From Alphaproteobacteria bacterium (lineage in GTDB: Bacteria; Pseudomonadota; Alphaproteobacteria; Sphingomonadales; Emcibacteraceae): 64,000 bases of DNA. The stretch lies in the NCBI GenBank assembly GCA_030428615.1, contig JAUIDN010000003.1:62001-126000 (forward strand), given 5' to 3'. Below, one piece after another: positions 1 to 64,000 of this stretch; position 1 is the first letter of the stretch, and every line of letters begins with the position of its first letter. The notes under the pieces were generated by a model, which was not told the DNA's origin, ran no database searches, and saw only the letters and a program-made list of their open reading frames with translations. The position numbers were made by a program, and so were the translations under genes.

Positions 1-146
1 CAATCCATTTCGCTTTGATCCATGCTACTATGTGCGGTGACCTGCATGTCCATATTGCAAAGATTAATATTGTCCGCAGCAAAAGACTGGCTTGTAAATA
101 CAAGCAGCATTAGAAGAATCGAAACTATCTTTTGACAATTTAACAT
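1..146 (-). CDS. Small secreted Cys/Met-containing protein, N-terminal part only
   Basis: The reading frame opens at 146 on the minus strand and runs off the left edge of the window, so only about 48 residues are seen. The first 23 or so form a clear signal peptide (MLNCQKIVSI, a hydrophobic core, then SQSFA as cleavage site), followed by a mature start with Cys, several Met and a His. This resembles the small protein at 17068, which is also secreted and Cys/Met rich, so both may be periplasmic metal-binding or metal-sensing peptides. It is preceded by the ECF-type promoter motif at 277-305. The function is inferred from composition and context only. Confidence 0.55.
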   Translation of the reverse strand, partial: MLNCQKIVSILLMLLVFTSQSFAADNINLCNMDMQVTAHSSMDQSEMD

Positions 147-276
147 CTTTTTAAAATTCGATACCTTTTGGCATTAGAAATTATTATTCAATTTCATTTA
201 TATCATACACTCTGATAAATAGAAATATCCTCTTTTGAAACTTTCTCTATTTCAATCCTTGTTCTGCACTGTTTTA

Positions 277-305
277 TAATACGTACAATTTGGTAAAATC
301 CCTCA
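277..305 (-). promoter_or_regulatory. ECF-sigma-type promoter motif (site 1)
   Basis: On the minus strand the sequence reads TGAGGGA, 14 bases, then ACGTATTA. It has the same two boxes and the same spacing as seven other sites in the first 21.6 kb. It points at the partial gene beginning at 146 and would give a leader of about 120 nt. The repeated motif is seen directly. Assignment to the CnrH-like sigma factor at 2613 is inference. Confidence 0.6.
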
Positions 306-402
306 AAAAAACCATGTCGGCACCAAATTTCTTATATTTTAATAAAATTCCAAAAACTTATAAGTTCAAATTGCCGCTCGCATAATAGTTTCCCGCATAA
401 TT

Positions 403-1269
403 TTAAGAAATCGTAGGGGAATAAAACCCCGTTAATACTGTTGTTCCTGCTACGACAATTGATATTAGAATAATTTCGAGAGTTATGGCTGTTGTAATAT
501 AGCGAGCGGCATTGGGCTTCCCTTGTTCTAAATCTGGACCAAGCCGAAGTTTATTTAATGCAGCGATGAGCATTAATAGGGAAAATATTGCTATTTTGAT
601 CAACAAAATCTGGCCGTAGGAATCACGAAGAAAATTCACACCATTCATTAGTACAACACTCATAACTATTCCCGCTACAAATATAAGCGGTACCAACAAT
701 GTCGCCTTCTTAGAAAAATCATTAATGATTTTTCCAGATCTCTTGCTGACTTCCATTTTGACAACAAAGTAAAGTGGTATTAGCGCTCCAAACCAAAACA
801 AGACGACAAATAGATGCAACATGAGAAGAGGTGCAAGAATTAATCTATACGGGTTTTCCAATGTGTGCCCCGTTAAGGTAAAGGAAAATGCGACTAAAGA
901 AACGCCAATAGTCGCCAATATTATGCTGCTTTTTAACGTAATCCTATAAGATGATATTATTGCCGCTAATCCTAAGATCAACATCAGTTTTGCCACACCT
1001 AAATGCGACAATAAAAGCATCTTTTGCAATTCGAAATCTACGATTCCGGCAATAGAACCCGAAAAACGGGCAGCATCTAGAAATAGGTACAGCATGGCAA
1101 GAATTAGGGCGCAAATTGAAGTTATGAATAGCGCCCTTTTTATAAGCTGTTGGGATTTAACCAATTCAAAATAATAAATATTATAGAAAACTGCACCACC
1201 TGCCGACAGCAATACCATCGACAAGGTGATAAATTTTATAATAATCAATGTTGCATCTAAAGTGTTCAT
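403..1269 (-). CDS. copD: Copper resistance protein CopD (inner membrane)
   Basis: CopD works with periplasmic CopC in copper handling and is proposed to move copper across the inner membrane. The 288-residue product has about eight hydrophobic segments. It carries the family's Gly-His-Thr near residue 134, the LHLFVVLFWFGALIPL-type helix near 150-165 and a last helix ending in a GTTVLT motif. It lies 12 bp downstream of copC on the same strand, so the two form a copCD operon. Likely driven by the ECF-type motif at 1673-1702. The length is normal for CopD. Confidence 0.88.
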   Translation of the reverse strand: MNTLDATLIIIKFITLSMVLLSAGGAVFYNIYYFELVKSQQLIKRALFITSICALILAMLYLFLDAARFSGSIAGIVDFELQKMLLLSHLGVAKLMLILGLAAIISSYRITLKSSIILATIGVSLVAFSFTLTGHTLENPYRLILAPLLMLHLFVVLFWFGALIPLYFVVKMEVSKRSGKIINDFSKKATLLVPLIFVAGIVMSVVLMNGVNFLRDSYGQILLIKIAIFSLLMLIAALNKLRLGPDLEQGKPNAARYITTAITLEIILISIVVAGTTVLTGFYSPTIS

Positions 1270-1281
1270 AATATGAGTTTA

Positions 1282-1623
1282 TTATTTTACTGCGAATGAA
1301 ATAGTCCCTGACATTGCGTGCATATCTTTTGAAGCAGCGCGCCATGTAATTGTATATTTTCCAGAAGCTAATTTTGGTAGTGAAATATGAGCCATAGGAG
1401 TCATTTCATTAGGCAGTTCGCCGACTGTAATTTCCTCTCCGCTATCCTTTACTAGTTCAAATCCAGTAATTTTGGCAGGTTCAGATAATGTAAGCATAAC
1501 CATTTTAGGCGCATCAGCCAATACCGCCCCGTCTGCTGGCATAGAGCTCACTAATGAGACGTGAGCAAAACCAGTAGCAGCAGTGAAGCTTAATATAATA
1601 AGTGACAAAAATATCGATTTCAT
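1282..1623 (-). CDS. copC: Periplasmic copper-binding protein CopC
   Basis: CopC is a small periplasmic beta-barrel copper chaperone. The first 20 residues are a signal peptide ending GFA, so the mature protein would begin with His, the N-terminal copper ligand of the family. The C-terminal SKDMHAMSGTISF stretch matches the conserved Asp-x-His copper site. At 113 residues the size is normal. It is the first gene of the copCD pair, and its start lies about 50 bp from an ECF-type promoter motif. Confidence 0.92.
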   Translation of the reverse strand: MKSIFLSLIILSFTAATGFAHVSLVSSMPADGAVLADAPKMVMLTLSEPAKITGFELVKDSGEEITVGELPNEMTPMAHISLPKLASGKYTITWRAASKDMHAMSGTISFAVK

Positions 1624-1672
1624 GTGTGATCCTTAATTTTAAAAAAATGAATACTCAACGTAGTATTATTTT

Positions 1673-1702
1673 CTAGTACGAGCGAAAAATGACCACCCCT
1701 CA
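1673..1702 (-). promoter_or_regulatory. ECF-sigma-type promoter motif (site 2), copCD
   Basis: The minus strand reads TGAGGGG, 14 bases, TCGTACTAG. The -10-like box lies about 50 bp upstream of the copC start. It is divergent from the site at 1756-1785, so one intergenic region would fire in both directions. Confidence 0.68.
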
Positions 1703-1755
1703 AATTAATTCTGCTGTATTGATATAGTCAAACCCTGTACTTGTATGTGATATTT

Positions 1756-1785
1756 TGAGGGCTAAGGCCTTTTTATTCGTAGAAG
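1756..1785 (+). promoter_or_regulatory. ECF-sigma-type promoter motif (site 3), cnrYXH-like operon
   Basis: The plus strand reads TGAGGGC, 14 bases, TCGTAGAAG. It lies about 80 bp upstream of the anti-sigma/sensor/sigma operon, as expected for an autoregulated ECF system. The -35-like box has C at its last position where other sites have A or G. Confidence 0.65.
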
Positions 1786-1859
1786 TAAGTAGAGAAAACA
1801 TTTAAGATGACTATTCGCAAAGTCACTGCGTACAATTTTTAAAGTATAGAAAACAGGCC

Positions 1860-2192
1860 ATGGGTATGAATGAAAATATTGACAAACAATTGGATCAATA
1901 CTCAAAACTAAAATTTGAGAAGAACCTCGATCATCTTGGGAACGACATTAAATCTAAATTGGTCGCAAACAAAACCAAAAGTTATGGGCTTGTTGGTTTT
2001 GTAGAACAATTGTTTGGAATGCCCATTTCAGTGAGCGGCGGTGCATTAGCATCAACCTTGATTGTTGGAATTATGTTAGGACTTCAGTTCCCGATACAAA
2101 GTTCACTTGCCCGCTCAAACGTATCAGATTTGGAGATATTCAGTTCTGTAAATGCCAATTTGCCATCGTCGCTTCTGGATCCAAGTTCATGA
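1860..2192 (+). CDS. CnrY-like membrane anti-sigma factor
   Basis: A 110-residue protein with a charged cytoplasmic N-terminus, one hydrophobic segment at about residues 55-78 and a short periplasmic tail. This is the layout of CnrY, which holds the sigma factor at the membrane. The call rests on size, topology and position: it is the first gene of a three-gene operon followed by a metal-sensor-like protein and an ECF sigma factor. A second ATG at 1866 has the better ribosome-site spacing (AGG at 1855-1857), so the true start may be there. Its stop overlaps the next start by 4 bp. Confidence 0.68.
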   Translation: MGMNENIDKQLDQYSKLKFEKNLDHLGNDIKSKLVANKTKSYGLVGFVEQLFGMPISVSGGALASTLIVGIMLGLQFPIQSSLARSNVSDLEIFSSVNANLPSSLLDPSS

Positions 2193-2626
2193 GCATTTAT
2201 AGAAACATTGCATATTTCACTTTTTTTCTTCTTTTAAGTATTTTTGTTGGGTTTTATATCGGTAATAATTTCAATGTTGAACACGATGAACACTTAGAAG
2301 CATCACACCATGATTTTCATGAAATGCTGGACTTGACGGACGATCAATTGGAAAAACTCGTTCCGATTGAAAAAGACTTTGCAAAAAAGAAAGCATATTA
2401 CACGAACCAGATTCGCAGTGCCAATATGGAACTTGGCGATATTATGCAAAAAGAAAAATCATTTACCCCAGAGGTGCAAGCTGCCGTCGAGAAAGTACAT
2501 ATTGCGATGGGAGAGCTTCAAAACATAACGTTAATACATTTTTTTGACATGCGAGATCTGCTTGATGATGAACAAGCAAAGGTTTTTGACGATTATGTAG
2601 CGGACGTTATGTATGGCCTTCGATAG
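2189..2626 (+). CDS. CnrX-like periplasmic metal sensor
   Basis: A 145-residue protein with one N-terminal membrane anchor (about residues 7-25) and a helical periplasmic domain. This matches the metal-resist/CnrX fold, in which a four-helix hairpin binds metal and relieves CnrY inhibition of the sigma factor. The anchor is followed by a His/Glu/Asp-rich run (HDEHLEASHHDFHEM) like the metal-binding helix of CnrX. It overlaps the anti-sigma gene by 4 bp and the sigma gene by 14 bp, indicating translational coupling. Which metal it senses cannot be read from the sequence. Nearby targets suggest copper as readily as nickel or cobalt. Confidence 0.75.
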   Translation: MSIYRNIAYFTFFLLLSIFVGFYIGNNFNVEHDEHLEASHHDFHEMLDLTDDQLEKLVPIEKDFAKKKAYYTNQIRSANMELGDIMQKEKSFTPEVQAAVEKVHIAMGELQNITLIHFFDMRDLLDDEQAKVFDDYVADVMYGLR

Positions 2627-3194
2627 CGACGCAAGTGATGAAAAACTGGCGAACTTGTTAACGAAGGGTAATCAACAGGCCTTCGACCTATTAATGCTAC
2701 GCTATAAAGCTCGTCTTTATTCGTTTATTTGTCGCTATGTAGCTGATCAAGATGAAGCATATGACTTGTTGCAGGAAAGTTTTATAAACATTTATCAAAA
2801 AATTCATCTCTTTGACCAGAACAGAAAATTTTCAACGTGGGCTTTTCAGATTGCTTTAAATAAATGCAGGGATTGGGGTCGGAAGAGAGCTGTTCTTCGC
2901 GTGCTACCTTTCTCTTCATTTAATAGAGCCGACAATTCTTTCGACTTTTTTGAAAACACTTCCGGGGACGAAGCTGACCCCGAAAAAATTCTTATCGGAA
3001 AAGTAGAACTTGAAAATATTGCGAAAGCTGTCGAGAGATTACCAGACAAACTGAAAACACCGTTAATCATGTGTGTATTAGAAGACATGTCACATGATGA
3101 GTGCGCCAATATTCTAGATGTAACTTCAAAAACTGTCGAAACCAGAATTTATCGCGCTCGAAAAAAATTAATTGAAATCACCGAGAAATCCTAA
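2613..3194 (+). CDS. ECF RNA polymerase sigma factor, CnrH-like
   Basis: A 193-residue sigma-70 factor of the ECF type. Region 2 (about residues 20-90) carries DEAYDLLQESFINIYQ and FSTWAFQIALNKCRD. Region 4 (about 130-190) carries LPDKLKTPLIMCVLEDMSHDECANIL and a helix-turn-helix ending in SKTVETRIYRARKKL. The preceding CnrY- and CnrX-like genes identify it as the output of a transmembrane metal-sensing switch. The repeated promoter motif found upstream of this operon and of seven other transcripts is its probable target. Confidence 0.88.
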   Translation: MAFDSDASDEKLANLLTKGNQQAFDLLMLRYKARLYSFICRYVADQDEAYDLLQESFINIYQKIHLFDQNRKFSTWAFQIALNKCRDWGRKRAVLRVLPFSSFNRADNSFDFFENTSGDEADPEKILIGKVELENIAKAVERLPDKLKTPLIMCVLEDMSHDECANILDVTSKTVETRIYRARKKLIEITEKS

Positions 3195-3207
3195 ATACAA
3201 ATATTGT

Positions 3208-3237
3208 TGAGGGGTTGGCGTCTTGCGTTCGTATTAG
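3208..3237 (+). promoter_or_regulatory. ECF-sigma-type promoter motif (site 4), small RNA
   Basis: The plus strand reads TGAGGGG, 14 bases, TCGTATTAG, starting 14 bp after the sigma factor stop. A strong terminator hairpin lies only about 45 bp past the expected start of transcription, and a second copy of the motif follows that hairpin. This copy therefore seems to drive a short transcript rather than the next protein gene. Confidence 0.62.
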
Positions 3238-3242
3238 GAATG

Positions 3243-3330
3243 TAAGTCGAGCCTAAATTCGCTCCCGCTGTTTTGGCTTCCACTTATAAGGAGTAACCAA
3301 TAACTATCCTCGTTGGTTACTCCTTTTATT
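3243..3330 (+). ncRNA. Candidate ECF-controlled small RNA 1
   Basis: Transcription from the motif at 3208-3237 would begin near 3243 and stop at the hairpin at 3288-3325, giving an RNA of about 85 nt with no open reading frame of note. It contains a CTCCC stretch near 3261-3265, and its terminator loop contains TATCCTC. Both could pair with ribosome-binding sites. The same TATCCTC-TTG arrangement recurs in the second candidate RNA at 21539. It is alternatively a plain terminator for the sigma operon with a leader upstream. Ends are inferred. Confidence 0.45.
3288..3328 (+). terminator. Rho-independent terminator after sigma operon / small RNA 1
   Basis: Perfect 13-bp arms AAGGAGTAACCAA (3288-3300) and TTGGTTACTCCTT (3313-3325) enclose a 12-base loop, followed by a T-rich tail. 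It closes the sigma operon and the candidate small RNA. Confidence 0.8.
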
Positions 3331-3360
3331 TAAGGGATAAAACATTTTCCTTCGTAATAC
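3331..3360 (+). promoter_or_regulatory. ECF-sigma-type promoter motif (site 5), porin-cytochrome operon
   Basis: The plus strand reads TAAGGGA, 14 bases, TCGTAATAC, starting right after the terminator. The 3361-3548 leader (about 185 bp) that follows holds no gene I can support. This site would drive the outer-membrane protein and two cytochromes that begin at 3549. Confidence 0.6.
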
Positions 3361-3548
3361 TGATGTAAGCAATATCAGAAACAATAAATCAATCATTGCC
3401 TTACAAAAATATCACCATCGGTATTTTCTAGAATATCGATGACAACAGGTCGCACAGGGTATTGCGAACTTAGTTTCTATCAGGTCGTTGTATTTGAAAT
3501 GAATATAAAAGTGCCGTACGGCAAAAAATAAATTGATAGGACAATATA

Positions 3549-4910
3549 ATGTACCAAATATTTAAAAAGAGAATTCTTTATGCACCCTTGCTCACATGCG
3601 CTTTGGTTATAAGTTATTCTCAAGCTCACTCACAAGAGACCACGATCGATGTTGACGACAAGATTGACGAACTCGATGACAAGATTGACGAACTCGAACT
3701 TTTAAAAAAAGATCTTATCGGATTGAAAAACAATCTTGAAAAAAAAGAGGAAACGATCCGCGACAAGGAAAATAAACTTGATGGGGAAATAAGATCCATT
3801 AATTCTCTTAGAAATTCAATGTCTGTGAGAGAATCTGAGCCATTTTCCAAATGGCATTTAGCTGGATACGCTGACATAGGTTTTGAATCTATATCAGGTG
3901 ATACCAATGATAGTTTTCTTGCCGGTAAATTTAATCCATCTTTTCATTTTCAATTTAAAGATTGGATCATGTTTGAATCTGAACTTGAGATAGAAACATC
4001 GAATGATGGTGAAACTGAGTTAGCACTGGAATATTCTCAGTTAAACTTTCTTGTGCACGATAATTTGACAATCGTTGCGGGAAAGTTTCTTAGCCCGATT
4101 GGACAATTTCAAGAACGCTTACATCCTAGTTGGATCAATAGATCAATAAACGGACCAGCTGGTTTTGGTCATGGAGGCGTCCAACCATCAAGCGATGTTG
4201 GCATAATGCTTCGTGGCGGCGTTTCTACTTCAGACGATCTAATCTTTACTTACTCTCTTGCTGCGGGTAACGGACCACGATTTGGTCATGATGAAGACGA
4301 GTTAGAACTTGAAGGATTTGGCAGAGATAATGATAGCAACAAATCTTTCGGTGGACGCATAGCTTTGGTCCATAGCTCATCTCTAGAATTTGGTTTCTCG
4401 TATCTAAATGCAGGCCTTAATGCTGAAGAAGAACTTCTCGAAGATGGTGATCTCGAGCCTGCAAAAAATGCAGATTACCGGCTCTGGGGCGCCGATCTTG
4501 CCTATTCCAAAGGTCCCTGGGATATTCGCGCTGAATACCTAAATTCCAAGACCACCCCCACAGGTATGCTACTTGAAGAAGAAGTGGAGGAGGAAGAGGA
4601 AGAAGAAGGGCATGGTGGTGCAGAGCCCGTAAATTGGAAGACTTGGTATGCTCAAATTGCTTACCGTTTATCAGAAATTACTGATCACCCAATACTGGCA
4701 AAAATTGAGCCCGTTGTAAGGTATGGTCAATTCCGAGTTAGGGTTGAAGATACTTTGATTTCAAATTCAGAAAATAGATGGAATTTCGGTGTTAATTATT
4801 GGGCTGCTCCTACAATAGTGATCAAAGCCGGAATTGAACGGCGTAATTATATTCTCCCTGAACGTACCGATGAAACTCGTTATCTAATGCAACTCGCCTA
4901 CGGCTTTTAA
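3549..4910 (+). CDS. Outer-membrane beta-barrel (porin-like) with N-terminal coiled coil
   Basis: A 453-residue secreted protein. The signal peptide ends near residue 28 (SQAHSQ). A heptad-rich coiled coil with two copies of DDKIDEL follows at about residues 35-90, then a long run of alternating beta strands typical of trimeric porins, ending in a C-terminal Phe (LMQLAYGF). A loop near residues 345-360 is almost all Glu followed by His-Gly-Gly, which could bind cations. It heads an operon with two c-type cytochromes and is preceded by an ECF-type promoter motif. Its role in metal stress is inferred and its substrate is unknown. Confidence 0.7.
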   Translation: MYQIFKKRILYAPLLTCALVISYSQAHSQETTIDVDDKIDELDDKIDELELLKKDLIGLKNNLEKKEETIRDKENKLDGEIRSINSLRNSMSVRESEPFSKWHLAGYADIGFESISGDTNDSFLAGKFNPSFHFQFKDWIMFESELEIETSNDGETELALEYSQLNFLVHDNLTIVAGKFLSPIGQFQERLHPSWINRSINGPAGFGHGGVQPSSDVGIMLRGGVSTSDDLIFTYSLAAGNGPRFGHDEDELELEGFGRDNDSNKSFGGRIALVHSSSLEFGFSYLNAGLNAEEELLEDGDLEPAKNADYRLWGADLAYSKGPWDIRAEYLNSKTTPTGMLLEEEVEEEEEEEGHGGAEPVNWKTWYAQIAYRLSEITDHPILAKIEPVVRYGQFRVRVEDTLISNSENRWNFGVNYWAAPTIVIKAGIERRNYILPERTDETRYLMQLAYGF

Positions 4911-4929
4911 CGCCTGAAAGGATAAGAAC

Positions 4930-5226
4930 ATGAAGACACTCAAAATTACACTCGCAACTGCCCTACTCACTTCACTATGCTTCAGCACAAATGTTAACGC
5001 GCAGGAAGCTGTCAAAAAAGATCCCATGCAAGTGGCTCGAGGGGCGAAGGCCTGGGCACAAACTTGTAACCGATGTCATAATATTAGAGCGCCTAAGGAG
5101 CTCACAGATGAGGAATGGGAAGTATCCACTACTCATATGCGTGTGAGGGCTAACCTTCCAGGAGACATGGTGAAAGACATCATTGCCTTTCTTCAAGCTA
5201 GTAACAACGAAAGAATTGAAAAATGA
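4930..5226 (+). CDS. Small periplasmic c-type cytochrome
   Basis: A 98-residue protein with a signal peptide (cleavage near NAQ, residue 24) and one haem-binding CNRCH motif near residue 47. A downstream His-Met pair at about 71-72 (STTHMRVR) could supply the sixth ligand. The ribosome site AAGGA sits upstream of the ATG. It lies 19 bp after the porin-like gene and 19 bp before a second cytochrome, so all three are probably one transcript. Redox partner unknown. Confidence 0.82.
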   Translation: MKTLKITLATALLTSLCFSTNVNAQEAVKKDPMQVARGAKAWAQTCNRCHNIRAPKELTDEEWEVSTTHMRVRANLPGDMVKDIIAFLQASNNERIEK

Positions 5227-5245
5227 ACGCTAAGGAGCTCTTAAA

Positions 5246-5608
5246 ATGAGATATACCCATATAAAAGCAAATATTCTTGGCATATTACTGCCAATTACTC
5301 TATTTACGCCTTTTTCAACGCATGCACAGGAAAATATCGATCAGGGCGCAAAAGTGTATGAAGGCACATGCATCGCCTGTCATGGCGAAACTGGCAAAGG
5401 GGAAATCCCCGGAGTATCCGATTTTACTCTAAAAGACGGCTCTCTTGCAAAAAGCGACGATGTTTTATTCGACCATATATTGAACGGCTATCAAAGTGAA
5501 AACTCAGACCTAGAAATGCCTGCGCTAGGTGGTAACGAAGAATTGAGTGAACAGGACATCAAAAATGTGATCGCTTATTTGCGAGCAACTTTTCAAACGA
5601 AGAAATAA
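5246..5608 (+). CDS. Class I cytochrome c
   Basis: A 120-residue secreted cytochrome c. The signal peptide ends near residue 27 (HAQ), the CIACH haem site is near 42-46, and MPALGG near 91 supplies the axial Met. A C-terminal helix (DIKNVIAYLRATF) closes the fold. A strong AAGGAG ribosome site precedes the ATG. It is last in the porin-cytochrome operon and is followed by a bidirectional terminator. Confidence 0.85.
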   Translation: MRYTHIKANILGILLPITLFTPFSTHAQENIDQGAKVYEGTCIACHGETGKGEIPGVSDFTLKDGSLAKSDDVLFDHILNGYQSENSDLEMPALGGNEELSEQDIKNVIAYLRATFQTKK

Positions 5609-5632
5609 TAACATGGTAAATAAGTGATAATC

Positions 5633-5657
5633 AAAAGGCCGCGTCAAGCGGCCTTTT
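5633..5657. terminator. Bidirectional terminator between cytochrome and copper ATPase genes
   Basis: Arms AAAAGGCCGC (5633-5642) and GCGGCCTTTT (5648-5657) enclose GTCAA. The A-run on one side and T-run on the other let it serve both convergent operons. Confidence 0.85.
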
Positions 5658-5682
5658 GTGTTTGCTATAAAAATAAATGAAC

Positions 5683-8001
5683 TTAAATCTTCGTCATTCT
5701 GAGCCTTAGGGCATTGCTAACCACTGACAAAGACGACAGGCTCATTGCGGCCGCAGCGATAATTGGAGACAAGAGTATTCCAAAAACCGGATATAGCACA
5801 CCTGCAGCCACGGGAACGCCCATTGCGTTATAAACAAATGCGAGGAATAAGTTTTGTTTGATGTTTCTCATAGTCGCTTCTGAAAGACGACGCGCTCTTA
5901 CAATGCCTGTTAATTCACCTTGCATCAGGGTTATACCAGCACTTTCCATAGCAACGTCGGCCCCGGTGCCCATTGCAATGCCAACTTCCGCTACCGCCAA
6001 AGCTGGAGCATCGTTTACGCCATCACCTGCCATGGCAACTTTCGCCCCCAAGCTCTGAAGGTCCTTAATAATTTCTGCTTTACCTTCCGGCAAAATATCA
6101 GCACGAACTTCGTCAATATTAAGTTGCTGTGCAACGGCTGCGGCTGTGGTTTCATTGTCGCCTGTAACCATGATTATTCTCAGCCCTTCTTTATGAAGGG
6201 CATCAAGAGCTTGATTTGTTGTGTCCTTAATAGGGTCCTCGACAGCAACCAGTCCTGCTAGACTATTATTTATAGCAACATACATGACCGTTTTACCTTT
6301 TGTTCTCATGTGGTCAGCCTGAAGTTTCGCCCTTTCAATATCTATCCCTAAAGTAGCCATCATTGCGCTATTTCCCAGCGCCGTTAATTTACCGTCGATC
6401 TTTGCTTTCACTCCTTTACCCGTTACAGCCTCAAAATCATCAACCTTGATTAGATCAATATTTTTTGTTTTAGCACCGCTAATAATTGCCGCTGCCAAGG
6501 GATGTTCACTGCCTCTTTCCAAGCTAGCGGCGTTTGTTAATATTTTTAATTCGGAGAAATTGTTTATAGGGATAATATCGGTGAGCACGGGCTTACCGAG
6601 TGTCAACGTGCCTGTTTTATCAACAATTAGTGTGTCAACTTTTGCAAATACCTCTAGAGCCTCTGCATTTTTAATCAAAACACCTGACTGTGCGCCTCGC
6701 CCCATCGCGACCATAATAGACATTGGCGTTGCTAGCCCAACGGCACAAGGGCACGCTATAATTAAGACCGAAACGGCAGCAATTATTCCATGCGTCAAAG
6801 CTGGCTCCGGACCGAAATAATACCATACAGCGAAAGCGGCAATTGCAATAACAATCACAACTGGAACAAACCAACCAGCAATTAAGTCTGCATATTTCTG
6901 TATTGGAGCTCGGCTTCGCTGAGCATCGGCAACCATACTGACAATCTGGGAAAGCATTGTTTCCGATCCAACCCTCTCAGCGCGCATAACAAAGCTGCCA
7001 GTACCATTTAATGTCGCCCCAGTAATGCTATCACCTACTATTTTCTCTACTGGAACTGGTTCACCTGTAAGCAGAGATTCGTCTATTGTGGAGTGACCTT
7101 CTATAACAACTCCATCAACAGGCACCTTTTCGCCAGGCCTTACACGAAGTTTATCGGCACTTAGGATCTGATCAAGAGGGACTTCGTCTTCAGTTCCATC
7201 TTCATTTAGTCTAAGTGCAACTTTAGGCGCAAGATCGAGTAAAGCTCGGATGGCTCCTCCGGTCTTTTCTCGCGCTCTAAGTTCTAACACCTGACCAAGA
7301 AGTACGAGTACAATTATGACAGCAGCGGCTTCGAAATATACAGGAACCAGTCCACTTTCAGTTTTAATAGTTTCAGGGAATAAATCAGGAATGAAAAAGG
7401 CGATTAAACTATAGACATACGCAATTCCAGTACCAATGGCGATAAGGGTCCACATATTGAGGTTCATAGTTTGTATTGACTTCCAGCCCCTGACAAATAT
7501 AGGCGCTGCCGCCCAAAGCATAACTGGTGTTGTTAGGATGAGCTGTATAGTTAAAGATAACTCTTCTGCGACTATATTTTTGAATGCTGAGCTAAAGTGG
7601 CCGCCCATTTCCAAAATCAAGACGGGTAATGCCAGCACAAGCCCAATCCAGAAGCGTCGTGTAAAGTCGATCAATTCAGGATTAGGTCCTTCATCTGCAG
7701 ATGGGATACCCATAGGTTCCAATGCCATACCGCATATCGGACAATCGCCAAAATGATCTTGAATTATTTCGGGATGCATGGGACACGTGTACATCGTGCC
7801 TTCAGGCATTTCTTCTGGCTCGGGACGCTCACCCAAATATATTTCTGGATCTAATTTAAATTTATCGAGACATCGGGAGGAGCAAAAATAATAATCTTCG
7901 TCTGTGTATTTTAAATGATAGCTATCTTCGCTAACGTTAACCGTCATTCCACACACTGGATCATGAGTACTTGAGTGTGCATGCTTATGATCTTCGTTCA
8001 T
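5683..8001 (-). CDS. copA: Copper-exporting P1B-type ATPase with YHS and heavy-metal-binding heads
   Basis: A 772-residue ATPase that exports Cu(I) across the inner membrane. The N-terminus has a His-rich start, a YHS/TRASH-like Cys module ([20 protein letters not shown]; about residues 14-55) and a second module with CPMHPEI and [10 protein letters not shown] (about 72-95). The membrane core holds the CPC metal site ([13 protein letters not shown]). The phosphorylation loop DKTGTLT, the HP locus (SEHPLAAAI) and the [10 protein letters not shown] hinge are all present, so the pump looks active. An ECF-type promoter motif lies about 35 bp upstream of its start. Confidence 0.93.
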
Positions 8002-8035
8002 AATTTTTGCTCCCTTAAAGTTTTCTTATCAACGA

Positions 8036-8064
8036 TAATACGTTTGAAATAGACCTCTCCCTTA
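8036..8064 (-). promoter_or_regulatory. ECF-sigma-type promoter motif (site 6), copper ATPase
   Basis: The minus strand reads TAAGGGA, 14 bases, ACGTATTAT. The predicted leader to the ATPase start is about 25-30 nt. This is the closest motif-to-start spacing of the set. Confidence 0.62.
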
Positions 8065-8174
8065 TATTTCGAACCAGAAATTAGTCGGACAATGAGGTCT
8101 GCATCTAATGTGTATTATTGTACTTTTAAACGGGAGAAATGCTGTTACATAACTTTTTGAATGATTTACAAAAT

Positions 8175-8741
8175 TCAAATTTCGTCTATAGAATTTCGTA
8201 ACATGGTGTTTTTCATCTTTTTAAAATGGCTAGGACTGAGGCCAGTTACTGATTTAAATTGATTGCTCAGATGAGCGAGACTGCTATAGCCAAGTTGGAA
8301 TGATATCTCTGTTAAGCTTAATTCATCATACACAAGCAATTCTTTCACCCGCTCTATTTTCTGATTGATAAAGTATTTTTCAACTGTGATACCTTCAACC
8401 GACGAAAATAATGTACTGAGATAGCTGTACTCGTATGCAATATTTTTTGATAAGTGGTCTGACAATCGTAAATCCAGAAGACCGTCTTGTTTTTGAACCA
8501 GTTCGATTATGAGCTTCTTAATATTTTCTATTAATCTACCTTTTTTATCACCAATGAGTTCAAATCCAAATGCCTCTATTTTTTCTCTAAAAAATTTAAG
8601 TTCAACGTCCGATAACATCATTTTGCCAAAATCTACCTCCCCAAGTGACACACGAGCTACCGGGGCATTCAATTCTGCGAGTTCGCTTTTAATGACATGG
8701 ATACATCGATCACAAACCATATTTTTTATATACAGTTTCAT
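8175..8741 (-). CDS. AraC-type regulator with N-terminal Cys-x-x-Cys metal-binding-like domain
   Basis: A 188-residue regulator. Residues 1-70 begin MKLYIKNMVCDRCIHVIKSEL, which resembles the GMTCxxC start of heavy-metal-associated domains. Residues 90-180 form an AraC helix-turn-helix (LTEISFQLGYSSLAHLSNQFKSVTGLSPSHFKK). It lacks the usual AraC ligand-binding cupin, so a metal ion bound at the two Cys is the likely signal. It sits next to the copper ATPase on the same strand, but the ATPase has its own promoter motif, so its targets cannot be read from the sequence. Confidence 0.8.
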   Translation of the reverse strand: MKLYIKNMVCDRCIHVIKSELAELNAPVARVSLGEVDFGKMMLSDVELKFFREKIEAFGFELIGDKKGRLIENIKKLIIELVQKQDGLLDLRLSDHLSKNIAYEYSYLSTLFSSVEGITVEKYFINQKIERVKELLVYDELSLTEISFQLGYSSLAHLSNQFKSVTGLSPSHFKKMKNTMLRNSIDEI

Positions 8742-8790
8742 ACGTTTGTCCTCTAAAACTAACCAGAAATAACATTTCGGGCATAGTTAT

Positions 8791-9144
8791 TTATTGAATA
8801 TCATATCTAACTTCTAACGCCACCGCGTCATCGGTTGGATTGCTCCACATCATACAATATCCATGTTCAATTGGTGCCGTAAACACGTCACTGCCCATAT
8901 TGGTCGGGTATTCTTCAACCGGAAAAACCACTTTTTCATCTTCATGATAATGAATGTTGAAATTCATCGTTTTAGAGCTTTTGAAAAAATATGTAAGATT
9001 CTGACCTGCATTCAGCTTCATGCAAACTTCATGTACTTTACCCGCTTCAATACTTGATAGATCAACTTTTTGTTCAGCTAAAGAATTTGAAGTTAAAAAC
9101 AGGGCTGGAAGAAAAATAAACAACTTTATATCGTTGTGCCTCAT
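8791..9144 (-). CDS. Small secreted protein of unknown function
   Basis: About 117 residues starting at MRHNDIK, chosen because GAGGAACAAAAAG precedes it. A longer start exists at 9174 without a ribosome site. The signal peptide ends NSLA near residue 23. The rest looks like a small beta-sandwich with two Cys, several His (NIHYHEDEK) and a terminal EVRYDIQ strand. It lies 49 bp upstream of the AraC-type gene on the same strand. A copper- or haem-binding role is possible from context but is not shown. Confidence 0.6.
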   Translation of the reverse strand: MRHNDIKLFIFLPALFLTSNSLAEQKVDLSSIEAGKVHEVCMKLNAGQNLTYFFKSSKTMNFNIHYHEDEKVVFPVEEYPTNMGSDVFTAPIEHGYCMMWSNPTDDAVALEVRYDIQ

Positions 9145-9244
9145 CTTTTTGTTCCTCATAAATAATATCATCATGGCTATAATCGTAGTTTCCTAAGCTA
9201 ATAGCAATTCAAAATGATCGCATGCAAAATAATTGCAATCTGCA

Positions 9245-9274
9245 TGAGGGATAACCGGCTCTTATGCGTATTAG
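9245..9274 (+). promoter_or_regulatory. ECF-sigma-type promoter motif (site 7), EamA-NhaA operon
   Basis: The plus strand reads TGAGGGA, 14 bases, GCGTATTAG, about 75 bp upstream of the first gene of the long operon 9346-16954. The final TATTAG is shared with site 4. The first base of the -10-like box is G here. Confidence 0.6.
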
Positions 9275-9345
9275 TTTTATTGGCGCGTTTAAAACTCTAA
9301 ATGTTGCCTTTTATATTGCAGTAAAAAAATCTAGCGGGACAAGTT

Positions 9346-10263
9346 ATGAATACCTCCAAATCCAATAGGAGTATGACTATCATGATGCAAATTATAATTG
9401 TGATGTTCTTATGGAGTATTTGTTTTCCAACAATAGTGTTAGGCCTGCCCTATGCACCCCATCTGACTTTTGCTGCTTTAAGAGCTCTTCTTGCCGGACT
9501 TGCTTTACTAATCCCTGCCTATTATTTAAACAAAAACCAACCCCAGGGGATAAAAATATGGCTTAAATTGGCAGGAATAGGCCTTGGTGCAACGACGCTA
9601 GGGTTTTACGGCATGTTTCATGCTTCGGAATTTGTATCCCCAGGCATAGCGACAGTCATCGCCAACACGCAACCGCTAATGGCCATGGTTCTAGCATTTA
9701 TTTTTTTAAATGAGCGCCTGGACTGGCGTGGAAAAATAGGTGTTTCTCTTGGATTTATTGGAATCGTCATCATTTCATTTCCATCACTGACGTTGAATGC
9801 AGACGGCAATTACAATATCGGCATTCTTTACATCATCCTCGCTGCAGTTGGAATAACAGTAAGTAATGTTCTAATACGTCATATCGCCGGACAGGTCGAC
9901 GCGTTAACCGCCATGGGTTGGCAACTTGTAATCGGTAGCTTTTTTCTTGGCCTTTTAGCACTATTTACAGAAAATATCACCGCCATAAACTGGAACGTTT
10001 CTTTTATCTCTAGTCTGCTTCTGCTCGCACTTCCCGGAACAGCTTTAGCATACTGGTTGTGGTTTCGTGTGTTGGAAAAGACAGATCTTACTCGTGCAAA
10101 TTCCTTCAGTTTTCTTGTACCGATCTTTGGATTGGCGATGGGAGTAATATTCTATCAAGAACACATTCAACTAACCGCCTTTATTGGAATTAGTTTCACA
10201 ATTATTGGCATAATTTTCGTTAATTTACCAAGGCGGAACCTAACTACTATAAACAGGAGATAA
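9346..10263 (+). CDS. EamA/DMT-family inner-membrane transporter
   Basis: A 305-residue protein with ten predicted membrane helices arranged as two EamA repeats. The first includes FAALRALLAGLALL and ATVIANTQPLMAMVLAFIFLNE; the second includes LPGTALAYWLWFRVLEKTD and FSFLVPIFGLAMGVIFYQE. Members move metabolites or amino acids across the inner membrane. The substrate cannot be told. It heads a tightly packed operon behind an ECF-type promoter motif. Confidence 0.85.
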   Translation: MNTSKSNRSMTIMMQIIIVMFLWSICFPTIVLGLPYAPHLTFAALRALLAGLALLIPAYYLNKNQPQGIKIWLKLAGIGLGATTLGFYGMFHASEFVSPGIATVIANTQPLMAMVLAFIFLNERLDWRGKIGVSLGFIGIVIISFPSLTLNADGNYNIGILYIILAAVGITVSNVLIRHIAGQVDALTAMGWQLVIGSFFLGLLALFTENITAINWNVSFISSLLLLALPGTALAYWLWFRVLEKTDLTRANSFSFLVPIFGLAMGVIFYQEHIQLTAFIGISFTIIGIIFVNLPRRNLTTINRR

Positions 10264-10265
10264 TT

Positions 10266-10526
10266 ATGGATCAAAATCATGAACATTATCATAGGCCGGA
10301 ACCAAAGGAAAAATGGTGGAAAACTCCAAACGGCATTGTCATTATTTTTTTCTTTTTGGCATTAGGTTATTTCCTTATTACTGAGCATGGCGCTCATATG
10401 TTGCCGTATCTGCCTTGGATCATTCTTCTAATATGCCCATTTATGCATTTTTTCATGCACGGAAGTCATGGAGAGCACGGTGGCCACCAAGACCACAATC
10501 ATTCGAACACTGATAAGGATGAATAG
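10266..10526 (+). CDS. DUF2933 small membrane protein
   Basis: An 86-residue protein with His-rich ends (HEHYHRPEPK at the start, HGSHGEHGGHQDHNHS at the end) around two hydrophobic helices with ALGYFLITEHGAHMLPYLPW between them. This pattern is that of DUF2933, found near metal-resistance genes. The AGGAG ribosome site falls at the end of the preceding gene, 2 bp away. The His clusters could bind metal at the membrane. Confidence 0.82.
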   Translation: MDQNHEHYHRPEPKEKWWKTPNGIVIIFFFLALGYFLITEHGAHMLPYLPWIILLICPFMHFFMHGSHGEHGGHQDHNHSNTDKDE

Positions 10527-10529
10527 ATC

Positions 10530-11186
10530 ATGGAAGACGCAACTCAATCATACGGATTATGGTCATTGGTGATCCTTAACTCACTCATTTTCATCATTTT
10601 TGCTTTTAGCTTTGCCAAACCGCAAACCAAGACAGATTGGCGCTCATTTAGTGCGTTTTCGGCATTTCTCGTGGCGCTCTTTACTGAAATGTATGGCTTT
10701 CCTCTTACTATTTACTTGATGTCGGGCTGGCTCGCGGAAAAGTATCCGGGAGTAGATTTTCTCGTTCACGAAAATGGTCATTTATGGCACACGATTTTTG
10801 GTTTTGAGGGAAATGCCCATTTTGATCCTATGCATCTAGCAAGCTTTGTTTTTATCGGCGCCGGGTTCTGGATATTATCCTCGGCATGGTCGGTACTTTA
10901 TAAAGCTCAAAGTACTGGAAAATTAGCCGTTACTGGTCTCTATGCTAAAATTCGACATCCCCAATACATTGGTTTCATCGCAATTATGTTTGGCTTTTTG
11001 CTCCAATGGCCAACAATTCCAACATTAGTGCTGTTTCCGATCTTGTCATACATGTACATCCGTTTAGCAAGAAAAGAGGAGGCCGATGCGCGAAAGCAGT
11101 TTGGTGATGCCTATGACGCTTATGAAGCCAAAGTTCCGGGCTTTATCCCTAATTTTTCCAACCCTATGACTGAAAGTGGTTCATAG
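10530..11186 (+). CDS. Membrane methyltransferase of the isoprenylcysteine/phospholipid methyltransferase type
   Basis: A 218-residue membrane protein with about five helices. The C-terminal part has the conserved SAM-binding pattern of this family: GLYAKIRHPQYIGFI followed by RLARKEEADARKQFGDAY. In bacteria such proteins methylate lipids or protein cysteines. They are often found beside DUF2933 and metal-efflux genes, as here. The target is unknown. Confidence 0.8.
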   Translation: MEDATQSYGLWSLVILNSLIFIIFAFSFAKPQTKTDWRSFSAFSAFLVALFTEMYGFPLTIYLMSGWLAEKYPGVDFLVHENGHLWHTIFGFEGNAHFDPMHLASFVFIGAGFWILSSAWSVLYKAQSTGKLAVTGLYAKIRHPQYIGFIAIMFGFLLQWPTIPTLVLFPILSYMYIRLARKEEADARKQFGDAYDAYEAKVPGFIPNFSNPMTESGS

Positions 11187-11206
11187 ATTTTGGACGGAGA
11201 TGATAG

Positions 11207-12403
11207 GTGCGAAAACGTAAATTTATTATAACCGGAAAAGTCGCAAGTGCAGAACAATGGGCAAGCTTCATGATGATTGGGGCACTCGGACTGGCATTGT
11301 TCATGGTCAACTCCTCATTACAATCGCTTTATGATCTGATCCATCATACCCCTGTCTCAATTAGTTTCGGTGATTTCATTGAATCAAAACCGTTAGTCGT
11401 CTGGATCAACGAAGGTTTAATGGCTTTCTTTTTCTTAGCCGTTACTCTTGAACTAAAAAGAGAAATAAGAGAGGGTCATCTCTGCAACACGCAACAAATG
11501 TTATTGCCCGCTTTTGCAGCACTAGGTGGCATGGTGGTTCCAATTGGTATCTATCTTTTTATTAACCGCGATTATCCTGAATTTTTACAGGGATGGGCTA
11601 TTCCCTCAGCTACTGATATTGCCCTGAGTCTTGGCATACTTTCCTTACTTGGCAAACGCGTTCCTATCGAGCTTAAATTATTTCTCGCAGCATTAGCCAT
11701 ATTCGATGATCTTGGAGGAATAATAATCATCGCATTTTTCTACGGCTCCCAATTAACGCTGAGTATTTTCGTAGCCTCGATGCTGATCATTGCATTATTA
11801 TTTCTGTTAAATCATTTCAGTGTTAACCACGCCTCCATTTATATTGTTTTGGGCATCTTTTTATGGGTAGTTCTCCAAGAATCTGGAGTTCACCCGACTA
11901 TGGCAGGTGTAGTAGTAGGACTATCTCTGCCGTTAAAGGTCAAGAATGATAGTTCCTATATTCCGTTAAAATTCGTTGAAGATGGACTACATCCTTGGGT
12001 AGCCTTCTTTATCGTCCCATTATTTACCTTTTTTAACGCTGGGATAGTATTAACAGATATAAGTTTACTGCAATTGGGATCGTCTGTGTCATTAGGCATC
12101 ATTCTCGGATTGTTTATTGGAAAGCCCCTTGGAATTTTTAGCTTCGCATTTTTAGCTCATCGTTTGGGCCTTGCCAGCGTCGCAGAACATATAAATTGGA
12201 AGTTGATATTTGGCGTAGCCATGCTTGGCGGTATTGGCTTCACGATGGGGCTATTTTTAAATACTCTTGCTTTCCCAAATAACGGCAATTTGGAGATTAG
12301 CAGACTAGCAATTCTCATTGGGTCGTTGTGTTCAGCGGTTTTAGGAATTGTCTGGCTGCATCACCACCTGCCCCGAATTCAATACGCTCCAGAAACAAAT
12401 TAA
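11207..12403 (+). CDS. nhaA: Na+/H+ antiporter NhaA
   Basis: A 398-residue antiporter with about twelve helices. The ion-binding Asp pair is present in LAIFDDLGGI, together with the SATDIALSLGIL and ESGVHPTMAGVVVGL signature segments. The start is a GTG at 11207 after GGACGGAG. It exchanges sodium for protons to hold pH and salt balance. In this operon it may offset proton load from metal efflux; that is inference. Confidence 0.9.
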   Translation: MRKRKFIITGKVASAEQWASFMMIGALGLALFMVNSSLQSLYDLIHHTPVSISFGDFIESKPLVVWINEGLMAFFFLAVTLELKREIREGHLCNTQQMLLPAFAALGGMVVPIGIYLFINRDYPEFLQGWAIPSATDIALSLGILSLLGKRVPIELKLFLAALAIFDDLGGIIIIAFFYGSQLTLSIFVASMLIIALLFLLNHFSVNHASIYIVLGIFLWVVLQESGVHPTMAGVVVGLSLPLKVKNDSSYIPLKFVEDGLHPWVAFFIVPLFTFFNAGIVLTDISLLQLGSSVSLGIILGLFIGKPLGIFSFAFLAHRLGLASVAEHINWKLIFGVAMLGGIGFTMGLFLNTLAFPNNGNLEISRLAILIGSLCSAVLGIVWLHHHLPRIQYAPETN

Positions 12404-12428
12404 TGCCGACCAAATTGAGGATTTTGAA

Positions 12429-13796
12429 ATGAAATTAACGTTTTTAGGCGCAACACAAACAGTAACAGGATCAAAATACCTTGTTGAAGCTGATGACAAA
12501 AGAGTGATGATTGATTGTGGGCTATTTCAAGGATACAAAAATTTGCGTCTTCGAAATTGGGAAAAAATTCCGATAGACCCAAGAAGCATTGACGCGCTGA
12601 TATTAACCCACGCCCACTTAGATCACAGTGGATATATTCCGAAACTCGTAAAGTCGGGCTTTAAAGGTCCAATTTATTGTTCAAGCGCAACTTTCGATCT
12701 TTGTAAAATATTACTTCCTGACAGCGGTCACATTCAAGAAGCTGACGCTAGGCGTGCAAATCGCTATGGATATAGCAAGCACAAACCCGCCGCACCCCTT
12801 TATAGTGAAAAAGACGCGCGTGACACTTTTGATTTGTTTAAGACTGTAGATTTTGAAAGGAAGGTAGAATTACCTGGGGGGATTTCTTTTAGCCTTCACA
12901 ATGCTGGTCACATACTGGGAGCTTCCTTTATTCGTTTATCCAGTTCAAAAGGCACATCCATTCTATTTTCGGGTGATTTAGGCCGCCAACACGATCCGAT
13001 AATGAAGGATCCTGCCAAAATTTCCAGTTGTGATTATCTGGTTGTAGAATCAACTTATGGAAACCGATTGCATGATGAAACAGCACCTATCGAGACACTT
13101 GCAAGAATAATTAGAGAAACAGCTGAAAAAGGAGGCACAATAGTTATTCCCGCTTTCGCTGTTGGTAGGGCACAATCTCTATTGTTCTACATAAATAAGT
13201 TAAAGTCAGAAAATAGGATTTTTGATAGCATTCCTGTATATCTCGACAGTCCGATGGCAATAAATGCCTCAAAATTAATGTGTCATCACATTAAAGACCA
13301 TAAACTCGATCCCAATACCTGCCGAAACATGTGCGACATCGCGACATATACAAGAACAGTTGAACAATCGAAAGCTATATACAGCGAGAATATTAACATT
13401 CCTAAAATAATAATATCCGCGAGCGGCATGGCTACTGGAGGTCGTGTATTACATCATTTGAAAAATTACATTGGAGATAGAAGAAACACAATTCTTCTCG
13501 CGGGGTTCCAAGCAAACGGAACGAGAGGTGACCGTTTGGCAAAAGGAGAGCAAAATGTCAAAATTCACGGTCAGAATTGGCCTGTAAAAGCGCGAATTGA
13601 AATACTCGATAGTATGTCCGCACACGCAGATTACAAAGAAATTCTTTCATGGCTAAGAGATTTAAAGACCCCACCTCAAAAGACATTTGTCGTTCACGGC
13701 GAACTTTCAGCTTCGCAGAAAATGAGTGAACACATTGAGGGCTATCTTAACTGGAATACTACGATACCCGAGCATGGACAGGTGGAATTATTATGA
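12429..13796 (+). CDS. Metallo-beta-lactamase-fold RNase with beta-CASP domain
   Basis: A 455-residue protein starting MKLTFLGATQTVTGS at 12429. An upstream in-frame ATG at 12348 would put 27 unlikely residues in front, inside nhaA. The zinc site HAHLDH, GHILGAS, SGDLG and a late His (FVVHGE) are in order. The beta-CASP insert (VPAFAVGRAQ-like, SPMA, ISASGMATGGR) makes it a nucleic-acid hydrolase of the CPSF/YSH1 type. It is the fifth gene of the operon and overlaps the next start by 4 bp. Confidence 0.88.
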   Translation: MKLTFLGATQTVTGSKYLVEADDKRVMIDCGLFQGYKNLRLRNWEKIPIDPRSIDALILTHAHLDHSGYIPKLVKSGFKGPIYCSSATFDLCKILLPDSGHIQEADARRANRYGYSKHKPAAPLYSEKDARDTFDLFKTVDFERKVELPGGISFSLHNAGHILGASFIRLSSSKGTSILFSGDLGRQHDPIMKDPAKISSCDYLVVESTYGNRLHDETAPIETLARIIRETAEKGGTIVIPAFAVGRAQSLLFYINKLKSENRIFDSIPVYLDSPMAINASKLMCHHIKDHKLDPNTCRNMCDIATYTRTVEQSKAIYSENINIPKIIISASGMATGGRVLHHLKNYIGDRRNTILLAGFQANGTRGDRLAKGEQNVKIHGQNWPVKARIEILDSMSAHADYKEILSWLRDLKTPPQKTFVVHGELSASQKMSEHIEGYLNWNTTIPEHGQVELL

Positions 13797-15313
13797 TTGA
13801 GAAAAGTAAGTCTCGCTCTAAATTAATCCTGCGTAACCTAGGAATAAATACATACAAAGAAGCAGTCATATATATGCGCGAAGACTGCCATGTTTGCAAA
13901 GCTGAGGGATTTGAAGTTCAGGCGCGGGTACAGGTCTCTAATTTGCGCAATAGTGTAATAGCGACATTGAACGTTATTAAGTCTAATCTTTTACAGCAAG
14001 GCGAAGTTGGATTATCAGAATATGCAATTGAGAAATTAGCAGCTCGCGGGGGTGAAGAACTTTTTATTTGTCACCCAGGAACAATTGCATCTCTAAGTGA
14101 TATGCGCTCTAAAATATATGGTAATTCACTCAATAAATCGCAATTTAGCGTGATTATAGATGATATAGTGAATGGGCAGTATTCAGACATACATATTTCA
14201 TCCTTCCTGACGGCTTGCGCAGGAGGCCGTCTTAACAAACAGGAGATTTTAAACCTCACTGAAGCAATGATCGAAAGTGGAGACCGACTAGAATGGGGAA
14301 AAGAGTTGGTTGTTGATAAACACTGTGTGGGAGGTCTTCCAGGCAATAGAACAACTCCAATCGTAGTTGCGATAGTTTCAGCATTTGGTTTAACCATGCC
14401 AAAAACTTCATCTCGCGCTATAACGTCCCCTGCTGGAACAGCAGATACGATGGAAGTTCTGGCACCAGTAGATCTCGATGTTTCAAAATTGCGGCGTGTC
14501 GTTGAAAAAGAGAACGGCTGCATTGTTTGGGGCGGCTCCGTATCATTGAGCCCCGCTGATGATTTACTCATTAGGGTGGAAAAGGCACTCGATTTAGACA
14601 GCGAAGGTCAATTAATTGCCTCTGTTCTCTCAAAAAAAATAGCTGCAGGCTCGTCTCACGTCCTAATTGATATTCCCGTTGGACCAACAGCCAAAGTACG
14701 TTCAACAGAGATGGCGGACGAACTATCACGTCACCTAGAATATACAGGAACCGCTTTGGGATTAAACGTAAGAGCTCACACAAGCGATGGGCGGCAACCT
14801 ATAGGAAATGGTATTGGTCCTGCACTGGAAGCTAGAGATTTAGTAAAGGTACTCCAGAACAAAAAAGATGCTCCCAAGGATCTTCGGGAAAGAGCATTAG
14901 ATCTCGCCGGATTAACTCTCGAATTTTCTTCAAAAGTTCAGAATGGCGCTGGACGAGAGATAGCAGAAAATATTTTAGTCACCGACAAAGCCTGGGAAAA
15001 ATTTCAATCAATATGCGAGGCACAAGGTGGGCAGAAAGAAATACCGGTTGCTCAATATACGCGGTCAATAGAAGCCTCTAATCTGGGTAACGTATCGAAT
15101 ATAGACAATCGCCGAATAGCGAAAGCTGCAAAACTTGCAGGAGCTCCAAATGAGCCAGTAGCAGGTATTGATCTTCATGTTAATTTGGGGAGCAAGGTCG
15201 ATATTGGGCAACCTATTTTCACCGTACATTCAAGTTCTGTCGGAGAACTTGAATACGCCATATCCTACATAAAATCACAAGAAGACATAATTAGTATAAA
15301 AGGAGGTAGTTGA
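13793..15313 (+). CDS. Thymidine/AMP phosphorylase-type enzyme, long form
   Basis: A 506-residue member of the nucleoside-phosphorylase II family in its long form (archaeal AMP phosphorylase/putative thymidine phosphorylase). An extra N-terminal domain (1-90) precedes DKHCVGGLPGNRTTPIVVAI, the SRAITSPAGTADTMEVL phosphate loop and a lysine-rich segment. It would release a base from a nucleotide or nucleoside with phosphate. Lying next to PRPP synthetase, it suggests salvage of RNA breakdown products, perhaps from the RNase upstream. Whether the substrate is AMP or thymidine cannot be settled here. Confidence 0.82.
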   Translation: MIEKSKSRSKLILRNLGINTYKEAVIYMREDCHVCKAEGFEVQARVQVSNLRNSVIATLNVIKSNLLQQGEVGLSEYAIEKLAARGGEELFICHPGTIASLSDMRSKIYGNSLNKSQFSVIIDDIVNGQYSDIHISSFLTACAGGRLNKQEILNLTEAMIESGDRLEWGKELVVDKHCVGGLPGNRTTPIVVAIVSAFGLTMPKTSSRAITSPAGTADTMEVLAPVDLDVSKLRRVVEKENGCIVWGGSVSLSPADDLLIRVEKALDLDSEGQLIASVLSKKIAAGSSHVLIDIPVGPTAKVRSTEMADELSRHLEYTGTALGLNVRAHTSDGRQPIGNGIGPALEARDLVKVLQNKKDAPKDLRERALDLAGLTLEFSSKVQNGAGREIAENILVTDKAWEKFQSICEAQGGQKEIPVAQYTRSIEASNLGNVSNIDNRRIAKAAKLAGAPNEPVAGIDLHVNLGSKVDIGQPIFTVHSSSVGELEYAISYIKSQEDIISIKGGS

Positions 15314-16191
15314 TGAGCATATTGTTTTCGTTTCCTAATAACGATGTCTTAGCATTTCAGTTGTTGAGTTACACAGAGATGGAGCAAGGATCGATTAATA
15401 TTCACCGCTTTCCTGATGGCGAAAGTAACATTCAAATCAACTCGCCTGTAAACGAAAAGCACGTATTCTTACTCTGTAGCCTTGATCACCCTGACGACAA
15501 AGCGATGCTACTCTTATTCTTTGCACAAACAGTCAAAGATTATGGAGCTCTGTCTGTTACTTTAATTGCGCCTTATTTAGGTTACATGCGACAGGACAAA
15601 CGATTCCACGAAGGCGAAGCTATTACATCGAATATTTTTGCGACATTTCTCTCGGATAATTTTGATAGGATTATAACAGTGGATCCTCATCTACATCGAC
15701 ATAAATCAATGAGCGAAATTTATACCATTCCGGCAGTTGTCGTTCATGCCGCCGATGCCATTGTTGATTGGATTATCGATAACATTAGTAACCCAGTCTT
15801 GATTGGGCCAGATGAAGAAAGCGATCAATGGGTTTCCGAAGTTGCACAGAAAATCAGAGCCCCTTACATAGTCCTTACCAAAGTTCGAAGTGGCGACAAA
15901 AAGGTAGATGTTTCTGTGCCCGATGTTGAAAAGTACAATGGTCACACCCCTGTTTTGCTAGACGACATTATATCGACAGCTCGTACAATGGCAGAGACTG
16001 TGAAACATTTACGAAGAGCTGGAATGAAACCACCGATTTGTATAGGTGTACACGCCGTTTTTGCAGAAGATGGATACGAAACTCTAAGAAAATCCGGTGT
16101 TGAAAAAATCGTATCATGCAATTCCATCTTGCACGAAACCAATAAAATTGACCTCAGCAAAAAAATTATCGAACAACTATTAGATAGGTGA
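15313..16191 (+). CDS. prs: Ribose-phosphate pyrophosphokinase (PRPP synthetase)
   Basis: About 292 residues from MSILFSF at 15313. AGGAGG precedes this ATG, which overlaps the preceding stop by one base. Features are RFPDGES, the ATP/Mg site YLGYMRQDKRF, the TVDPHLHRH loop and the PRPP signature VLLDDIISTARTM. It makes PRPP from ribose 5-phosphate and ATP. It is divergent and slightly short relative to housekeeping Prs, and is probably an island-borne second copy. Confidence 0.88.
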   Translation: MSILFSFPNNDVLAFQLLSYTEMEQGSINIHRFPDGESNIQINSPVNEKHVFLLCSLDHPDDKAMLLLFFAQTVKDYGALSVTLIAPYLGYMRQDKRFHEGEAITSNIFATFLSDNFDRIITVDPHLHRHKSMSEIYTIPAVVVHAADAIVDWIIDNISNPVLIGPDEESDQWVSEVAQKIRAPYIVLTKVRSGDKKVDVSVPDVEKYNGHTPVLLDDIISTARTMAETVKHLRRAGMKPPICIGVHAVFAEDGYETLRKSGVEKIVSCNSILHETNKIDLSKKIIEQLLDR

Positions 16192-16194
16192 AGA

Positions 16195-16677
16195 ATGAAC
16201 CAAGTAAAATTACAGGACGACATTTTTAGGCGCTATATCAAATTCGCACGGAACTATTTAATTTCAATAGCGGTTTTGAATGCAATTTGGGAAACTCTTC
16301 ACATGCCATTATACGAAATTTGGTATCAAGGTACATGGCCCATAATAATTTATTCTGGTGTCCATTGCACCATAGGTGATGTATTCATAGGACTTACTAG
16401 TTTTATCTTAGCGACAATTTTTATCAGATTTAACGTAATGTCGCGCAACACATATTTGGCACTCGTAATATTAACTACAATATTTGCCGTATCCTACACA
16501 ATTTACAGTGAATGGTTGAATATATATTTGCGTGGCGGTTGGGCATACAATGAATTAATGCCCATACTTCCAATAGCTAATTTTCAATTGGGAGTCAGTC
16601 CACTCCTACAATGGGTGGTTATACCTTTCTTAGCTTTCTGGTGGGCTGATAAAAAAGCCACTTTATTCCGATATTGA
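16195..16677 (+). CDS. Conserved membrane protein of unknown function
   Basis: A 160-residue protein with four strongly hydrophobic stretches (about 22-38, 50-75, 82-102, 130-152) and conserved-looking polar pairs (WETLHMPLYE near the first helix, HCTIGD between the first two). It is 3 bp downstream of the PRPP synthetase gene, so belongs to the same operon. No function recognised. Confidence 0.65.
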   Translation: MNQVKLQDDIFRRYIKFARNYLISIAVLNAIWETLHMPLYEIWYQGTWPIIIYSGVHCTIGDVFIGLTSFILATIFIRFNVMSRNTYLALVILTTIFAVSYTIYSEWLNIYLRGGWAYNELMPILPIANFQLGVSPLLQWVVIPFLAFWWADKKATLFRY

Positions 16678-16696
16678 TTGATAAAAGGAGATTATT

Positions 16697-16954
16697 ATGA
16701 AATTACACGAAATTAAATTCGGATTGGCAGCAGCAATATCGATTGCCATTCTTTGGATCATTTGCAGCTTAATTGTCTGGCTAAGTCCAGGTATGTCGAT
16801 GGAAATGTCAGGCCATATGGTGCACAGTGATTTGTCGCAAATGCAGTGGCAATTATCATTATCGGGCATAATAATTGGCCTAATAATTTGGTCGTTATTT
16901 GCAGGAATAATCGGATGGTTGATTGCTACAGTATACAATAAGCTGACATCTTAA
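16697..16954 (+). CDS. DUF5676 small membrane protein
   Basis: An 85-residue protein with two membrane helices separated by a Met/His-rich loop (SPGMSMEMSGHMVHSD), matching the DUF5676 pattern. AAAGGAG precedes the ATG. It is the last gene of the long operon that starts at 9346. The Met/His loop suggests soft-metal contact. Confidence 0.72.
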   Translation: MKLHEIKFGLAAAISIAILWIICSLIVWLSPGMSMEMSGHMVHSDLSQMQWQLSLSGIIIGLIIWSLFAGIIGWLIATVYNKLTS

Positions 16955-17067
16955 TATTAAATTTGGATATTGACCTATATCAAGGAAAATCAGATCCGAT
17001 TCCTATATTTAAAACTAACAGATAAATTTGAAAATATATCTGTAGTAATTAATAGGTAACACTCTAT

Positions 17068-17403
17068 ATGCTAGTTGTAAGACACAAGTTATTCTCTGCT
17101 CTTTTGTTAATAATGCTTATTATCAGTCAAACGATAACCATATCATATTCTAATGCTTGTGATGTTGAGATGTATCAAATGAGTATGAACAAAATTGAAA
17201 TGAGCAACATGAGCGACGACCAGAATGATTGTTGCGATAATTACGCTTGTACGATGAATTGTAACTATTCTAACGGTGTATTATTTAGTAATATTACATC
17301 TACTGAAGTTCTTCAAACTTCAGTTCAAAAATATACTCTGTTTAATTCCCTGTCCTCACATCGGCTACCCTCCTCTTTATTTCGGCCTCCAATTTTAGGA
17401 TAA
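17068..17403 (+). CDS. Small secreted Cys/Met-rich protein
   Basis: A 111-residue protein with an N-terminal hydrophobic signal (about 8-28) and a mature part rich in Met and Cys (MYQMSMNKIEMSNMSDD, NDCCDNYACTMNC). The tail reads SLSSHRLPSSLFRPP. This layout resembles CopL-like and similar metal-resistance leader proteins. The partial gene at 1-146 has the same design. No ECF-type motif was found just upstream. Function is inferred from composition only. Confidence 0.55.
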   Translation: MLVVRHKLFSALLLIMLIISQTITISYSNACDVEMYQMSMNKIEMSNMSDDQNDCCDNYACTMNCNYSNGVLFSNITSTEVLQTSVQKYTLFNSLSSHRLPSSLFRPPILG

Positions 17404-17591
17404 CGCAGGGCGAGTCCGTGTAAAATCTGGCATCCTCTATACTTGACACTACTTAAGCATCAAGAATGAATATTCCCGACTAATTACGTTTGCTTGTTTG
17501 TCTAAATGTATTGCCTAAGCCAACTCGACTACGCCCCATTTTTTTACCTTTCAACATCATAGTAAATTATATTCAAGTTAAGGAACCACAA

Positions 17592-19760
17592 ATGATTTAT
17601 CCTAAGAACACATTCGTCAAAACTTTGATTTCAGGTTTTGCAGCAACAACATTATTATCTACTCCAGCCATAGCACAAAATGCTTTGGACAGTAATTCTG
17701 CAACTGTCACATATGATGAAAATTATTTCATTCAATACAAACCAGTTACCCTTCGCGATATGCTCCGCAGTGTACCTGGCACTGCAGCTCTTTTAGCAAC
17801 AGCGGACGGAACAGCTGCATTTAACGGAAACCGTGGTTTTGGTTCAGCTGGTGATCAAATTCTAATCGATGGAAATAGAATTGCAGGCAAAGCCAACTCG
17901 TTAGGTCTTCAATTGGATAGGATTCAAGCTTCATCGGTAAGTCATATTGAACTAATCCGTGGAACAAAAGCTGGTCTTGATGTTCAAAGTGAAGGTTTAA
18001 TAATTAACGTAATAATGAAAGAGAACGCTTCCAAATCAAATACCGTATTTACTGGTGGTGGGCAAATCTCTGAAGGAGGCGGAATAAATAGACTTGGAAA
18101 AGTCACTCATACTGGCGAAAAAAACAAATTTAAGTACTTGTTCAGTGTTGATTATACGCAAAAAGAAACCCGCAAAAATTTCAATGATTCCTTCTTCGAT
18201 TCAACGAATTTACAATTTGAGGATAACTCTTTAACCAACATCACCGATAGCAGCAAAATATTTCTTAATAGTAACATCGAATATAACGCTAAAAGTGGCG
18301 ACATTATCCGCTTAAACGGCCAGTTTGAATATGACGATCAAGATATGATCGAAACAGATAACCAAATCCTTCTGCTTTCAAATGAAACCAACACAGTTAT
18401 CAGAACTCAAGATCATGATCCTATTCATTGGGAGGTTGGTGGCGATTATCAACATCAATTTGAAAATCTTGGATTATCAAAAACACTCTTTGTAATCAAC
18501 AAAGGAAGCCATGATTTTAATAATGAATTTATGGGGGCATTAAATAACGCTGAATTATTAAGAACCAGCGGCAATTTATACAAAATTAGGCATGGTGAAA
18601 AAATTCTTAGGTCTACACTGACCAATACATTTGGCGAAAATCACACAGCCGAAGTCGGTGGTGAAGTCGCAATCAATGATTTTAATACGGCTAACACAAG
18701 CACAAGAGCTGATGGAACTATCAATTTATCTAACTTAAGCGACAACGATGTCCAGGAAGTACGCTATGAAGCGTTTATGAGCCATAACTACGCCTTCTCA
18801 TCTGACATCTCATTGCAGAGCTCATTGAATGCAGAATGGTCAAAAATCACCCAAACAAATAATCTAGTTACCGTAAATCAGGATTTCAGCAGGAATTTCT
18901 TTTATCTGAAGCCGAGAATGAACCTACGTTACGATTTAAATGAGAGAAACCAACTTCGAATAACGGTTGAACGTAAAATAAGCCAACTAAATTTTGGTGA
19001 CTTTGGCAACAGTTTTGATGCGGAAGATAACGAAGTTGATGCGGGCAACGCAGAACTGAGGCCGGAAGATCGTTGGGAATTTTCGCTTGCCTATGAAAAT
19101 CGATTTGCCGATGATCAAGGTTCGTTTTCTATAAAAGCATTTTACAATAATATAAGAGATCATGTTGCGAAGGTTGCCAAACCGGACCCAATTTTAAATC
19201 CTACTAACAATCCGCAGCTTGCCACATTATCTTTACCTGGCAATATTGGTACTGCAAAAGAATATGGATTTGAAGCAAATGGAAATCTTCGCCTTAAAAT
19301 CATAAATCTTCCTAACGCCATTATCACCGCCAAATACATCCTTAGAGAAACCGATACCCTAGATCCGTTCTTGGGCACTAACCGACCTATTATCTATAAA
19401 CAAAAGCATGAATGGTTAATTAACTTCCAACATGACCTCACCGAGATAGGAACATCATATGGCTTTAACATCACAAATAAAGCACCAACAGGTTTAAGTG
19501 GTGGAACTATCGGTTTTAGAACTGATGTTACAGAGCAATGGGAAAACACAATAAATCCTAAAGCTTCATTTTACGTTGAACAAAAAATACTTGGAAAAAT
19601 GAAACTCCGTTTTGACGTAGAAAATATATTTGAAGCAAAAACAGCATATCAAAAAACAAAATTTGCAGGAAACATATCGCTGAAAAACGTTCTATTCAAT
19701 GAGTATAGAGCTGCAGCTGAGCAACGCGTTTACAAGCTAACGATGCAGAGATCTTTCTAA
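17592..19760 (+). CDS. TonB-dependent outer-membrane receptor
   Basis: A 722-residue receptor. The start chosen is MIYPKNTF at 17592, which is followed by a good signal peptide (ending AIAQ near residue 37) and preceded by AAGGAAC. A longer frame from 17490 is unlikely. The plug domain (about 50-170) has LRDMLRSVPGTAAL and an IDGNRIAG segment, then a 22-strand-type barrel ending in MQRSF with terminal Phe. The ligand is unknown. The receptor is followed by a flavin oxidase and lies in a metal-stress island, so a copper or metallophore ligand is possible but not shown. Confidence 0.82.
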   Translation: MIYPKNTFVKTLISGFAATTLLSTPAIAQNALDSNSATVTYDENYFIQYKPVTLRDMLRSVPGTAALLATADGTAAFNGNRGFGSAGDQILIDGNRIAGKANSLGLQLDRIQASSVSHIELIRGTKAGLDVQSEGLIINVIMKENASKSNTVFTGGGQISEGGGINRLGKVTHTGEKNKFKYLFSVDYTQKETRKNFNDSFFDSTNLQFEDNSLTNITDSSKIFLNSNIEYNAKSGDIIRLNGQFEYDDQDMIETDNQILLLSNETNTVIRTQDHDPIHWEVGGDYQHQFENLGLSKTLFVINKGSHDFNNEFMGALNNAELLRTSGNLYKIRHGEKILRSTLTNTFGENHTAEVGGEVAINDFNTANTSTRADGTINLSNLSDNDVQEVRYEAFMSHNYAFSSDISLQSSLNAEWSKITQTNNLVTVNQDFSRNFFYLKPRMNLRYDLNERNQLRITVERKISQLNFGDFGNSFDAEDNEVDAGNAELRPEDRWEFSLAYENRFADDQGSFSIKAFYNNIRDHVAKVAKPDPILNPTNNPQLATLSLPGNIGTAKEYGFEANGNLRLKIINLPNAIITAKYILRETDTLDPFLGTNRPIIYKQKHEWLINFQHDLTEIGTSYGFNITNKAPTGLSGGTIGFRTDVTEQWENTINPKASFYVEQKILGKMKLRFDVENIFEAKTAYQKTKFAGNISLKNVLFNEYRAAAEQRVYKLTMQRSF

Positions 19761-19841
19761 ATTTTTCAATTGCTTATAGCACTTTCTTGACAAATTAAAT
19801 TCATGTAATTCAACAGAATATAAAATAAAATGGAACTAAAA

Positions 19842-21446
19842 ATGACACATCAAATTTCTAATACAATTTCTAAACGACATTTCTTACAATCTATTGGAAT
19901 GATTGGAGGATCTACAGCTGTTTATGCTGCAATGCACGGGCTCGGAATGGCTCATGCCTCTTCCATGACTTCTCCACCGAAGGTAAATAACGATGGTGAA
20001 GGTAAAAGCGTTATCATACTCGGCGGCGGCATAGCGGGCATGGTTTCTGCGCTTGAATTAAGCAAAAAGGGTTATAAATGTGAAATCTTAGAAGCACGCG
20101 CCTTTTCTGGTGGTCGCTGCCAGACCGCAAGAAACGGAACAATTATTGAAGAAACCGCTGGTGAAACACAAGTGTGTAGATTTGATAATAAACAGTATTT
20201 AAATATCGGTCCGTGGCGCATTCCCGCTGAACATAAAGCTACTTTGCATTATTGCAATACTTTGGGAGTTAAGCTTGAACCTTTCATCAACAAATCTCCT
20301 CAAGCCTATTACTACTCTGATAAAATTGATGGCCCGCTAAACGGCAAACCTATTCGACAAATTGAAGCTGAAATCGACCGAGCCGGAAATATTGCAGAAC
20401 TACTGGCAAAAAGTACGCTCGCTGGAAAATTAGATGAGAACTTCAATATTGACGATCAGGAAAGGTTGATCGAACATTTACGTGGAACCGGACTTCTTGA
20501 TTCAAAAGAATTGAACTACAGGGCAAATAGGGCTCGCGGTTTTGAAGAATACCCTGGTAATGGTGTCGATATGGGGAAACTTTCAGAACCATATGATTTC
20601 AAGGAATTACTTAAGCTAAAAGTGGGAACAATGTACGATCTAGCAGATCACCCACCTGTCATGTTTCAACCAGTTGGAGGAATGGATCAGATTGCCATAG
20701 CGATGCAAAATAATCTCCCCCACGACACGATAAAACACAACGCCGAAGTAATCAAAATCATCCAAAATGAAGATGATGTCGAAATCACTTACATAGATAC
20801 AAAATCAAAGGCGGAAAAAGCCGCACGTGCTGATTACTGTATTTCGACCATTCCGATACCTATCGTGACTAGAACTGAAAATAATTTCAATCCAGAATTA
20901 TTGGATGCTCTTAAAACCGCTGGCAGTGGGCCCGGGTTAAAACTGGGTTTGCAAATGACTAGCCGCTTTTGGGAGAAAGAAGAAATGATTTATGGCGGCA
21001 TGTCCTATAGTGACAATAAAGATACTATGATGACGGCCTATCCATCTTCAGACCTACATGGTAATTCTGGCGGCATCATCCTTGGTATTTACGCTACATT
21101 TGGTGACGCTGTAAGAGTAAGCAATAAGTCAATTGATGAGCGCAATGAAATCGCGCTTACAATCGGCGAGAAGCTGCATCCTGAAAAATTTCGAAAATAT
21201 TATTCAGGAAAAGCAATATCGAAAGCTTGGCATAAAGATAAATATGCCTTAGGTGCTGGAAGCGGTTGGATCTCACCAAGAAGTATGACTAAGAATTTAC
21301 CTCCGATTTTGAAGGGCGATAAGCGCGTCTTGTTTGCTGGAGATTCCTACTCGTTTTTTAATAACGCGTGGATGACAGGCGCAATTGAAAGTGCATGGCA
21401 TACAATTGTTGAATTGGATAAAAGAGTTGTATCTGTAGGGGATTGA
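19842..21446 (+). CDS. Secreted flavin-dependent amine oxidase-like protein
   Basis: About 534 residues starting at 19842 (GGAAC upstream; the ATG at 19830 has no ribosome site). The N-terminus looks Tat-like (ISKRHFLQSIG, with Lys-Arg in place of Arg-Arg) and ends near AHASS. The FAD-binding Rossmann motif VIILGGGIAGMVSALEL and the GGRCQT loop mark the flavin amine oxidase/protoporphyrinogen oxidase family. The C-terminal FAGDSYSFFNNAWMTGAIESA is the second FAD-contact motif. Substrate unknown. The pairing with a TonB receptor 80 bp upstream suggests periplasmic processing of an imported compound. Confidence 0.8.
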   Translation: MTHQISNTISKRHFLQSIGMIGGSTAVYAAMHGLGMAHASSMTSPPKVNNDGEGKSVIILGGGIAGMVSALELSKKGYKCEILEARAFSGGRCQTARNGTIIEETAGETQVCRFDNKQYLNIGPWRIPAEHKATLHYCNTLGVKLEPFINKSPQAYYYSDKIDGPLNGKPIRQIEAEIDRAGNIAELLAKSTLAGKLDENFNIDDQERLIEHLRGTGLLDSKELNYRANRARGFEEYPGNGVDMGKLSEPYDFKELLKLKVGTMYDLADHPPVMFQPVGGMDQIAIAMQNNLPHDTIKHNAEVIKIIQNEDDVEITYIDTKSKAEKAARADYCISTIPIPIVTRTENNFNPELLDALKTAGSGPGLKLGLQMTSRFWEKEEMIYGGMSYSDNKDTMMTAYPSSDLHGNSGGIILGIYATFGDAVRVSNKSIDERNEIALTIGEKLHPEKFRKYYSGKAISKAWHKDKYALGAGSGWISPRSMTKNLPPILKGDKRVLFAGDSYSFFNNAWMTGAIESAWHTIVELDKRVVSVGD

Positions 21447-21506
21447 AGATCAATCAAAAAATCATTTACTCTCAATAAAGGCTTGAACTAAATCTTTAAA
21501 CTTATT

Positions 21507-21535
21507 TGAGGGAAACACTCGCTTCAAACGTACAA
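21507..21535 (+). promoter_or_regulatory. ECF-sigma-type promoter motif (site 8), small RNA
   Basis: The plus strand reads TGAGGGA, 14 bases, ACGTACAA. No protein gene follows on this strand. Two hairpins begin 10 bp later, so it points to a short structured transcript. Confidence 0.58.
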
Positions 21536-21538
21536 TTA

Positions 21539-21620
21539 TAACTAATCGGTCAATTTTCCCATAATATCCTCTTGACCGATTAATTTGAGAAACCAGCCAC
21601 CCCAGCTGGTTTCTCTTCAT
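21539..21620 (+). ncRNA. Candidate ECF-controlled small RNA 2
   Basis: About 80 nt. A first hairpin has perfect 11-bp arms TAATCGGTCAA (21543-21553) and TTGACCGATTA (21572-21582), with an 18-base loop holding CCC and ATCCTC. A second hairpin has arms GAGAAACCAGC (21587-21597) and GCTGGTTTCTC (21605-21615) and acts as terminator, though its T tail is weak. The loop's TATCCTC followed directly by a TTG-starting arm is shared with candidate RNA 1 at 3243. Such pyrimidine loops can pair with ribosome-binding sites. Ends and role are inferred. Confidence 0.5.
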
Positions 21621-21668
21621 ATAAAGAAGCATCAAATACTATCTCCATGTGAAGTAATACAAGTTAAG

Positions 21669-23273
21669 TTATTGTTCTCTTCCACCATCCTTGTTCTTGC
21701 CCTTCGGAATGGATTTATCGAGACCTAGATTGTCACCTTTTCCTTCTTTTGGCCGTTTTTTGCCTGCTACCTCTGAGAAGTTTCCATAAAGTTGAATTTC
21801 CTTTTTCTGATATTTTTCAGCTGTTTGCTTTTGACGAAACTCTTTTGCATGTTGGGTGGTATGGCGCTGTTTCGCTCGTAAAACCATAGTTGGCCTGCCT
21901 CTGGGAGTTAATGTAAGATGTATGCCCGGCATATGCTCACTGCCAGAACGAATGCGGTTTGCTTGTTCCAATTCAAACGCTTTGGTAAGCGATCTCAATT
22001 CATGTTGCTCTTTAGCTTGCAGAGAACGTTTTTCACGTTGAAGTTCGTAGCCCTTGACCTCTTGAATACGCTTCAGCGATAAACGCTGATGCGATTGCTC
22101 TGTCAAAAGGGCTTTTCTGCCTTCGACATAAGCGTCGTGACGCTTCTTATCCTGATATTGGTGCACTTTCTTACGAACAAGATCAACACCGCTCACACGC
22201 CCTAAAAAAGCAGGTAAGCCAGTCGGCTTCACTTCCTCGCGTTTATTTCTTATTATATTTTTCTCATTTAGATAATCGCACCGTTGTTGCTTTCGTTTGG
22301 ATAGCTGAACATCTTCCAACACGCCACGTTCTGATTGGTTTTTCTTTTGAGTGGTTATTATTTTATCACCAAGCTCTTTTCTTCTGTCGGCTTGTGTTCT
22401 TTTAAGCAGCTCCATTCTATCTGCGCGAGATTCTTTTAATTCATAATCTTTAAGTGTATCTAATAGTTCCTTTGCAGCTACGGCAGCCTCTTCCACTTCC
22501 GGCAATTCTCTATCTTCACCCAAAAATTCTCTGATTTGTTTTGTGCGCACAGCGCTGTCGGAAATAAGCTTTGGCAAAGAATTCGTTTTACCAAACATAT
22601 CTACCAAGACATATGGACGCCTACCGTTACAAAGAATGTAACCATGATGCTGCAGTGAATTAATAAAGCTCTCGGGGTTATCTCTACGCTCCCAAAGGTC
22701 AGAAATGATTTCCATTCTTTGTTCTTTGCTGATGCCGGTTTTTTCCTGCTGAAATTTCTCCTGAAGAGTGAAGCTTTTATCTTTCTCCTGCGAGCGATCA
22801 AAATCTTTGTAATAACCATCGGGTAATGCAATGCCGTGGTCACGAGCAAACTCTCTGACCACCATCATACTTTTCAGGCGGTCAAAAGGAATTTCAATGG
22901 CTTTTTCATTAATGGTGTCGATGCGTGAAGTAAGAATGTGATAGTGCTGCCGGTCATTCTTTACATGCTCAACGACAATGCGCGGCTGTCCCACCGTACC
23001 AAATGCCACATCAAGTCTGTCTGCAAGTTCGGTAATTTGCTCCAGCGATAACGGATCTTGGCGGTGATCCGGGTTGATAGAGGTGCTTACAAAGCCGTTT
23101 TTAGCATTGGTCAATAATTCGCGGTGCATTTTTATTTCGGCTAAGGCTCCAAAAACATCTTCGGCAACTGTTCCTTCTACGGAAATTACGCGAACAATCT
23201 CGTTGTCTTTCTCGTTCATAACGTGGGCTGCCATGTCATTTTCGTTGCCCCGCTGGGAAACAAAAAGGATCAT
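21669..23273 (-). CDS. Relaxase (MobA/VirD2-like mobilization protein)
   Basis: 534 residues from MILFVSQRGNEND at 23273; a frame from 23333 would add 20 residues inside mobC. The ATG overlaps the mobC stop by 4 bp, which fixes the start. The relaxase core includes the metal-site HYHILTSRID near residue 130 and an upstream strand region. The last 300 residues are highly charged and helical, ending in Lys/Gly-rich sequence. It nicks oriT and stays bound to the transferred strand. The catalytic Tyr cannot be assigned with certainty. Confidence 0.83.
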   Translation of the reverse strand: MILFVSQRGNENDMAAHVMNEKDNEIVRVISVEGTVAEDVFGALAEIKMHRELLTNAKNGFVSTSINPDHRQDPLSLEQITELADRLDVAFGTVGQPRIVVEHVKNDRQHYHILTSRIDTINEKAIEIPFDRLKSMMVVREFARDHGIALPDGYYKDFDRSQEKDKSFTLQEKFQQEKTGISKEQRMEIISDLWERRDNPESFINSLQHHGYILCNGRRPYVLVDMFGKTNSLPKLISDSAVRTKQIREFLGEDRELPEVEEAAVAAKELLDTLKDYELKESRADRMELLKRTQADRRKELGDKIITTQKKNQSERGVLEDVQLSKRKQQRCDYLNEKNIIRNKREEVKPTGLPAFLGRVSGVDLVRKKVHQYQDKKRHDAYVEGRKALLTEQSHQRLSLKRIQEVKGYELQREKRSLQAKEQHELRSLTKAFELEQANRIRSGSEHMPGIHLTLTPRGRPTMVLRAKQRHTTQHAKEFRQKQTAEKYQKKEIQLYGNFSEVAGKKRPKEGKGDNLGLDKSIPKGKNKDGGREQ

Positions 23274-23614
23274 GGCTTTCTCCCTGAAACGGAGAAAATA
23301 AAATTGCGCATCAAAATTAGTTCTTCGTGGCACTTTTTGACGATTAATATTGAATCTTTGAAATTATCGTCAGTATGCTCGATTAACGTTTTTTTGATGC
23401 CTGCGAGTTCAACGAGCACTTTGCAAAGCTGTTTTTCTTCAAGGGCTGATCTTCGGACCTGCCGAGGCGAAGGCTTGCCGTCACATAGCATCGTTAAATA
23501 CCCGTTCATGCTCATATTGGCGCGCTTCGCGTCGGCAATGAGCGTTGCCCGTAGCTCCTTATGGGGCCGAAACGGTATTGGATGCTCGCGCTGTCGTTTT
23601 CGTTTATCGCTCAT
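23270..23614 (-). CDS. mobC: MobC-like relaxosome accessory protein
   Basis: A 114-residue basic protein with an Arg/Lys-rich start (MSDKRKRQRE), a ribbon-helix-helix-like segment (IPFRPHKELRATLIADAKRANMSMNGYLTML) and a helical tail. This is the usual MobC design and position, directly upstream of and overlapping the relaxase gene. It helps open oriT. Confidence 0.78.
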   Translation of the reverse strand: MSDKRKRQREHPIPFRPHKELRATLIADAKRANMSMNGYLTMLCDGKPSPRQVRRSALEEKQLCKVLVELAGIKKTLIEHTDDNFKDSILIVKKCHEELILMRNFIFSVSGRKP

Positions 23615-23791
23615 AGTTCAAAAATAAAACGAAAGTCCGCCGCCTTTCCTCGCACCATGAAGAAAAAGCTATGATGGGAGTCCAGAGGGAGAGCCATAGT
23701 CTCCTTTTGGTCGTTGATCCATATTTTGAGAAAGATGGTTGTAGGGTTGTAAGGGGACAACAACATGTCCCATTGCTCCAGAGGGGTCTGC

Positions 23792-23846
23792 GGGAGACTG
23801 AAAGTCTCCCCAGCAAGGTAGGTGGGGTATTACCCCACACACCTTG
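23792..23846. other. Candidate oriT inverted repeats
   Basis: The gap 23615-24057 next to mobC has no gene. It holds a perfect hairpin GGGAGACT-GAA-AGTCTCCC (23792-23810). A nearly perfect 16-base inverted repeat follows at once: CAAGGTAGGTGGGGTA (23814-23829) with TACCCCACACACCTTG (23831-23846), 14 of 16 pairing. Inverted repeats beside divergent mob genes are typical of oriT. The nic site cannot be named. Confidence 0.5.
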
Positions 23847-24057
23847 TATAAAACCTGAACCTGCCTTTACCATAAGACTAGTGTATCCAAGTTAAAATGA
23901 AGATTATATTAAGTTCTTAAATCTGTCCAATGATAGTTCCAGAGCGGCTTGTAGCCATTCGGATTAAAAGAGGTTAGCGCGAGGAAAAAGGTATCACACT
24001 CGTGGAATACTCCAAAAATAACGTAAATAAAATGTCGATATTGGAGTGTACACTACA

Positions 24058-24714
24058 ATGCCAAATCCTAGCTATAACGCCATTGAACCTCATGTTAATG
24101 AAACAACTCAATTCTTCAAGAAAGCCTATAATAATTTCAATAAACAGCTTCATAACGGCGAATTGCCGGGATGCCATTTTGCATTTCAACCTCTGGTGAA
24201 ATCTCTCAGTAAGTTCAAGCCGAGTGGCACTCGTGATATTGAGGACCACCAGCATGACACTATCATCATTAATTCGGCGATGATGTTAAGCGCTGACGAC
24301 ATCAAAGTCCTTGCCGCGCTCGATGATGCGATGATTTCTCAATCGCAGCATCATTTTGGAAAACCAGGACGCAATGAATACAGGAATAAGGAACGTGCAA
24401 GTCTAGCTAAGAATATTGGCCTTTACCCCTCATCAACGAGCGCCGAAGGTGGCCGCGAAATTGGTCATTATATTGGCTTTTATATTATCGAGGACAGCCC
24501 CTTCCATGAAGCGGCAAAGGACTTTTTATCCTATGGCTATAAGGTTAAATGGGAAGAGGTCAAAAATCCCTCCTCAAACCCTGATACCAAAAGCGGGAAA
24601 ACTTTCAAATATATATGCCCGCATCCTGAATGCGGGCAAAGTTTTCGCGGAAATTCTCAAGCGCAATTCAAATGCGTCTTTCACGATTTAATAGCTATCC
24701 AAGACAGAAAATAA
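24058..24714 (+). CDS. SprT-like plasmid protein with lost HExxH active site and a zinc ribbon
   Basis: 218 residues; the ATG at 24058 is chosen over GTG at 24046 because GGAG lies 11 bases upstream. The second half matches my memory of plasmid SprT-like proteins: QHHFGKPGRNEYRNKE, then IGLYPSSTSAEGGREIGHYI and FYIIEDSPF, and a C-terminal ribbon CPHPECGQSF...KCVFH. Where active relatives have HExxH just before QHHFG, this protein reads DDAMISQ, so the catalytic His and Glu are gone. It is probably a non-catalytic nucleic-acid or chromatin-protein binder. Confidence 0.65.
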   Translation: MPNPSYNAIEPHVNETTQFFKKAYNNFNKQLHNGELPGCHFAFQPLVKSLSKFKPSGTRDIEDHQHDTIIINSAMMLSADDIKVLAALDDAMISQSQHHFGKPGRNEYRNKERASLAKNIGLYPSSTSAEGGREIGHYIGFYIIEDSPFHEAAKDFLSYGYKVKWEEVKNPSSNPDTKSGKTFKYICPHPECGQSFRGNSQAQFKCVFHDLIAIQDRK

Positions 24715-24746
24715 AAAAAACCCGATCTTGTATGATCGGGTTTTTT
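24713..24746. terminator. Bidirectional terminator
   Basis: AACCCGATC and GATCGGGTT arms with loop TTGTAT, A-run before and T-run after. It separates the convergent genes at 24058 and 24761. Confidence 0.85.
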
Positions 24747-24760
24747 GATGTTGAGCTATC

Positions 24761-24997
24761 TTAGGCTTCTGATGGAAGACCTTCCTGAATAGCTTCTTCT
24801 TTGGCTGTTGGGTAGATGTAAAGGTCATCTTCGATGATTTGTTTGCCAACGAGGCGAAGGCAAATTCCACCGTCTTCGCGTTGCCATCCAGCTCCTATTC
24901 TGACCAAGCGGCTTTTATGGCCAAATACTTGAGGTGTTTTTACAACAAAGTCAGGTTTTTTACTATCTTCATTTTGGTTTGTATTTATGTCAGTCAT
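24761..24997 (-). CDS. Small conserved-looking protein, probable leading-region gene
   Basis: A 78-residue acidic/neutral protein with a central beta-rich segment (SRLVRIGAGWQREDGGICLRL, then DDLYIYP). I do not recognise a family. Its interest lies upstream: a long imperfect hairpin (25015-25168), whose gene-proximal part resembles the one before ardA at 38379. That suggests expression from single-stranded DNA soon after transfer, and so an anti-defence or establishment role. Confidence 0.6.
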   Translation of the reverse strand: MTDINTNQNEDSKKPDFVVKTPQVFGHKSRLVRIGAGWQREDGGICLRLVGKQIIEDDLYIYPTAKEEAIQEGLPSEA

Positions 24998-25014
24998 AAG
25001 ACTTCTCCTAGTTT

Positions 25015-25168
25015 CTAAGGCTTACTTGATTGCAAGCCGATAACCTGCAAAGCGCTCTTTTAAAATTTGATGTCAAAGACCACACGTTTATGCGGGCCAG
25101 TCTATTGACTTCAAATTTTATAGAGCGATAAGGGGATCGGTTTGGCTTGCAGTTAATGAAGGGCTTAG
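25015..25168 (-). promoter_or_regulatory. Long imperfect hairpin, candidate single-stranded-DNA promoter
   Basis: The gap 24998-25428 has no gene. Here arms of about 66 bases (25015-25080 and 25100-25168) pair imperfectly around a 19-base loop. Paired blocks include CTAAGGC/GGGCTTAG, TTGCAAGCC/GGCTTGCAG, GCGCTCT/AGAGCG and AAAATTTGA/TCAAATTTT. On the minus strand the loop-proximal arm contains TTGACA. The layout resembles Frpo of F and the ssi sites before ardA on ColIb-P9. A 65-codon frame across it is a by-product. Confidence 0.5.
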
Positions 25169-25279
25169 TGTCTTTAGGAGACGTTAAACTGATACTCAAA
25201 TTCATCTAAATGTTGTTAGTCGTAAGAAGACCATATTGTGTCAACATCAGTTTATTTTGGAGTTTATGAAACCAGTTAA

Positions 25280-25365
25280 TTGAAAGGCAGTGCTGCCGTA
25301 TGAAAGGGTGTGAATTCGCCAAGCGGTAAAAAAAGAACTGCTTCCCATACGAGGAATGCTATCAA
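25280..25365. repeat. Imperfect inverted repeat upstream of the coupling-protein gene
   Basis: A left arm around GCCGTATGAAAGG (25295-25307) and a right arm around CTTCCCATACGAGG (25341-25354) pair with mismatches, with flanking TTGA/TCAA. It lies 65 bp before the traG-like start and may be regulatory or part of a second structured leader. Confidence 0.35.
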
Positions 25366-25428
25366 AGTTTTTTCCTATGATTTCTTTGCTTATCAATAAA
25401 AAGCATAAATCATTTAGGAGCTTATTTT

Positions 25429-26970
25429 ATGAATACTAAAAACAACGAAATTGATATTATGAAAGGCATTCCACGAGGGCTATCTTCAAAATACCTAAAA
25501 GAGCAAAGCCTTCCACAAGCGCGCTGGCAATCACAGAAATTAATCGAAGACCATCCGCTAACGCAATATGACCCTGACAACCCGCAGGGTAAAATACTTT
25601 TCGGTGCATTAGGGGCTCAATTACTGGGTCTTAATGATAACCGTCATATTTTGACCTTCGCTGGGAACCGGTCAGGAAAATCGGTGATGGTGATATGTAA
25701 TGTGCTTTTATATGACGGCTCCATCTTTATATTTGATCCGAAGGGCGAAATTGCAAATCGGACTGCAAGGCGGCGCGCAGAGATGGGCAATGATGTTTTT
25801 GTCATTGATCCGTATAACCGCGCTAAAGGAAACGCAAAAAAATACAAAAGCAAATATGATCCAATGGCAGTGCTCAAGCTCGAAAGTGACAGCCTGATTG
25901 AAGATGTAATGCAAATCATCGACGGGATGATTGTAAAATCTGGCAGCGAAAGCGATCCCCATTGGAATGAGGAAGCAGCCAATGCACTGATGGGGTTTAT
26001 CCTCTATGTAAAATTTGGCAGTGGAATTCCAGACAATAAACGCAATCTTATTGCAGTTCGCCAATTAATTGCAACGGCTCTTCAAACTGAAATTATTGAC
26101 GGGGAAGCGGTTTATAAAATCCCGCGCCAAATCATGGCAGGAATTAACAATTTAAAAAATGGCCCAAATGAAGATATTGCTGAGACAATAGAAAATTCAA
26201 TCCGTGGATTTTATAATAAACCGGAAAATGAGCGCGGAAGCGTTTTATCGACCATGAAGCGCCATAGTGCCTTTTTGGATTACCGCGCAATGAGGAAACT
26301 ATTAAGTGGGCATAATGTGGATCTGCGGGATTTAAAACGAAATCCTAGAGGATTTACAATTTATTTATGCTTTCCGGCAACGCGCATAGAAGAATGTCGA
26401 AGACTTTTACGGATACTTCTTAACCAATTAATGGTAGCTATGGAAACGGAAGAGACTATTCCTCAGAATCCGGTGCTCGCTGTAATAGATGAGTTTCCGG
26501 TGCTCGGCTTTATGTCACAGCTCCAAAACGCTGTCGGTCAAATTGCTTCTTTCCATTTAAAGCTCTGGATAATTTGTCAAGATTGGGGTCAAGGTTTATC
26601 ACTTTATAAAGATCGCTGGGAGAGTTTTGCGGCTAATGCAGGGGTCATGCAAAGCTTTGCAACGGTGGATTTAAAAACAAATGAGTATTTATCAAAACGC
26701 CTTGGTAAAACCCCAGTTCTTGGTGTTCGTCAGTCAGATGCATCCTACCAGCAAGTGGAGCAAGGTGTAGGCGGCAAGAACTCATCGAAGGAACTTCAAG
26801 ACCTTCTTGCGCCCAATGAAATTGAAAAAACCTTTGGCAGAAGCGATGCGTTGAAACGCCAGCTTATACAAATGGCAGGACTTAATCCTGCGATATTTCA
26901 AAGGGTAGAATATTATAATCAAAATGCCCCCTATCACCACCACTTTGCCGGAAAATTTGATCCTTTGTAA
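25429..26970 (+). CDS. Type IV coupling protein (VirD4/TraG family)
   Basis: A 513-residue ATPase that delivers the relaxase-DNA complex to a type IV secretion channel. Walker A is FAGNRSGKSVMV (about residue 80), followed by IFIFDPKGEIANRTARRR. Walker B is LAVIDEFPVLGF, and the SFHLKLWIICQDWGQ segment follows. The N-terminal membrane helices of full TraG are missing, so this is the short, soluble-type form. No virB genes are nearby, so the element is probably mobilized by a helper. Confidence 0.88.
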   Translation: MNTKNNEIDIMKGIPRGLSSKYLKEQSLPQARWQSQKLIEDHPLTQYDPDNPQGKILFGALGAQLLGLNDNRHILTFAGNRSGKSVMVICNVLLYDGSIFIFDPKGEIANRTARRRAEMGNDVFVIDPYNRAKGNAKKYKSKYDPMAVLKLESDSLIEDVMQIIDGMIVKSGSESDPHWNEEAANALMGFILYVKFGSGIPDNKRNLIAVRQLIATALQTEIIDGEAVYKIPRQIMAGINNLKNGPNEDIAETIENSIRGFYNKPENERGSVLSTMKRHSAFLDYRAMRKLLSGHNVDLRDLKRNPRGFTIYLCFPATRIEECRRLLRILLNQLMVAMETEETIPQNPVLAVIDEFPVLGFMSQLQNAVGQIASFHLKLWIICQDWGQGLSLYKDRWESFAANAGVMQSFATVDLKTNEYLSKRLGKTPVLGVRQSDASYQQVEQGVGGKNSSKELQDLLAPNEIEKTFGRSDALKRQLIQMAGLNPAIFQRVEYYNQNAPYHHHFAGKFDPL

Positions 26971-26990
26971 TGGTGATAGGAGGTGTATAT

Positions 26991-27833
26991 TTATATTTTA
27001 ATGCTGTTTAATAGCCGAATAACGAAGTCAATTCCTTCGGGGCGTTTGGGAAGCGTCAGGCGCGTTTTTACATCATTAATAATAGCTTCCATGGAAATAA
27101 CTCTTCGTCCAACTTTGTTGAATTTAAAATTATCCATGCCAAAATCGGTACTTTCATCACTCATCAAAAATCCTCGACCAAACTCAGTCCCAAAGGATGC
27201 GAAGCCATCCGAAATCTTACAATCGTTCCAATCATTTTTCTGAACTCTTACTAGCATTTCCTGCTCGTCCTGAAAGTTAGAATTATCATAATAAGTCTGA
27301 ATTCTACGAATTCGGAACACGCCCTCGCCCTTTACTTGATGGATCATCAATACCGTTTGAATTAAACGAGTAGATTTTCTACTGAAACCGTAGAACCACC
27401 CGCGAAAAGTGCCACATAGTAGTGGTTGATCTGCAAACTGATTATAACGATTAATCGCTGCATATTCGTTTGCATCGGTAATTGACAAGTTATGATCCAG
27501 TAATACAACCGGCGACAAAACATCCTTGGATTGAAGGTAGGTCATTATTTTCTCCCAACGATCCTGTTTGGGAAAGGTAAAAATATCCCTGCCTGTTTTC
27601 TTCTCGAAGTAACCTATCGCACATCTTCGGAGCCACTCTGGGTTTTCAAGGTGATCATACTTGGCCGTTAAATCAGTTAAACGTGGATTATAATCGGCGA
27701 GATCGTCCTCTGAGGCTGTAATATCGGAGTGCATATTAAGCATTGAACTTCGAGGTTGACTGAAGCGATAATCTTTCACGTACATTAATTCTAATGCATG
27801 ACGTTGTTCTTCTGTTTGAAATGTATGGTTCAT
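26991..27833 (-). CDS. Hypothetical protein
   Basis: About 280 residues from MNHTFQTEEQ at 27833, chosen because AAAAGGAAAAACG precedes it; the frame also opens at 27851. The middle (SPVVLLDHNLSITDANEYAAI) looks faintly PAS-like and is followed by an Arg/aromatic-rich beta segment (GTFRGWFYGFSRKST). Convergent with the coupling-protein gene. No family recognised. Confidence 0.6.
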   Translation of the reverse strand: MNHTFQTEEQRHALELMYVKDYRFSQPRSSMLNMHSDITASEDDLADYNPRLTDLTAKYDHLENPEWLRRCAIGYFEKKTGRDIFTFPKQDRWEKIMTYLQSKDVLSPVVLLDHNLSITDANEYAAINRYNQFADQPLLCGTFRGWFYGFSRKSTRLIQTVLMIHQVKGEGVFRIRRIQTYYDNSNFQDEQEMLVRVQKNDWNDCKISDGFASFGTEFGRGFLMSDESTDFGMDNFKFNKVGRRVISMEAIINDVKTRLTLPKRPEGIDFVIRLLNSIKI

Positions 27834-27966
27834 CGTTTTTCCTTTTCTCATCTTTTAAAAAGAACCGGCTCTTAATCTTTAAGTTGTTAATTGCGATCAC
27901 ATCATGAGATTCACATATTCAATTTTAAAAACCTAGGAATCGAACTGGCAAAATGTTGGCAATATC

Positions 27967-28881
27967 TTGGCAAAGCGAAATTTGTCATTTAAGAAAGGAA
28001 GATATTCCTATATAAAAATACAAAAATTAATCGCTGGGGCACATCAGGTCATGTATATTTCCAAGACATATAGTGTGAGAGAACAAATACAAATTTATAA
28101 TTCTCTAACCACAGACCTTGCAGAGGCGAGGAAAAATGGGAAAACACGAAATGCTTATGCAACATATTTGGAAAAAAGTTTTGACGCATTCTGTCTCGGC
28201 CGGAAAGCTACTGATCGCTTAACGGGCAATCGGATTAATATTCCAGACAAGTCAGAAAGATTTCTTAGAGAATTTTTAAACAAGTCCAGAGACGAGGCAC
28301 TAAAAGACACCCCTGGAGATGAAAGCTGGCAATATCTCGACGCGCTCCGGTCTTTGATCGTAAAAATAAACGAGGATATCCTTCCCGCAGCGATTTTAGA
28401 ATACTTCGAGTTCAAACCAACACAAAACGAGTTGGAAGAGGCAGAAAATGGAACCGTCGATTGGTTTAAGAGCTATACCTTACTTTCAATAGATAGCACT
28501 TCAAACATACCAAGTGGGGTCATTGAATTTCATCCGGGTTTGCACGATGGCACTATACAAGCCGTATTGAGGATAAGAGATGTTATCGATAACATGCCAA
28601 TAGAACCAGGTGCAAATTATTCTGCAACTTCAAATTCTCATGATCGCTGGGATGCTGTGGGCTGCGCCATCAATCCAAGTGAGAAGTTATTTGAAAAAAA
28701 TAATGTAGACACCGATGGGTTGGGGCTGGTTATGAGGAATTACGAAACCGGGATGCCAGGTGCCCTTCTGATCACAGCAAGAAAAAGGAATAATACTTGC
28801 GATCTAATTGCCACATTTCATTTTCCGTTTAGTGAATTAGAATTTCAATTGAGAGAAGTCAAAGATGGAGTTCATTCATGA
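27967..28881 (+). CDS. Hypothetical protein, first gene of an ankyrin-protein pair
   Basis: Up to 304 residues. The 5' end is uncertain: TTG at 27967 gives the longest form, ATG at 28051 a form of 276 residues. The product is soluble, with a helical N-terminal half and a beta-rich C-terminal half (GVIEFHPGLHDGTIQAVLRIRD, DLIATFHFPFSELEF). Its stop overlaps the start of the ankyrin-like gene 28878 by 4 bp, so the two are translated together. No family recognised. Confidence 0.6.
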   Translation: MAKRNLSFKKGRYSYIKIQKLIAGAHQVMYISKTYSVREQIQIYNSLTTDLAEARKNGKTRNAYATYLEKSFDAFCLGRKATDRLTGNRINIPDKSERFLREFLNKSRDEALKDTPGDESWQYLDALRSLIVKINEDILPAAILEYFEFKPTQNELEEAENGTVDWFKSYTLLSIDSTSNIPSGVIEFHPGLHDGTIQAVLRIRDVIDNMPIEPGANYSATSNSHDRWDAVGCAINPSEKLFEKNNVDTDGLGLVMRNYETGMPGALLITARKRNNTCDLIATFHFPFSELEFQLREVKDGVHS

Positions 28882-29744
28882 CCTTTCCAAATGAATTATA
28901 CTATGCATTAAGTCAACGTGATGGTGAAGCTGTTATCGCATTCATTAGAGAAAATCCCGAACTGGTTGCCAGCGAAAATGCACTAGGTCAATCACCCTTT
29001 TGGTTGGCCTCTTGTAAAGGGCTTACTGACGTAGTCAAAGAAATGCTCAAAGAGCCGTATAGTAAGCTCCTTGTTTTTGATAAACAAGACAGCCGTTTTC
29101 GCGATGCTTTGGATGCGGCGGAGGCAATGCAACATGACGACATTGTCGAAATCTTAAATCCTATATTTGGGGTCGGTGTGTATCTGAACCACAAACTGAG
29201 CGACAATAAAATAGGCCTCCTTGATACAATTCGGTCCTGGTTCAGAAGAAATAAAGTAGTCATTTCTTCAATGAAGTGGCGATATCAATTTATCGCATCG
29301 CTCGCCACCGTTGGCTTTGTAATATTCTTATTTAACATCTTTTTCCTGAGACCAAACACGAATAATGAACTTGATATTGGTGAAATTTTAGCTAGCCGCG
29401 ACGACAGCGTAATTGAACGCGCGATTTCAAAATCCTTATCTAGTGCCGAAGATAAATATGTACGGCACAATGAACTTGTCAAAGAATTAAAATTGATAGG
29501 TTGGCACCTAATTTCGATTGAAAAAAGACAAACCGGGGATGACGTAAATCAGAACATTTATACGAAAGTGGCCTGCTCAATCCAATTAAGAAACGCCGAA
29601 AAGCGGTTTACGGGTAGAATTGAGGTCGAAGACATCGGTTCAGATAAACCTGTGATATCTGAAAACCTTTATGAATTTCCTGAAGAATTAAACGCTTTTA
29701 AGAGTAAAATCATGCGCTTAATGATTGAAGTTTGCATAATATAA
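28878..29744 (+). CDS. Ankyrin-like repeat protein with one membrane helix
   Basis: 288 residues. Residues 1-105 hold ankyrin-like repeats (GQSPFWLASCKGLTDVVKEML, DALDAAEAMQHDDIVEIL). A single membrane helix lies near 137-157, followed by a C-terminal domain of about 130 residues with a likely beta sheet (NQNIYTKVACSIQLRN). The first 105 residues are clearly paralogous to the start of the next gene. Membrane-anchored ankyrin proteins often serve as immunity or inhibitor proteins; that is only a suggestion here. Confidence 0.68.
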   Translation: MTFPNELYYALSQRDGEAVIAFIRENPELVASENALGQSPFWLASCKGLTDVVKEMLKEPYSKLLVFDKQDSRFRDALDAAEAMQHDDIVEILNPIFGVGVYLNHKLSDNKIGLLDTIRSWFRRNKVVISSMKWRYQFIASLATVGFVIFLFNIFFLRPNTNNELDIGEILASRDDSVIERAISKSLSSAEDKYVRHNELVKELKLIGWHLISIEKRQTGDDVNQNIYTKVACSIQLRNAEKRFTGRIEVEDIGSDKPVISENLYEFPEELNAFKSKIMRLMIEVCII

Positions 29745-29793
29745 TAAACCTATGGTAATATTGATTTAATATTTCAGTATCCATGGGGGAATA

Positions 29794-30891
29794 ATGAGTA
29801 AAACAACAGATACTTTCAACGGTTCTCGGCAAATTTATTACGAATTAAATAAGCGTAACACCGAAGCCGTTATAGCTTTAATTAGAGACAACCCCGCATT
29901 AGTCTCAAGCGAAAACTCTTTACGGCAAACACCTTTTTGGTTGGCTTCCTGTAATGGTCTTACGGAAGTTGTAAAGGAAATGCTTCAAGAGCCATACAAA
30001 CCATTTTTGGACGTTGAAAAAAAAGACAGCGGTTTCCGTGACGCTTTAGATGCGGCAAAGGCAATGTATAATGAAGATATTGTAGAAATCCTTAACCCTA
30101 TATTTGGGGTGGGTGTATATACCCATGCAGATGAAATACCAAAAGAGATTTTTGACGAGGCTAACAAACTTGTTTACCTTTTAGCGTGCAGTGATAATGA
30201 TGCCGCAATCGCCTTACTAAAAAACAATCCACGACTGGCTAGTATTCGCGATCTCGGTGGAATGTCGCCTATAAGTATTGCAGCAAAAAAAGGCTCAGTA
30301 GAGGTCGTCAAAGAATTATTGAATGAAACATATAGTGAGTTTTTTGACATTAGTAAAAGGGATCCCTCTGGGTATCATGCCCTTGATTATGCAAAATTTG
30401 CTGACCATCAGGACATCGTCAAAATCTTAAGGCCTATTATTGGACCAGAACCTTGTGTCAATACTAAGACTGTTCCGGAGGGTCTTCTTGAAGAGGCGAA
30501 GGAAATTTATACCCGTCTGAATGACGGCGATGGCGATGGCGCAATAGCCTTATTACAAGACAATCCTGAATTGGTTACTACTGAAAATTCTATAGGGCAA
30601 ACTCCTCTTTGTTTAGCTTCGCTTAATGGCCTTTTTGAAGTTGTTAAAGAAATGCTGAAAACCCCTTACAAGCCATTTTTGAAGGTTGATAAACTAGATC
30701 ATTTTGGTCGTGATGCTCTGAATGTAGCAGACGATTTTAGCCGCTCCAACATTATCCGTCTTTTAGATCCAGTCATAAAAGAGCAGGCTAAAGTAAGCCG
30801 CTCTAAGCCTGACGGTTTGGATGACGTGGGTTATGAAGCAAGAGCCGACAATGCCAACACTGGTGGTCTAGTTCCGAAGGTGGATATTTAA
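29794..30891 (+). CDS. Ankyrin-repeat protein with three tandem ~110-residue units
   Basis: 365 residues, soluble. Three units (about 7-115, 120-225, 235-340) share the pattern xAIALLxDNPxLV, TPxxLASxNGLxEVVKEML and DALxxAxxxxxxDIVxILxPIxG. The first unit is the paralogue of residues 1-105 of the preceding gene, so the pair arose by local duplication with loss of the membrane helix. Lies 49 bp downstream of that gene. Confidence 0.72.
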   Translation: MSKTTDTFNGSRQIYYELNKRNTEAVIALIRDNPALVSSENSLRQTPFWLASCNGLTEVVKEMLQEPYKPFLDVEKKDSGFRDALDAAKAMYNEDIVEILNPIFGVGVYTHADEIPKEIFDEANKLVYLLACSDNDAAIALLKNNPRLASIRDLGGMSPISIAAKKGSVEVVKELLNETYSEFFDISKRDPSGYHALDYAKFADHQDIVKILRPIIGPEPCVNTKTVPEGLLEEAKEIYTRLNDGDGDGAIALLQDNPELVTTENSIGQTPLCLASLNGLFEVVKEMLKTPYKPFLKVDKLDHFGRDALNVADDFSRSNIIRLLDPVIKEQAKVSRSKPDGLDDVGYEARADNANTGGLVPKVDI

Positions 30892-30939
30892 GCTTAACTC
30901 GCTATTAGTTGTTTATTTTTATGGTGCCAACACCTTAGG

Positions 30940-32826
30940 TTATGTGCAGTTTTTCAGTGCCCAATGTATACGTTTGAGAGCCTTTTTATTAAGCAATGCA
31001 TTGACATTTAATCTTGGTCTGCTCTGTGCGGTATTTATTTGTATAGGTTGGGCTTGGAGTTCCACCTGATCAGATAATAAAATTCTTTGCCAATCTTCTT
31101 TCTGTATTAAAAGGGCTAATCGGTTTTCGTGACTACGAACATCTTCAGTTTGAATTGTGAAAACATGCTCATTTGCTGCAATTACCCATCCATTATCCGT
31201 ATAATCTGATGCTTGAATTGATTCATCCAAGTTTAGCTCGAGGAAGTTTTGGTCTACATTAATACAATATGCCGATATATTTGAGACTAAACCGCCTGGA
31301 TCATTTTTCATAGTTTTTGCAGAAACGCCCGTTCCCCAAGATCCTAACACCCACTCCAAATAAAAGCCTTGAGTTAGAACGTTTAAATCTAGTAATTCCC
31401 TCGTTGTTAATATTCTAATTTCTTCCCGATCCGTGGTAGCTGCTATTTGAAAATAAGCTGGCTCACCGCCCATCTTTAAAATATAGCCGATAAGTTCCGA
31501 GTCTACACACTGAGTTCGAGCCACAGGGTCACTTATTCTACATTCATTAATAGCGTCAAATACGGGTAGGTTTTCCAATTCATTTAACCTCTTTGACATC
31601 GAACCACCTTCATAAAAACGGTGCAACCCAAGGCGTTCACCTTCATAAGAAGGGTCAAAAGATGAAAAATCCAAACGCCGGGTGAGACCTCCTAAAAAAG
31701 CGTAAGCACAAGCACTAAAACAGCGCCCTGGGGCAGTAGAATAATAATTCGTTTCATTGTTATTTTTAACAGTCGATGAGACTGCTGTGGAAAAACCTTT
31801 TTCACGAATTAATATACCAAGTTCAATACCTGCTGCTAAACTCCCACCCTTACTGTGAAGGGTGATTGTTTGCACACCTTCCTCTAGAAGATCACACCTG
31901 TTGTTATCAGCACAAATTTTATGTAGAAATTCATTGAATTTTTCAGGTGTTTCAGGAGTAATTAATCCTTCAGCACTGATCCATTCAACCTCAAATTCAA
32001 ATTGCCTCTCTTGTTCTCTCAAAGATTCTGCTAGGTCACTCATGTTACTACTAACTAACTTAAACTCCATCTCGTTATTTGAAAATAAAGGAGGATTGAT
32101 ATCGAGTGTTATCCCGCTATTTCTAAGGTATATTTGACGCCCCTTCGCATATTCTTCCGGTGCTTGGGAGACCCAAGTGAAGATACTGGTATAACCACTA
32201 TCCATGAGCTCGCGTAATTCGTTATTTAGATGTCCAAGAGTGTTCTGATCTGATCTTAGGTAGTTTTCAACTGCTGAATAACTAGTAGCCTCTTCTAGGG
32301 GAAGTTGCTCTTTAAATATGCCATCCCATCCTGCCCAAAACACGCTTTTATATTGTTCGAATACTTCTTTCTCAGAGATTGAGCCATAAGTGTCGTTAAT
32401 TTCTTTATTTGTTTCGGTAAAATTTATAAAAATATAATCTTCCAAAGCGTTTAATATCGCCCGGCTGTAATTATCAAAAACACTTAAATTGCCATCTACG
32501 AGTTTATCAAATGCACTGTTTACTATTAATGCACGACGATTGGCAGGTAGCCTATTGATAATTTGCTTATTCAACCCAAATAGCGGGATAAATTCACTTT
32601 CATCAATTTGTTCGAGAATATATCTATGATCCGGGTATACCCCTGTATTTCGCAGGTTGTAGAGTATGCTTTTGATGTCGCTTTGGTCAACTTGATCAAA
32701 GAAATCTTGTGATGAAGATGGATACATCTGCGCAAAGGCAATTTGAAACTGTGAAATCCACACTAGAATGCAATACAGCAAAGCCGAAATTAATATTTTC
32801 AAATCTAATAAGCCCCCATTTTGCAA
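30940..32826 (-). CDS. Secreted ClpP-like serine-protease-fold protein
   Basis: A 628-residue exported protein (hydrophobic signal in the first 33 residues, cleavage near IAFAQ). The C-terminal half has the ClpP/periplasmic protease pattern seen in COG3904-type proteins: TLHSKGGSLAAGIELG (oxyanion glycines), GRCFSACAYAFLGG with the candidate nucleophile Ser, and LGLHRFYE with the candidate His. The N-terminal 280 residues match nothing I recognise. It is convergent with the ankyrin genes and divergent from a secreted protein at 32928. Confidence 0.68.
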   Translation of the reverse strand: MQNGGLLDLKILISALLYCILVWISQFQIAFAQMYPSSSQDFFDQVDQSDIKSILYNLRNTGVYPDHRYILEQIDESEFIPLFGLNKQIINRLPANRRALIVNSAFDKLVDGNLSVFDNYSRAILNALEDYIFINFTETNKEINDTYGSISEKEVFEQYKSVFWAGWDGIFKEQLPLEEATSYSAVENYLRSDQNTLGHLNNELRELMDSGYTSIFTWVSQAPEEYAKGRQIYLRNSGITLDINPPLFSNNEMEFKLVSSNMSDLAESLREQERQFEFEVEWISAEGLITPETPEKFNEFLHKICADNNRCDLLEEGVQTITLHSKGGSLAAGIELGILIREKGFSTAVSSTVKNNNETNYYSTAPGRCFSACAYAFLGGLTRRLDFSSFDPSYEGERLGLHRFYEGGSMSKRLNELENLPVFDAINECRISDPVARTQCVDSELIGYILKMGGEPAYFQIAATTDREEIRILTTRELLDLNVLTQGFYLEWVLGSWGTGVSAKTMKNDPGGLVSNISAYCINVDQNFLELNLDESIQASDYTDNGWVIAANEHVFTIQTEDVRSHENRLALLIQKEDWQRILLSDQVELQAQPIQINTAQSRPRLNVNALLNKKALKRIHWALKNCT

Positions 32827-32927
32827 TGATCATTAACACCGATTAATAAGGTTACTATATTTTCCTTTCTTGTTTTATGTCAAATCCTTATAGTTCATTT
32901 AGTTAAAAAATTTCACTTGGAGGGAAA

Positions 32928-33620
32928 ATGTCAAAAATAATTAATTTTACGCAACGGATAATATTCGGAATAATTATTGCGTCTGCAATAAACTTTAATG
33001 CATCTGCGCAAGATAATTCAGAGAATTCAATGGATGTTATTCAGCAATGTCTTATTTTTTCAGCATTAGTTGACCAACAATTGAAAATTGACAAAGCGAC
33101 AGAGCGCATGCAAACGGAACCTATGATTGGTTGGTTTGATATTATTGCTTTAATTCAGGCCTCCGAATACGCAATTACAAGTGATGAATATTCTGACAGA
33201 TTCTTTGAGCAATCTGAAAAGTGGCAAGAAATAGCGGATGATAAAGACCGAGGTTTATTAAGCCCCTTCAGTATAAAATCAGAAAGATGTTTGGTACTTG
33301 CTTATAGAATTCGAAAATTTAGTAACACCGAAGATTATACGAAATTCAACTTTTATATCAATACCGAGAGAGGGCTCGAGGCTCTATTGCTCCTTGAAGA
33401 AAAAATTGAAATTGTACAGCTTATTCAAGATTTAAACCCGGACAAACCGTCGCATTTTGCTTTCGCGTTGATGTCTAAATCAAGCAAAGACACTAATTTC
33501 GAAAATGATCAAAAGCTTTTTGAGAAGGCCCTGGGACGATGGAAACTCAGCGATTTTGAATATCCTCTGGAGCATTTAGACATGGATAAAATTCACCGAG
33601 AATTATGGGGTGGTGAGTAA
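32928..33620 (+). CDS. Secreted hypothetical protein
   Basis: 230 residues with a signal peptide (cleavage near NASAQ, residue 28) and a helical mature part with two Cys (QQCLIF, SERCLVL). GGAGGG precedes the ATG. It is divergent from the ClpP-like gene with 101 bp between them, so the two may be co-regulated. No family recognised. Confidence 0.62.
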   Translation: MSKIINFTQRIIFGIIIASAINFNASAQDNSENSMDVIQQCLIFSALVDQQLKIDKATERMQTEPMIGWFDIIALIQASEYAITSDEYSDRFFEQSEKWQEIADDKDRGLLSPFSIKSERCLVLAYRIRKFSNTEDYTKFNFYINTERGLEALLLLEEKIEIVQLIQDLNPDKPSHFAFALMSKSSKDTNFENDQKLFEKALGRWKLSDFEYPLEHLDMDKIHRELWGGE

Positions 33621-33731
33621 TAACCTGAGTTTCAGATTTAAGAGCTTTATTTTTCTACGAGGAATCTAATTCCAAAACATTCCTAAACTGGGCAGGCTTT
33701 TACGTCATAGCCTTTAAACATTCATTTTTTC

Positions 33732-33780
33732 TTTATTGGATTTGATGTGAAAACACAAACTATCACATCAAATCAATAAA
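33732..33780 (+). promoter_or_regulatory. Strong inverted repeat just upstream of 33792 gene
   Basis: TTTATTGGATTTGATGTGA (33732-33750) pairs with TCACATCAAATCAATAAA (33763-33780) with one bulged base, around a 12-base loop. It ends 11 bp before the ATG and covers the ribosome-site region, so it could be an operator, a translational hairpin or another single-strand promoter. Confidence 0.5.
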
Positions 33781-33791
33781 GGAACTTATCT

Positions 33792-34505
33792 ATGAGTGCC
33801 CATCCACAATCTGTCTTTAAAGGGTTTCCCAGAACGCTAGAAACTGGCAAAAACGCAGAAAAAACTATCACCGTCTATGCGAAGGCCGTCTCACCATTAA
33901 TGGTCAAAATTGCTGATTTTCTCGCTAAGTACACGACCATCCCTGCCACGTTTGGCTGTGTTAGTCTTGGCGTTTATAACATATACGAAACCGGTTTAGT
34001 TTTTTCCAACAAAGAGTATTGGCAGCTAGCGGCGCTCGCTGCTTTACCCGTTTTGACATATATTTGCGTTCGTTTTGGCCTTTATCACCTCTTTCGAAAT
34101 CATGTAATAATTGAATTTACGGATAATGTTATTTCAATAAAGACATTATTTAAAACCCATCTATTTGACCGTAAACAGCGTCATAAATTCACAGCCAGAG
34201 AACATCAAAAGGCAACGCGGGAAAAACGAAGTTTAAAACTCAAGGAAACTAAACGTAAGGTGCGTTGGTGGAGCCTCCCTTTTAAACCTTATTATTCTGA
34301 TGCCTACGAACTTGCATTTGAACATATGGGTCAGCGCACAGTAATTATGAGCATCTTTAAGCATAAAAAAATGGAGTTGATCTTAAACAGGCTCATTGCC
34401 TGTGACGAGGTTATTGAAGGATACAATCAGAATGGCTCCGGCCAATCCTTAACTCCCGAAGGTGACTGGTCTGAGCATTCTGGCGAGCTCCAAGACGCAT
34501 TTTAA
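33792..34505 (+). CDS. Membrane protein of unknown function, mobile-element borne
   Basis: 237 residues. Two hydrophobic segments (about 48-68 and 80-98) are followed by a strongly basic linker (DRKQRHKFTAREHQKATREKR) and an acidic tail. It starts the group 33792-37435 of same-strand genes that also includes other membrane proteins and a metalloprotease. No family recognised. Confidence 0.62.
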   Translation: MSAHPQSVFKGFPRTLETGKNAEKTITVYAKAVSPLMVKIADFLAKYTTIPATFGCVSLGVYNIYETGLVFSNKEYWQLAALAALPVLTYICVRFGLYHLFRNHVIIEFTDNVISIKTLFKTHLFDRKQRHKFTAREHQKATREKRSLKLKETKRKVRWWSLPFKPYYSDAYELAFEHMGQRTVIMSIFKHKKMELILNRLIACDEVIEGYNQNGSGQSLTPEGDWSEHSGELQDAF

Positions 34506-34517
34506 GGGATTTGAAAA

Positions 34518-35078
34518 ATGAGCCATGAAAATATATCACCCCTCAAAACACATGAGGGGCGAATTTCCCAGAGTTTCGAAGTGAACGCGAATTTTGAATA
34601 TCCTTTTTACTCCCAATTGAAAGTCGGTGATAATGCGCGCTCGCAGATTGACAATGAAATATCTCGACAACATAAAATTGAACAACATGATTATAAATGG
34701 AAGTTGGAGCGCGATAAATTATCAAATTCTTCGGTTCCATTTCCCAGTAATGATTTAGGTTCAAGGGAGCATAGATCTCTGCAACATGAATATGAGGAAC
34801 GCCGGACGAATTGGGAATACGAGCTTTCCACAATAGAGACAAAACACAATGACAATAAAACCTTTATCCGCGACAATGGGCAAACTTTAGCTAAGGAATT
34901 TTCGGCCAAAAATCCGGGTAATGGAATATACCAAGCAACCGATGAGTTTCACGTCGAAAAGCAAGAAGAAAAGCAAAAGGAGCCGCTTCAAGAAGAGTTT
35001 TCTGTTCAATCTCAAGGCGAGTTAGAACAAGATTTCGCGGTTTCAAAAGACAGCCGCCCACTTACCAAGACACTTTAA
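34518..35078 (+). CDS. Hydrophilic hypothetical protein
   Basis: 186 residues, 12 bp after the previous gene, without membrane segments. Rich in Glu, Gln, Lys and Ser, with helical stretches (HEYEERRTNWEYELS) and a disordered Gln/Glu-rich tail. No family recognised. Confidence 0.58.
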   Translation: MSHENISPLKTHEGRISQSFEVNANFEYPFYSQLKVGDNARSQIDNEISRQHKIEQHDYKWKLERDKLSNSSVPFPSNDLGSREHRSLQHEYEERRTNWEYELSTIETKHNDNKTFIRDNGQTLAKEFSAKNPGNGIYQATDEFHVEKQEEKQKEPLQEEFSVQSQGELEQDFAVSKDSRPLTKTL

Positions 35079-35182
35079 TAAAAAACTTTCAATAACTTAC
35101 CTCCCTACTCGCTCACGAGGAATGTACAGCGCGCATTATTCTATTGTGATTCCATCTAAATATTTAAGTGGAAAGGGAAAAA

Positions 35183-36442
35183 ATGAGTAATTCCAATGAC
35201 GAAACACTAAATGACAAAATTACGCCGCGCCTATCGCTTTTGGTGGCTTGCGGAACCGGGTATTTAAGCTTTAACGGCTATAGCGTGATTTTGAATGAGA
35301 TGGGTTTGAGCTTTCATAACACTGCTCTTGCCAGCATTATGGCGATAATATCTTCCATATTGATCTGGCTGGCATGGGCATGGTTTTTCAAGGAAGTAAA
35401 TAAGGTAAATACGCCTTATTCAATTGCTGCACTTATAATAATCGCGCTTATCATTCAGTGTGGCATTACCTATGTAAGTTCGACGCCCAATGTAGTCGGC
35501 ACAGGCGGGGAACTCGCTCTACAAGTTCACAACATCCAGGAACTTGAGCGCGCAGAGCAAAAACTAGAAGCTCTGCAGAAATATGATTTTTCTATTCGAA
35601 GCCTGATCCCCGAAATTGAAATGGATGAAAAGCGTTTTCGCGCGCGGGCCATCGATGAATATCAAAACGGTACAGAAAGCGGCACAAAAGGGCGCGGCGC
35701 AGTTGAAGGTTCACAAAGAGGTATTGCAGAAAATTTAATAGCGTTAGCGGAGCAACTACGACTTGCTTCAAACGAAAATGACCAGGCTATTGCAGATGCC
35801 CAAAAACTACTTGAGCGCATGAGACGAGAGATAAAAATATCTAGTGATCCTCAAGTCGCGATTGAAAAAATGGCTCCCCTAGCTGACAGGTTACGCACGG
35901 TATTTTTAAAGATCGAGCGGCGTGATATTTCGGGTTTAATAATTCGCAGCCTTGAACGTTTGCCGCGTGAGATTTCTAACCGCGAGAATTATTCGTCAAA
36001 CAGGTCAGTCAGAAGCCAGCAAGAACGCATTATCGGCTCAATACGCGAAGCCCTGGAGCATACAACCAATATGATTGAGAAGCACCTTGAAAGCCTGGAA
36101 ACATTAAAAGACGAAGCTCCTTATGAGCTTAATCGGATAACGGCTCAAGCGGCGGTTTTTAGATATTTTGCCGATCTGATCGCGCTTTGGGCGGCAAGTC
36201 TCACCATTGATTGGATGATGTTTTTTATCCTGCTTCTTCGCATCGTTTCACTTCATTGGAACAAGAAAAACGAAACCCACAAGGATGACGTTTTGAACCT
36301 CACGGTCAGAGAATTGAAAAATGCCCAATTTGGTGGGGAACTTGTTTCCAACCCCCTTTTACCAAGAAAGGATATGGAGCGGCTATTGGCGCATCATTTA
36401 GGGCATCAAGAATTATTAACGCAGGAGGATGAAAATGTATAA
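35183..36442 (+). CDS. Membrane protein with long cytoplasmic or periplasmic coiled coil
   Basis: About 419 residues from MSNSNDETL at 35183 (GGAAAGGGA upstream; GTG at 35168 is less likely). Three membrane helices lie at about 13-95, then a coiled-coil region of some 210 residues (LERAEQKLEALQKY, ALEHTTNMIEKHLESLE), then a fourth helix near 335-355 and a charged tail. The stop overlaps the next start. It may be a structural membrane component of the element. No family recognised. Confidence 0.65.
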   Translation: MSNSNDETLNDKITPRLSLLVACGTGYLSFNGYSVILNEMGLSFHNTALASIMAIISSILIWLAWAWFFKEVNKVNTPYSIAALIIIALIIQCGITYVSSTPNVVGTGGELALQVHNIQELERAEQKLEALQKYDFSIRSLIPEIEMDEKRFRARAIDEYQNGTESGTKGRGAVEGSQRGIAENLIALAEQLRLASNENDQAIADAQKLLERMRREIKISSDPQVAIEKMAPLADRLRTVFLKIERRDISGLIIRSLERLPREISNRENYSSNRSVRSQQERIIGSIREALEHTTNMIEKHLESLETLKDEAPYELNRITAQAAVFRYFADLIALWAASLTIDWMMFFILLLRIVSLHWNKKNETHKDDVLNLTVRELKNAQFGGELVSNPLLPRKDMERLLAHHLGHQELLTQEDENV

Positions 36443-36683
36443 CTTTGAGGAATTTATCATGGTGATGCGCCGCACGTCCGGCACGCTCGGCTTCGGTTTC
36501 ATCGTACTATGGGTCATATTTTTAAGCATTAACCAGCTTATAAATAGCGCAAGTCATGAAGAAGAAAGTTCCCCTGCCTCATTACCAGATGAAACTGCAC
36601 TTATCCCAAAAGGTTGCATCAAGATGGGTGATGACGTTTTGATTTGTGATGAACCTGTAGATCTTGATGGAGGTTTAAAATGA
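36435..36683 (+). CDS. Small single-helix membrane protein
   Basis: About 82 residues from MYNFEEF at 36435, chosen because GGAGG at 36424-36428 is 6 bases upstream; another ATG at 36429 is too close. One membrane helix (about 18-35), then an acidic periplasmic tail with two Cys (KGCIKMGDDVLICDE). Overlaps genes on both sides by a few bases, so it is translationally coupled. Confidence 0.65.
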   Translation: MYNFEEFIMVMRRTSGTLGFGFIVLWVIFLSINQLINSASHEEESSPASLPDETALIPKGCIKMGDDVLICDEPVDLDGGLK

Positions 36684-37435
36684 GAATATTTACAAAAACA
36701 TCAAACGCTTTCTTTGCTCTCATGATTTCTTTCGGTTGCGGACAAACAGATGCTGTTGCCAAAGCTCAAGATTATGCGAATTGCTGGTTTATTAAAGAAG
36801 ATGGCAAAGAGGTTCACGCTCCTTCCAAAGCGGCCATCGACTTTGTTGAGTATGTGAGCAAAGTAGCTGGACTTTCTATGAACTTTGAAGTGGTGGGAAT
36901 TGATTATAAGGGAAAGTCCACAATAGCAACCGCTTTTATGTGTGGCGGTCAAAGAATGATCGGCTATGACGTCAATAATTTCTTTTGGTTCGACGGTAGT
37001 AAGACGGATTTTTATTCAATTGGCGTTCTTTTACATGAAATCGGTCATCATTATAGAGGGCATTTGTTTACTGGCCAATTGGATGAAGAAGGCGAAAAAA
37101 GGGAGGAACTTGAAGCTGATTATTTTGCTGGTTTTATTATTGAGAGCCTTGGTGGCACATTAAATCAAGCCTTGCAAAAAACCAGAGAATATGACGAATC
37201 CTATAATAAAACCCATCCACCAAAATCTAAACGGGTTGAAGCTGTTTCAAACGGCTGGAGAGATGCAAGAATGAAAAGCCGCTTAACCACTCCCCGATGC
37301 AGAAAATCAGACTGGGTTGGTGATGAATTTGAAATTGACTTTAAGGTTTGTCGCCAGTTAATGGATTGTAGGAACGGCAAACCTGTATATCGCGTGGCTT
37401 GCGAAACTGAAATCGGAAAATGGGTGTTTCAATGA
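36680..37435 (+). CDS. Secreted M48-like zinc metalloprotease
   Basis: 251 residues with a signal sequence (about 1-27) and a zinc-protease site GVLLHEIGHHYRGH near residue 119, followed by the third ligand in ELEADYFAGFI. This pair (HExxH then ExxAD-like) is the hallmark of M48-type peptidases. Four Cys in the C-terminal part suggest disulfides. It is the last gene of the 33792-37435 group. A role in cell-wall or envelope remodelling during transfer is possible but unproven. Confidence 0.78.
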   Translation: MRIFTKTSNAFFALMISFGCGQTDAVAKAQDYANCWFIKEDGKEVHAPSKAAIDFVEYVSKVAGLSMNFEVVGIDYKGKSTIATAFMCGGQRMIGYDVNNFFWFDGSKTDFYSIGVLLHEIGHHYRGHLFTGQLDEEGEKREELEADYFAGFIIESLGGTLNQALQKTREYDESYNKTHPPKSKRVEAVSNGWRDARMKSRLTTPRCRKSDWVGDEFEIDFKVCRQLMDCRNGKPVYRVACETEIGKWVFQ

Positions 37436-37849
37436 TTAATCAAATAAGTCCTTCTGTTTTGATAAAGCATTATTCACAAGATGAAGATGGGCCATATCAT
37501 TATAAATATGATTATGTTTGAGAGAAATATTTGTATGAATATCCTTGCAAACAAATTGATCCGTTAATTGGTTATTTTGACGGCGAAGCTTTCTAAGCTG
37601 AAACGCATATTGACGATAACTAGAAATATCGTCCCATAGACCATCTAATATTTCTGCTTTTATCTGGCGTAAATTTTCTGACCGCATTGGCTCTACTTGT
37701 CGATCTGCCCTTAAAATCTCATCGGCTCTATATCCATTATAATCTTTTTCAATAGCGGCTTTAAGGATTTGCTTAGGTTTAAGGATGTCACCGCCAAGCA
37801 AGTAATACCAAGGATGGCCGGAGCTATATCCATTTTGGGAATGGGTCAT
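37436..37849 (-). CDS. Hypothetical protein downstream of ardA
   Basis: 137 residues, rich in Arg, Gln and Asn, helical (QILKAAIEKDYNGYRADEILRADRQ). Begins 2 bp after the ardA stop, so it is cotranscribed with ardA and probably expressed from the same hairpin promoter. No family recognised; an anti-defence role is a reasonable guess from position. Confidence 0.6.
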   Translation of the reverse strand: MTHSQNGYSSGHPWYYLLGGDILKPKQILKAAIEKDYNGYRADEILRADRQVEPMRSENLRQIKAEILDGLWDDISSYRQYAFQLRKLRRQNNQLTDQFVCKDIHTNISLKHNHIYNDMAHLHLVNNALSKQKDLFD

Positions 37850-37851
37850 GA

Positions 37852-38355
37852 TTAAACTCCCCAGGCTATGTAATTTGTTTGGTTGATTTCAACTTCAGAA
37901 ATATCACCGCTCATCACCATATCACGGGCAAAGGCATCGGTATCAAAGTAGAACTGAAGATTTTCAGGAAGTGCATTAAGAAGACCGGTATCATCAATGT
38001 AGTTTTCTGCGTACTCTGAAGCTGTGCCTTCAAAGAGAGAAACTTCGTCTAGCTGGTTAAGGATTTCATCAATATCTGCATTTATGTATTCAGCCAGATA
38101 TGTAGCTTTGATTAAATCATCACCGTCGAGGTCTTCGTAATTTTCAAACCATTTCTCAAGATTTGCCTGATTTACACCGAGCGCATTAAAGAGTTGGTAA
38201 TTATCACCATCAATAAACTGTATTTCATATTCTTCTACAGGATCACCATATTCATTACGGTGTTTTTTTGCTTTAGCACCATATTCATCGAGAGTTTTAA
38301 AATAAAATCCCATGGCAGAAATATCATATGGCGTTGCGTGGTATATATTAGTCAT
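37852..38355 (-). CDS. ardA: ArdA-type antirestriction protein
   Basis: A 167-residue, very acidic protein. ArdA mimics B-form DNA and blocks type I restriction-modification enzymes in a new host. Matching features are the start (NIYHATPYDISAMGFYF), the acidic middle (FENYEDLDGDDLIKATYLAEYI), the ENYIDDTGLL segment, and a size like ArdA. It is preceded by a long imperfect hairpin (38379-38481), as in ColIb-P9, where ardA is expressed from incoming single strands. Confidence 0.88.
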   Translation of the reverse strand: MTNIYHATPYDISAMGFYFKTLDEYGAKAKKHRNEYGDPVEEYEIQFIDGDNYQLFNALGVNQANLEKWFENYEDLDGDDLIKATYLAEYINADIDEILNQLDEVSLFEGTASEYAENYIDDTGLLNALPENLQFYFDTDAFARDMVMSGDISEVEINQTNYIAWGV

Positions 38356-38378
38356 TTTTCTTCTCCTTGTTTTGTTTT

Positions 38379-38481
38379 AAGGAGGGACTTGGCTGCAAAT
38401 CGATGGAACGCAAATAGTCTTCACGGGTTCTCGGCGCGGAAGACCTATTTCGTTACAGAGTGCAGCCGTTACAAAGTCCTT
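38379..38481 (-). promoter_or_regulatory. Long imperfect hairpin upstream of ardA, candidate single-stranded-DNA promoter
   Basis: Arms 38379-38424 and 38438-38481 pair in blocks (AAGGAGGGACTT/AAGTCCTT, GGCTGCA/TGCAGCC, CGCAAATAGTCTTC/GAAGACCTATTTCG) around a 13-base loop. The sequence between the hairpin and the gene (CTTCTCCTnGTTT then TAAGG, CTTG, TGCAA, CGAT) repeats that before the 24761-24997 gene. Confidence 0.55.
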
Positions 38482-38553
38482 ACCCAAACAAGGAAGTAAT
38501 AAATGCCTAATTCATGTTCGGTCTATTGATTGACAGGTTTATTTTTATGAAAT

Positions 38554-39279
38554 TTATGAAGTTGAGCGTTTAACGGGTTTTAGTTTAGAAACTGTGACTT
38601 CACCGGCTGCATTCCAATCATATTGATAATGTGCGCCTTGCGTAATAGGCCGATCAAGCGCTGCGGGTTTGAAGATACACACATTGACACCGCCTTCATG
38701 GCGCACACTATCATAACGAATACCTGGCTCACCATGATGATCATGATCACCATCAAACGGCCATCGCAATTCATTGGCAAATTCCTGTGACTTTGAATAA
38801 TCATGATCATCATAAAGATCGGGGTGAGTTTCTTTGGCACCACAGATATTCAAAAGCGGTGCATTGACGGTGGTAATGAGCTGACGCATTTGAATTTGCT
38901 GCGGAAAGCCGCCTTCTGATAGTTCCAGCCTTTTCTGCAAATGATATACGGTTTCTTCAATGGCGGTTAGAACGCTGTAAGACGCATACCACGCCCCTAA
39001 ACTTCCATCATTGAAACGGCCACCATCATCATTTGAATGAACAAATGCGGCCATCACGATATTGGCGGTATTCCCAGATACAATGGAACCTTCGGGTATT
39101 CGCGCCAAACGACCCATAAGTAGATTATTGCGCGGATTGGTCATCATTTCGAGTTCAAAGAGAACGCGCAGCTCCTCCTCACTATCTCCAAGGGTGTCGA
39201 ATAATCCTTTGGGCGGAAATACGCTATTAATGAGCCGGTGGACTTTCTCCGGAATTTCCACATGGTCAAAATTACTCAT
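38554..39279 (-). CDS. RES-domain toxin
   Basis: 241 residues. RES toxins degrade NAD+ and halt growth. The domain is recognisable from GRFNDGSLGAWYASYSVLTAIEETVYHL (Arg near residue 87, Tyr near 98, Glu near 106-107 as the conserved R-E-S-type residues) and a late VRHEGGVNVCIFKP with the final strand. The start overlaps the antitoxin stop by one base. It sits directly after the antitoxin, the normal order for xre-res. Confidence 0.82.
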   Translation of the reverse strand: MSNFDHVEIPEKVHRLINSVFPPKGLFDTLGDSEEELRVLFELEMMTNPRNNLLMGRLARIPEGSIVSGNTANIVMAAFVHSNDDGGRFNDGSLGAWYASYSVLTAIEETVYHLQKRLELSEGGFPQQIQMRQLITTVNAPLLNICGAKETHPDLYDDHDYSKSQEFANELRWPFDGDHDHHGEPGIRYDSVRHEGGVNVCIFKPAALDRPITQGAHYQYDWNAAGEVTVSKLKPVKRSTS

Positions 39280-39716
39280 TAATGGGCACCGCGCATCCCG
39301 TTTAAATATTCGCGCACCGCGTATAGATCGTTCATACCGCCATCAGTCATTCGTTCAGCCGGTGATTTACCTTTAAACGCATAATCGTGGTTTTTGTTTT
39401 TAAACCAGCGTAAGCGGCCTCCCTCGTCATTAAAGATCAAACTCAATCCTTTATAAATTCCCAAGGTAAGGCCAATGCGTTCCAGTTGGTCCCGGCTTAA
39501 AGTGCCGACATTACCAGAAGCCCATTTTTTATAAGTTGCTATTGGAATGTCGCCCAAAATAGCGCAACTTTCATTTTGCGTCATTCCCCACTCGTTCATC
39601 ATGCGGACAAAGGCTTTCATAGCCGTTCCGGATTGATTTTTTCTCGCTTCGGATGACCGCAACGCATTTGTATCTGATCCACCTGCGCCGGGTATATCTC
39701 TATGTGTTTGTGGCAT
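39279..39716 (-). CDS. Xre/MbcA/ParS-type antitoxin
   Basis: About 145 residues from MPQTHRDIPG at 39716 (GAGG 6-8 bases upstream); an ATG at 39731 has no ribosome site. A helix-turn-helix domain (MTQNESCAILGDIPIATYKKWASG) is followed by the toxin-binding domain (LSRDQLERIGLTLGIYKGLSLIF, RMTDGGMNDLYAVREYLNGMRG). It neutralises the RES toxin and represses the operon. The AT-rich TATATATAC/GTATATATG repeat at about 39737-39762 could be its operator. Confidence 0.82.
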   Translation of the reverse strand: MPQTHRDIPGAGGSDTNALRSSEARKNQSGTAMKAFVRMMNEWGMTQNESCAILGDIPIATYKKWASGNVGTLSRDQLERIGLTLGIYKGLSLIFNDEGGRLRWFKNKNHDYAFKGKSPAERMTDGGMNDLYAVREYLNGMRGAH

Positions 39717-39856
39717 TTTAACCTCAAGCATTAATGGTTATATATATACCAATAGTATATATGTATCCTAAGCAAATTGTCAATAAATTCGTGAACTCAC
39801 AGACACAAACCTCCTAATTACAAAACTTTTATATTGTTTTTCAAATAGTTACCCTT

Positions 39857-39904
39857 TTCATCGAACCTTCGTCAGTTATTTCTGGGCGAGAAGGCTTCGA
39901 TTTG
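39857..39904 (+). promoter_or_regulatory. Inverted repeat upstream of small gene 39934
   Basis: ATCGAACCTTCG (39860-39871) pairs with CGAGAAGGCTTCGAT (39887-39901) with one bulge. It lies 30 bp before the small gene at 39934 and is shorter than the two long hairpins on the other strand. An operator or a weaker structured promoter are both possible. Confidence 0.38.
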
Positions 39905-39933
39905 TGGAGTCCCAAATAAAGGAGAAAACCAAT

Positions 39934-40107
39934 ATGAAACTTATTACACGTTATGAACTCAATTCGAAAGACCTTTACGAACTTCGTGGACTTATAAGAC
40001 AATGCTTTAACCAGCTTATTAGAAGTAAAAAATATACTTTGGAGCGCACAAACGCCTTAGCATCGATTGAAAACATTCAAATCGAGATTGCAAAGAGAAA
40101 TTGCTAA
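39934..40107 (+). CDS. Small hypothetical protein
   Basis: 57 residues from MKLITRYELN at 39934; AAGGAG lies 10 bases upstream and rules out an earlier in-frame ATG at 39904. Basic and helical (LYELRGLIRQCFNQLIRS). No family recognised. Confidence 0.5.
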   Translation: MKLITRYELNSKDLYELRGLIRQCFNQLIRSKKYTLERTNALASIENIQIEIAKRNC

Positions 40108-40212
40108 TTATTTAAACACATATTTGCGTGTAAAATTAAGCGTATTTTAATGCTTTTTTCATATAATAAATTTAACAAAATTCCAGTTCGAAAAGCGTGC
40201 ATTGGGGGCACT

Positions 40213-40845
40213 ATGGGCGGCGATATAGAATTTCTACGATCTATCGAAGTAATAGCGAATAGGCTTAAACAGCAAACTTTCGATGATCTGCAATATGAGT
40301 TATCTGGCTTAAATACTGGTCGTATCGCTCGGCATTTATCCGAAGATAAGCGAGGATTAAAAGCCGGTGCGTCAAATGATAAACAAATGTCCCTCAGTTC
40401 ACTTCAGTTATTGCTACAAGACGATGACTACAGAGCCTCATATAATGAAACTTTCGAGAACCTAAAAGACACCGAGAGTCTTGTAAATGAGGCTATCACA
40501 CAATCAGCACAAGACGTTCACGATGCCAAAACGGCGCTAGAGGATGCTCATAAGCAAAATGCTAGCGCGGAAGAATTGGAACGCTTGAGAAAAGCATTAA
40601 AAGAAGCGGAAGAGCGACACATTGAAATAGCCAAGCGTGACGCGGAATTACAAGCCATTAGAGACAGAATGCAGAATCAAGACAATCCACCTACTCAAGT
40701 GGAAATGGATAATATCAATGCACGATTGGGCGAGATTGCTGCCGATTTAATTCGTGGACATGCATTGGATCAAGAAATCGCATTGGAAGAACCGTCAGAA
40801 AGTGTCGACCTTTTCATTGACCTTGATGGCTTCTCTCCCGTCTGA
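40213..40845 (+). CDS. Coiled-coil hypothetical protein
   Basis: About 210 residues from MGGDIEFL at 40213 (GGGGGC upstream); the frame also opens at 40150. A helical domain (1-90) is followed by a long coiled coil (about 100-165, SAEELERLRKALKEAEERHIEIAKRDAEL) and an acidic tail. It converges with, and overlaps by 32 bp, the gene on the other strand. No family recognised. Confidence 0.55.
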   Translation: MGGDIEFLRSIEVIANRLKQQTFDDLQYELSGLNTGRIARHLSEDKRGLKAGASNDKQMSLSSLQLLLQDDDYRASYNETFENLKDTESLVNEAITQSAQDVHDAKTALEDAHKQNASAEELERLRKALKEAEERHIEIAKRDAELQAIRDRMQNQDNPPTQVEMDNINARLGEIAADLIRGHALDQEIALEEPSESVDLFIDLDGFSPV

Positions 40846-41164
40846 TGTAACTTCCGCATTCCCTCTCAGTTAATGCAATGACTATCGCAGACGGGGTATA
40901 TGTTGGATATTGATTCATACTCTTAAATATTAGACCATTTCGTTGTGCAGTCTCTTCACCAAAATACCAATCGACTATACATTGACCTGTGTCGCTATCG
41001 TTTTGAGCCGCTACTTGCCAAAGTGTATTTATCACTCCATCTAGAAACCCTTTTTGCTGAAGCTTTGGCATAGTTAGGAAATCTTTATTTGTGAAGTTCG
41101 TCGCATGGGACTGATGCGTCAAAAATACTAATAATACCCCTAAAATCCCTGCCACCCATTTCAA
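40814..41164 (-). CDS. Small periplasmic protein (Rap1a/Tai-like in outline)
   Basis: 116 residues with a signal peptide (cleavage near SHA, residue 22), then a helical domain with two Cys (GQCIVDWYF, LTERECGSYI) that could pair. The outline resembles the Rap1a/Tai immunity-like fold, but the match is weak. The role on the element is unknown. Confidence 0.5.
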   Translation of the reverse strand: MKWVAGILGVLLVFLTHQSHATNFTNKDFLTMPKLQQKGFLDGVINTLWQVAAQNDSDTGQCIVDWYFGEETAQRNGLIFKSMNQYPTYTPSAIVIALTERECGSYIRRERSHQGQ

Positions 41165-41207
41165 TTTCCTTATATAAAATAATCTCTTAACTGCCTGTGA
41201 ACAAAAT

Positions 41208-41351
41208 AAGTAAAACTGTTTTAGTTGTTGATTATTATGTATTTTTTACTAATAATAAATGCACCTAATAAAGCGCAATACTAATAAAAATACAGGAATA
41301 CTGCGGCGTTTAGAGGAGCCATTAAAATGAAACAGTTTTACTTAAACTGTT
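41208..41351. repeat. Inverted 14-bp repeats and palindrome upstream of recombinase
   Basis: AAGTAAAACTGTTT (41208-41221) recurs inverted as AAACAGTTTTACTT (41330-41343). The second copy is part of a palindrome AACAGTTT-TACTT-AAACTGTT (41331-41351) shaped like a tyrosine-recombinase crossover site. They lie directly before the recombinase at 41383 and may be its binding or resolution sites. Confidence 0.42.
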
Positions 41352-41382
41352 CGCATTATTATTTATAAATGGAGCCGACATT

Positions 41383-42003
41383 ATGACTTATTCCGATAAT
41401 TATACTGATACGATGAGTCTTTTTACTTATTCAGGCGAGCGCAAATATCTCACACCGGATGAAAGATCCAGATTTTATGGAGCCCTTTCCGTATTGGACT
41501 GTCCGAGGGAAAGGTTTTTCTGTGAGATGATATATTGGACGGGATGCAGACCAAGTGAAGCATTGGCATTGGATGTCATGACAATTGGGCTTGATGAACT
41601 GGTCGTTGTAATTCGTAGTCTCAAAAAACGAGGAAAGAATAAAAACCGGAAATTCAGGTTAGTACCTTTACCCGGCCCGTTTATAAAAGTGTTGAATAAT
41701 TTTTATCAGATACAAAAAGCTCAATGCCGAACTGATAATGGGCCCAAGGAGCGTTTATTTCCGTTTAGCCGCACTAAAGGTTGGCAACTTGTAGGCATGG
41801 TCATGAAATCAGCAAAAATTGTTGGGGCTATGGCATGTGCCAGGGGTCTACGTCATGCATTTGGCGTAAAAGCTGCTCTTAGCGGCGTACCCATAACGAT
41901 GATACAAAAATGGCTTGGTCATACAAATATATCAAGTACTCAAATTTACATTGATTTACTTGGGCCTGAAGAACGTCAAATTGCGCAGAAAATGTGGGCA
42001 TAA
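41383..42003 (+). CDS. Short tyrosine recombinase (catalytic domain only)
   Basis: 206 residues. All catalytic residues can be placed: Arg in TGCRPSEAL, Lys in LKKRGKN, HxxR-type RGLRHAFG, GH in WLGHTNISST, and Tyr in TQIYIDLL. The usual N-terminal core-binding domain is missing or reduced to about 25 residues, as in small plasmid resolvase-type recombinases. It may resolve multimers of the circular element at the repeats just upstream. Confidence 0.83.
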   Translation: MTYSDNYTDTMSLFTYSGERKYLTPDERSRFYGALSVLDCPRERFFCEMIYWTGCRPSEALALDVMTIGLDELVVVIRSLKKRGKNKNRKFRLVPLPGPFIKVLNNFYQIQKAQCRTDNGPKERLFPFSRTKGWQLVGMVMKSAKIVGAMACARGLRHAFGVKAALSGVPITMIQKWLGHTNISSTQIYIDLLGPEERQIAQKMWA

Positions 42004-42054
42004 ATTCAATAGAGAGAATTTAGGTTTAGGTTAAAACACCAAAGCTTTCATTTA

Positions 42055-43326
42055 TCATTGCAATCGCTTTGAACGTTCTTCTATAACTTTGATTATATCA
42101 TCAAATATTTCTGATGATATCCCTTCACCACCCAAGTCATTTTTTAACTGAACTGCTTTATCGTAAAGCTTATCAGTCATTGTATTTATTTGTTTGTGGA
42201 TAGCAGATTCCGCAGCTTTTGAGCCAGAAACAAGCTTATAGAAATGCCGAAGGTAAATTTCTTTTGGCTTATATTTTCCTCCGATTTTCATTGCCATTTT
42301 TTCTGACAAATCAGGATATACAGCCGTGCTTAATAAATCATATGCCGGTGCCAGATCAGGCTTGCCCATCCGATAAAGAAGAGAAAAGTTCTTTCCATGA
42401 GCATCCGCATTTCCAATGAGAAAATTGAAGATGATCATATCTAGTAATTTAATATAATCCACCGCAGGTCGGGCAACATGGTTGACAATAATTTCCTGAC
42501 ATTGAGAAACATTAGGGCCGCCTTCCCTCTCATATTTAATTTCTGGAGCGATGCCAAGAGCTTGACAAAAATCTTCCTGGTGAATACGAGAAATTGTTCC
42601 ATCCTCGTGTGTAATTCGGTCATATCTTTCGACTAAATAATAAGGCGTTTCATCTACATAATGTAAACTTGCATCTGGAACATCTAGGCTCATCCGTTTT
42701 GCAAGTTTCATACAAAATAACTCATTGTGCGCACTGTCTTTCACGCGATCAATAATGGGCTTTAAAATATGCGTTGTTGGCGCACCGCCTTTGATGAGTT
42801 GCACTTTTCCATTTTCAAAACCAACCGCCAACTTGTCTTGCGCGCCAGCTAGTGAAAGTCTGTAGCCATCATCACCAGCGAGCATTGGGCGACGTTTAAT
42901 AAGCTCTAAAATTTCTTTCAATTTTTTATCATCAAGAACTTCTGCTTCTCTTGATGTTTGCGCTGGCTTTTCTCCTTGAGGATAAAGAGCCAATGCTCCG
43001 GCACAATCACCCCCAACGGCTTCCAATAATGCGAAGGAGTTTTTATCAGATAAACCTAAATGAGCAGCTAGACGATCCCTTACACTTTCGTCAGGAAGTA
43101 AGCCGGAAAAGAAAGCCTTTACCTTTGCCCCTTTGTAAATACCTTTAACAAAATAATCTGAGACGACACTGGAAAATTTGGCATGTGGTGGTAAAGAAAT
43201 TGAAATGCCAAAAGCCGCATTTTCACGATATTCTTGATCATAGGAAAACGTCATATCCCCACTTTCGTCCTGACCAAGAATTCCGACGAAATCATCATTT
43301 AAATAAACGTCAAGTATACGGCTCAT
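42055..43326 (-). CDS. hipA: HipA-type kinase toxin
   Basis: 423 residues, full length. HipA phosphorylates a translation factor (glutamyl-tRNA synthetase in E. coli) and induces dormancy. Seen here: the N-terminal subdomain (YFVKGIYKGAKVKAFFSGLLPDE), SLAGAQDKLAV, THILKPI, the hinge YLVERYDR, the catalytic loop GNADAHGKNFSLLY and the Mg-binding APAYDLLS. All motifs look intact. Its start overlaps the hipB stop by 4 bp. Confidence 0.9.
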   Translation of the reverse strand: MSRILDVYLNDDFVGILGQDESGDMTFSYDQEYRENAAFGISISLPPHAKFSSVVSDYFVKGIYKGAKVKAFFSGLLPDESVRDRLAAHLGLSDKNSFALLEAVGGDCAGALALYPQGEKPAQTSREAEVLDDKKLKEILELIKRRPMLAGDDGYRLSLAGAQDKLAVGFENGKVQLIKGGAPTTHILKPIIDRVKDSAHNELFCMKLAKRMSLDVPDASLHYVDETPYYLVERYDRITHEDGTISRIHQEDFCQALGIAPEIKYEREGGPNVSQCQEIIVNHVARPAVDYIKLLDMIIFNFLIGNADAHGKNFSLLYRMGKPDLAPAYDLLSTAVYPDLSEKMAMKIGGKYKPKEIYLRHFYKLVSGSKAAESAIHKQINTMTDKLYDKAVQLKNDLGGEGISSEIFDDIIKVIEERSKRLQ

Positions 43327-43538
43327 AGTTTATTACCATTTATATGCACATCTATACCCAGCATAGCTATAACCATAAGGACTTTACCTATATGACAAGA
43401 CTCCTTACCTTGCTCAAGCTCACGAATAAAACGCACACCAACATTCGTGGTTGCCGCCAATTGTTCTTGGGTTAAACCTTGTTCTTTACGTGTCTGTTTG
43501 ACGATATAGCCTATTTCTTTAATTTTGTTTTCAGTCAT
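43323..43538 (-). CDS. hipB: HipB-type antitoxin/repressor
   Basis: 71 residues forming one Xre helix-turn-helix (IGYIVKQTRKEQGLTQEQLAATTNVGVRFIRELEQG). It binds and inhibits HipA and represses the operon at palindromes such as those at 43544-43657. Confidence 0.88.
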   Translation of the reverse strand: MTENKIKEIGYIVKQTRKEQGLTQEQLAATTNVGVRFIRELEQGKESCHIGKVLMVIAMLGIDVHINGNKL

Positions 43539-43543
43539 ATATC

Positions 43544-43657
43544 AACCCTTTCGGGATGATTATACCATAGAAATGCATAACAACAAGGAAATAAACCCGT
43601 TCGGGTTGATTTATGTCAACTTGTTATTGTTTTGTTAGAATTCATCCCGAACGGGAC
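43544..43657 (-). promoter_or_regulatory. Three HipB-type operators spaced exactly 50 bp apart
   Basis: AACCCTTTCGGGAT (43544-43557), the perfect palindrome AACCCGTTCGGGTT (43594-43607) and ATCCCGAACGGGAC (43644-43657). Centres are 50 bp apart, close to five helical turns, so dimers would sit on one face of the DNA. They cover the region upstream of hipB. Confidence 0.68.
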
Positions 43658-43731
43658 TATTTTTTATAATGATATATGCTGCATTCGGCCAAAAGCAGAC
43701 GTTATCGAAATACAAATCACATAACCCTTCT

Positions 43732-43809
43732 TCAATATGATTTTAACTTTTGAAGAGCAGTAGATTTATCATCATCAAGTCCACGGCTCATAACCGTTTT
43801 AAGTATCAT
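43732..43809 (-). CDS. Possible 25-residue microprotein after the E1 gene
   Basis: Starts one base after the E1-like stop, with GAGGAATAAA as ribosome site, and reads MILKTVMSRGLDDDKSTAL then QKLKSY. Only the position, start signal and open frame support it; it could be chance. Confidence 0.25.
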   Translation of the reverse strand: MILKTVMSRGLDDDKSTALQKLKSY

Positions 43810-43810
43810 T

Positions 43811-45181
43811 TTATTCCTCGTCTATACGAATAAATCCAAAGTTAAACTCTTCAAAGTTTTTCTTCTGACTAACAACTGTACGGTTTTCAACACTGAGCAG
43901 ATTAACATCAATAAGCTCGTTCATAGACCCGCCATGAAGAAACCGCAAGACCTCGGAAATAGCCAAACAAGCTGTAACTGCACCAACAAAAGGTGCACCA
44001 ATTGCTTTTCCGGCCAATAACGTAATTCCGCATTGGTCAAGAACATTACTATCTAATAGCTTTTTATATGCTGGGCGACTAACGTTCGGTTTCTCTTGCC
44101 CATTGTGCTTCCAGATCTGCTGCGCCTTACGCAAACCAGGTAATGTGTGAAGCCGTAGACTTCGAAAGTCTTGGTAACCATTACCTAGCCCCGCCTCAAT
44201 AACCAAATCAAATCCCACTTGCTCAAGAGCGCGACGTGCCATTTTGTTGTCTACTCCACATAACGCTATGCCTGGCTCTTCTTTTCGACGCTTAAACCGG
44301 TCATCAAAAAGGCGTTCTATTATTGATGTTTTAAATCCTCGCGTTTCAGCCCATGCAGCCATCGCTCTCGTTTTCTTTTGCCCGATAATGCCCTCATCAG
44401 AAAGAATAGAAGTGCTCACCGTCGACGGCGTTATAACATCAGTGTCCTGAAGTACAAGCTGTAAAGTAGTGGGATCAGAGTAAGGCAGCAAACCAATCGC
44501 CCACAAATATGCTTGCCCCAGATGGCCAAGTCCAATCAACCACAAAGACGATGGCAGGAATTGCAGCTCAGGTTCTCCGCCGTCTTCCATCCATCTTTCC
44601 ACCTGTGAAGGATTCCAGAGTGACAAACCAACGGGCCGCAATCCTGCGACCGCAGAATCTTTTGAAACATATAAAAAAGCTTCGTTTATAGCGAGCGCTG
44701 CTGCTAACATTGGCGATAAGGCCATAACAGGCCTTTCATCCAATTCAAAATCGCTATGAGAAGGCACGATTCCACCGCGCCAACCAGAAAAAACGGTCCG
44801 AACACTGAAACGTTCATCCTTCGGAGTTTTTTCTCCACCGATAATCACAAGCGGAGCATCAGTAGCACCCTGACCTACACATCCACCCAGAGCGATTACA
44901 GCATCTCGTAAAGTCGTCCCTAAGGCGAATGGCACGAGAAGTGGTTCATCGAGCTCTCCATCAACATGGACGCCTCCCAAGAACACTCGTCGCCCTAAGG
45001 CTATAGTTGTTAATAAAGCGGCTTGTTTATTAGGATCGATTGCATCTTTACCTCGAATTAAAATCGACAGTGAATAGCTGTTAAAAATGGTCTCTGCTTC
45101 TTCTAAACTCTCAGCAACGCCGCTATCAAGCAATTGTTTAACAAGTCGATGAAGCGTGTCAGCTGGCGTATGAATACCCAT
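43811..45181 (-). CDS. E1-like (ThiF/UBA) activating enzyme of a ubiquitin-like system
   Basis: 456 residues. The C-terminal half is the adenylating domain: Rossmann glycines in LWLIGLGHLGQAYL, the acidic ATP-site segment LVLQDTDVITPSTV, then GVDNKMARRAL and VIEAGLGNGYQDF. A Cys in DQCGITLLAGKAIG is a candidate for the thioester step. The first 210 residues are an unrecognised domain. It would adenylate the C-terminus of the small Ubl encoded three genes upstream and hand it to the E2. No cyclic-nucleotide synthase lies nearby, so this is not a type II CBASS. Confidence 0.78.
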   Translation of the reverse strand: MGIHTPADTLHRLVKQLLDSGVAESLEEAETIFNSYSLSILIRGKDAIDPNKQAALLTTIALGRRVFLGGVHVDGELDEPLLVPFALGTTLRDAVIALGGCVGQGATDAPLVIIGGEKTPKDERFSVRTVFSGWRGGIVPSHSDFELDERPVMALSPMLAAALAINEAFLYVSKDSAVAGLRPVGLSLWNPSQVERWMEDGGEPELQFLPSSLWLIGLGHLGQAYLWAIGLLPYSDPTTLQLVLQDTDVITPSTVSTSILSDEGIIGQKKTRAMAAWAETRGFKTSIIERLFDDRFKRRKEEPGIALCGVDNKMARRALEQVGFDLVIEAGLGNGYQDFRSLRLHTLPGLRKAQQIWKHNGQEKPNVSRPAYKKLLDSNVLDQCGITLLAGKAIGAPFVGAVTACLAISEVLRFLHGGSMNELIDVNLLSVENRTVVSQKKNFEEFNFGFIRIDEE

Positions 45182-45190
45182 GATTCCTCC

Positions 45191-45712
45191 TTACAAAAAT
45201 TCTTTTTTTATGAAATGTTGGCGCTGCCCATGCGGAATGGTTTCCCATTGCTTGCCACCCAAATACCTATAAATGCCAATTTCGCCTCTGCGAATTGGTA
45301 ATCGAGCAAAATAAGGTAAAATCAGCGCCAAATGCCCTGACCGCGAGATCATTGGGTGTTGACGGTCTGAAGTGCTCTGTAGCGAACTGCCAGGATGCAC
45401 ATGGACATCCGCGACAACACTTAGTTTTTTTCTTCGGCATAGATCCCATAGATCGCCAAAATATCGCCCGTCGAAACGCACTATACCGCTATCTAAACTA
45501 TGAGGGTCTAGATCATCATACAGGACAAAATCAACGATCTTAGCCTGTCCGTTAGGATCACGATGACCTAACAAGAAAGCTCCACTTTCACGCGTTTTAG
45601 ACAGTCCTCGAGATCGCAGCCCTATTAATAGACGCAACCACGTAAACCACGATATTGATAGTTCATGCTGCCGCAATTGGCGGCGCTTGATAATCTTGGC
45701 AATTGAGAAGTT
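45191..45712 (-). CDS. JAB/JAMM deubiquitinase-like metalloprotease
   Basis: About 173 residues if started at ATG 45712. The frame is open to 45793 and a TTG at 45673 is also possible, so the start is unsure. The JAMM motif is complete: Glu in RESGAFLLG, then [13 protein letters not shown] (HxHP, later Ser and Asp). It would trim or remove the Ubl from its targets. It lies 9 bp before the E1 gene and overlaps the end of the E2 gene. Confidence 0.8.
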
Positions 45713-46136
45713 CATATACCAGCTCCAAATATTGAATAATTCCATCGGCAGGACGCCATATTTTCGAAGGCATTTCGTGGTTCCAGTTGTCATGCCCTTC
45801 TACGCTTATCCGATCACATGGGATATAAAGAGCTGTGCCACCCTTCCAATCAGGTCGAAAAACAGATCCAACACGCCCACCCTTACTTTTGGGCCATTGA
45901 TTGGGATGTAAAATCGCGTTCTGAGTTTTATCCCATGGGCCAGCGGTCGGCGGACTGCTTGGATAGCCGCTACAATTAAACCGTAAAAGGTACTCGAGAT
46001 CGTCCTTCGCTGTTACACTGATAAAAACCATGGGCCAGTCAGTGTCAACCAAACGCCAACGCCGTTCGATTTGCCCCAGCTTAAAAGCCGGTTTTTTCAC
46101 GTCAGCGAGTAAAGCCCGCTCATCAGGCGCCTTCAT
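45663..46136 (-). CDS. E2-like ubiquitin-conjugating fold protein
   Basis: 157 residues. The UBC-like pattern includes the [31 protein letters not shown] strand-and-Pro segment and a candidate catalytic Cys in [18 protein letters not shown], followed by two helices. It would accept Ubl from the E1 and pass it to a target. It starts 11 bp after the Ubl stop. Assignment rests on pattern and neighbours more than on strong identity. Confidence 0.72.
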
Positions 46137-46147
46137 TGTTTCCTCCC

Positions 46148-46639
46148 TTAGCCGTTGATACGTTCGTCAGGAACCAAATCAAAAGCGATCTTGCATTTCT
46201 TACATTCAATCAATGCACCGATATGAATGTTTGGAGCAGGCCGCTCGTGAGTGCCCGCAATTTGCAAAACGTGCTCGCTGGCTTCTTCTTCGGTCATGTC
46301 GAATTTCTTTTCAGCAGCCCATTTTTTAAGACGGGCGATGGTTGCGCTGGGAGGAAAAGCCGCTTCTACAGTCTCCCCGTTAAAAGTAATGGTCACGCCA
46401 ATGCGGCGGCATCTATGGACATGTGCCTTAATTCCAGCAGGATTTGACTTGGCGCAAATTTTGTCTGCTTCATTAACCGGATCCTCGCCGTCCTCCAGAA
46501 AGAGCAGTAGCGCACCCTTTAGCTTGTGTTTTGCCGCAATCAACTCTTTCAGAGTCGAAAAGGTTGAACCATGCTCTATTTCAATATGTTCAATGGATGT
46601 AACGCCATCGCATTGATAAAAAATGTCAACATTCTGCAT
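46148..46639 (-). CDS. Ubiquitin-like protein, probably two beta-grasp domains
   Basis: 163 residues that appear to hold two beta-grasp units. The first (about 1-75) has [18 protein letters not shown] and the second (about 78-150) has [33 protein letters not shown]. The C-terminus has a CKKC pair and ends in Asn-Gly rather than Gly-Gly. A two-domain Ubl is the arrangement of the ISG15-like Bil antiphage systems. It is first in the Ubl-E2-JAB-E1 run. TTGGAGAATTG precedes the ATG. Confidence 0.7.
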
Positions 46640-46686
46640 TTTTCAATTCTCCAAGAGATCAGGTGAGCTAGCGGAATTGCTGTCAT
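46576..46686 (-). CDS. Possible short leader ORF overlapping the Ubl start
   Basis: A strong AAGGAGACAATG start at 46686 opens a 36-codon frame that runs into the Ubl gene in another frame, ending at 46576. It may couple translation of the Ubl or be chance. The better ribosome site here than at the Ubl itself is the only unusual point. Confidence 0.28.
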   Translation of the reverse strand: MTAIPLAHLISWRIEKCRMLTFFINAMALHPLNILK

Positions 46687-46739
46687 TGTCTCCTTACTTA
46701 GCTAATAGAAAAATAGCAGCGTAACCGGAAAGAAATTGA

Positions 46740-49700
46740 CTATTTTTTTTCAGGAAGGGCTAAAGAACCGTCGGGCGTTGCCGCACAAATAAAGAAATGC
46801 GGACAACGTGGACATGTCACTGAGTTCGGTTTTGGAGGAAAAGCACCACTTGAAAGCTCAGTGATAGCTTTTCCAACCTTTTCTTGACGACTGTTTATTT
46901 GCCTGTCTGTAAGTGCCACTTGCTCATTTATTTGATCGGCAAGATGTAGAGCCTCAACTATAGCCTGACCGGCAAAATTCTGATCAGCAGCAATAAGATA
47001 AAGCGCATATTCAAGTGCATCTTCATACTCTTTACTCCTTTTGCGGCCCGTTCTAACGTGCCTTATAACTATAGATCCATCCGGAAGCTCTGCTATTTCA
47101 CTAGGTTTTACCGTAACCAACCCGGCAGGTAGGTTTACATCCAACGGTTCAGGTTTTCTAAAACTGCGATTACTTCCTGACTCGACCAAAGCCTTTACAA
47201 GATTTAGAGCAATATCATGATATTCTCTCTCAAAGGCATGATCGACTGGCCCTTTCTGTTTCCAAATTTCATCAAATGCTGTGTCCACTTCCGTGAGTCC
47301 TGGCGGATCAGACAATCTCTTTTCAGAAAGCCAATCTATAAAGCTATACATACAGCTATGCGTTTTGGTAAAAGCGGTTTGTTGACGAGAACTTTGTAGG
47401 CCCATCACATGTGTATAGAAGAACCTGCGAGGACATTTTTGATATGAGGTTATATATTCCTGTTTTAAAGACCAGTTGGCTGGCCATTTAACTTCTACAA
47501 ATAATGACTGCACATCATCATCTGGTAATTTTAGACACGCAGCATTTTCAATTTCATTAACTTTTTTTTCCGATAATTCAGCCAAAAATGGGGAAGGTTT
47601 TTTACTTCGTGCATTAGGTGAATGGTAAATGCGTAGATGAGTCTTTGACCGTGACAAAGCCACAAAGAACAAACACTCTTCTTCTTCCGCATGAGAACGA
47701 ACCGTTTCTTCAGAAACACTCAAGCTTTCAACACTGGAAATCATTCCTTCTGGCGGCTTGCAACGCTGACCTTGCCTAGAAGATGGGATATTTGTAACTG
47801 TAAGGCCTGGTATATGAACAGCCTCAAACTCGAGCCCTTTACTTCCATGTATAGTCATCAAACGAACAGCATTCATATGCAAGGCGGCCGCTGGAACTTG
47901 GCGCAAATCACGCTCTTCCGCAAAAAGAACTAATTGCCTGACTCTATCAAGAGTGCGTCTTATTGGTAGCCCCTTATGTACAGGACTCTGATCTCTAACA
48001 AAATTCAAGAATTGCCAAACTGCTACGGCTCTCATCCTGTCTGGTATAGATTTTGCCGCAGCCATATTTCGACAATAATCACTTCTATCAAGTACGTACT
48101 CTGCCAGAAAATTCCATGCGGTGCTATTTACGGACATTTGAGAAAAATCTTCTGCAAGAAGAGAGAACCCCTTTCTTCCTTCTGCTGAAAATTTTTGATT
48201 TTGAACGAGGGTTTTAAGCACCTTTATTGTTGGTTCTTCTGAATCTTGCAGCGCATCAATCGCGCTAAATACATCTTGCAATGGGATCTTATATCGTGGC
48301 ATCTTTGCCATTCGGATCAGCCCTGACCCAAACGGCTCGACGGCCAATGACAAGACTGCCAGTAAATCGCGTATATCACCTCTTTCAAATAAACTGCCTA
48401 AATGCAGTACCGGAATTCCTCGCCTCTCAAGTTCAGAAGCCATCTCATTCAATCTTGCATTTTTTCGGCACAGAACAACCTGATCTTTAAGCTGCACTCC
48501 AGAAGCTTCTAACTCACGTATGCTAGAGGCAACCCCTCCCGCCTCTTCTTCTAATGAATTAAACTTACGAATTTCTGGAAGAGCTTCCCCCTTTCCTCGA
48601 GAAGCATCTATATTTAATGATAACATTTCAGCAGATGCTTTCATCTGCGATGCGAAACTTACAAAAGTGTCCACCACCTCTTTCGTTGAACGATAATTAA
48701 TTTCGAGCTGTTCAACTTTTGCATCCTTAAAGTCGTCCGAAAAGCATACCATATTAATAGAAGATGCACCCCGGAAACGATATATTGATTGACGCGCATC
48801 GCCAACAACCCATAATCGCTGGCCATCTCCAGCAATTGCCTTCAACAAACGAACGCTAGCTCTGTTAACATCCTGGTACTCATCAACCAATATGTGCCTA
48901 TGCCTTAACTGTACGGTTTGCTTGAGGGCCATATTCTCTTCTAACAATAATGCCGGTAACATAATGAGATCACCGAAATCTACTGCGCCGTGCTTATTCT
49001 TTACTCTTTCGTAATGCTCATAAATGCAAGCAACTTCCAGGCACTTTTCAGCTTCTTTGATTTCCTCATCACTAGTCGCCTTATCAAGCATATCCTGCGC
49101 GAGTGCTTTATATCCCTCAACTCCGACCAATTCATCTTTCGCCCTAGAAATTGCATTAAGAATATTTCTCAGCTCTATGGCAGGATCCCATAAATTTTTG
49201 TAATGCTTTAAAGGTAATGTGGGCAAAATATCTTCAAGAACTTCTATTGCATCACTTCGATCAAATAGCGATGGATCAGCGGGTAAGTTAAGTTGGTCGT
49301 AGAAACGCCTAATTAAATCAAGGCCAAACGCATGAAAAGTTCCCATCCATACATTTGCAGCATCTTGACCATGTTTTAGGGAAAGCCTTTCCGATAACTC
49401 TCCTGCAGCTCTATTGGAAAAGGTCAAAACTAATATAGATTGAGGCTGTATGCCCTCATCAATGAGTGAAGTAATTCTTTTTATAAGTGTTCGTGTTTTT
49501 CCTGTACCGGGCCCGGCTTGCAGCTGAAAAGGCGCATTACGATGTTCCGCAGCTCTATCTTGTGTGTCATCTGGCTTGAGCACAAAATTTGCGGGCTCTT
49601 CTTCATCATCTACTTCAGGAATCTCTGGCAATAAAATAGCGTCTAATACTTGCTGCCGTACAAGGTTGATCGGAAGCTCTGTTCTTTTTACAATTTCTGA

Positions 49701-50171
49701 CGCAGTCCTTCCATCTTCAAGATAGATCTTCTTTGCAAGAATGCGCGGAAACAGAAATTCACGAGCAAATACATTGGCCTGCAGCTCTCGCCTTTCACGG
49801 GCACCATAATCATCAACTTTTTGAAGTCCTATAGGTGCGCTTTCTATAGATTGAGAGGGGTTGATATCAGCTTCAGAACATCTTGCAGACCCAATATGAA
49901 CTTGCTCATGACCGATCTCGTGAGCAACAAGTATGGCCTTATCTGAATTACTTCCCAAATCTTCACAAAAAATCACACCAGTTTGTTCATCAAATAAAGC
50001 ACGAGCCCCTTTCAATGCTGGGTCGCCTTTTGGAAGCCAGGACAGTTCCAATTCTAAGTGTTCAATAGCGGCCTGCACTAAAGAAAGAGGTTGTAAGGGA
50101 TTCACCCCTTTGGCAACCAATTCTTCATGGAGTTTGAGTGCAGCTATGCGTATTGCTTCGAAGGAATCCAT
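46740..50171 (-). CDS. ImmA-peptidase / UvrD-type helicase / Cas4-like C-terminus fusion
   Basis: 1143 residues in three parts. Residues about 10-170 are an ImmA/IrrE zinc peptidase (VAHEIGHEQVHIG and ERRELQANVFAREFLFP). Residues about 200-800 are an SF1A helicase: Walker A QAGPGTGKTRTL, Walker B HILVDEYQDVNR, GDARQSIYRFRG, RLMTIHGSKGLEFE, FVALSRSKTHLRI. The C-terminus is Cas4/AddB-like, with CPRRFFYTHVMG and an iron-sulfur-type CPRCPHFFIC. The expected nuclease motif (Asp-x-Lys-Thr-Gly) reads RHVRTGR, so cutting activity may be lost. The preceding HTH gene is a likely ImmA target. Confidence 0.85.
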   Translation of the reverse strand: MDSFEAIRIAALKLHEELVAKGVNPLQPLSLVQAAIEHLELELSWLPKGDPALKGARALFDEQTGVIFCEDLGSNSDKAILVAHEIGHEQVHIGSARCSEADINPSQSIESAPIGLQKVDDYGARERRELQANVFAREFLFPRILAKKIYLEDGRTASEIVKRTELPINLVRQQVLDAILLPEIPEVDDEEEPANFVLKPDDTQDRAAEHRNAPFQLQAGPGTGKTRTLIKRITSLIDEGIQPQSILVLTFSNRAAGELSERLSLKHGQDAANVWMGTFHAFGLDLIRRFYDQLNLPADPSLFDRSDAIEVLEDILPTLPLKHYKNLWDPAIELRNILNAISRAKDELVGVEGYKALAQDMLDKATSDEEIKEAEKCLEVACIYEHYERVKNKHGAVDFGDLIMLPALLLEENMALKQTVQLRHRHILVDEYQDVNRASVRLLKAIAGDGQRLWVVGDARQSIYRFRGASSINMVCFSDDFKDAKVEQLEINYRSTKEVVDTFVSFASQMKASAEMLSLNIDASRGKGEALPEIRKFNSLEEEAGGVASSIRELEASGVQLKDQVVLCRKNARLNEMASELERRGIPVLHLGSLFERGDIRDLLAVLSLAVEPFGSGLIRMAKMPRYKIPLQDVFSAIDALQDSEEPTIKVLKTLVQNQKFSAEGRKGFSLLAEDFSQMSVNSTAWNFLAEYVLDRSDYCRNMAAAKSIPDRMRAVAVWQFLNFVRDQSPVHKGLPIRRTLDRVRQLVLFAEERDLRQVPAAALHMNAVRLMTIHGSKGLEFEAVHIPGLTVTNIPSSRQGQRCKPPEGMISSVESLSVSEETVRSHAEEEECLFFVALSRSKTHLRIYHSPNARSKKPSPFLAELSEKKVNEIENAACLKLPDDDVQSLFVEVKWPANWSLKQEYITSYQKCPRRFFYTHVMGLQSSRQQTAFTKTHSCMYSFIDWLSEKRLSDPPGLTEVDTAFDEIWKQKGPVDHAFEREYHDIALNLVKALVESGSNRSFRKPEPLDVNLPAGLVTVKPSEIAELPDGSIVIRHVRTGRKRSKEYEDALEYALYLIAADQNFAGQAIVEALHLADQINEQVALTDRQINSRQEKVGKAITELSSGAFPPKPNSVTCPRCPHFFICAATPDGSLALPEKK

Positions 50172-50180
50172 TCGTCTCTC

Positions 50181-50831
50181 TTAAATCTGCAATATGTGAC
50201 TTTGTTGCTCTTCAGTTAAGCCGGAGTTTTTTAACGCATACTCAAACGTGCATTGCTCCTGTACCTTAGGTTTGTTTTCTGATTTGTAAAATTGCGATGA
50301 AGCCAAAACAGGTGGTGCCTGTAAATGTTTCAATACAACTTCGTATGGTCTATTTAACTTTTGGGAAATGTCCTTAATAAAACTAGAGGGAATAGTTTCT
50401 GGATTTATTAGACGATCCCGCAACCTCGTCACAAAGGTCGCGTTTGCATTAATTTCTTGAGAGAGACCTCTAAAACTTTTCCTATCTAAGTTTGTAAAAG
50501 GGTTTTCTGCTGATTTTTCTTCAATTTTTTCTACAGAATTCGAATTTGCATCTTTTTCCTGTTTCAATTCAAATATGCGGTTTTGATAGTAACTCATAGC
50601 TTTAGAAACAGCAGGACTCACTCCTTCCTCAATCTCAACATCTAAATCTTCACTTTCTTCTTCTCGGAAGAAATCAAGTACAATTTCTACCGCAAAATCG
50701 ACCAGCTCATTCGCAAACTGTGGGTATCTGCATATAACATCATCAAGAGTTTTCGCATCGGGAATCTCCTTAGCGACAGTTAAAGTATATAGTGCTTCTT
50801 GAAGTCGTGGTTGTGGGGTGCTTTGGGTCAT
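50181..50831 (-). CDS. HTH (Xre-like) protein, probable partner of the ImmA peptidase
   Basis: 216 residues. An acidic N-terminal half (FFREEESEDLDVEIEEG) is followed by an Xre-like helix-turn-helix at about 115-170 (SFRGLSQEINANATFVTRL, then IPSSFIKDISQKLNRPYEVVLKHL). It begins 2 bp after the sigma stop and ends 9 bp before the helicase fusion. Such repressors are cut by ImmA peptidases in integrative elements, so it may hold the operon silent until triggered. It could instead act as an anti-sigma factor. Confidence 0.6.
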   Translation of the reverse strand: MTQSTPQPRLQEALYTLTVAKEIPDAKTLDDVICRYPQFANELVDFAVEIVLDFFREEESEDLDVEIEEGVSPAVSKAMSYYQNRIFELKQEKDANSNSVEKIEEKSAENPFTNLDRKSFRGLSQEINANATFVTRLRDRLINPETIPSSFIKDISQKLNRPYEVVLKHLQAPPVLASSQFYKSENKPKVQEQCTFEYALKNSGLTEEQQSHILQI

Positions 50832-50833
50832 GG

Positions 50834-51616
50834 TTACAGCTCCTTATGTAAGTGCATGAGTTTTTCTTTTGCTTTTGCCAAACGATTCCGGATTGTTTTA
50901 CCAGTAACTTCACAAATAGAAGCAGCGGTACGTTCCTTTGGGTCTATCGACTCAATTTTATATCCTAAGACGTGGCATAGAATAAGTGCCCGCTGTTCGT
51001 CTGGCGGCATATCTTGTATGACTTTCCTAACCTGACTGAGGAAAACACGGTCTTCCTGGTTTGCCAAATCAGTAAGTTTCGAAAAGAGTATGTCTGCATC
51101 TTTATTTGAACTTTGGTCTGTGCTCAGATCAGGTAGGGTTTCTATTTTCGATGTGCCTCCGCGCTTTTGGGCGCTATGCTTTCTTACGGCCATTATACGT
51201 ATTGAGCGAAAGGCACGATTAAATTTACACTCATAATAATCTAGTTCTTCTATGTTCTCCCCAATCGAATCTTTAGCAAACAGGTCACACAATTTGAAAA
51301 GAATTTCTTCTCTTACGTCTTTTGCGTTAGGCAAACTTTCAAGTACAGCCGATTTAAGATTTCTCTCACAGCGGCTAAGTAAAACAGGAAAAAGAACATT
51401 TACCGTTCTAGTATCATTTTCCCTATTCGCTTTGCGTATAAGGTGAACAATACACTCAGAGGGCAAAAAAGCAGCAGATTTTTTATCTAATACAGCGGCG
51501 CGCTCTTTAATTTGTGCCAGACTTTGTTTGGTGGCGTTCTGGATCGCTTGTTCAACCTTTTGCGGTCGAACATATAACTCTCCCTCGCTGTTTCTATTTG
51601 TAAGTGCTTTTACCAT
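50834..51616 (-). CDS. Divergent ECF-like sigma factor
   Basis: 260 residues. A region-2-like part lies at about 60-150 (LFPVLLSRCERNLKSAVLESL, LDYYECKFNRAFRSIRIMAVRK). Region 4 is at about 195-258, with MPPDEQRALILCHVLGYK and an HTH TAASICEVTGKTIRNRLAKAKEKL. The N-terminus has an extra 50 residues. GAGGT precedes the ATG. It heads the leftward cluster 51616-43811 and may direct its own operon. Confidence 0.72.
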   Translation of the reverse strand: MVKALTNRNSEGELYVRPQKVEQAIQNATKQSLAQIKERAAVLDKKSAAFLPSECIVHLIRKANRENDTRTVNVLFPVLLSRCERNLKSAVLESLPNAKDVREEILFKLCDLFAKDSIGENIEELDYYECKFNRAFRSIRIMAVRKHSAQKRGGTSKIETLPDLSTDQSSNKDADILFSKLTDLANQEDRVFLSQVRKVIQDMPPDEQRALILCHVLGYKIESIDPKERTAASICEVTGKTIRNRLAKAKEKLMHLHKEL

Positions 51617-52051
51617 ATTTTACCTCTTGTTCCGGCCCGTCAATTTATTTATGCGCACGCTGAAAATGCCGTTTCATGAAGTTAATTGCATTCACGCTTA
51701 CAACCCGGAAACAAAAATTACAAAATTTTATAGTACGCAAATTTATGCAGGATAATTCCTTTAATAAATTCATCTGCTCCGTCAGAAGGAGTTGGACAGC
51801 TTATCTCGCCTGTGGTCGAGAATGGATATCGTTTCCCCCAATAGAACCCAACACGCAATATTAAATAATCAATTCACATAACTTATCAAGAATTTAGTGA
51901 AAAAGAATTTTGCCTTCTGCTAAAAATAGCGATTTCGAATTTCGATTGCCTATTAACTTCGTGGATCGGTAAATTCAACTGAAAAGGCTGATATTCATTG
52001 CTTGAGTTTCTTAAGCGAAAAGAGGTTATGAGATTAAAGTAAAAATATATT
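51617..52051. other. Intergenic region upstream of the sigma-headed cluster
   Basis: No gene that I can support: short frames at 51528-51755 and 51676-51864 lack ribosome sites and recognisable content. The 3' part holds the promoter side of the element end. Presumed to contain the cluster's promoter. Confidence 0.4.
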
Positions 52052-52151
52052 CACCACAAACTCGCCACAAGTCAAAAAAGATCAAAATAGAAAATGGCAG
52101 GTTCATGCGGGTTACAGCGGACCACAAAATTTGTGGTCAAAACAAAGAAAA

Positions 52152-52179
52152 AGCCGATTACTTACCATAGTAATCGGCT
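52152..52179. terminator. Hairpin terminator near the attachment site
   Basis: Arms AGCCGATTAC (52152-52161) and GTAATCGGCT (52170-52179) around TTACCATA. A-run before on the plus strand (T-run on the minus), so it would stop leftward transcription from the tRNA fragment and integrase side. Confidence 0.65.
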
Positions 52180-52196
52180 AAGTCCTTGAAATCAAA

Positions 52197-52240
52197 TGGC
52201 GCGAGTGACGAGACTTGAACTCGCGGCCTCCGCCGTGACA
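52197..52240 (-). pseudogene. 3' fragment of a class II tRNA (probably tRNA-Ser), attachment-site core
   Basis: Reading leftwards, the sequence holds a variable-arm stem (GGC/GCC), T-stem and loop GCGAG-TTCAAGT-CTCGT, acceptor strand CACTCGC, discriminator G and CCA. The long variable arm marks class II and discriminator G favours Ser. No 5' half (D arm, anticodon) is present to the right; integrase sequence follows instead. This is the duplicated 3' end left by an element inserted in a tRNA gene. Confidence 0.7.
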
Positions 52241-52304
52241 GGACTTATTTTTTATTTGCATTACAGCAACTTATAACTTGTCACCACAACCTCACCACAA
52301 GATT

Positions 52305-53504
52305 TTATTGAGATTCCTTCATTCGAGTTAGAGATCCACCGCGACCACTCGCCGCAACATCATCAAAGTCCATTAAATGAGTGTATAAGTTTAAAGTGGT
52401 CTCAATTTTGGAATGTCCCATCAAATATTGTGCACGTTTTAAATTCGCGGGATTATTCTCATAACTTTTAAGTAGTAACGAAGCATAATAGTGCCTCAAA
52501 CTATATGGTGTGAATTTATTCTTAGGAACCGTCTCACCATCTACTTCAACAAGCTTTACAAGCCCGGCTTCAAGGCACGCTACGTTAAAACCTCTTTTTC
52601 TCCAGTGATCCACACATTGCCAATGGCCAGTAGAAGTTGGAAAGACCAGATCATGACGATTGTCAATTGAATGACGTCTTATATAGTTCTGCACCATTTC
52701 ATATACTTCTGGACTAAGATCTATAAATCTCCTCCCAGCTTTTGTTTTAGTTACCGATATCCGTGTTCCAGGTCTTTCAATAGCCCTTGTCACATGTACA
52801 CCCCCATCCACAAAAGCAGCCTTGGCTACAGCAACGTATTCTTGCGGTCTCATGCCGCTATCGGCGGCGAGATATAGCATCGGTCTGTATCTCGCCCATG
52901 AGTTCGCAATTCTTTTATTGGAACTTTCGGCTAGCCGGTCTGCTGCGGATAGCAAAGCAAAAACGTCATCTTGCGATGGAACAGACACTGGTTGATCGTA
53001 ACGGGAATCAGTTCTCACCGTAATATTAGTGACAATATTTGCCGCAATAATATCTCGGATACATAGCTCTTGAAATATGCCGAACAGAGCCGTCATTGTA
53101 ACACCTGCGCGGTATCGGCTCACTCCACTTTTTAATAACCATGATCTAAATTCTACAATGTGAGAAGCTTTTAATTCCTGGATTGGCTGATGCCAATGGT
53201 ATGAGTTAATTACCTTCGCTCTGCGGGTATATTCAGAGAGTGTGTAGGGGGTGACAGGGTCTTTTCCATCCCTGCCCTCTTTTTCACAAATATTAAGCCA
53301 TAAATCTGTTGCTTGAGATATTGTAGTTACAGATGTGTTAAATTTTGAAGGGGATTTATTGATTTCGCCACTTTCGACAAAAGCCTTGGCTGCTTTTCTC
53401 GTTGAAAAACTCTTATAGCTATAACCGCTTGCTTTTGATTTATCCAAATACCTAACTTGGTACTTAACACCTTTTGCATTTTCACGTTTTGAAATATCTG
53501 CCAT
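52305..53504 (-). CDS. int: Tyrosine integrase (phage/ICE type)
   Basis: 399 residues. The N-terminal arm-binding region (1-60) is followed by a core-binding SAM-like domain (about 75-170) and the catalytic domain with Arg in DSGMRPQEYVAV, SLRHYYASLLL, MGHSKIETTLNLYTHL carrying the HxxR, His and Tyr nucleophile. Its 3' end is 60 bp from the tRNA fragment, the usual place for an integrase that uses that site. Downstream of an excisionase-like gene. Confidence 0.9.
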   Translation of the reverse strand: MADISKRENAKGVKYQVRYLDKSKASGYSYKSFSTRKAAKAFVESGEINKSPSKFNTSVTTISQATDLWLNICEKEGRDGKDPVTPYTLSEYTRRAKVINSYHWHQPIQELKASHIVEFRSWLLKSGVSRYRAGVTMTALFGIFQELCIRDIIAANIVTNITVRTDSRYDQPVSVPSQDDVFALLSAADRLAESSNKRIANSWARYRPMLYLAADSGMRPQEYVAVAKAAFVDGGVHVTRAIERPGTRISVTKTKAGRRFIDLSPEVYEMVQNYIRRHSIDNRHDLVFPTSTGHWQCVDHWRKRGFNVACLEAGLVKLVEVDGETVPKNKFTPYSLRHYYASLLLKSYENNPANLKRAQYLMGHSKIETTLNLYTHLMDFDDVAASGRGGSLTRMKESQ

Positions 53505-53534
53505 AGATTATTTTCTCAAACAAATACTCTTCAA

Positions 53535-53780
53535 TCAATCCAATGCTTGATAAATAGCGCAGTTTTCCGCAGTTTTTTGATGATTTACATAGATATTTAG
53601 TAGCGTAGATTTTTCAATTTTGAGTTTTTTATCGATAGGGTCAATAAAGAAGGGCAACTTCCGCTTGCCGAAAGGATCTTTTTCTGCAGCACGCTTCATC
53701 TGACGTTCATTAAGCTCCAGTCCAATCTTGGATAAAACTTCTATTGCTTGCACAATATCTAAATAATGTGGCATATGCAT
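53535..53780 (-). CDS. Excisionase-like small protein
   Basis: 81 residues, basic, with an AlpA/Xis-like winged helix outline (DIVQAIEVLSKIGLELNERQMKRAAEKDPFGKRKLPFFID). It lies 30 bp upstream of int on the same strand, the normal place for xis. The family match is by outline only. Confidence 0.55.
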   Translation of the reverse strand: MHMPHYLDIVQAIEVLSKIGLELNERQMKRAAEKDPFGKRKLPFFIDPIDKKLKIEKSTLLNIYVNHQKTAENCAIYQALD

Positions 53781-53783
53781 AGC

Positions 53784-54044
53784 TTACCTCCAACCCGTTT
53801 TGTAATCTATTTCATATTGAGCGGCGGCAGACGGGTAAGGGCCATTACAAAACAGCTTACTTACCGGTCTGCCTGATGATGAATAAGGAATATACTCATC
53901 TCCAAAACCGTTCGTTGGGCGGATATACAAAGTTGCATCTAAGGTATATCGAACACCGTACTCACTTTCGGCCTGAGACAAAATTTCAAACAATGCTTGC
54001 CTAATAGCGAAAATAGAATGTTCACCCGAAATACGTATTTGCAT
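53784..54044 (-). CDS. Small hypothetical protein upstream of xis-int
   Basis: 86 residues, mostly beta (ISGEHSIFAIRQALFEILSQ, YTLDATLYIRPTNGFGDEY). Directly upstream of the xis-like gene, so in the same operon. GGAGG ribosome site before its ATG. No family recognised. Confidence 0.5.
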   Translation of the reverse strand: MQIRISGEHSIFAIRQALFEILSQAESEYGVRYTLDATLYIRPTNGFGDEYIPYSSSGRPVSKLFCNGPYPSAAAQYEIDYKTGWR

Positions 54045-54410
54045 AATTACCTCCCTATATCCTTATTACAACCTATAGTTTATTTACAATTGGTTAAAAA
54101 ATCATAGAAATAAAAGAATATTTCTGAAATACCGGAGCAGTTCAGACCCTGCCGTAGTGCTACGTATTACAATGGTGCATGCCGGATATTGTAAACTGAA
54201 TTCTATTCGCATGAATATCCGCTTATGAAGGTGTTTTCAGACAGCTTTTGCATTGCAGACACCCATCCTAATCATTATGTGAGAGATCCTCAGTTAAAAC
54301 ATCAATTGGTGCTGGTTAGAGACGCTCACCTTTTGCTCTCAACCAGCATTAATACAACTCGAATTGAAAAGATGAGATAAAATCCTATTCCAACTTCCAT
54401 TGTCCAATAG
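54045..54410. other. Intergenic region between xis-int operon and merA
   Basis: No gene seen. It carries a hairpin GCTGGTTAGAG...CTCTCAACCAGC (about 54312-54352) that may end the merA transcript, though it lacks a clear T-run, and presumably the promoter of the integrase operon near 54050-54130. Confidence 0.35.
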
Positions 54411-56054
54411 CTAGCCCGCACAGCAAGAAAGTTGAGACACATCTTTTCCAAAGGTTTGTGCACAAAGCTTTAAGCCTTCTACCATCGTTAAATATGGGAA
54501 GAGTTGATCTGCTATGTCATCAACGGTCATTTCATTGCGAATTGCCAATGCAGCGCTCTGAATAATTTCTCCACCTTCATGGGCGAGAATTTGTGCACCT
54601 AAAATCCTTTTTGTATCGGCATCAATAACCAATTTAATAAATCCGTCAGTTTCAAAATTAGCCAATGCTCTGGGCACATTTTCCATGTCCAAAACACGGC
54701 TATCTGTATTGATACCTCGTTGTTTGGCTTGTGCCTCAGTTAATCCGACAGTCGCTACTTGAGGGTCAGTAAATATCACGGCTGGCATAGTGGATAAATC
54801 AAGTTTCGCATCCCCGCCTGTCATGTTTATTCCCGCACGACTACCTGCGGCAGCTGCAACATAAACGAATTGCGGCATGTTACTGCAATCACCAACAGCG
54901 TAGATATTTTCAACATTCGTTTCCATACGTTCGTTGACCAAAATTTCACCGTTGCGACTGGTCGATACTCCTGCAGCTTCTAAGTGAAGCCCACCTGTAT
55001 TGGCATGGCGACCTGTGCTGATCAACAGCTGATTACTTTGCAGAGAGCCGCTATTTGTCTCTAAGCTAAATTCCTTACCATCGTGTGATACATTTGAAGC
55101 TTGGGTATTATTCAGTACTGTCACACCTTCATTTTCCAATGATGTGGTGAGTGCTTCTCCTAATTGAGGGTCTTCGCTGTAAAGTAAGGTATGACGGGCA
55201 AGTATCGTTACCTTTGAACCCAGACGATTATATGCTTGGGCTATTTCCAATGCGACGACGGAAGAACCAATGACAACGAGACGATCAGGCGTTTCATTAG
55301 CGAACAAAGCTTCTGTAGATGACCAGAAAGGAGTGCCAAGTAAGCCGTTAATTGGTGGTGTAGATGGCGTAGAGCCTGTCGCTATCAAAATTCTATCTGC
55401 TCTTATTTCCTGTTCACTTCCATCAGGTTTAGCAACAATAAGCGTATTAGCATTTTTAAATCGAGCATATCCCCGTACCAGGCTTAGAGCAGAATTTGAT
55501 TCCAGAATATTTTGATATTTTGCTGCACGCAATTCCTCTACACGAGCTGTTTGCTGTTGAGTTAATATAGCGCGATTTAAAACAGGAGAATGATTTTCCA
55601 ACCCGTCAAACGGATTATTACGCTGTTGTTGAGCAAGCTGTGCCGCTCTAATCAGTATTTTTGACGGGACACAACCGACGTTAACACAGCAACCGCCTAT
55701 AACTTCTGCACCTTCAATTATGGTAACGCGAGCACCACCATCTGCCGCCTTAATAGCGCAGGCAAAAGCACCTGAACCACTGCCAATAATTACAACGTGC
55801 AACTGTTCATCATTTTGTGCGGCAATTTTTTTACTCTCTTTAGAACGCAAGGAACCATCTTTCGCGGAGTATCCAATAGAGGTTATGGTATCAATAATCA
55901 TATTGGTTGAGATGCCAGAAATTGCATCCACTTCAGCACTAGAGGTCGAAAACTGGACTTCAGCCGAGTTGACGCCCACAATTGCTTCCAATGTGTCTTT
56001 GATGTGAGCCGCGCATTTGTCACAGCTCATGCCTTCGATAGATAATGATATCAT
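54411..56054 (-). CDS. merA: Mercuric reductase MerA with N-terminal HMA domain
   Basis: 547 residues. It reduces Hg(II) to volatile Hg(0) with NADPH. Residues 1-68 are the NmerA metal-binding domain (GMSCDKCAAHI). The FAD site VIIGSGSGAFACAIKA is followed by the redox pair GGCCVNVGCVPSK. The NAD site lies near VVIGSSVVALEIAQ and the C-terminal Cys pair is in SCCAG at the very end. All catalytic Cys are present. It is the third gene of a merT-merP-merA run. Confidence 0.95.
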   Translation of the reverse strand: MISLSIEGMSCDKCAAHIKDTLEAIVGVNSAEVQFSTSSAEVDAISGISTNMIIDTITSIGYSAKDGSLRSKESKKIAAQNDEQLHVVIIGSGSGAFACAIKAADGGARVTIIEGAEVIGGCCVNVGCVPSKILIRAAQLAQQQRNNPFDGLENHSPVLNRAILTQQQTARVEELRAAKYQNILESNSALSLVRGYARFKNANTLIVAKPDGSEQEIRADRILIATGSTPSTPPINGLLGTPFWSSTEALFANETPDRLVVIGSSVVALEIAQAYNRLGSKVTILARHTLLYSEDPQLGEALTTSLENEGVTVLNNTQASNVSHDGKEFSLETNSGSLQSNQLLISTGRHANTGGLHLEAAGVSTSRNGEILVNERMETNVENIYAVGDCSNMPQFVYVAAAAGSRAGINMTGGDAKLDLSTMPAVIFTDPQVATVGLTEAQAKQRGINTDSRVLDMENVPRALANFETDGFIKLVIDADTKRILGAQILAHEGGEIIQSAALAIRNEMTVDDIADQLFPYLTMVEGLKLCAQTFGKDVSQLSCCAG

Positions 56055-56188
56055 TTTGTTTCCTTATAACTCATTACATCTCACAAAATAGATTTCCATT
56101 TTGTCGAATGTACGTTTTGTTTTATTCACGTCCTTTGGTATTGAAGCTGACTTTCTCAGTTTCAATGCCTATTTAATAAAATTTAATA

Positions 56189-56521
56189 CTACTGTTTGAT
56201 GGTTTCAGAAGCGGGATAACCAGCATTCGTTGATGCCAAAGCAATCACTTCTGCTTTTACTGCATCTGGATCAAAGGTAACTGTTGCTATCTTTGACACA
56301 AAATCAACTTCAACATTAGATACCCCCTCTACTTTGCTCATTGCTTTGCGAACAGCAATAGGACAAGTCGCACATGTCATATTCTCAACTGCAAATGTAG
56401 CAATCTGACTTTCAGCTTGAGCGACATTGATAACTTTATCATTGGAAGATGAATCAATTGCTGTCCAACCAACAAACCCAAGGGTTAGTATAGCGGCGCA
56501 GATTGTAAGTGTTTTTTTCAT
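56189..56521 (-). CDS. merP: Periplasmic mercury-binding protein MerP
   Basis: About 110 residues from MKKTLTICA at 56521; the frame extends to 56560 inside merT, but that start lacks a signal peptide. The signal peptide is followed by one HMA domain with NMTCATCPIAVRKAM. It binds Hg(II) in the periplasm and passes it to MerT. Ten bases separate it from merT. Confidence 0.88.
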   Translation of the reverse strand: MKKTLTICAAILTLGFVGWTAIDSSSNDKVINVAQAESQIATFAVENMTCATCPIAVRKAMSKVEGVSNVEVDFVSKIATVTFDPDAVKAEVIALASTNAGYPASETIKQ

Positions 56522-56531
56522 TTTAGTTCTC

Positions 56532-56912
56532 CTAGTAAAAATAAGGTGCCCAATAATCAATAGTCGCCGCTAACAGAATCATTCCCGTTGCCGACCATAA
56601 TATTATTTTAGTGATTTTATAAGAGGATGGTTTGGCACAGTAAGCATCCTCTTCACAGTTTTTGTTCGCTTTAAAATAAACTTTCCAAAAACCAAGCCCC
56701 AGAAAGACAAGGGTTATTGCAATAAAATAAGGCTTATAAGGCTCCATAGCCGTCAGGTTACTTATCCATGAGCCGCTGATACCAAGCATTATGAATAACA
56801 AAGGTAGAATACAGCACGACGAAGCGAGTATAGCTGTAACAACGCTTAAGGTTGCCACCAGTTTTCCTTTGTCTTCTCGTTCTGAAGATATGGGGTTTTC
56901 TTCTATACTCAT
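56532..56912 (-). CDS. merT: Mercury uptake membrane protein MerT
   Basis: 126 residues with three membrane helices. The Cys pair in ILASSCCILPLLFIMLG (first helix) and the later Cys pair (NCEEDAYC) between helices 2 and 3 are the MerT mercury relay. It has its own MerR-type promoter (56950-56980). Confidence 0.9.
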   Translation of the reverse strand: MSIEENPISSEREDKGKLVATLSVVTAILASSCCILPLLFIMLGISGSWISNLTAMEPYKPYFIAITLVFLGLGFWKVYFKANKNCEEDAYCAKPSSYKITKIILWSATGMILLAATIDYWAPYFY

Positions 56913-56949
56913 CTTTTTGGTTTTCCTTTAAAAGTAACTCTATGTATTA

Positions 56950-56980
56950 ATTATACACCCTGTAGTAACTAGAGGCTCAA
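56950..56980 (-). promoter_or_regulatory. MerR-type promoter/operator for merTPA
   Basis: On the minus strand: -35 TTGAGC, a 19-base spacer holding the CTAGTTACTACAG dyad, and -10 TATAAT. The overlong 19-base spacer is the hallmark of MerR-activated promoters. Confidence 0.82.
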
Positions 56981-57039
56981 GGGATGGTTTTGCATTGAAC
57001 AATAAATCGACAACATTTGGGTTTCTATCAATCTAATTA

Positions 57040-57477
57040 CTAATCGTTGGTAGGTGGTGCTGGGCATCGTTTTAGAGGCGGGGAAACCACATCATAAATA
57101 GAGACACAGATCATAAATGCCAGTCCAACATAGAACATGCCATTACTCCAGCTTGCTGACCAAAACAGATATAGTTTCGCCATTACCAAGACGGGACCTA
57201 TCAAGCTTAATACGCCGCGCCAAACTATGCGATGACGATAAAATGAATAGAGGTTTGCCACCAATGCAACGACAACAAAGATTGGCATGATTGTTCGAAC
57301 TACAAATCCTTCATAGTGTTCGATCCAGCCAAGACCCAAAGATGCCCCAAGAGCCCCAAGTGCTGGAAAACAGTTTATACAGCCCATAGCTGCTACGATA
57401 GCACCAATCGCACCTACACCACTCCCACTCTTTGTCGCAGCATCGGTTTGATCCTCGGATAAGATTTCAGTGTCCAT
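57040..57477 (-). CDS. merC: Mercury transporter MerC
   Basis: 145 residues with four membrane helices. The MGCINCFPALGALGASLGLGW segment is the MerC signature with the CxxC pair in the first helix. The gene is placed between merR and merT and has its own promoter, so Hg uptake may run through both MerT and MerC. Confidence 0.85.
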   Translation of the reverse strand: MDTEILSEDQTDAATKSGSGVGAIGAIVAAMGCINCFPALGALGASLGLGWIEHYEGFVVRTIMPIFVVVALVANLYSFYRHRIVWRGVLSLIGPVLVMAKLYLFWSASWSNGMFYVGLAFMICVSIYDVVSPPLKRCPAPPTND

Positions 57478-57547
57478 ATTAATATACCTCTTGCATCCGC
57501 AGGTGAATAATCACTCAGTTTAGTAGTCTTTCATTTGATTCGTTCCT

Positions 57548-57578
57548 ATGTTACAGTCTGTAGTAACTACAGACTCAA
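57548..57578 (-). promoter_or_regulatory. MerR-type promoter/operator between merC and merR
   Basis: On the minus strand: -35 TTGAGT, a 19-base spacer with the palindrome CTGTAGTTACTACAG, and -10 TAACAT. Lies in the 110-bp merC-merR gap. It would be activated by metal-bound MerR and probably also controls merR. Confidence 0.85.
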
Positions 57579-57587
57579 GAGGTTTTT

Positions 57588-58001
57588 ATGTTTTCAGGAA
57601 AAAGTGATTTAACAATTGGTAAACTGTCCGAATATTCAGGCGTGAATATTGAAACTATCCGTTACTATGAGAAGATAGGAATTATCCCTGAACCTCCAAG
57701 AAGCCAGAGCGGATATAGACTTTATAATGAGGATTATTTAAAACATTTATCTTTTGTTAGAAGAAGCCGTGAACTTGGATTTTCAATTAAGGAAATAAGC
57801 AGCATATTAACTCTCGTCGATGAGCACTCTTATACATGTGCAGAAGTACGTGATCTAACACTTAGCCATCTCAAAACCACACGTGAGAAAATTAAAGATT
57901 TACACAAACTTGAATCCACGCTTAAAGAGATGGCAGCCCACTGTGAAGGGGGATTGATTCCAAATTGCCCAATCATTGATGAACTTTATTCCTTAGTTTA
58001 A
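57588..58001 (+). CDS. merR: MerR-type mercury-responsive regulator
   Basis: 137 residues. The N-terminal winged helix (LTIGKLSEYSGVNIETIRYYEKIGII) binds the dyads above. The metal site Cys are in YTCAEV near residue 83 and AHCEGGLIPNC near 118-126. The last two are separated by seven residues, one fewer than in Tn21/Tn501 MerR, as in the alphaproteobacterial form. Divergent from merC; AAGAGG ribosome site. Confidence 0.88.
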   Translation: MFSGKSDLTIGKLSEYSGVNIETIRYYEKIGIIPEPPRSQSGYRLYNEDYLKHLSFVRRSRELGFSIKEISSILTLVDEHSYTCAEVRDLTLSHLKTTREKIKDLHKLESTLKEMAAHCEGGLIPNCPIIDELYSLV

Positions 58002-58237
58002 GAAAAGTCGTTTACACTAAATTTAACTTTTTAAGTACACGAAATAGTATAAGCCTAGCTTATTTGAGAAAGTACATTGAATATAGTTGAGAATGGTTAG
58101 AAGTTGTCCTAACTCTTAATGAATAGCTCGCAAGAACTATAAGTTATACGGCCATAACGAATCTGTCCTCTTAGACAATGAGATGTCATTTTTTTGTTGC
58201 TTTCGCAAATGTTAGCTGAGCCACAATAATTGAAACA

Positions 58238-59419
58238 TCAAATAGAAAGGCTCTTTTTAATAAATATTCCTAAAATGTTTCCAACAAAGGCTGAAATGAA
58301 CCATACCCAGCCACTAAAACTAGCGCTACTGACACCACTAAAAAACGCGCCAATATTACAGCCGTTAGCTATACGGGAACCATAGCCAAGCATGATGCCG
58401 CCGATAATCGAAACAATGACAAGCTTTAAACTGATTTTCCACTCAAGCTTAAACATCCCCATATATTGAGCAGAGACAAAAGAGCCAATTATGATTCCAA
58501 AATTCATAACGGAGGTAACATCGAAGAATACTGACCGGTCCAACGCCGTAGAGCTTTTCCAATAATCCCAGCTCGAAAGGTCCATGCCTGCCGTGGACAT
58601 TAACTTTGCCCCCCATAAAGCAAAAGCACCTGACACGCCCCATGGACGACCTGCTAGAAGCAGTGTTAGAAAATTGGCCAGGACAAGTATTAGAACAACA
58701 GCCAAAATAGGCCAATGGCCTTTTACAAGTTTATTCCAGCCTTGCGTTTGCTTTCCTTCTTCCGTGTAAGATAAGATTTTACCATGACGTCTTTTCTCAA
58801 TAATAAGCGTTGATATAGCAATTGCCGCACAAATTAATAAGGTGAAACCAAGACCACCAACAACACCAAATTCAGTCGTTAGATTAACCCTCACCCCTGG
58901 CAATGCTCGCCAGAAGGCAAGATCAGAAGTTCCCCATACCGCACCTGTAATAAAACCGATAACCGTAAGAAATACACGCGTACTACCCGAGCCTGTCCAT
59001 GAGAGTGCGCCTGAAGCACAGCAACCACCGAATTGCATTCCTATGCCAAAGAGAAAGCTACCAAAAATTGTGGCCAAGCCCATAGGAACAACAAACCCCC
59101 TAACATCAGAACCAAATAAGCTGCCCTGTGCAAGTATTGGATAGAATACTACCGATGCAAGGGCAAGAATAAGCATTTGAGCGCGTAACCCGCGCCCATC
59201 ACGCCTATTGATCCAAGCAGACCAACCGCCTGTAAACCCAAATTTACCAGCAACCAAGGTAATCCCGATCATGATGCCAACCAATGAAAGCAAAGCATTT
59301 TCCCTGCCAGCAATATTGTTAACGGTGGTGACTAGCCCAATAGTAGCCAATATAGATAGAACATTTAAAAGGTTTAGCTTTTGAGTGACACTTGCGAAAG
59401 TAATCTTTGTTATTTCCAT
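58238..59419 (-). CDS. YeeE/YedE (TsuA-type) sulfur-compound transporter
   Basis: 393 residues, about ten helices. The conserved Cys motifs are MQFGGCCASGALSW and YGSRIANGCNIGAFFSG in the second half. Relatives take up thiosulfate. Here it sits between mer and RND genes; feeding sulfur for thiol synthesis under mercury stress is an inference. Confidence 0.85.
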   Translation of the reverse strand: MEITKITFASVTQKLNLLNVLSILATIGLVTTVNNIAGRENALLSLVGIMIGITLVAGKFGFTGGWSAWINRRDGRGLRAQMLILALASVVFYPILAQGSLFGSDVRGFVVPMGLATIFGSFLFGIGMQFGGCCASGALSWTGSGSTRVFLTVIGFITGAVWGTSDLAFWRALPGVRVNLTTEFGVVGGLGFTLLICAAIAISTLIIEKRRHGKILSYTEEGKQTQGWNKLVKGHWPILAVVLILVLANFLTLLLAGRPWGVSGAFALWGAKLMSTAGMDLSSWDYWKSSTALDRSVFFDVTSVMNFGIIIGSFVSAQYMGMFKLEWKISLKLVIVSIIGGIMLGYGSRIANGCNIGAFFSGVSSASFSGWVWFISAFVGNILGIFIKKSLSI

Positions 59420-59552
59420 TATTTATTTCCTGAGTTTTCGCTAAATTTTTATACATTGGGTCTAGTCTTAAACCCCCGGTAAGCACGTTTCTTTGCGCTG
59501 GCGGCAAATTAATGCCGCCAGAACAGTATCAATCTTTCTGATTATTCATTGA

Positions 59553-62500
59553 TCAAGTGTTGCTGTTAAGTCCATTTTTTGACTTGCTAAGTCTGTTTTC
59601 CATCCACTCATACACGACGGGTAATAAAACCAAGGTCAGCAATGTTGAAGTAATTAGGCCACCGACAACAACTGTTGCAAGCGGTCTTTGTGTTTCAGCA
59701 CCCACGCCACTTGACAGAAGCATTGGAATTAGCCCCAGGATTGCAACGCTAGCTGTCATTAAAACAGGCCTCAGTCGCAATTCAGTTCCACGCCTTACGG
59801 CGTCACGGATGCTCATACCCTTGTCTCTTAATTCGTTAATGAAACTGACAAGAACAATGCCATTTAACATGGCGACACCAAATACGGCAATAAAGCCGAT
59901 TGCTGATGGGACAGACACATATTGACCTGTAATGAATAAGCCAATTAGCCCGCCGGCTGTTGCGAAGGGAACATTTGCGATTATCAGAGTTGCAAATCGC
60001 AAGGAATTAAACGCCGTATATAATAGTACAAAAATAAAGAAAATGGTCAGCGGGACGATTATCGAAAGACGTGTTAAAGCTCTTTGCTGGTTCTCAAAAG
60101 CCCCGCCCCATTCAATCCAGTATCCGGCCGGCATGTTCACTTGGCTTTCAATCGCTTGATTGGCTTCTTGTACAAAACTATCAATATCCCGCCCCTGAAC
60201 ATCCATTTGAATAATGGCGTATCGTTGCAATTGTTCCCTCCGCACAAAAGAATATCCTTCGGCAACACTAACATCGGCGACATCTGATAATGTTAAGATA
60301 GCACCATCAGATGATTGCATCGGAATAGCTTTAATAGCGCTAATTGATGATTTAGAGGCGTCTTGCAGCCTTGCGGTAATATCAAAACGTTTTACTCCGT
60401 CAATTAAAGTACTAACCGGTTCATTACCAATTCCATTGCGAACAATATCGAGAACCTCGTCCGCATTCATTCCATATCTCGACAAAGCCTCTCTATCAAC
60501 ACGAATTTGGATTTGCGGCTTGCCAATATTTGCTTCGAGCGACAAGTCAGCTACTCCTTCGACTTCAGAGACAGAATTTTTGATATCGTTACTTAAGTCA
60601 TCGAGGACAGTTAAATCTTCTCCGTAGATTTTGATCGCCAATGTTGCCCGAACACCAGATATAAGTTCTTCAACACGCATTTGAATGGGTTGAGTGAAAG
60701 CGATTACTGCTGTCGGCACCACAGTTTCAAGGTTTTCCCTCATAACATCCGCTAGTTCTTCGATCGTACGATCAGATTCCCATGTGTCTAATGGCTTAAG
60801 TGCCGTATAAATCTCCATATAGTTTACATCGGCAGTTTCACCTTTTTCGGCCCGCCCAATCATAGCGACCGTCGTTTCTACTTCTGGGAATTTATTCAAT
60901 GCAATTTCAATATCTTTTGAAATCTTAATTGATTGATCAAGAGACGTGGACGGAATTGATGTCACTCTCCACATGATAGAACCTTCTTGAAGTTGAGGCA
61001 TAAATTCTTTTCCGAGGAAAGGAAATAGCATCAAACTTGTAAGAAGTAGTCCACCCGCACTTAAAACCACGACCTTTTTATGTCCCAGTGACCAGCTTAA
61101 TAGAGGTAGATAACGCTTTTTAATCCAAGCAACCAAGAAAGTATCTTTTTCTTCCTTGGGCTTTAAGATCAAAGCAGCCAACACAGGAATGATTGTCAAT
61201 GTCAAAATCAATGATCCTGCCATGGCAAAACTGATATTAAATGCCATTGGCTTAAACAATTTGCCTTCCAGACCTTCAAGACTGAACAAAGGCAAAAAGA
61301 CCACAATGATGATTAGAATGGCAAAGGAAATTGGATTTGCAACCTCTTTAGCAGCCTCTAAAACAGCACTGGTTTTATTTACTTTCTCACCGGTTTCTCG
61401 CCTTTCGGCCATAACCCTGAAGGAGTTTTCGACCATCACTACGGCGCCATCGACCATCATACCTATGCCAATGGCAAGTCCTGCTAATGACATTAGATTG
61501 GCTGACAATCCAGCTTGCTCCATGAAAATAAAAGCAATTAACATTGCCAAAGGGAGTGCAGTGATAACCACAAACGCCGACCTAAGTTCTCCAAGAAACA
61601 AGAATAGGATAATGGCAACAAGTATCGAACCTTCGATAAGTGCGTTAACAGCTGTAGAAACAGCTTCTTCAACTAATTCTGAACGATCATAAATTGTTTT
61701 TATTTGAACATCATCGGGTAAGGCGCTTTGTGCGATCGTCAATTTTTCCTTTACGGCGTCCACAACGTTTTTCGCATTCTCATTAATTCTTGCTAGTGCC
61801 ATACCCAACACGACTTCTTTACCATCGCGTGTAACTGCACCGAAACGCAGTGCTGGTGCTTGTATAACATCGGCAACGTCTTTTAAATAAACAGGCATGC
61901 CATCTTCAGCTTTAATGACAATATTGCCAATATCAGTTTCATTTTCAGCAAGTCCTAATCCCCGGACTAGGTACTGTTCTGGCCCTTGATCAATATATTG
62001 ACCACCTACTTGCCTATTATTGGCTTCTATGACTTCCATAATGTCACGGTAACGAAGCTTATACTTAATGAGCTTAAGAGGATCAATTTGGACCTGATAC
62101 TGACGCTCCTGGCCACCCCAAGACATTACATCATCGACACCGGGCGCAGTGCGCAATATCAATCTTACGGACCAATCCTGTAATGTCCGCAGGTCCATCT
62201 CTGTGGTTGCATTTTCCAGCGTTTCGTCCGCTTTTTCAATAGTATACCAAAGTACCTGTCCTAGTCCGGAAGTGTTTGGGCCCAATTCAGGCGTGCCGTA
62301 ACCCTCAGGTATTCGCTCGCCAACTTCCTGTAATCTTTCCATAACCAAGCGCCGAACAAAGTAGATATCCATATTGTCTTCAAAATAAACAGCCACGTAT
62401 GACAAACCAAAGAGACTTACGGAACGAATTTCCTGAACGCTTGGTAAACCAGCCATTCCAGATTCAATAGGAAATGTGAGAAGTTGTTCAACATCTTCTG

Positions 62501-62672
62501 CGGCTAAACCGGGAGATTCAGTGTAGATATTTACCTGAACCGGCGTAACGTCAGGAAAGGCATCAATTGGAACGTCATTAACTGCTCTTAGTCCTAAGGC
62601 TGCAATCACAGCGAAACCAATGATGACTAAGAATTTGTATTCCAGCGCTTTTTCAACAAGTGAATTTAACAT
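59553..62672 (-). CDS. Heavy-metal RND efflux pump (CzcA/CusA family)
   Basis: 1039 residues, twelve helices with two large periplasmic loops. The family signature is present: ending GIGMMVDGAVVMVENSF in helix 4. In CzcA the matching pattern begins with Asp (DFGIIVDGA), while here it is Gly. So the transported metal cannot be read off with confidence. The pump exports a cation from the periplasm through the outer-membrane factor. Third gene of an efflux operon with the adaptor 12 bp upstream. Confidence 0.9.
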   Translation of the reverse strand: MLNSLVEKALEYKFLVIIGFAVIAALGLRAVNDVPIDAFPDVTPVQVNIYTESPGLAAEDVEQLLTFPIESGMAGLPSVQEIRSVSLFGLSYVAVYFEDNMDIYFVRRLVMERLQEVGERIPEGYGTPELGPNTSGLGQVLWYTIEKADETLENATTEMDLRTLQDWSVRLILRTAPGVDDVMSWGGQERQYQVQIDPLKLIKYKLRYRDIMEVIEANNRQVGGQYIDQGPEQYLVRGLGLAENETDIGNIVIKAEDGMPVYLKDVADVIQAPALRFGAVTRDGKEVVLGMALARINENAKNVVDAVKEKLTIAQSALPDDVQIKTIYDRSELVEEAVSTAVNALIEGSILVAIILFLFLGELRSAFVVITALPLAMLIAFIFMEQAGLSANLMSLAGLAIGIGMMVDGAVVMVENSFRVMAERRETGEKVNKTSAVLEAAKEVANPISFAILIIIVVFLPLFSLEGLEGKLFKPMAFNISFAMAGSLILTLTIIPVLAALILKPKEEKDTFLVAWIKKRYLPLLSWSLGHKKVVVLSAGGLLLTSLMLFPFLGKEFMPQLQEGSIMWRVTSIPSTSLDQSIKISKDIEIALNKFPEVETTVAMIGRAEKGETADVNYMEIYTALKPLDTWESDRTIEELADVMRENLETVVPTAVIAFTQPIQMRVEELISGVRATLAIKIYGEDLTVLDDLSNDIKNSVSEVEGVADLSLEANIGKPQIQIRVDREALSRYGMNADEVLDIVRNGIGNEPVSTLIDGVKRFDITARLQDASKSSISAIKAIPMQSSDGAILTLSDVADVSVAEGYSFVRREQLQRYAIIQMDVQGRDIDSFVQEANQAIESQVNMPAGYWIEWGGAFENQQRALTRLSIIVPLTIFFIFVLLYTAFNSLRFATLIIANVPFATAGGLIGLFITGQYVSVPSAIGFIAVFGVAMLNGIVLVSFINELRDKGMSIRDAVRRGTELRLRPVLMTASVAILGLIPMLLSSGVGAETQRPLATVVVGGLITSTLLTLVLLPVVYEWMENRLSKSKNGLNSNT

Positions 62673-62684
62673 TTTTATATCCTT

Positions 62685-63839
62685 TTAATCATCATCGCCA
62701 ATCTTGGATTTCAAGATAAGAGACTTTAAGAGAAAGATTTGGCTAGAAACGATTTGGTCGCCTAGTCGGAGGCCAGATAGAATTTCGGTCCATCCCCCTA
62801 AACTTCTTCCAGTTTGAACCGCTACGGGATGTAATTCTTCACCTTCTAATTTGAATACTACTTCTTCTCCATAAAGGATCGTCAACGACTCTTGGGGAAC
62901 CGCGAGTGCTTGCGAACTTTCTCCTGTTTGAATAGCAATGTTTACAAATTCACCTGGATGCAAACTATCCAATTTGTTATCAAACACAGCTCGAATACCA
63001 ATTGTTCGACTTTCTTCATTAACAATATGATGAACCTGAATTACATTTCCTTGGATGTGATCTTCCGTCTCCTCGAGTACAGCAATTGAGCCAACTTCAA
63101 TATCGGTTGCTTTATTCGGCGGTAACTGGGCCTCAACCCAAATGCTTTCCTCGTTTGCAATTTTCATCAAAAGTTCACCGGCCTCAACGAATTGGCCAAC
63201 AACAAAGTCGTCCTGAATAACCGTGCCGGATTTCATTGCGTACAATTCATATAAACCTGAGGTTAGAGAGGCGTCTTCACTATTAATGATTTCCTCCGCT
63301 TGCGCTTCTGTCATTCCGAAAGCCAGCACGCGAGCCATGGCTTGCTGAGCCTGAATTTGTGCCTCAATATAGCGTTGGCCTGAAACGACATCACTTCCGA
63401 GGTTCTGCACGCGCTGCCACTCTCTTTGAGCTAATCTTAGATTACCCTGAGCTTCCGCCATTTCGACACTGGATATGGTTACTAGTTTTTGACCTTGAGA
63501 AACAATGTCACCCATAATTACGTGACGTTCTATTATTTGCCCAGATATTCTTGACACAATTTGTGACGAAGTGTAGGAGTTTTCTCTCACTTCACCTGGC
63601 GCATTTATGGTTTCAGTAAGAACTTGTTCAGATACGAGAGTTAGGTCGACACCATTCTCCTGCCTTTCTTGTTCGGACATAGTTACGAAAGTAATTTCTT
63701 CTTCTTCACCTTCTTCATGATCTTCCTCTTGTGCGAGGGCAACACCGAAATTAGTGAAAGGTATAATATTTAATGATATAACGGCAGAAAGGCCGAAGAA
63801 TATCATCAAAGCTTTGTAGTTTAAGTTATTCATTTTCAT
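62685..63839 (-). CDS. RND periplasmic adaptor (membrane-fusion protein)
   Basis: About 384 residues from MKMNNLN at 63839; the start overlaps the preceding stop by 4 bp, and GGAG fits upstream. The signal peptide ends near ALAQ and is followed by EEDHEEGEEEE, then the lipoyl/barrel-hairpin order (VRENSYTSSQIVSRISGQIIERHV, LVTISSVEMAEAQGNL, long helical hairpin, beta-barrel, IQTGESSQALAVPQESL). It links the RND pump to the outer-membrane channel. Confidence 0.9.
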   Translation of the reverse strand: MKMNNLNYKALMIFFGLSAVISLNIIPFTNFGVALAQEEDHEEGEEEEITFVTMSEQERQENGVDLTLVSEQVLTETINAPGEVRENSYTSSQIVSRISGQIIERHVIMGDIVSQGQKLVTISSVEMAEAQGNLRLAQREWQRVQNLGSDVVSGQRYIEAQIQAQQAMARVLAFGMTEAQAEEIINSEDASLTSGLYELYAMKSGTVIQDDFVVGQFVEAGELLMKIANEESIWVEAQLPPNKATDIEVGSIAVLEETEDHIQGNVIQVHHIVNEESRTIGIRAVFDNKLDSLHPGEFVNIAIQTGESSQALAVPQESLTILYGEEVVFKLEGEELHPVAVQTGRSLGGWTEILSGLRLGDQIVSSQIFLLKSLILKSKIGDDD

Positions 63840-64000
63840 TGTATTTTCTCCAGCCATTTATCAAAGGTGTTGCTAGCATTTTGCCAAGCAAACCAAGCAT
63901 TCCATAATCTGGCATTTAACTCGATTGATGTGTTTTCTACTTCAAATGTTTGGTTAAGTTGTACGAGATAGTCCACCGCACTAATTTCTCGGGCCTCAAG
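63836..64000 (-). CDS. Outer-membrane efflux factor (TolC/CzcC family), C-terminal end
   Basis: The reading frame enters from the right edge and ends at 63836 with the last 54 residues visible (LEAREISAVDYL near the start, helical, ending KWLEKIQ). The position, first in the efflux operon and overlapping the adaptor gene by 4 bp, fits a CzcC/CusC-type channel. The rest of the gene is outside the window. Confidence 0.7.
   Translation of the reverse strand, partial: LEAREISAVDYLVQLNQTFEVENTSIELNARLWNAWFAWQNASNTFDKWLEKIQ

Follow-up and report, generated by a model that had tools for sequence, protein, structure and literature searches.

A trio of genes encoding a sigma factor, an HTH protein and a protease-helicase stands before the ubiquitin-like operon BilABCD, and this seven-gene arrangement is far beyond chance, recurring in 67 of 71 testable loci from five named phyla. 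We consider it probable that the seven genes form one regulated defence unit of two transcription units, in which DNA-triggered cleavage by an M78 peptidase would free the sigma factor. This proposal gives a concrete, testable answer to how Bil and related systems turn on, with defined genes and two promoter-like sites, and it adds a conserved gene set that four-gene descriptions of Bil omit. If it is true, the natural Bil unit of this branch comprises seven genes rather than four, and the trio is to our knowledge the first controller of bacterial immune operons to be based on a sigma factor, although the novelty of such a sigma-protease switch is provisional.

A canonical Bil operon behind three further genes

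The window is the whole stretch of DNA that was analysed, 64,000 nucleotides long. All seven ORFs of the cluster described in the sequence-only reading are present in it at 43811-51616, in one direction on the minus strand, and the gene identities given there agree with Pfam matches (several below cut-off), PADLOC matches and a fold comparison of the sigma factor. The genes and two promoter-like sites are as follows.

51683..51711, minus strand: promoter-like site 1, upstream of the sigma gene, TTTCCG-N17-CAATTA (joint-pattern match)
50834..51616, minus strand: ECF-type sigma factor, 260 aa, first gene of the unit (Sigma70_r4_2, E 1.4e-6, and fold)
50181..50831, minus strand: HTH protein, 216 aa (position and weak fold match)
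46740..50171, minus strand: M78 (ImmA/IrrE) peptidase, SF1A UvrD-type helicase and PDDEXK-like domain in one protein, 1143 aa (Pfam M78, UvrD and PDDEXK)
46703..46731, minus strand: promoter-like site 2, in the 100-bp gap before BilA, TTTCCG-N17-CTATTA (joint-pattern match)
46148..46639, minus strand: BilA, two-domain ubiquitin-like protein, 163 aa, C-terminal Gly (PADLOC BilA, 9.9e-55)
45663..46136, minus strand: BilB, E2-like, 157 aa (PADLOC BilB, 8.3e-60; Pfam DUF7665)
45191..45715, minus strand: BilC, JAB/JAMM peptidase, 174 aa from the better-placed start (PADLOC BilC, 1.2e-61)
43811..45181, minus strand: BilD, E1-like, 456 aa (PADLOC BilD, 3.3e-168)

Judged from their sequences, the left four genes are a canonical Bil antiphage operon, with conjugation and defence as predicted functions. 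PADLOC E-values from 1e-54 to 3e-168 for BilA, B, C and D bear out the earlier-noted resemblance of the Ubl-E2-JAB-E1 part to Bil-type conjugation. The gene order had been called unlike A-B-C-D; the observed order, sigma-HTH-ImmA/UvrD-Ubl-E2-JAB-E1, places the Bil genes in exactly that canonical series. A missing cyclic-nucleotide synthase had also been remarked on, and no CD-NTase was indeed found among the 10 locus proteins scanned, but this is no oddity for Bil, because the enzyme belongs to CBASS. Type II CBASS combines a CD-NTase with an E1-E2 fusion, Cap2. Here E1 and E2 are separate genes, and with no CD-NTase among the scanned proteins a CBASS reading was dropped.

The catalytic residues agree with this assignment. 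In BilB, Cys107 is accompanied by Glu113, His115 and His120, and the C-x5-E-x-H-x4-H spacing matches the CEHH motif described in PMC11354881, although Glu113 (32/79) and His120 (20/79) are not conserved, unlike Cys107 (78/79) and His115 (79/79). The JAMM residues of BilC (HxH, Ser, Asp) are kept in 83/83 sequences, as are Cys384, Asp246, Lys270 and Arg272 of BilD; the invariance of Cys384 suggests that it is the catalytic Cys. Reading of the N-terminus indicates that BilC most likely starts at 45715 rather than 45793. Below the Pfam cut-off, BilD matches ThiF, BilC matches Prok-JAB and BilA matches ubiquitin, and a search for solved structures of BilD returned none at E 0.001. The locus thus shares all four PADLOC models, the gene order and the catalytic residues with the four-gene operon presented in PMC11354881, and differs from it in that three conserved upstream genes join the unit.

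Within the class, BilD matched 84 of 385 genomes at E up to 0.001, and only seven, the window's own genome included, fell below 1e-37. One further genome carries a match of 1.1e-16 with a weak BilC match beside it (G323); the other matches were taken as generic ThiF/MoeB proteins on the strength of their scores. Stretches from G326 and G074 (L036-L038) were scanned with all seven proteins. A weak HTH match was seen in G282.

The cluster had also been placed beside an attachment site. A fragment resembling a tRNA 3' end (52197-52224) does adjoin an integrase gene (52305-53504). A search of the 3.39 Mb genome that allowed up to 3 mismatches, however, recovers no second copy of it, and ARAGORN reports zero tRNAs within the 64-kb window; the attachment site is therefore only putative.

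Linkage, coevolution and paired promoter-like sites

In a separate BilD scan, 77 loci were testable for the gene just upstream of BilA, and in 73 of them it encodes the protease-helicase. The 80 loci sampled are the best of 200 matches to the window's BilD, so that the linkage rate describes this branch rather than all Bil. Two loci have no BilA in the contig (L050, L092) and one has BilA at the contig edge (L084), and these were left out of the 77; the 71 loci testable for the full trio exclude those with too short upstream DNA (L050, L055, L068, L075, L084, L086, L089, L092, L093). Counted among the 73 are one remnant (L122), four fragments at contig starts (L055, L075, L086, L089) and four copies split across two ORFs (L063, L076, L081, L099). 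The HTH gene between the sigma and ImmA-UvrD genes is kept in 68/71 loci. Protein distances of ImmA-UvrD and BilD, the one pair compared, correlate with r = 0.957 over 67 loci, a value reached in 0 of 2000 permutations. Long-term linkage and coevolution thus indicate that the two halves belong together.

Neighbour scans of four Bil loci that lack the trio (L034, L035, L057, L067) show an M78 and HTH pair or fusion nearby instead. The locus of Collimonas sp. OK412 (L122), the strain used in tail-fibre work (PMC11364771), retains no more of the helicase than its final 473 aa, and neither the sigma nor the HTH gene of the trio is detected by HMMs ahead of this remnant. As the intact trio is absent, behaviour measured with the Collimonas operon may not reflect natural control.

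The two sites resemble sigma-factor -35/-10 pairs, and they change together between loci. The pattern TTTCCG-N17-CNATTA, itself derived from sites 1 and 2, has exactly two matches in the 3.39 Mb genome, both at this locus. Among 162 examined regions, 74 have a best site scoring 11-12 of 12, as against 0.2% of shuffled regions. Covariation was assessed in 58 loci with both sites scoring at least 9, reduced to 29 by dereplication: the two sites of one locus have a mean similarity of 11.62 of 13 and sites of different loci one of 9.57 (0/20,000 permutations), while comparison with nearest relatives runs the opposite way in 5 of the 29. Several Bil loci, for example L117, L118 and L121, are without a confident site pair. 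Shared regulation of the sigma operon and BilABCD is well supported by these sequence patterns.

Taken together, the co-occurrence across phyla, the correlated protein distances and the covarying promoter-like sites common to both halves uphold the view of one regulated system that had been drawn from the sequence, and the search for the same gene order elsewhere, which had been suggested with it, recovers that order widely. The opposite outcome, two halves that never co-occur, is ruled out, and a reading of them as unrelated neighbours was dropped on the same linkage, distance and site data.

The predicted DNA-triggered switch

The sigma factor model (pLDDT 90) contains both the region 2 fold (4lup: Z 8.5, 2.6 A over 92 residues) and the region 4 fold (2h27: Z 9.9, 1.7 A over 67 residues), although such Z values (8-10) are not high where folds are helical; the best Foldseek match has E 0.0076. 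Two nucleotides separate the end of its gene in the window from the HTH gene, which stands where a paired anti-sigma gene would be expected. The HTH protein (model pLDDT 87) has a weak Cro/XRE-like match at residues about 109-173 (best Z 6.5) and weak homeodomain-like matches in its N-terminal part. No anti-sigma fold is among its listed matches, all of which are weak (Z up to 6.5), and profile and structure-sequence searches gave no convincing family match and no solved relative. We propose that it is an anti-sigma factor or a repressor, and a substrate of the M78 peptidase.

In the protease-helicase, the M78 active site (H84, E85, H88, E129) is intact in 68/68 sequences, and K225 and the DE-x-QD motif are likewise invariant. 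The HTH gene lies next to the gene of the peptidase. A sequence search for a solved M78 relative gave only chance matches to repeat proteins. The PDDEXK-like domain holds four Cys (C913, C1120, C1123, C1129) invariant in 68/68 sequences. Clusters of four Cys of this type bind Fe-S. The nuclease motif is degenerate or lost, its Asp being replaced by Arg in 59/68 and its Lys by Arg in 58/68 sequences, with Lys kept at the second position in 9/68. Among solved structures AdnB matches the C-terminal domain best, though weakly (E 0.0056), and in this match VVVDLKTG of AdnB aligns with VVRRVRTG of the protease-helicase profile. The motif Asp is required for the nuclease activity of AdnB. The protein thus has an SF1A helicase, a PDDEXK-like domain and four conserved Cys in common with AdnB/AddB, and is set apart by its N-terminal protease and by catalytic Asp and Lys positions that mostly hold Arg. 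The damage- or protease-triggered switch suggested earlier for the upstream half fits the conserved M78 active site and the helicase.

In the switch that we propose, the HTH protein would hold the sigma factor inactive or repress both promoters. Phage attack or damage would yield ssDNA or DNA ends that the AdnB-like helicase and its four-Cys domain may engage, thereby activating the fused M78 protease, which would cleave the HTH protein as CapP does CapH and PprI/IrrE does DdrO. The freed sigma factor would then transcribe its own operon, in positive feedback, together with BilABCD, and Bil would attach its ubiquitin-like protein to target proteins. We infer the DNA trigger and the HTH cleavage by analogy with the M78 peptidases described in PMC13373217 and PMC10904395, which cleave HTH regulators when activated by ssDNA.

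It is possible, though we think it rather doubtful, that the HTH protein acts as a DNA-binding repressor of the classical sort while the sigma factor is constitutive, so that the protease would lift repression with no sigma/anti-sigma step. The Cro/XRE-like fold matches are in line with this, and CapH and DdrO are repressors in the cases reported in those two papers; however, a dedicated sigma gene lies immediately before the HTH gene, and the sites look like covarying sigma -35/-10 pairs.

The trio shares an M78 peptidase and HTH regulator with CapH+CapP and PprI/IrrE-DdrO, and CapH+CapP adjoin the immune operon under their control (PMC13373217, PMC10904395). CapH+CapP is a two-gene controller that lacks a sigma factor and whose peptidase stands alone; the trio has its peptidase fused to a helicase and a PDDEXK-like domain, adds an ECF-type sigma factor, and is accompanied by an operon that seems to use a paired alternative promoter. 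CapK+CapS and CapW, whose role the trio would share, can be exchanged between the immune operons that they control, which include Bil and Bub, and of 544 Bub operons 219 have CapW or CapH+CapP and 59 have CapK+CapS (PMC13373217). In contrast to these, no kinase, STAS or WYL domain was found in the trio by Pfam.

The trio with other ubiquitin-like systems

In many bacteria the same trio also stands before other ubiquitin-like systems, namely multiubiquitin/ThiF operons (the fifth operon type, row 6e, of Iyer 2006), in which Ubl, E1 and peptidase differ from those of Bil and which we infer to be the Bub class. The main text of that survey (PMC1779556) does not contain 'sigma factor', 'UvrD' or 'helicase'. 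Partners of the protease-helicase include Multi_ubiq with DUF6791-ThiF and DUF6527, or Multi_ubiq-E2 with JAB-ThiF. Its tree, a quick one with SH-aLRT support only and a very long L263 branch, needs four partner changes, one of them on an unsure branch; L164 was left without a label, and L260 was labelled Bil on the strength of a remnant. This distribution shows the trio as an apparent control module that moves between different ubiquitin-like systems. A related site precedes the Ubl gene in multiubiquitin operons carrying the trio. A recognisable site before the sigma gene was found in 1 of 14 further loci (12 multiubiquitin, L164, L165), with gene starts taken as ORF guesses, and self-induction may therefore not be general. 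The wider idea, that a DNA-sensing protease-helicase cleaves the sigma factor's partner in a self-amplifying switch repeatedly plugged into different bacterial ubiquitin-like systems, seems to us evenly balanced between true and false.

It is unlikely that the ImmA-helicase instead belongs to the effector arm, being targeted by Bil conjugation, for instance as its substrate, or acting as its partner, with sigma and HTH proteins alone as regulators. Its gene is the one nearest BilA, and one locus (L094) has sigma and HTH genes without the helicase beside an intact Bil operon. Yet one and the same protein accompanies different Ubl/E1 sets, which would be more natural for a regulator than for a substrate tied to one pathway, and M78 proteins beside HTH genes act as regulators in the cases given in PMC13373217 and PMC10904395.

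Less likely still is that the trio constitutes an independent antiphage system, a helicase-protease effector with its own sigma factor, whose presence next to ubiquitin-like systems would merely reflect shared defence islands. Helicases of the UvrD type occur commonly among defence systems (GajB-like PADLOC matches), and three plasmid copies lack an intact neighbouring Ubl operon: L164 and L260, which have the trio and are followed by an IS66 element and a BilA-like remnant, respectively, and the degraded L261, which has helicase pieces only. These are nevertheless the exceptions, as a Ubl operon adjoins the helicase gene in 37 of the 40 displayed plasmid copies from outside Acinetobacter, and the fixed order and spacing, the covarying sites and the distance correlation all argue against this reading. 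On plasmids, sigma and HTH genes were sought in fetched loci, and adjacency elsewhere was taken from coordinates of helicase, BilD and multiubiquitin-E1 matches; the Acinetobacter plasmid copies individually checked were L161 and L162.

A scan of viral contigs with the helicase alignment listed 80 rows, judged from the table alone to be generic UvrD with one exception. This exception, an IMG/VR contig with no sigma or Ubl match (L179), ends inside the protease-helicase gene and carries the trio HTH gene ahead of it.

A sigma-factor trio upstream of the Bil operon

Seven ORFs, all on the minus strand, occupy 43811-51616 of the window.

The seven genes of the window in transcription order (all minus strand)
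1st: sigma factor, 260 aa
2nd: HTH protein, 216 aa
3rd: fusion of M78 (ImmA/IrrE) peptidase, UvrD-type helicase and PDDEXK-like domain, 1143 aa
4th: BilA, two-domain ubiquitin-like protein, 163 aa (PADLOC 9.9e-55)
5th: BilB, E2, 157 aa (PADLOC 8.3e-60)
6th: BilC, JAB peptidase (PADLOC 1.2e-61)
7th: BilD, E1, 456 aa (PADLOC 3.3e-168)

The Bil core is already known. The PADLOC names give the canonical A-B-C-D order, and the sequence-only reading was therefore mistaken in describing a departure from it. The first three genes (the trio, whose fusion we call the helicase protein) are spaced by 2 and 9 nt, and 100 nt lie between the helicase gene and BilA. A HipA-like kinase gene (42055-43326, minus strand) lies just 3' of the Bil operon, and tyrosine-recombinase-like genes stand on both sides of the unit (41383-42003, plus; 52305-53504, minus). 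A tRNA-3'-end-like fragment (52197-52224) has one copy in the available genome sequence, and a mercuric-reductase-like protein (HMA domain plus pyridine nucleotide-disulphide oxidoreductase) is encoded at 54411-56054 (minus).

Among 385 same-class genomes, BilA follows the helicase gene in each of the three best BilD matches, one of which is the window's own; the helicase proteins of the other two share only 36% identity with that of the window. In a separate scan of genome contigs by BilD alignment, which gave 200 relatives, we searched the ORFs of the best 80 loci with HMMs for the trio genes. The helicase gene lies immediately 5' of BilA in 73 of the 77 testable loci among these best 80 of 200, and the full trio is present in 67 of the 71 with enough upstream DNA, rates that describe this branch of Bil because these 80 score best against the window's BilD. 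The two halves, which the sequence-only reading suggested may be one system, indeed co-occur in the same arrangement elsewhere. The 73 include one remnant (L122) and contig-start fragments (L055, L075, L086, L089); loci whose helicase gene is broken into two ORFs (L063, L076, L081, L099) are counted in both the 73 and the 67. By phylum, the 67 full-trio loci belong to Pseudomonadota (49), Chloroflexota (6), Planctomycetota (5), Acidobacteriota (4) and Myxococcota (1), with 2 lacking an assignment. Across the 67 loci, distances between helicase proteins track those between the BilD proteins (pairwise comparison, r = 0.957; 0 of 2000 permutations as high), as judged against permutations only.

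Of the 71 loci, L057, L067, L094 and L122 fall short of the full trio. One of them (L094, 3281-5064) keeps the sigma and HTH genes without the protease-helicase and is a natural deletion of the latter. At L122 (Collimonas sp. OK412, about 7013-8434), all that remains of the protease-helicase before BilA is its last 473 aa, and an HMM search of the upstream DNA found neither the trio sigma factor nor the HTH protein; PMC11364771 names this strain as the source of a tested ISG15-like system. None of the three trio genes lies beside Bil at L057 and L067, and the trio is also absent from L034 and L035, which are more distant Bil loci. In a scan of their neighbours, all four of these trio-less loci proved to encode an M78 peptidase together with an HTH, either paired or fused; regulation of this M78-HTH type may be shared by Bil operons generally.

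Shared promoter-like sites

A common two-part site emerged on reading the upstream DNA of the loci, one copy 5' of the sigma gene and another between the helicase gene and BilA. The window's copies are:

51683-51711: site 1, before the sigma gene, TTTCCG-N17-CAATTA
46703-46731: site 2, in the gap before BilA, TTTCCG-N17-CTATTA

We scored 162 regions from 67 loci of Bil type, counting the window's, and 14 additional loci, namely 12 multiubiquitin operons (other ubiquitin-like, or Ubl, systems with a Multi_ubiq gene and a ThiF-type E1), L165 (divergent Bil set) and L164 (IS66). The best site reached 11 or 12 of 12 in 74 of the 162 regions, compared with 0.2% of shuffled regions. In the 29 loci left when the 58 with both sites scoring at least 9 were dereplicated at 70% helicase identity, mean site-pair similarity was 11.62 of 13 within a locus versus 9.57 between loci (0 of 20,000 permutations); within-locus similarity was higher than that to the nearest relative in 17 loci, equal in 7 and lower in 5. 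Joint change of both sites is seen, for example, in L058 (GTTCCG...GAATTA), L110 (CTTCCG...CGCTCC) and L078 (TTGCCG...CGGTTT).

Only two perfect matches to the joint pattern exist in the 3.39-Mb genome, sites 1 and 2, which shows rarity rather than independence since the pattern was built from these sites. The pattern also has six one-mismatch matches, and a reversed control pattern had no matches in the same genome. Site scoring found no confident pair in some Bil loci, e.g. L117, L118 and L121. Of the 14 additional loci, 11 have a site TTACCG-N17-CGATT(A/G) 3' of the helicase gene; a site before the sigma gene was seen in only 1 of the 14.

Conserved residues and a proposed switch

An alignment of 68 helicase proteins shows no variation at the M78 residues H84, E85, H88 and E129, the Walker A lysine, the DE-x-QD box or four cysteines. 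Among solved structures, mycobacterial AdnB matches the C-terminal domain best (E 0.0056), reading VVVDLKTG where the aligned profile reads VVRRVRTG; the nuclease positions that are Asp and Lys in AdnB are Arg in 59 and 58 of the 68, with Lys kept in 9. We read the helicase protein as a predicted active protease and helicase with a putatively dead nuclease kept for DNA binding. BilB (E2) has Cys107 in 78 of 79 sequences, and the BilC JAMM residues and BilD (E1) Cys384 are each present in 83 of 83. The parts, linkage, shared sites and intact active sites are established at the level of sequence.

The sigma factor model (pLDDT 90) matches E. coli sigma-E in region 2 (Z 8.5, 2.6 Å, 92 residues) and region 4 (Z 9.9, 1.7 Å, 67 residues); nearly all 50 rows of the fold comparison are sigma factors, although Foldseek alone gave a best E of 0.0076. 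In the HTH protein model (pLDDT 87), about residues 109-173 form a Cro/XRE-like HTH with weak fold matches, DdrO among them, and the fold comparison gave no clear assignment for the N-terminal helical part.

CapP is a protease activated by ssDNA that cuts CapH (PMC13373217), and DdrO is cleaved by ssDNA-activated PprI (PMC10904395). We propose, as the most likely scheme, that the sigma factor is restrained by the HTH protein and that DNA is the trigger. By analogy with these two pairs, the helicase part would engage ssDNA or DNA ends and the M78 part would cleave the HTH protein; the sigma factor, once released, would transcribe from site 1, giving self-induction, and from site 2, which would serve BilABCD, with Bil as the proposed output against phage.

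The trio is a proposed immune-operon controller, here sigma-factor-based, and controllers of such operons are already known as a kind. A literature search that did not cover the main Bil and Bub papers returned no conserved three-gene sigma-protease controller of Bil or multiubiquitin operons, and an earlier mention is possible. In the main text of a 2006 survey of these operons (PMC1779556), the terms 'sigma factor', 'UvrD' and 'helicase' are absent.

The trio beside other ubiquitin-like systems

The full-length helicase protein occurs in 6 of 398 genomes sampled from the phylum (bits >1190; next best 362), the window's and five with the trio before a multiubiquitin gene. The usual partner set is Multi_ubiq, DUF6791-ThiF and DUF6527 (Pfam, L160); three of the five have more divergent partners, with Multi_ubiq, E2 and JAB-ThiF domains (Pfam) in L154 and JAB-E1-like proteins, as read from translations, in L157 and L158. 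The helicase protein matched 93 plasmid records, and in 84 the match covered 80% or more of the query. Of the 40 non-Acinetobacter plasmid records among the matches listed, 12 have the helicase gene next to Bil and 25 next to a multiubiquitin-type operon, with neighbours called by annotation, HMM or coordinates; the remaining three are L164, with the IS66 element downstream of the trio, L260, with only a 109-aa BilA-like remnant, and L261, a degraded copy. Acinetobacter contributed 45 plasmid records to the helicase search and 45 to the multiubiquitin-E1 search.

A quick tree built from 61 helicase proteins requires 4 switches between Bil and multiubiquitin labels (shuffled mean about 12.7), the minimum that well-supported branches allow; one of these switches is unsure because it rests on L263, a long branch. 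A Klebsiella helicase copy was matched in 3 of 5426 E. coli genomes, most of it in 1. The trio moves between ubiquitin-like systems. On a Rhizobium beringeri plasmid (L262, 4057-14560) it has a divergent Ubl operon on either side, each with a promoter-like site, of which one includes a JAB peptidase and the other DUF6527; here the trio is perhaps one switch for two Ubl systems.

A gene annotated 'DNA repair exonuclease' lies 3' of the Ubl operon in L165, L259 and L262, followed in the first two by an AAA ATPase gene; the exonuclease gene may be an added effector. An IMG/VR viral contig (L179) ends within a protease-helicase gene preceded by a trio-type HTH gene.
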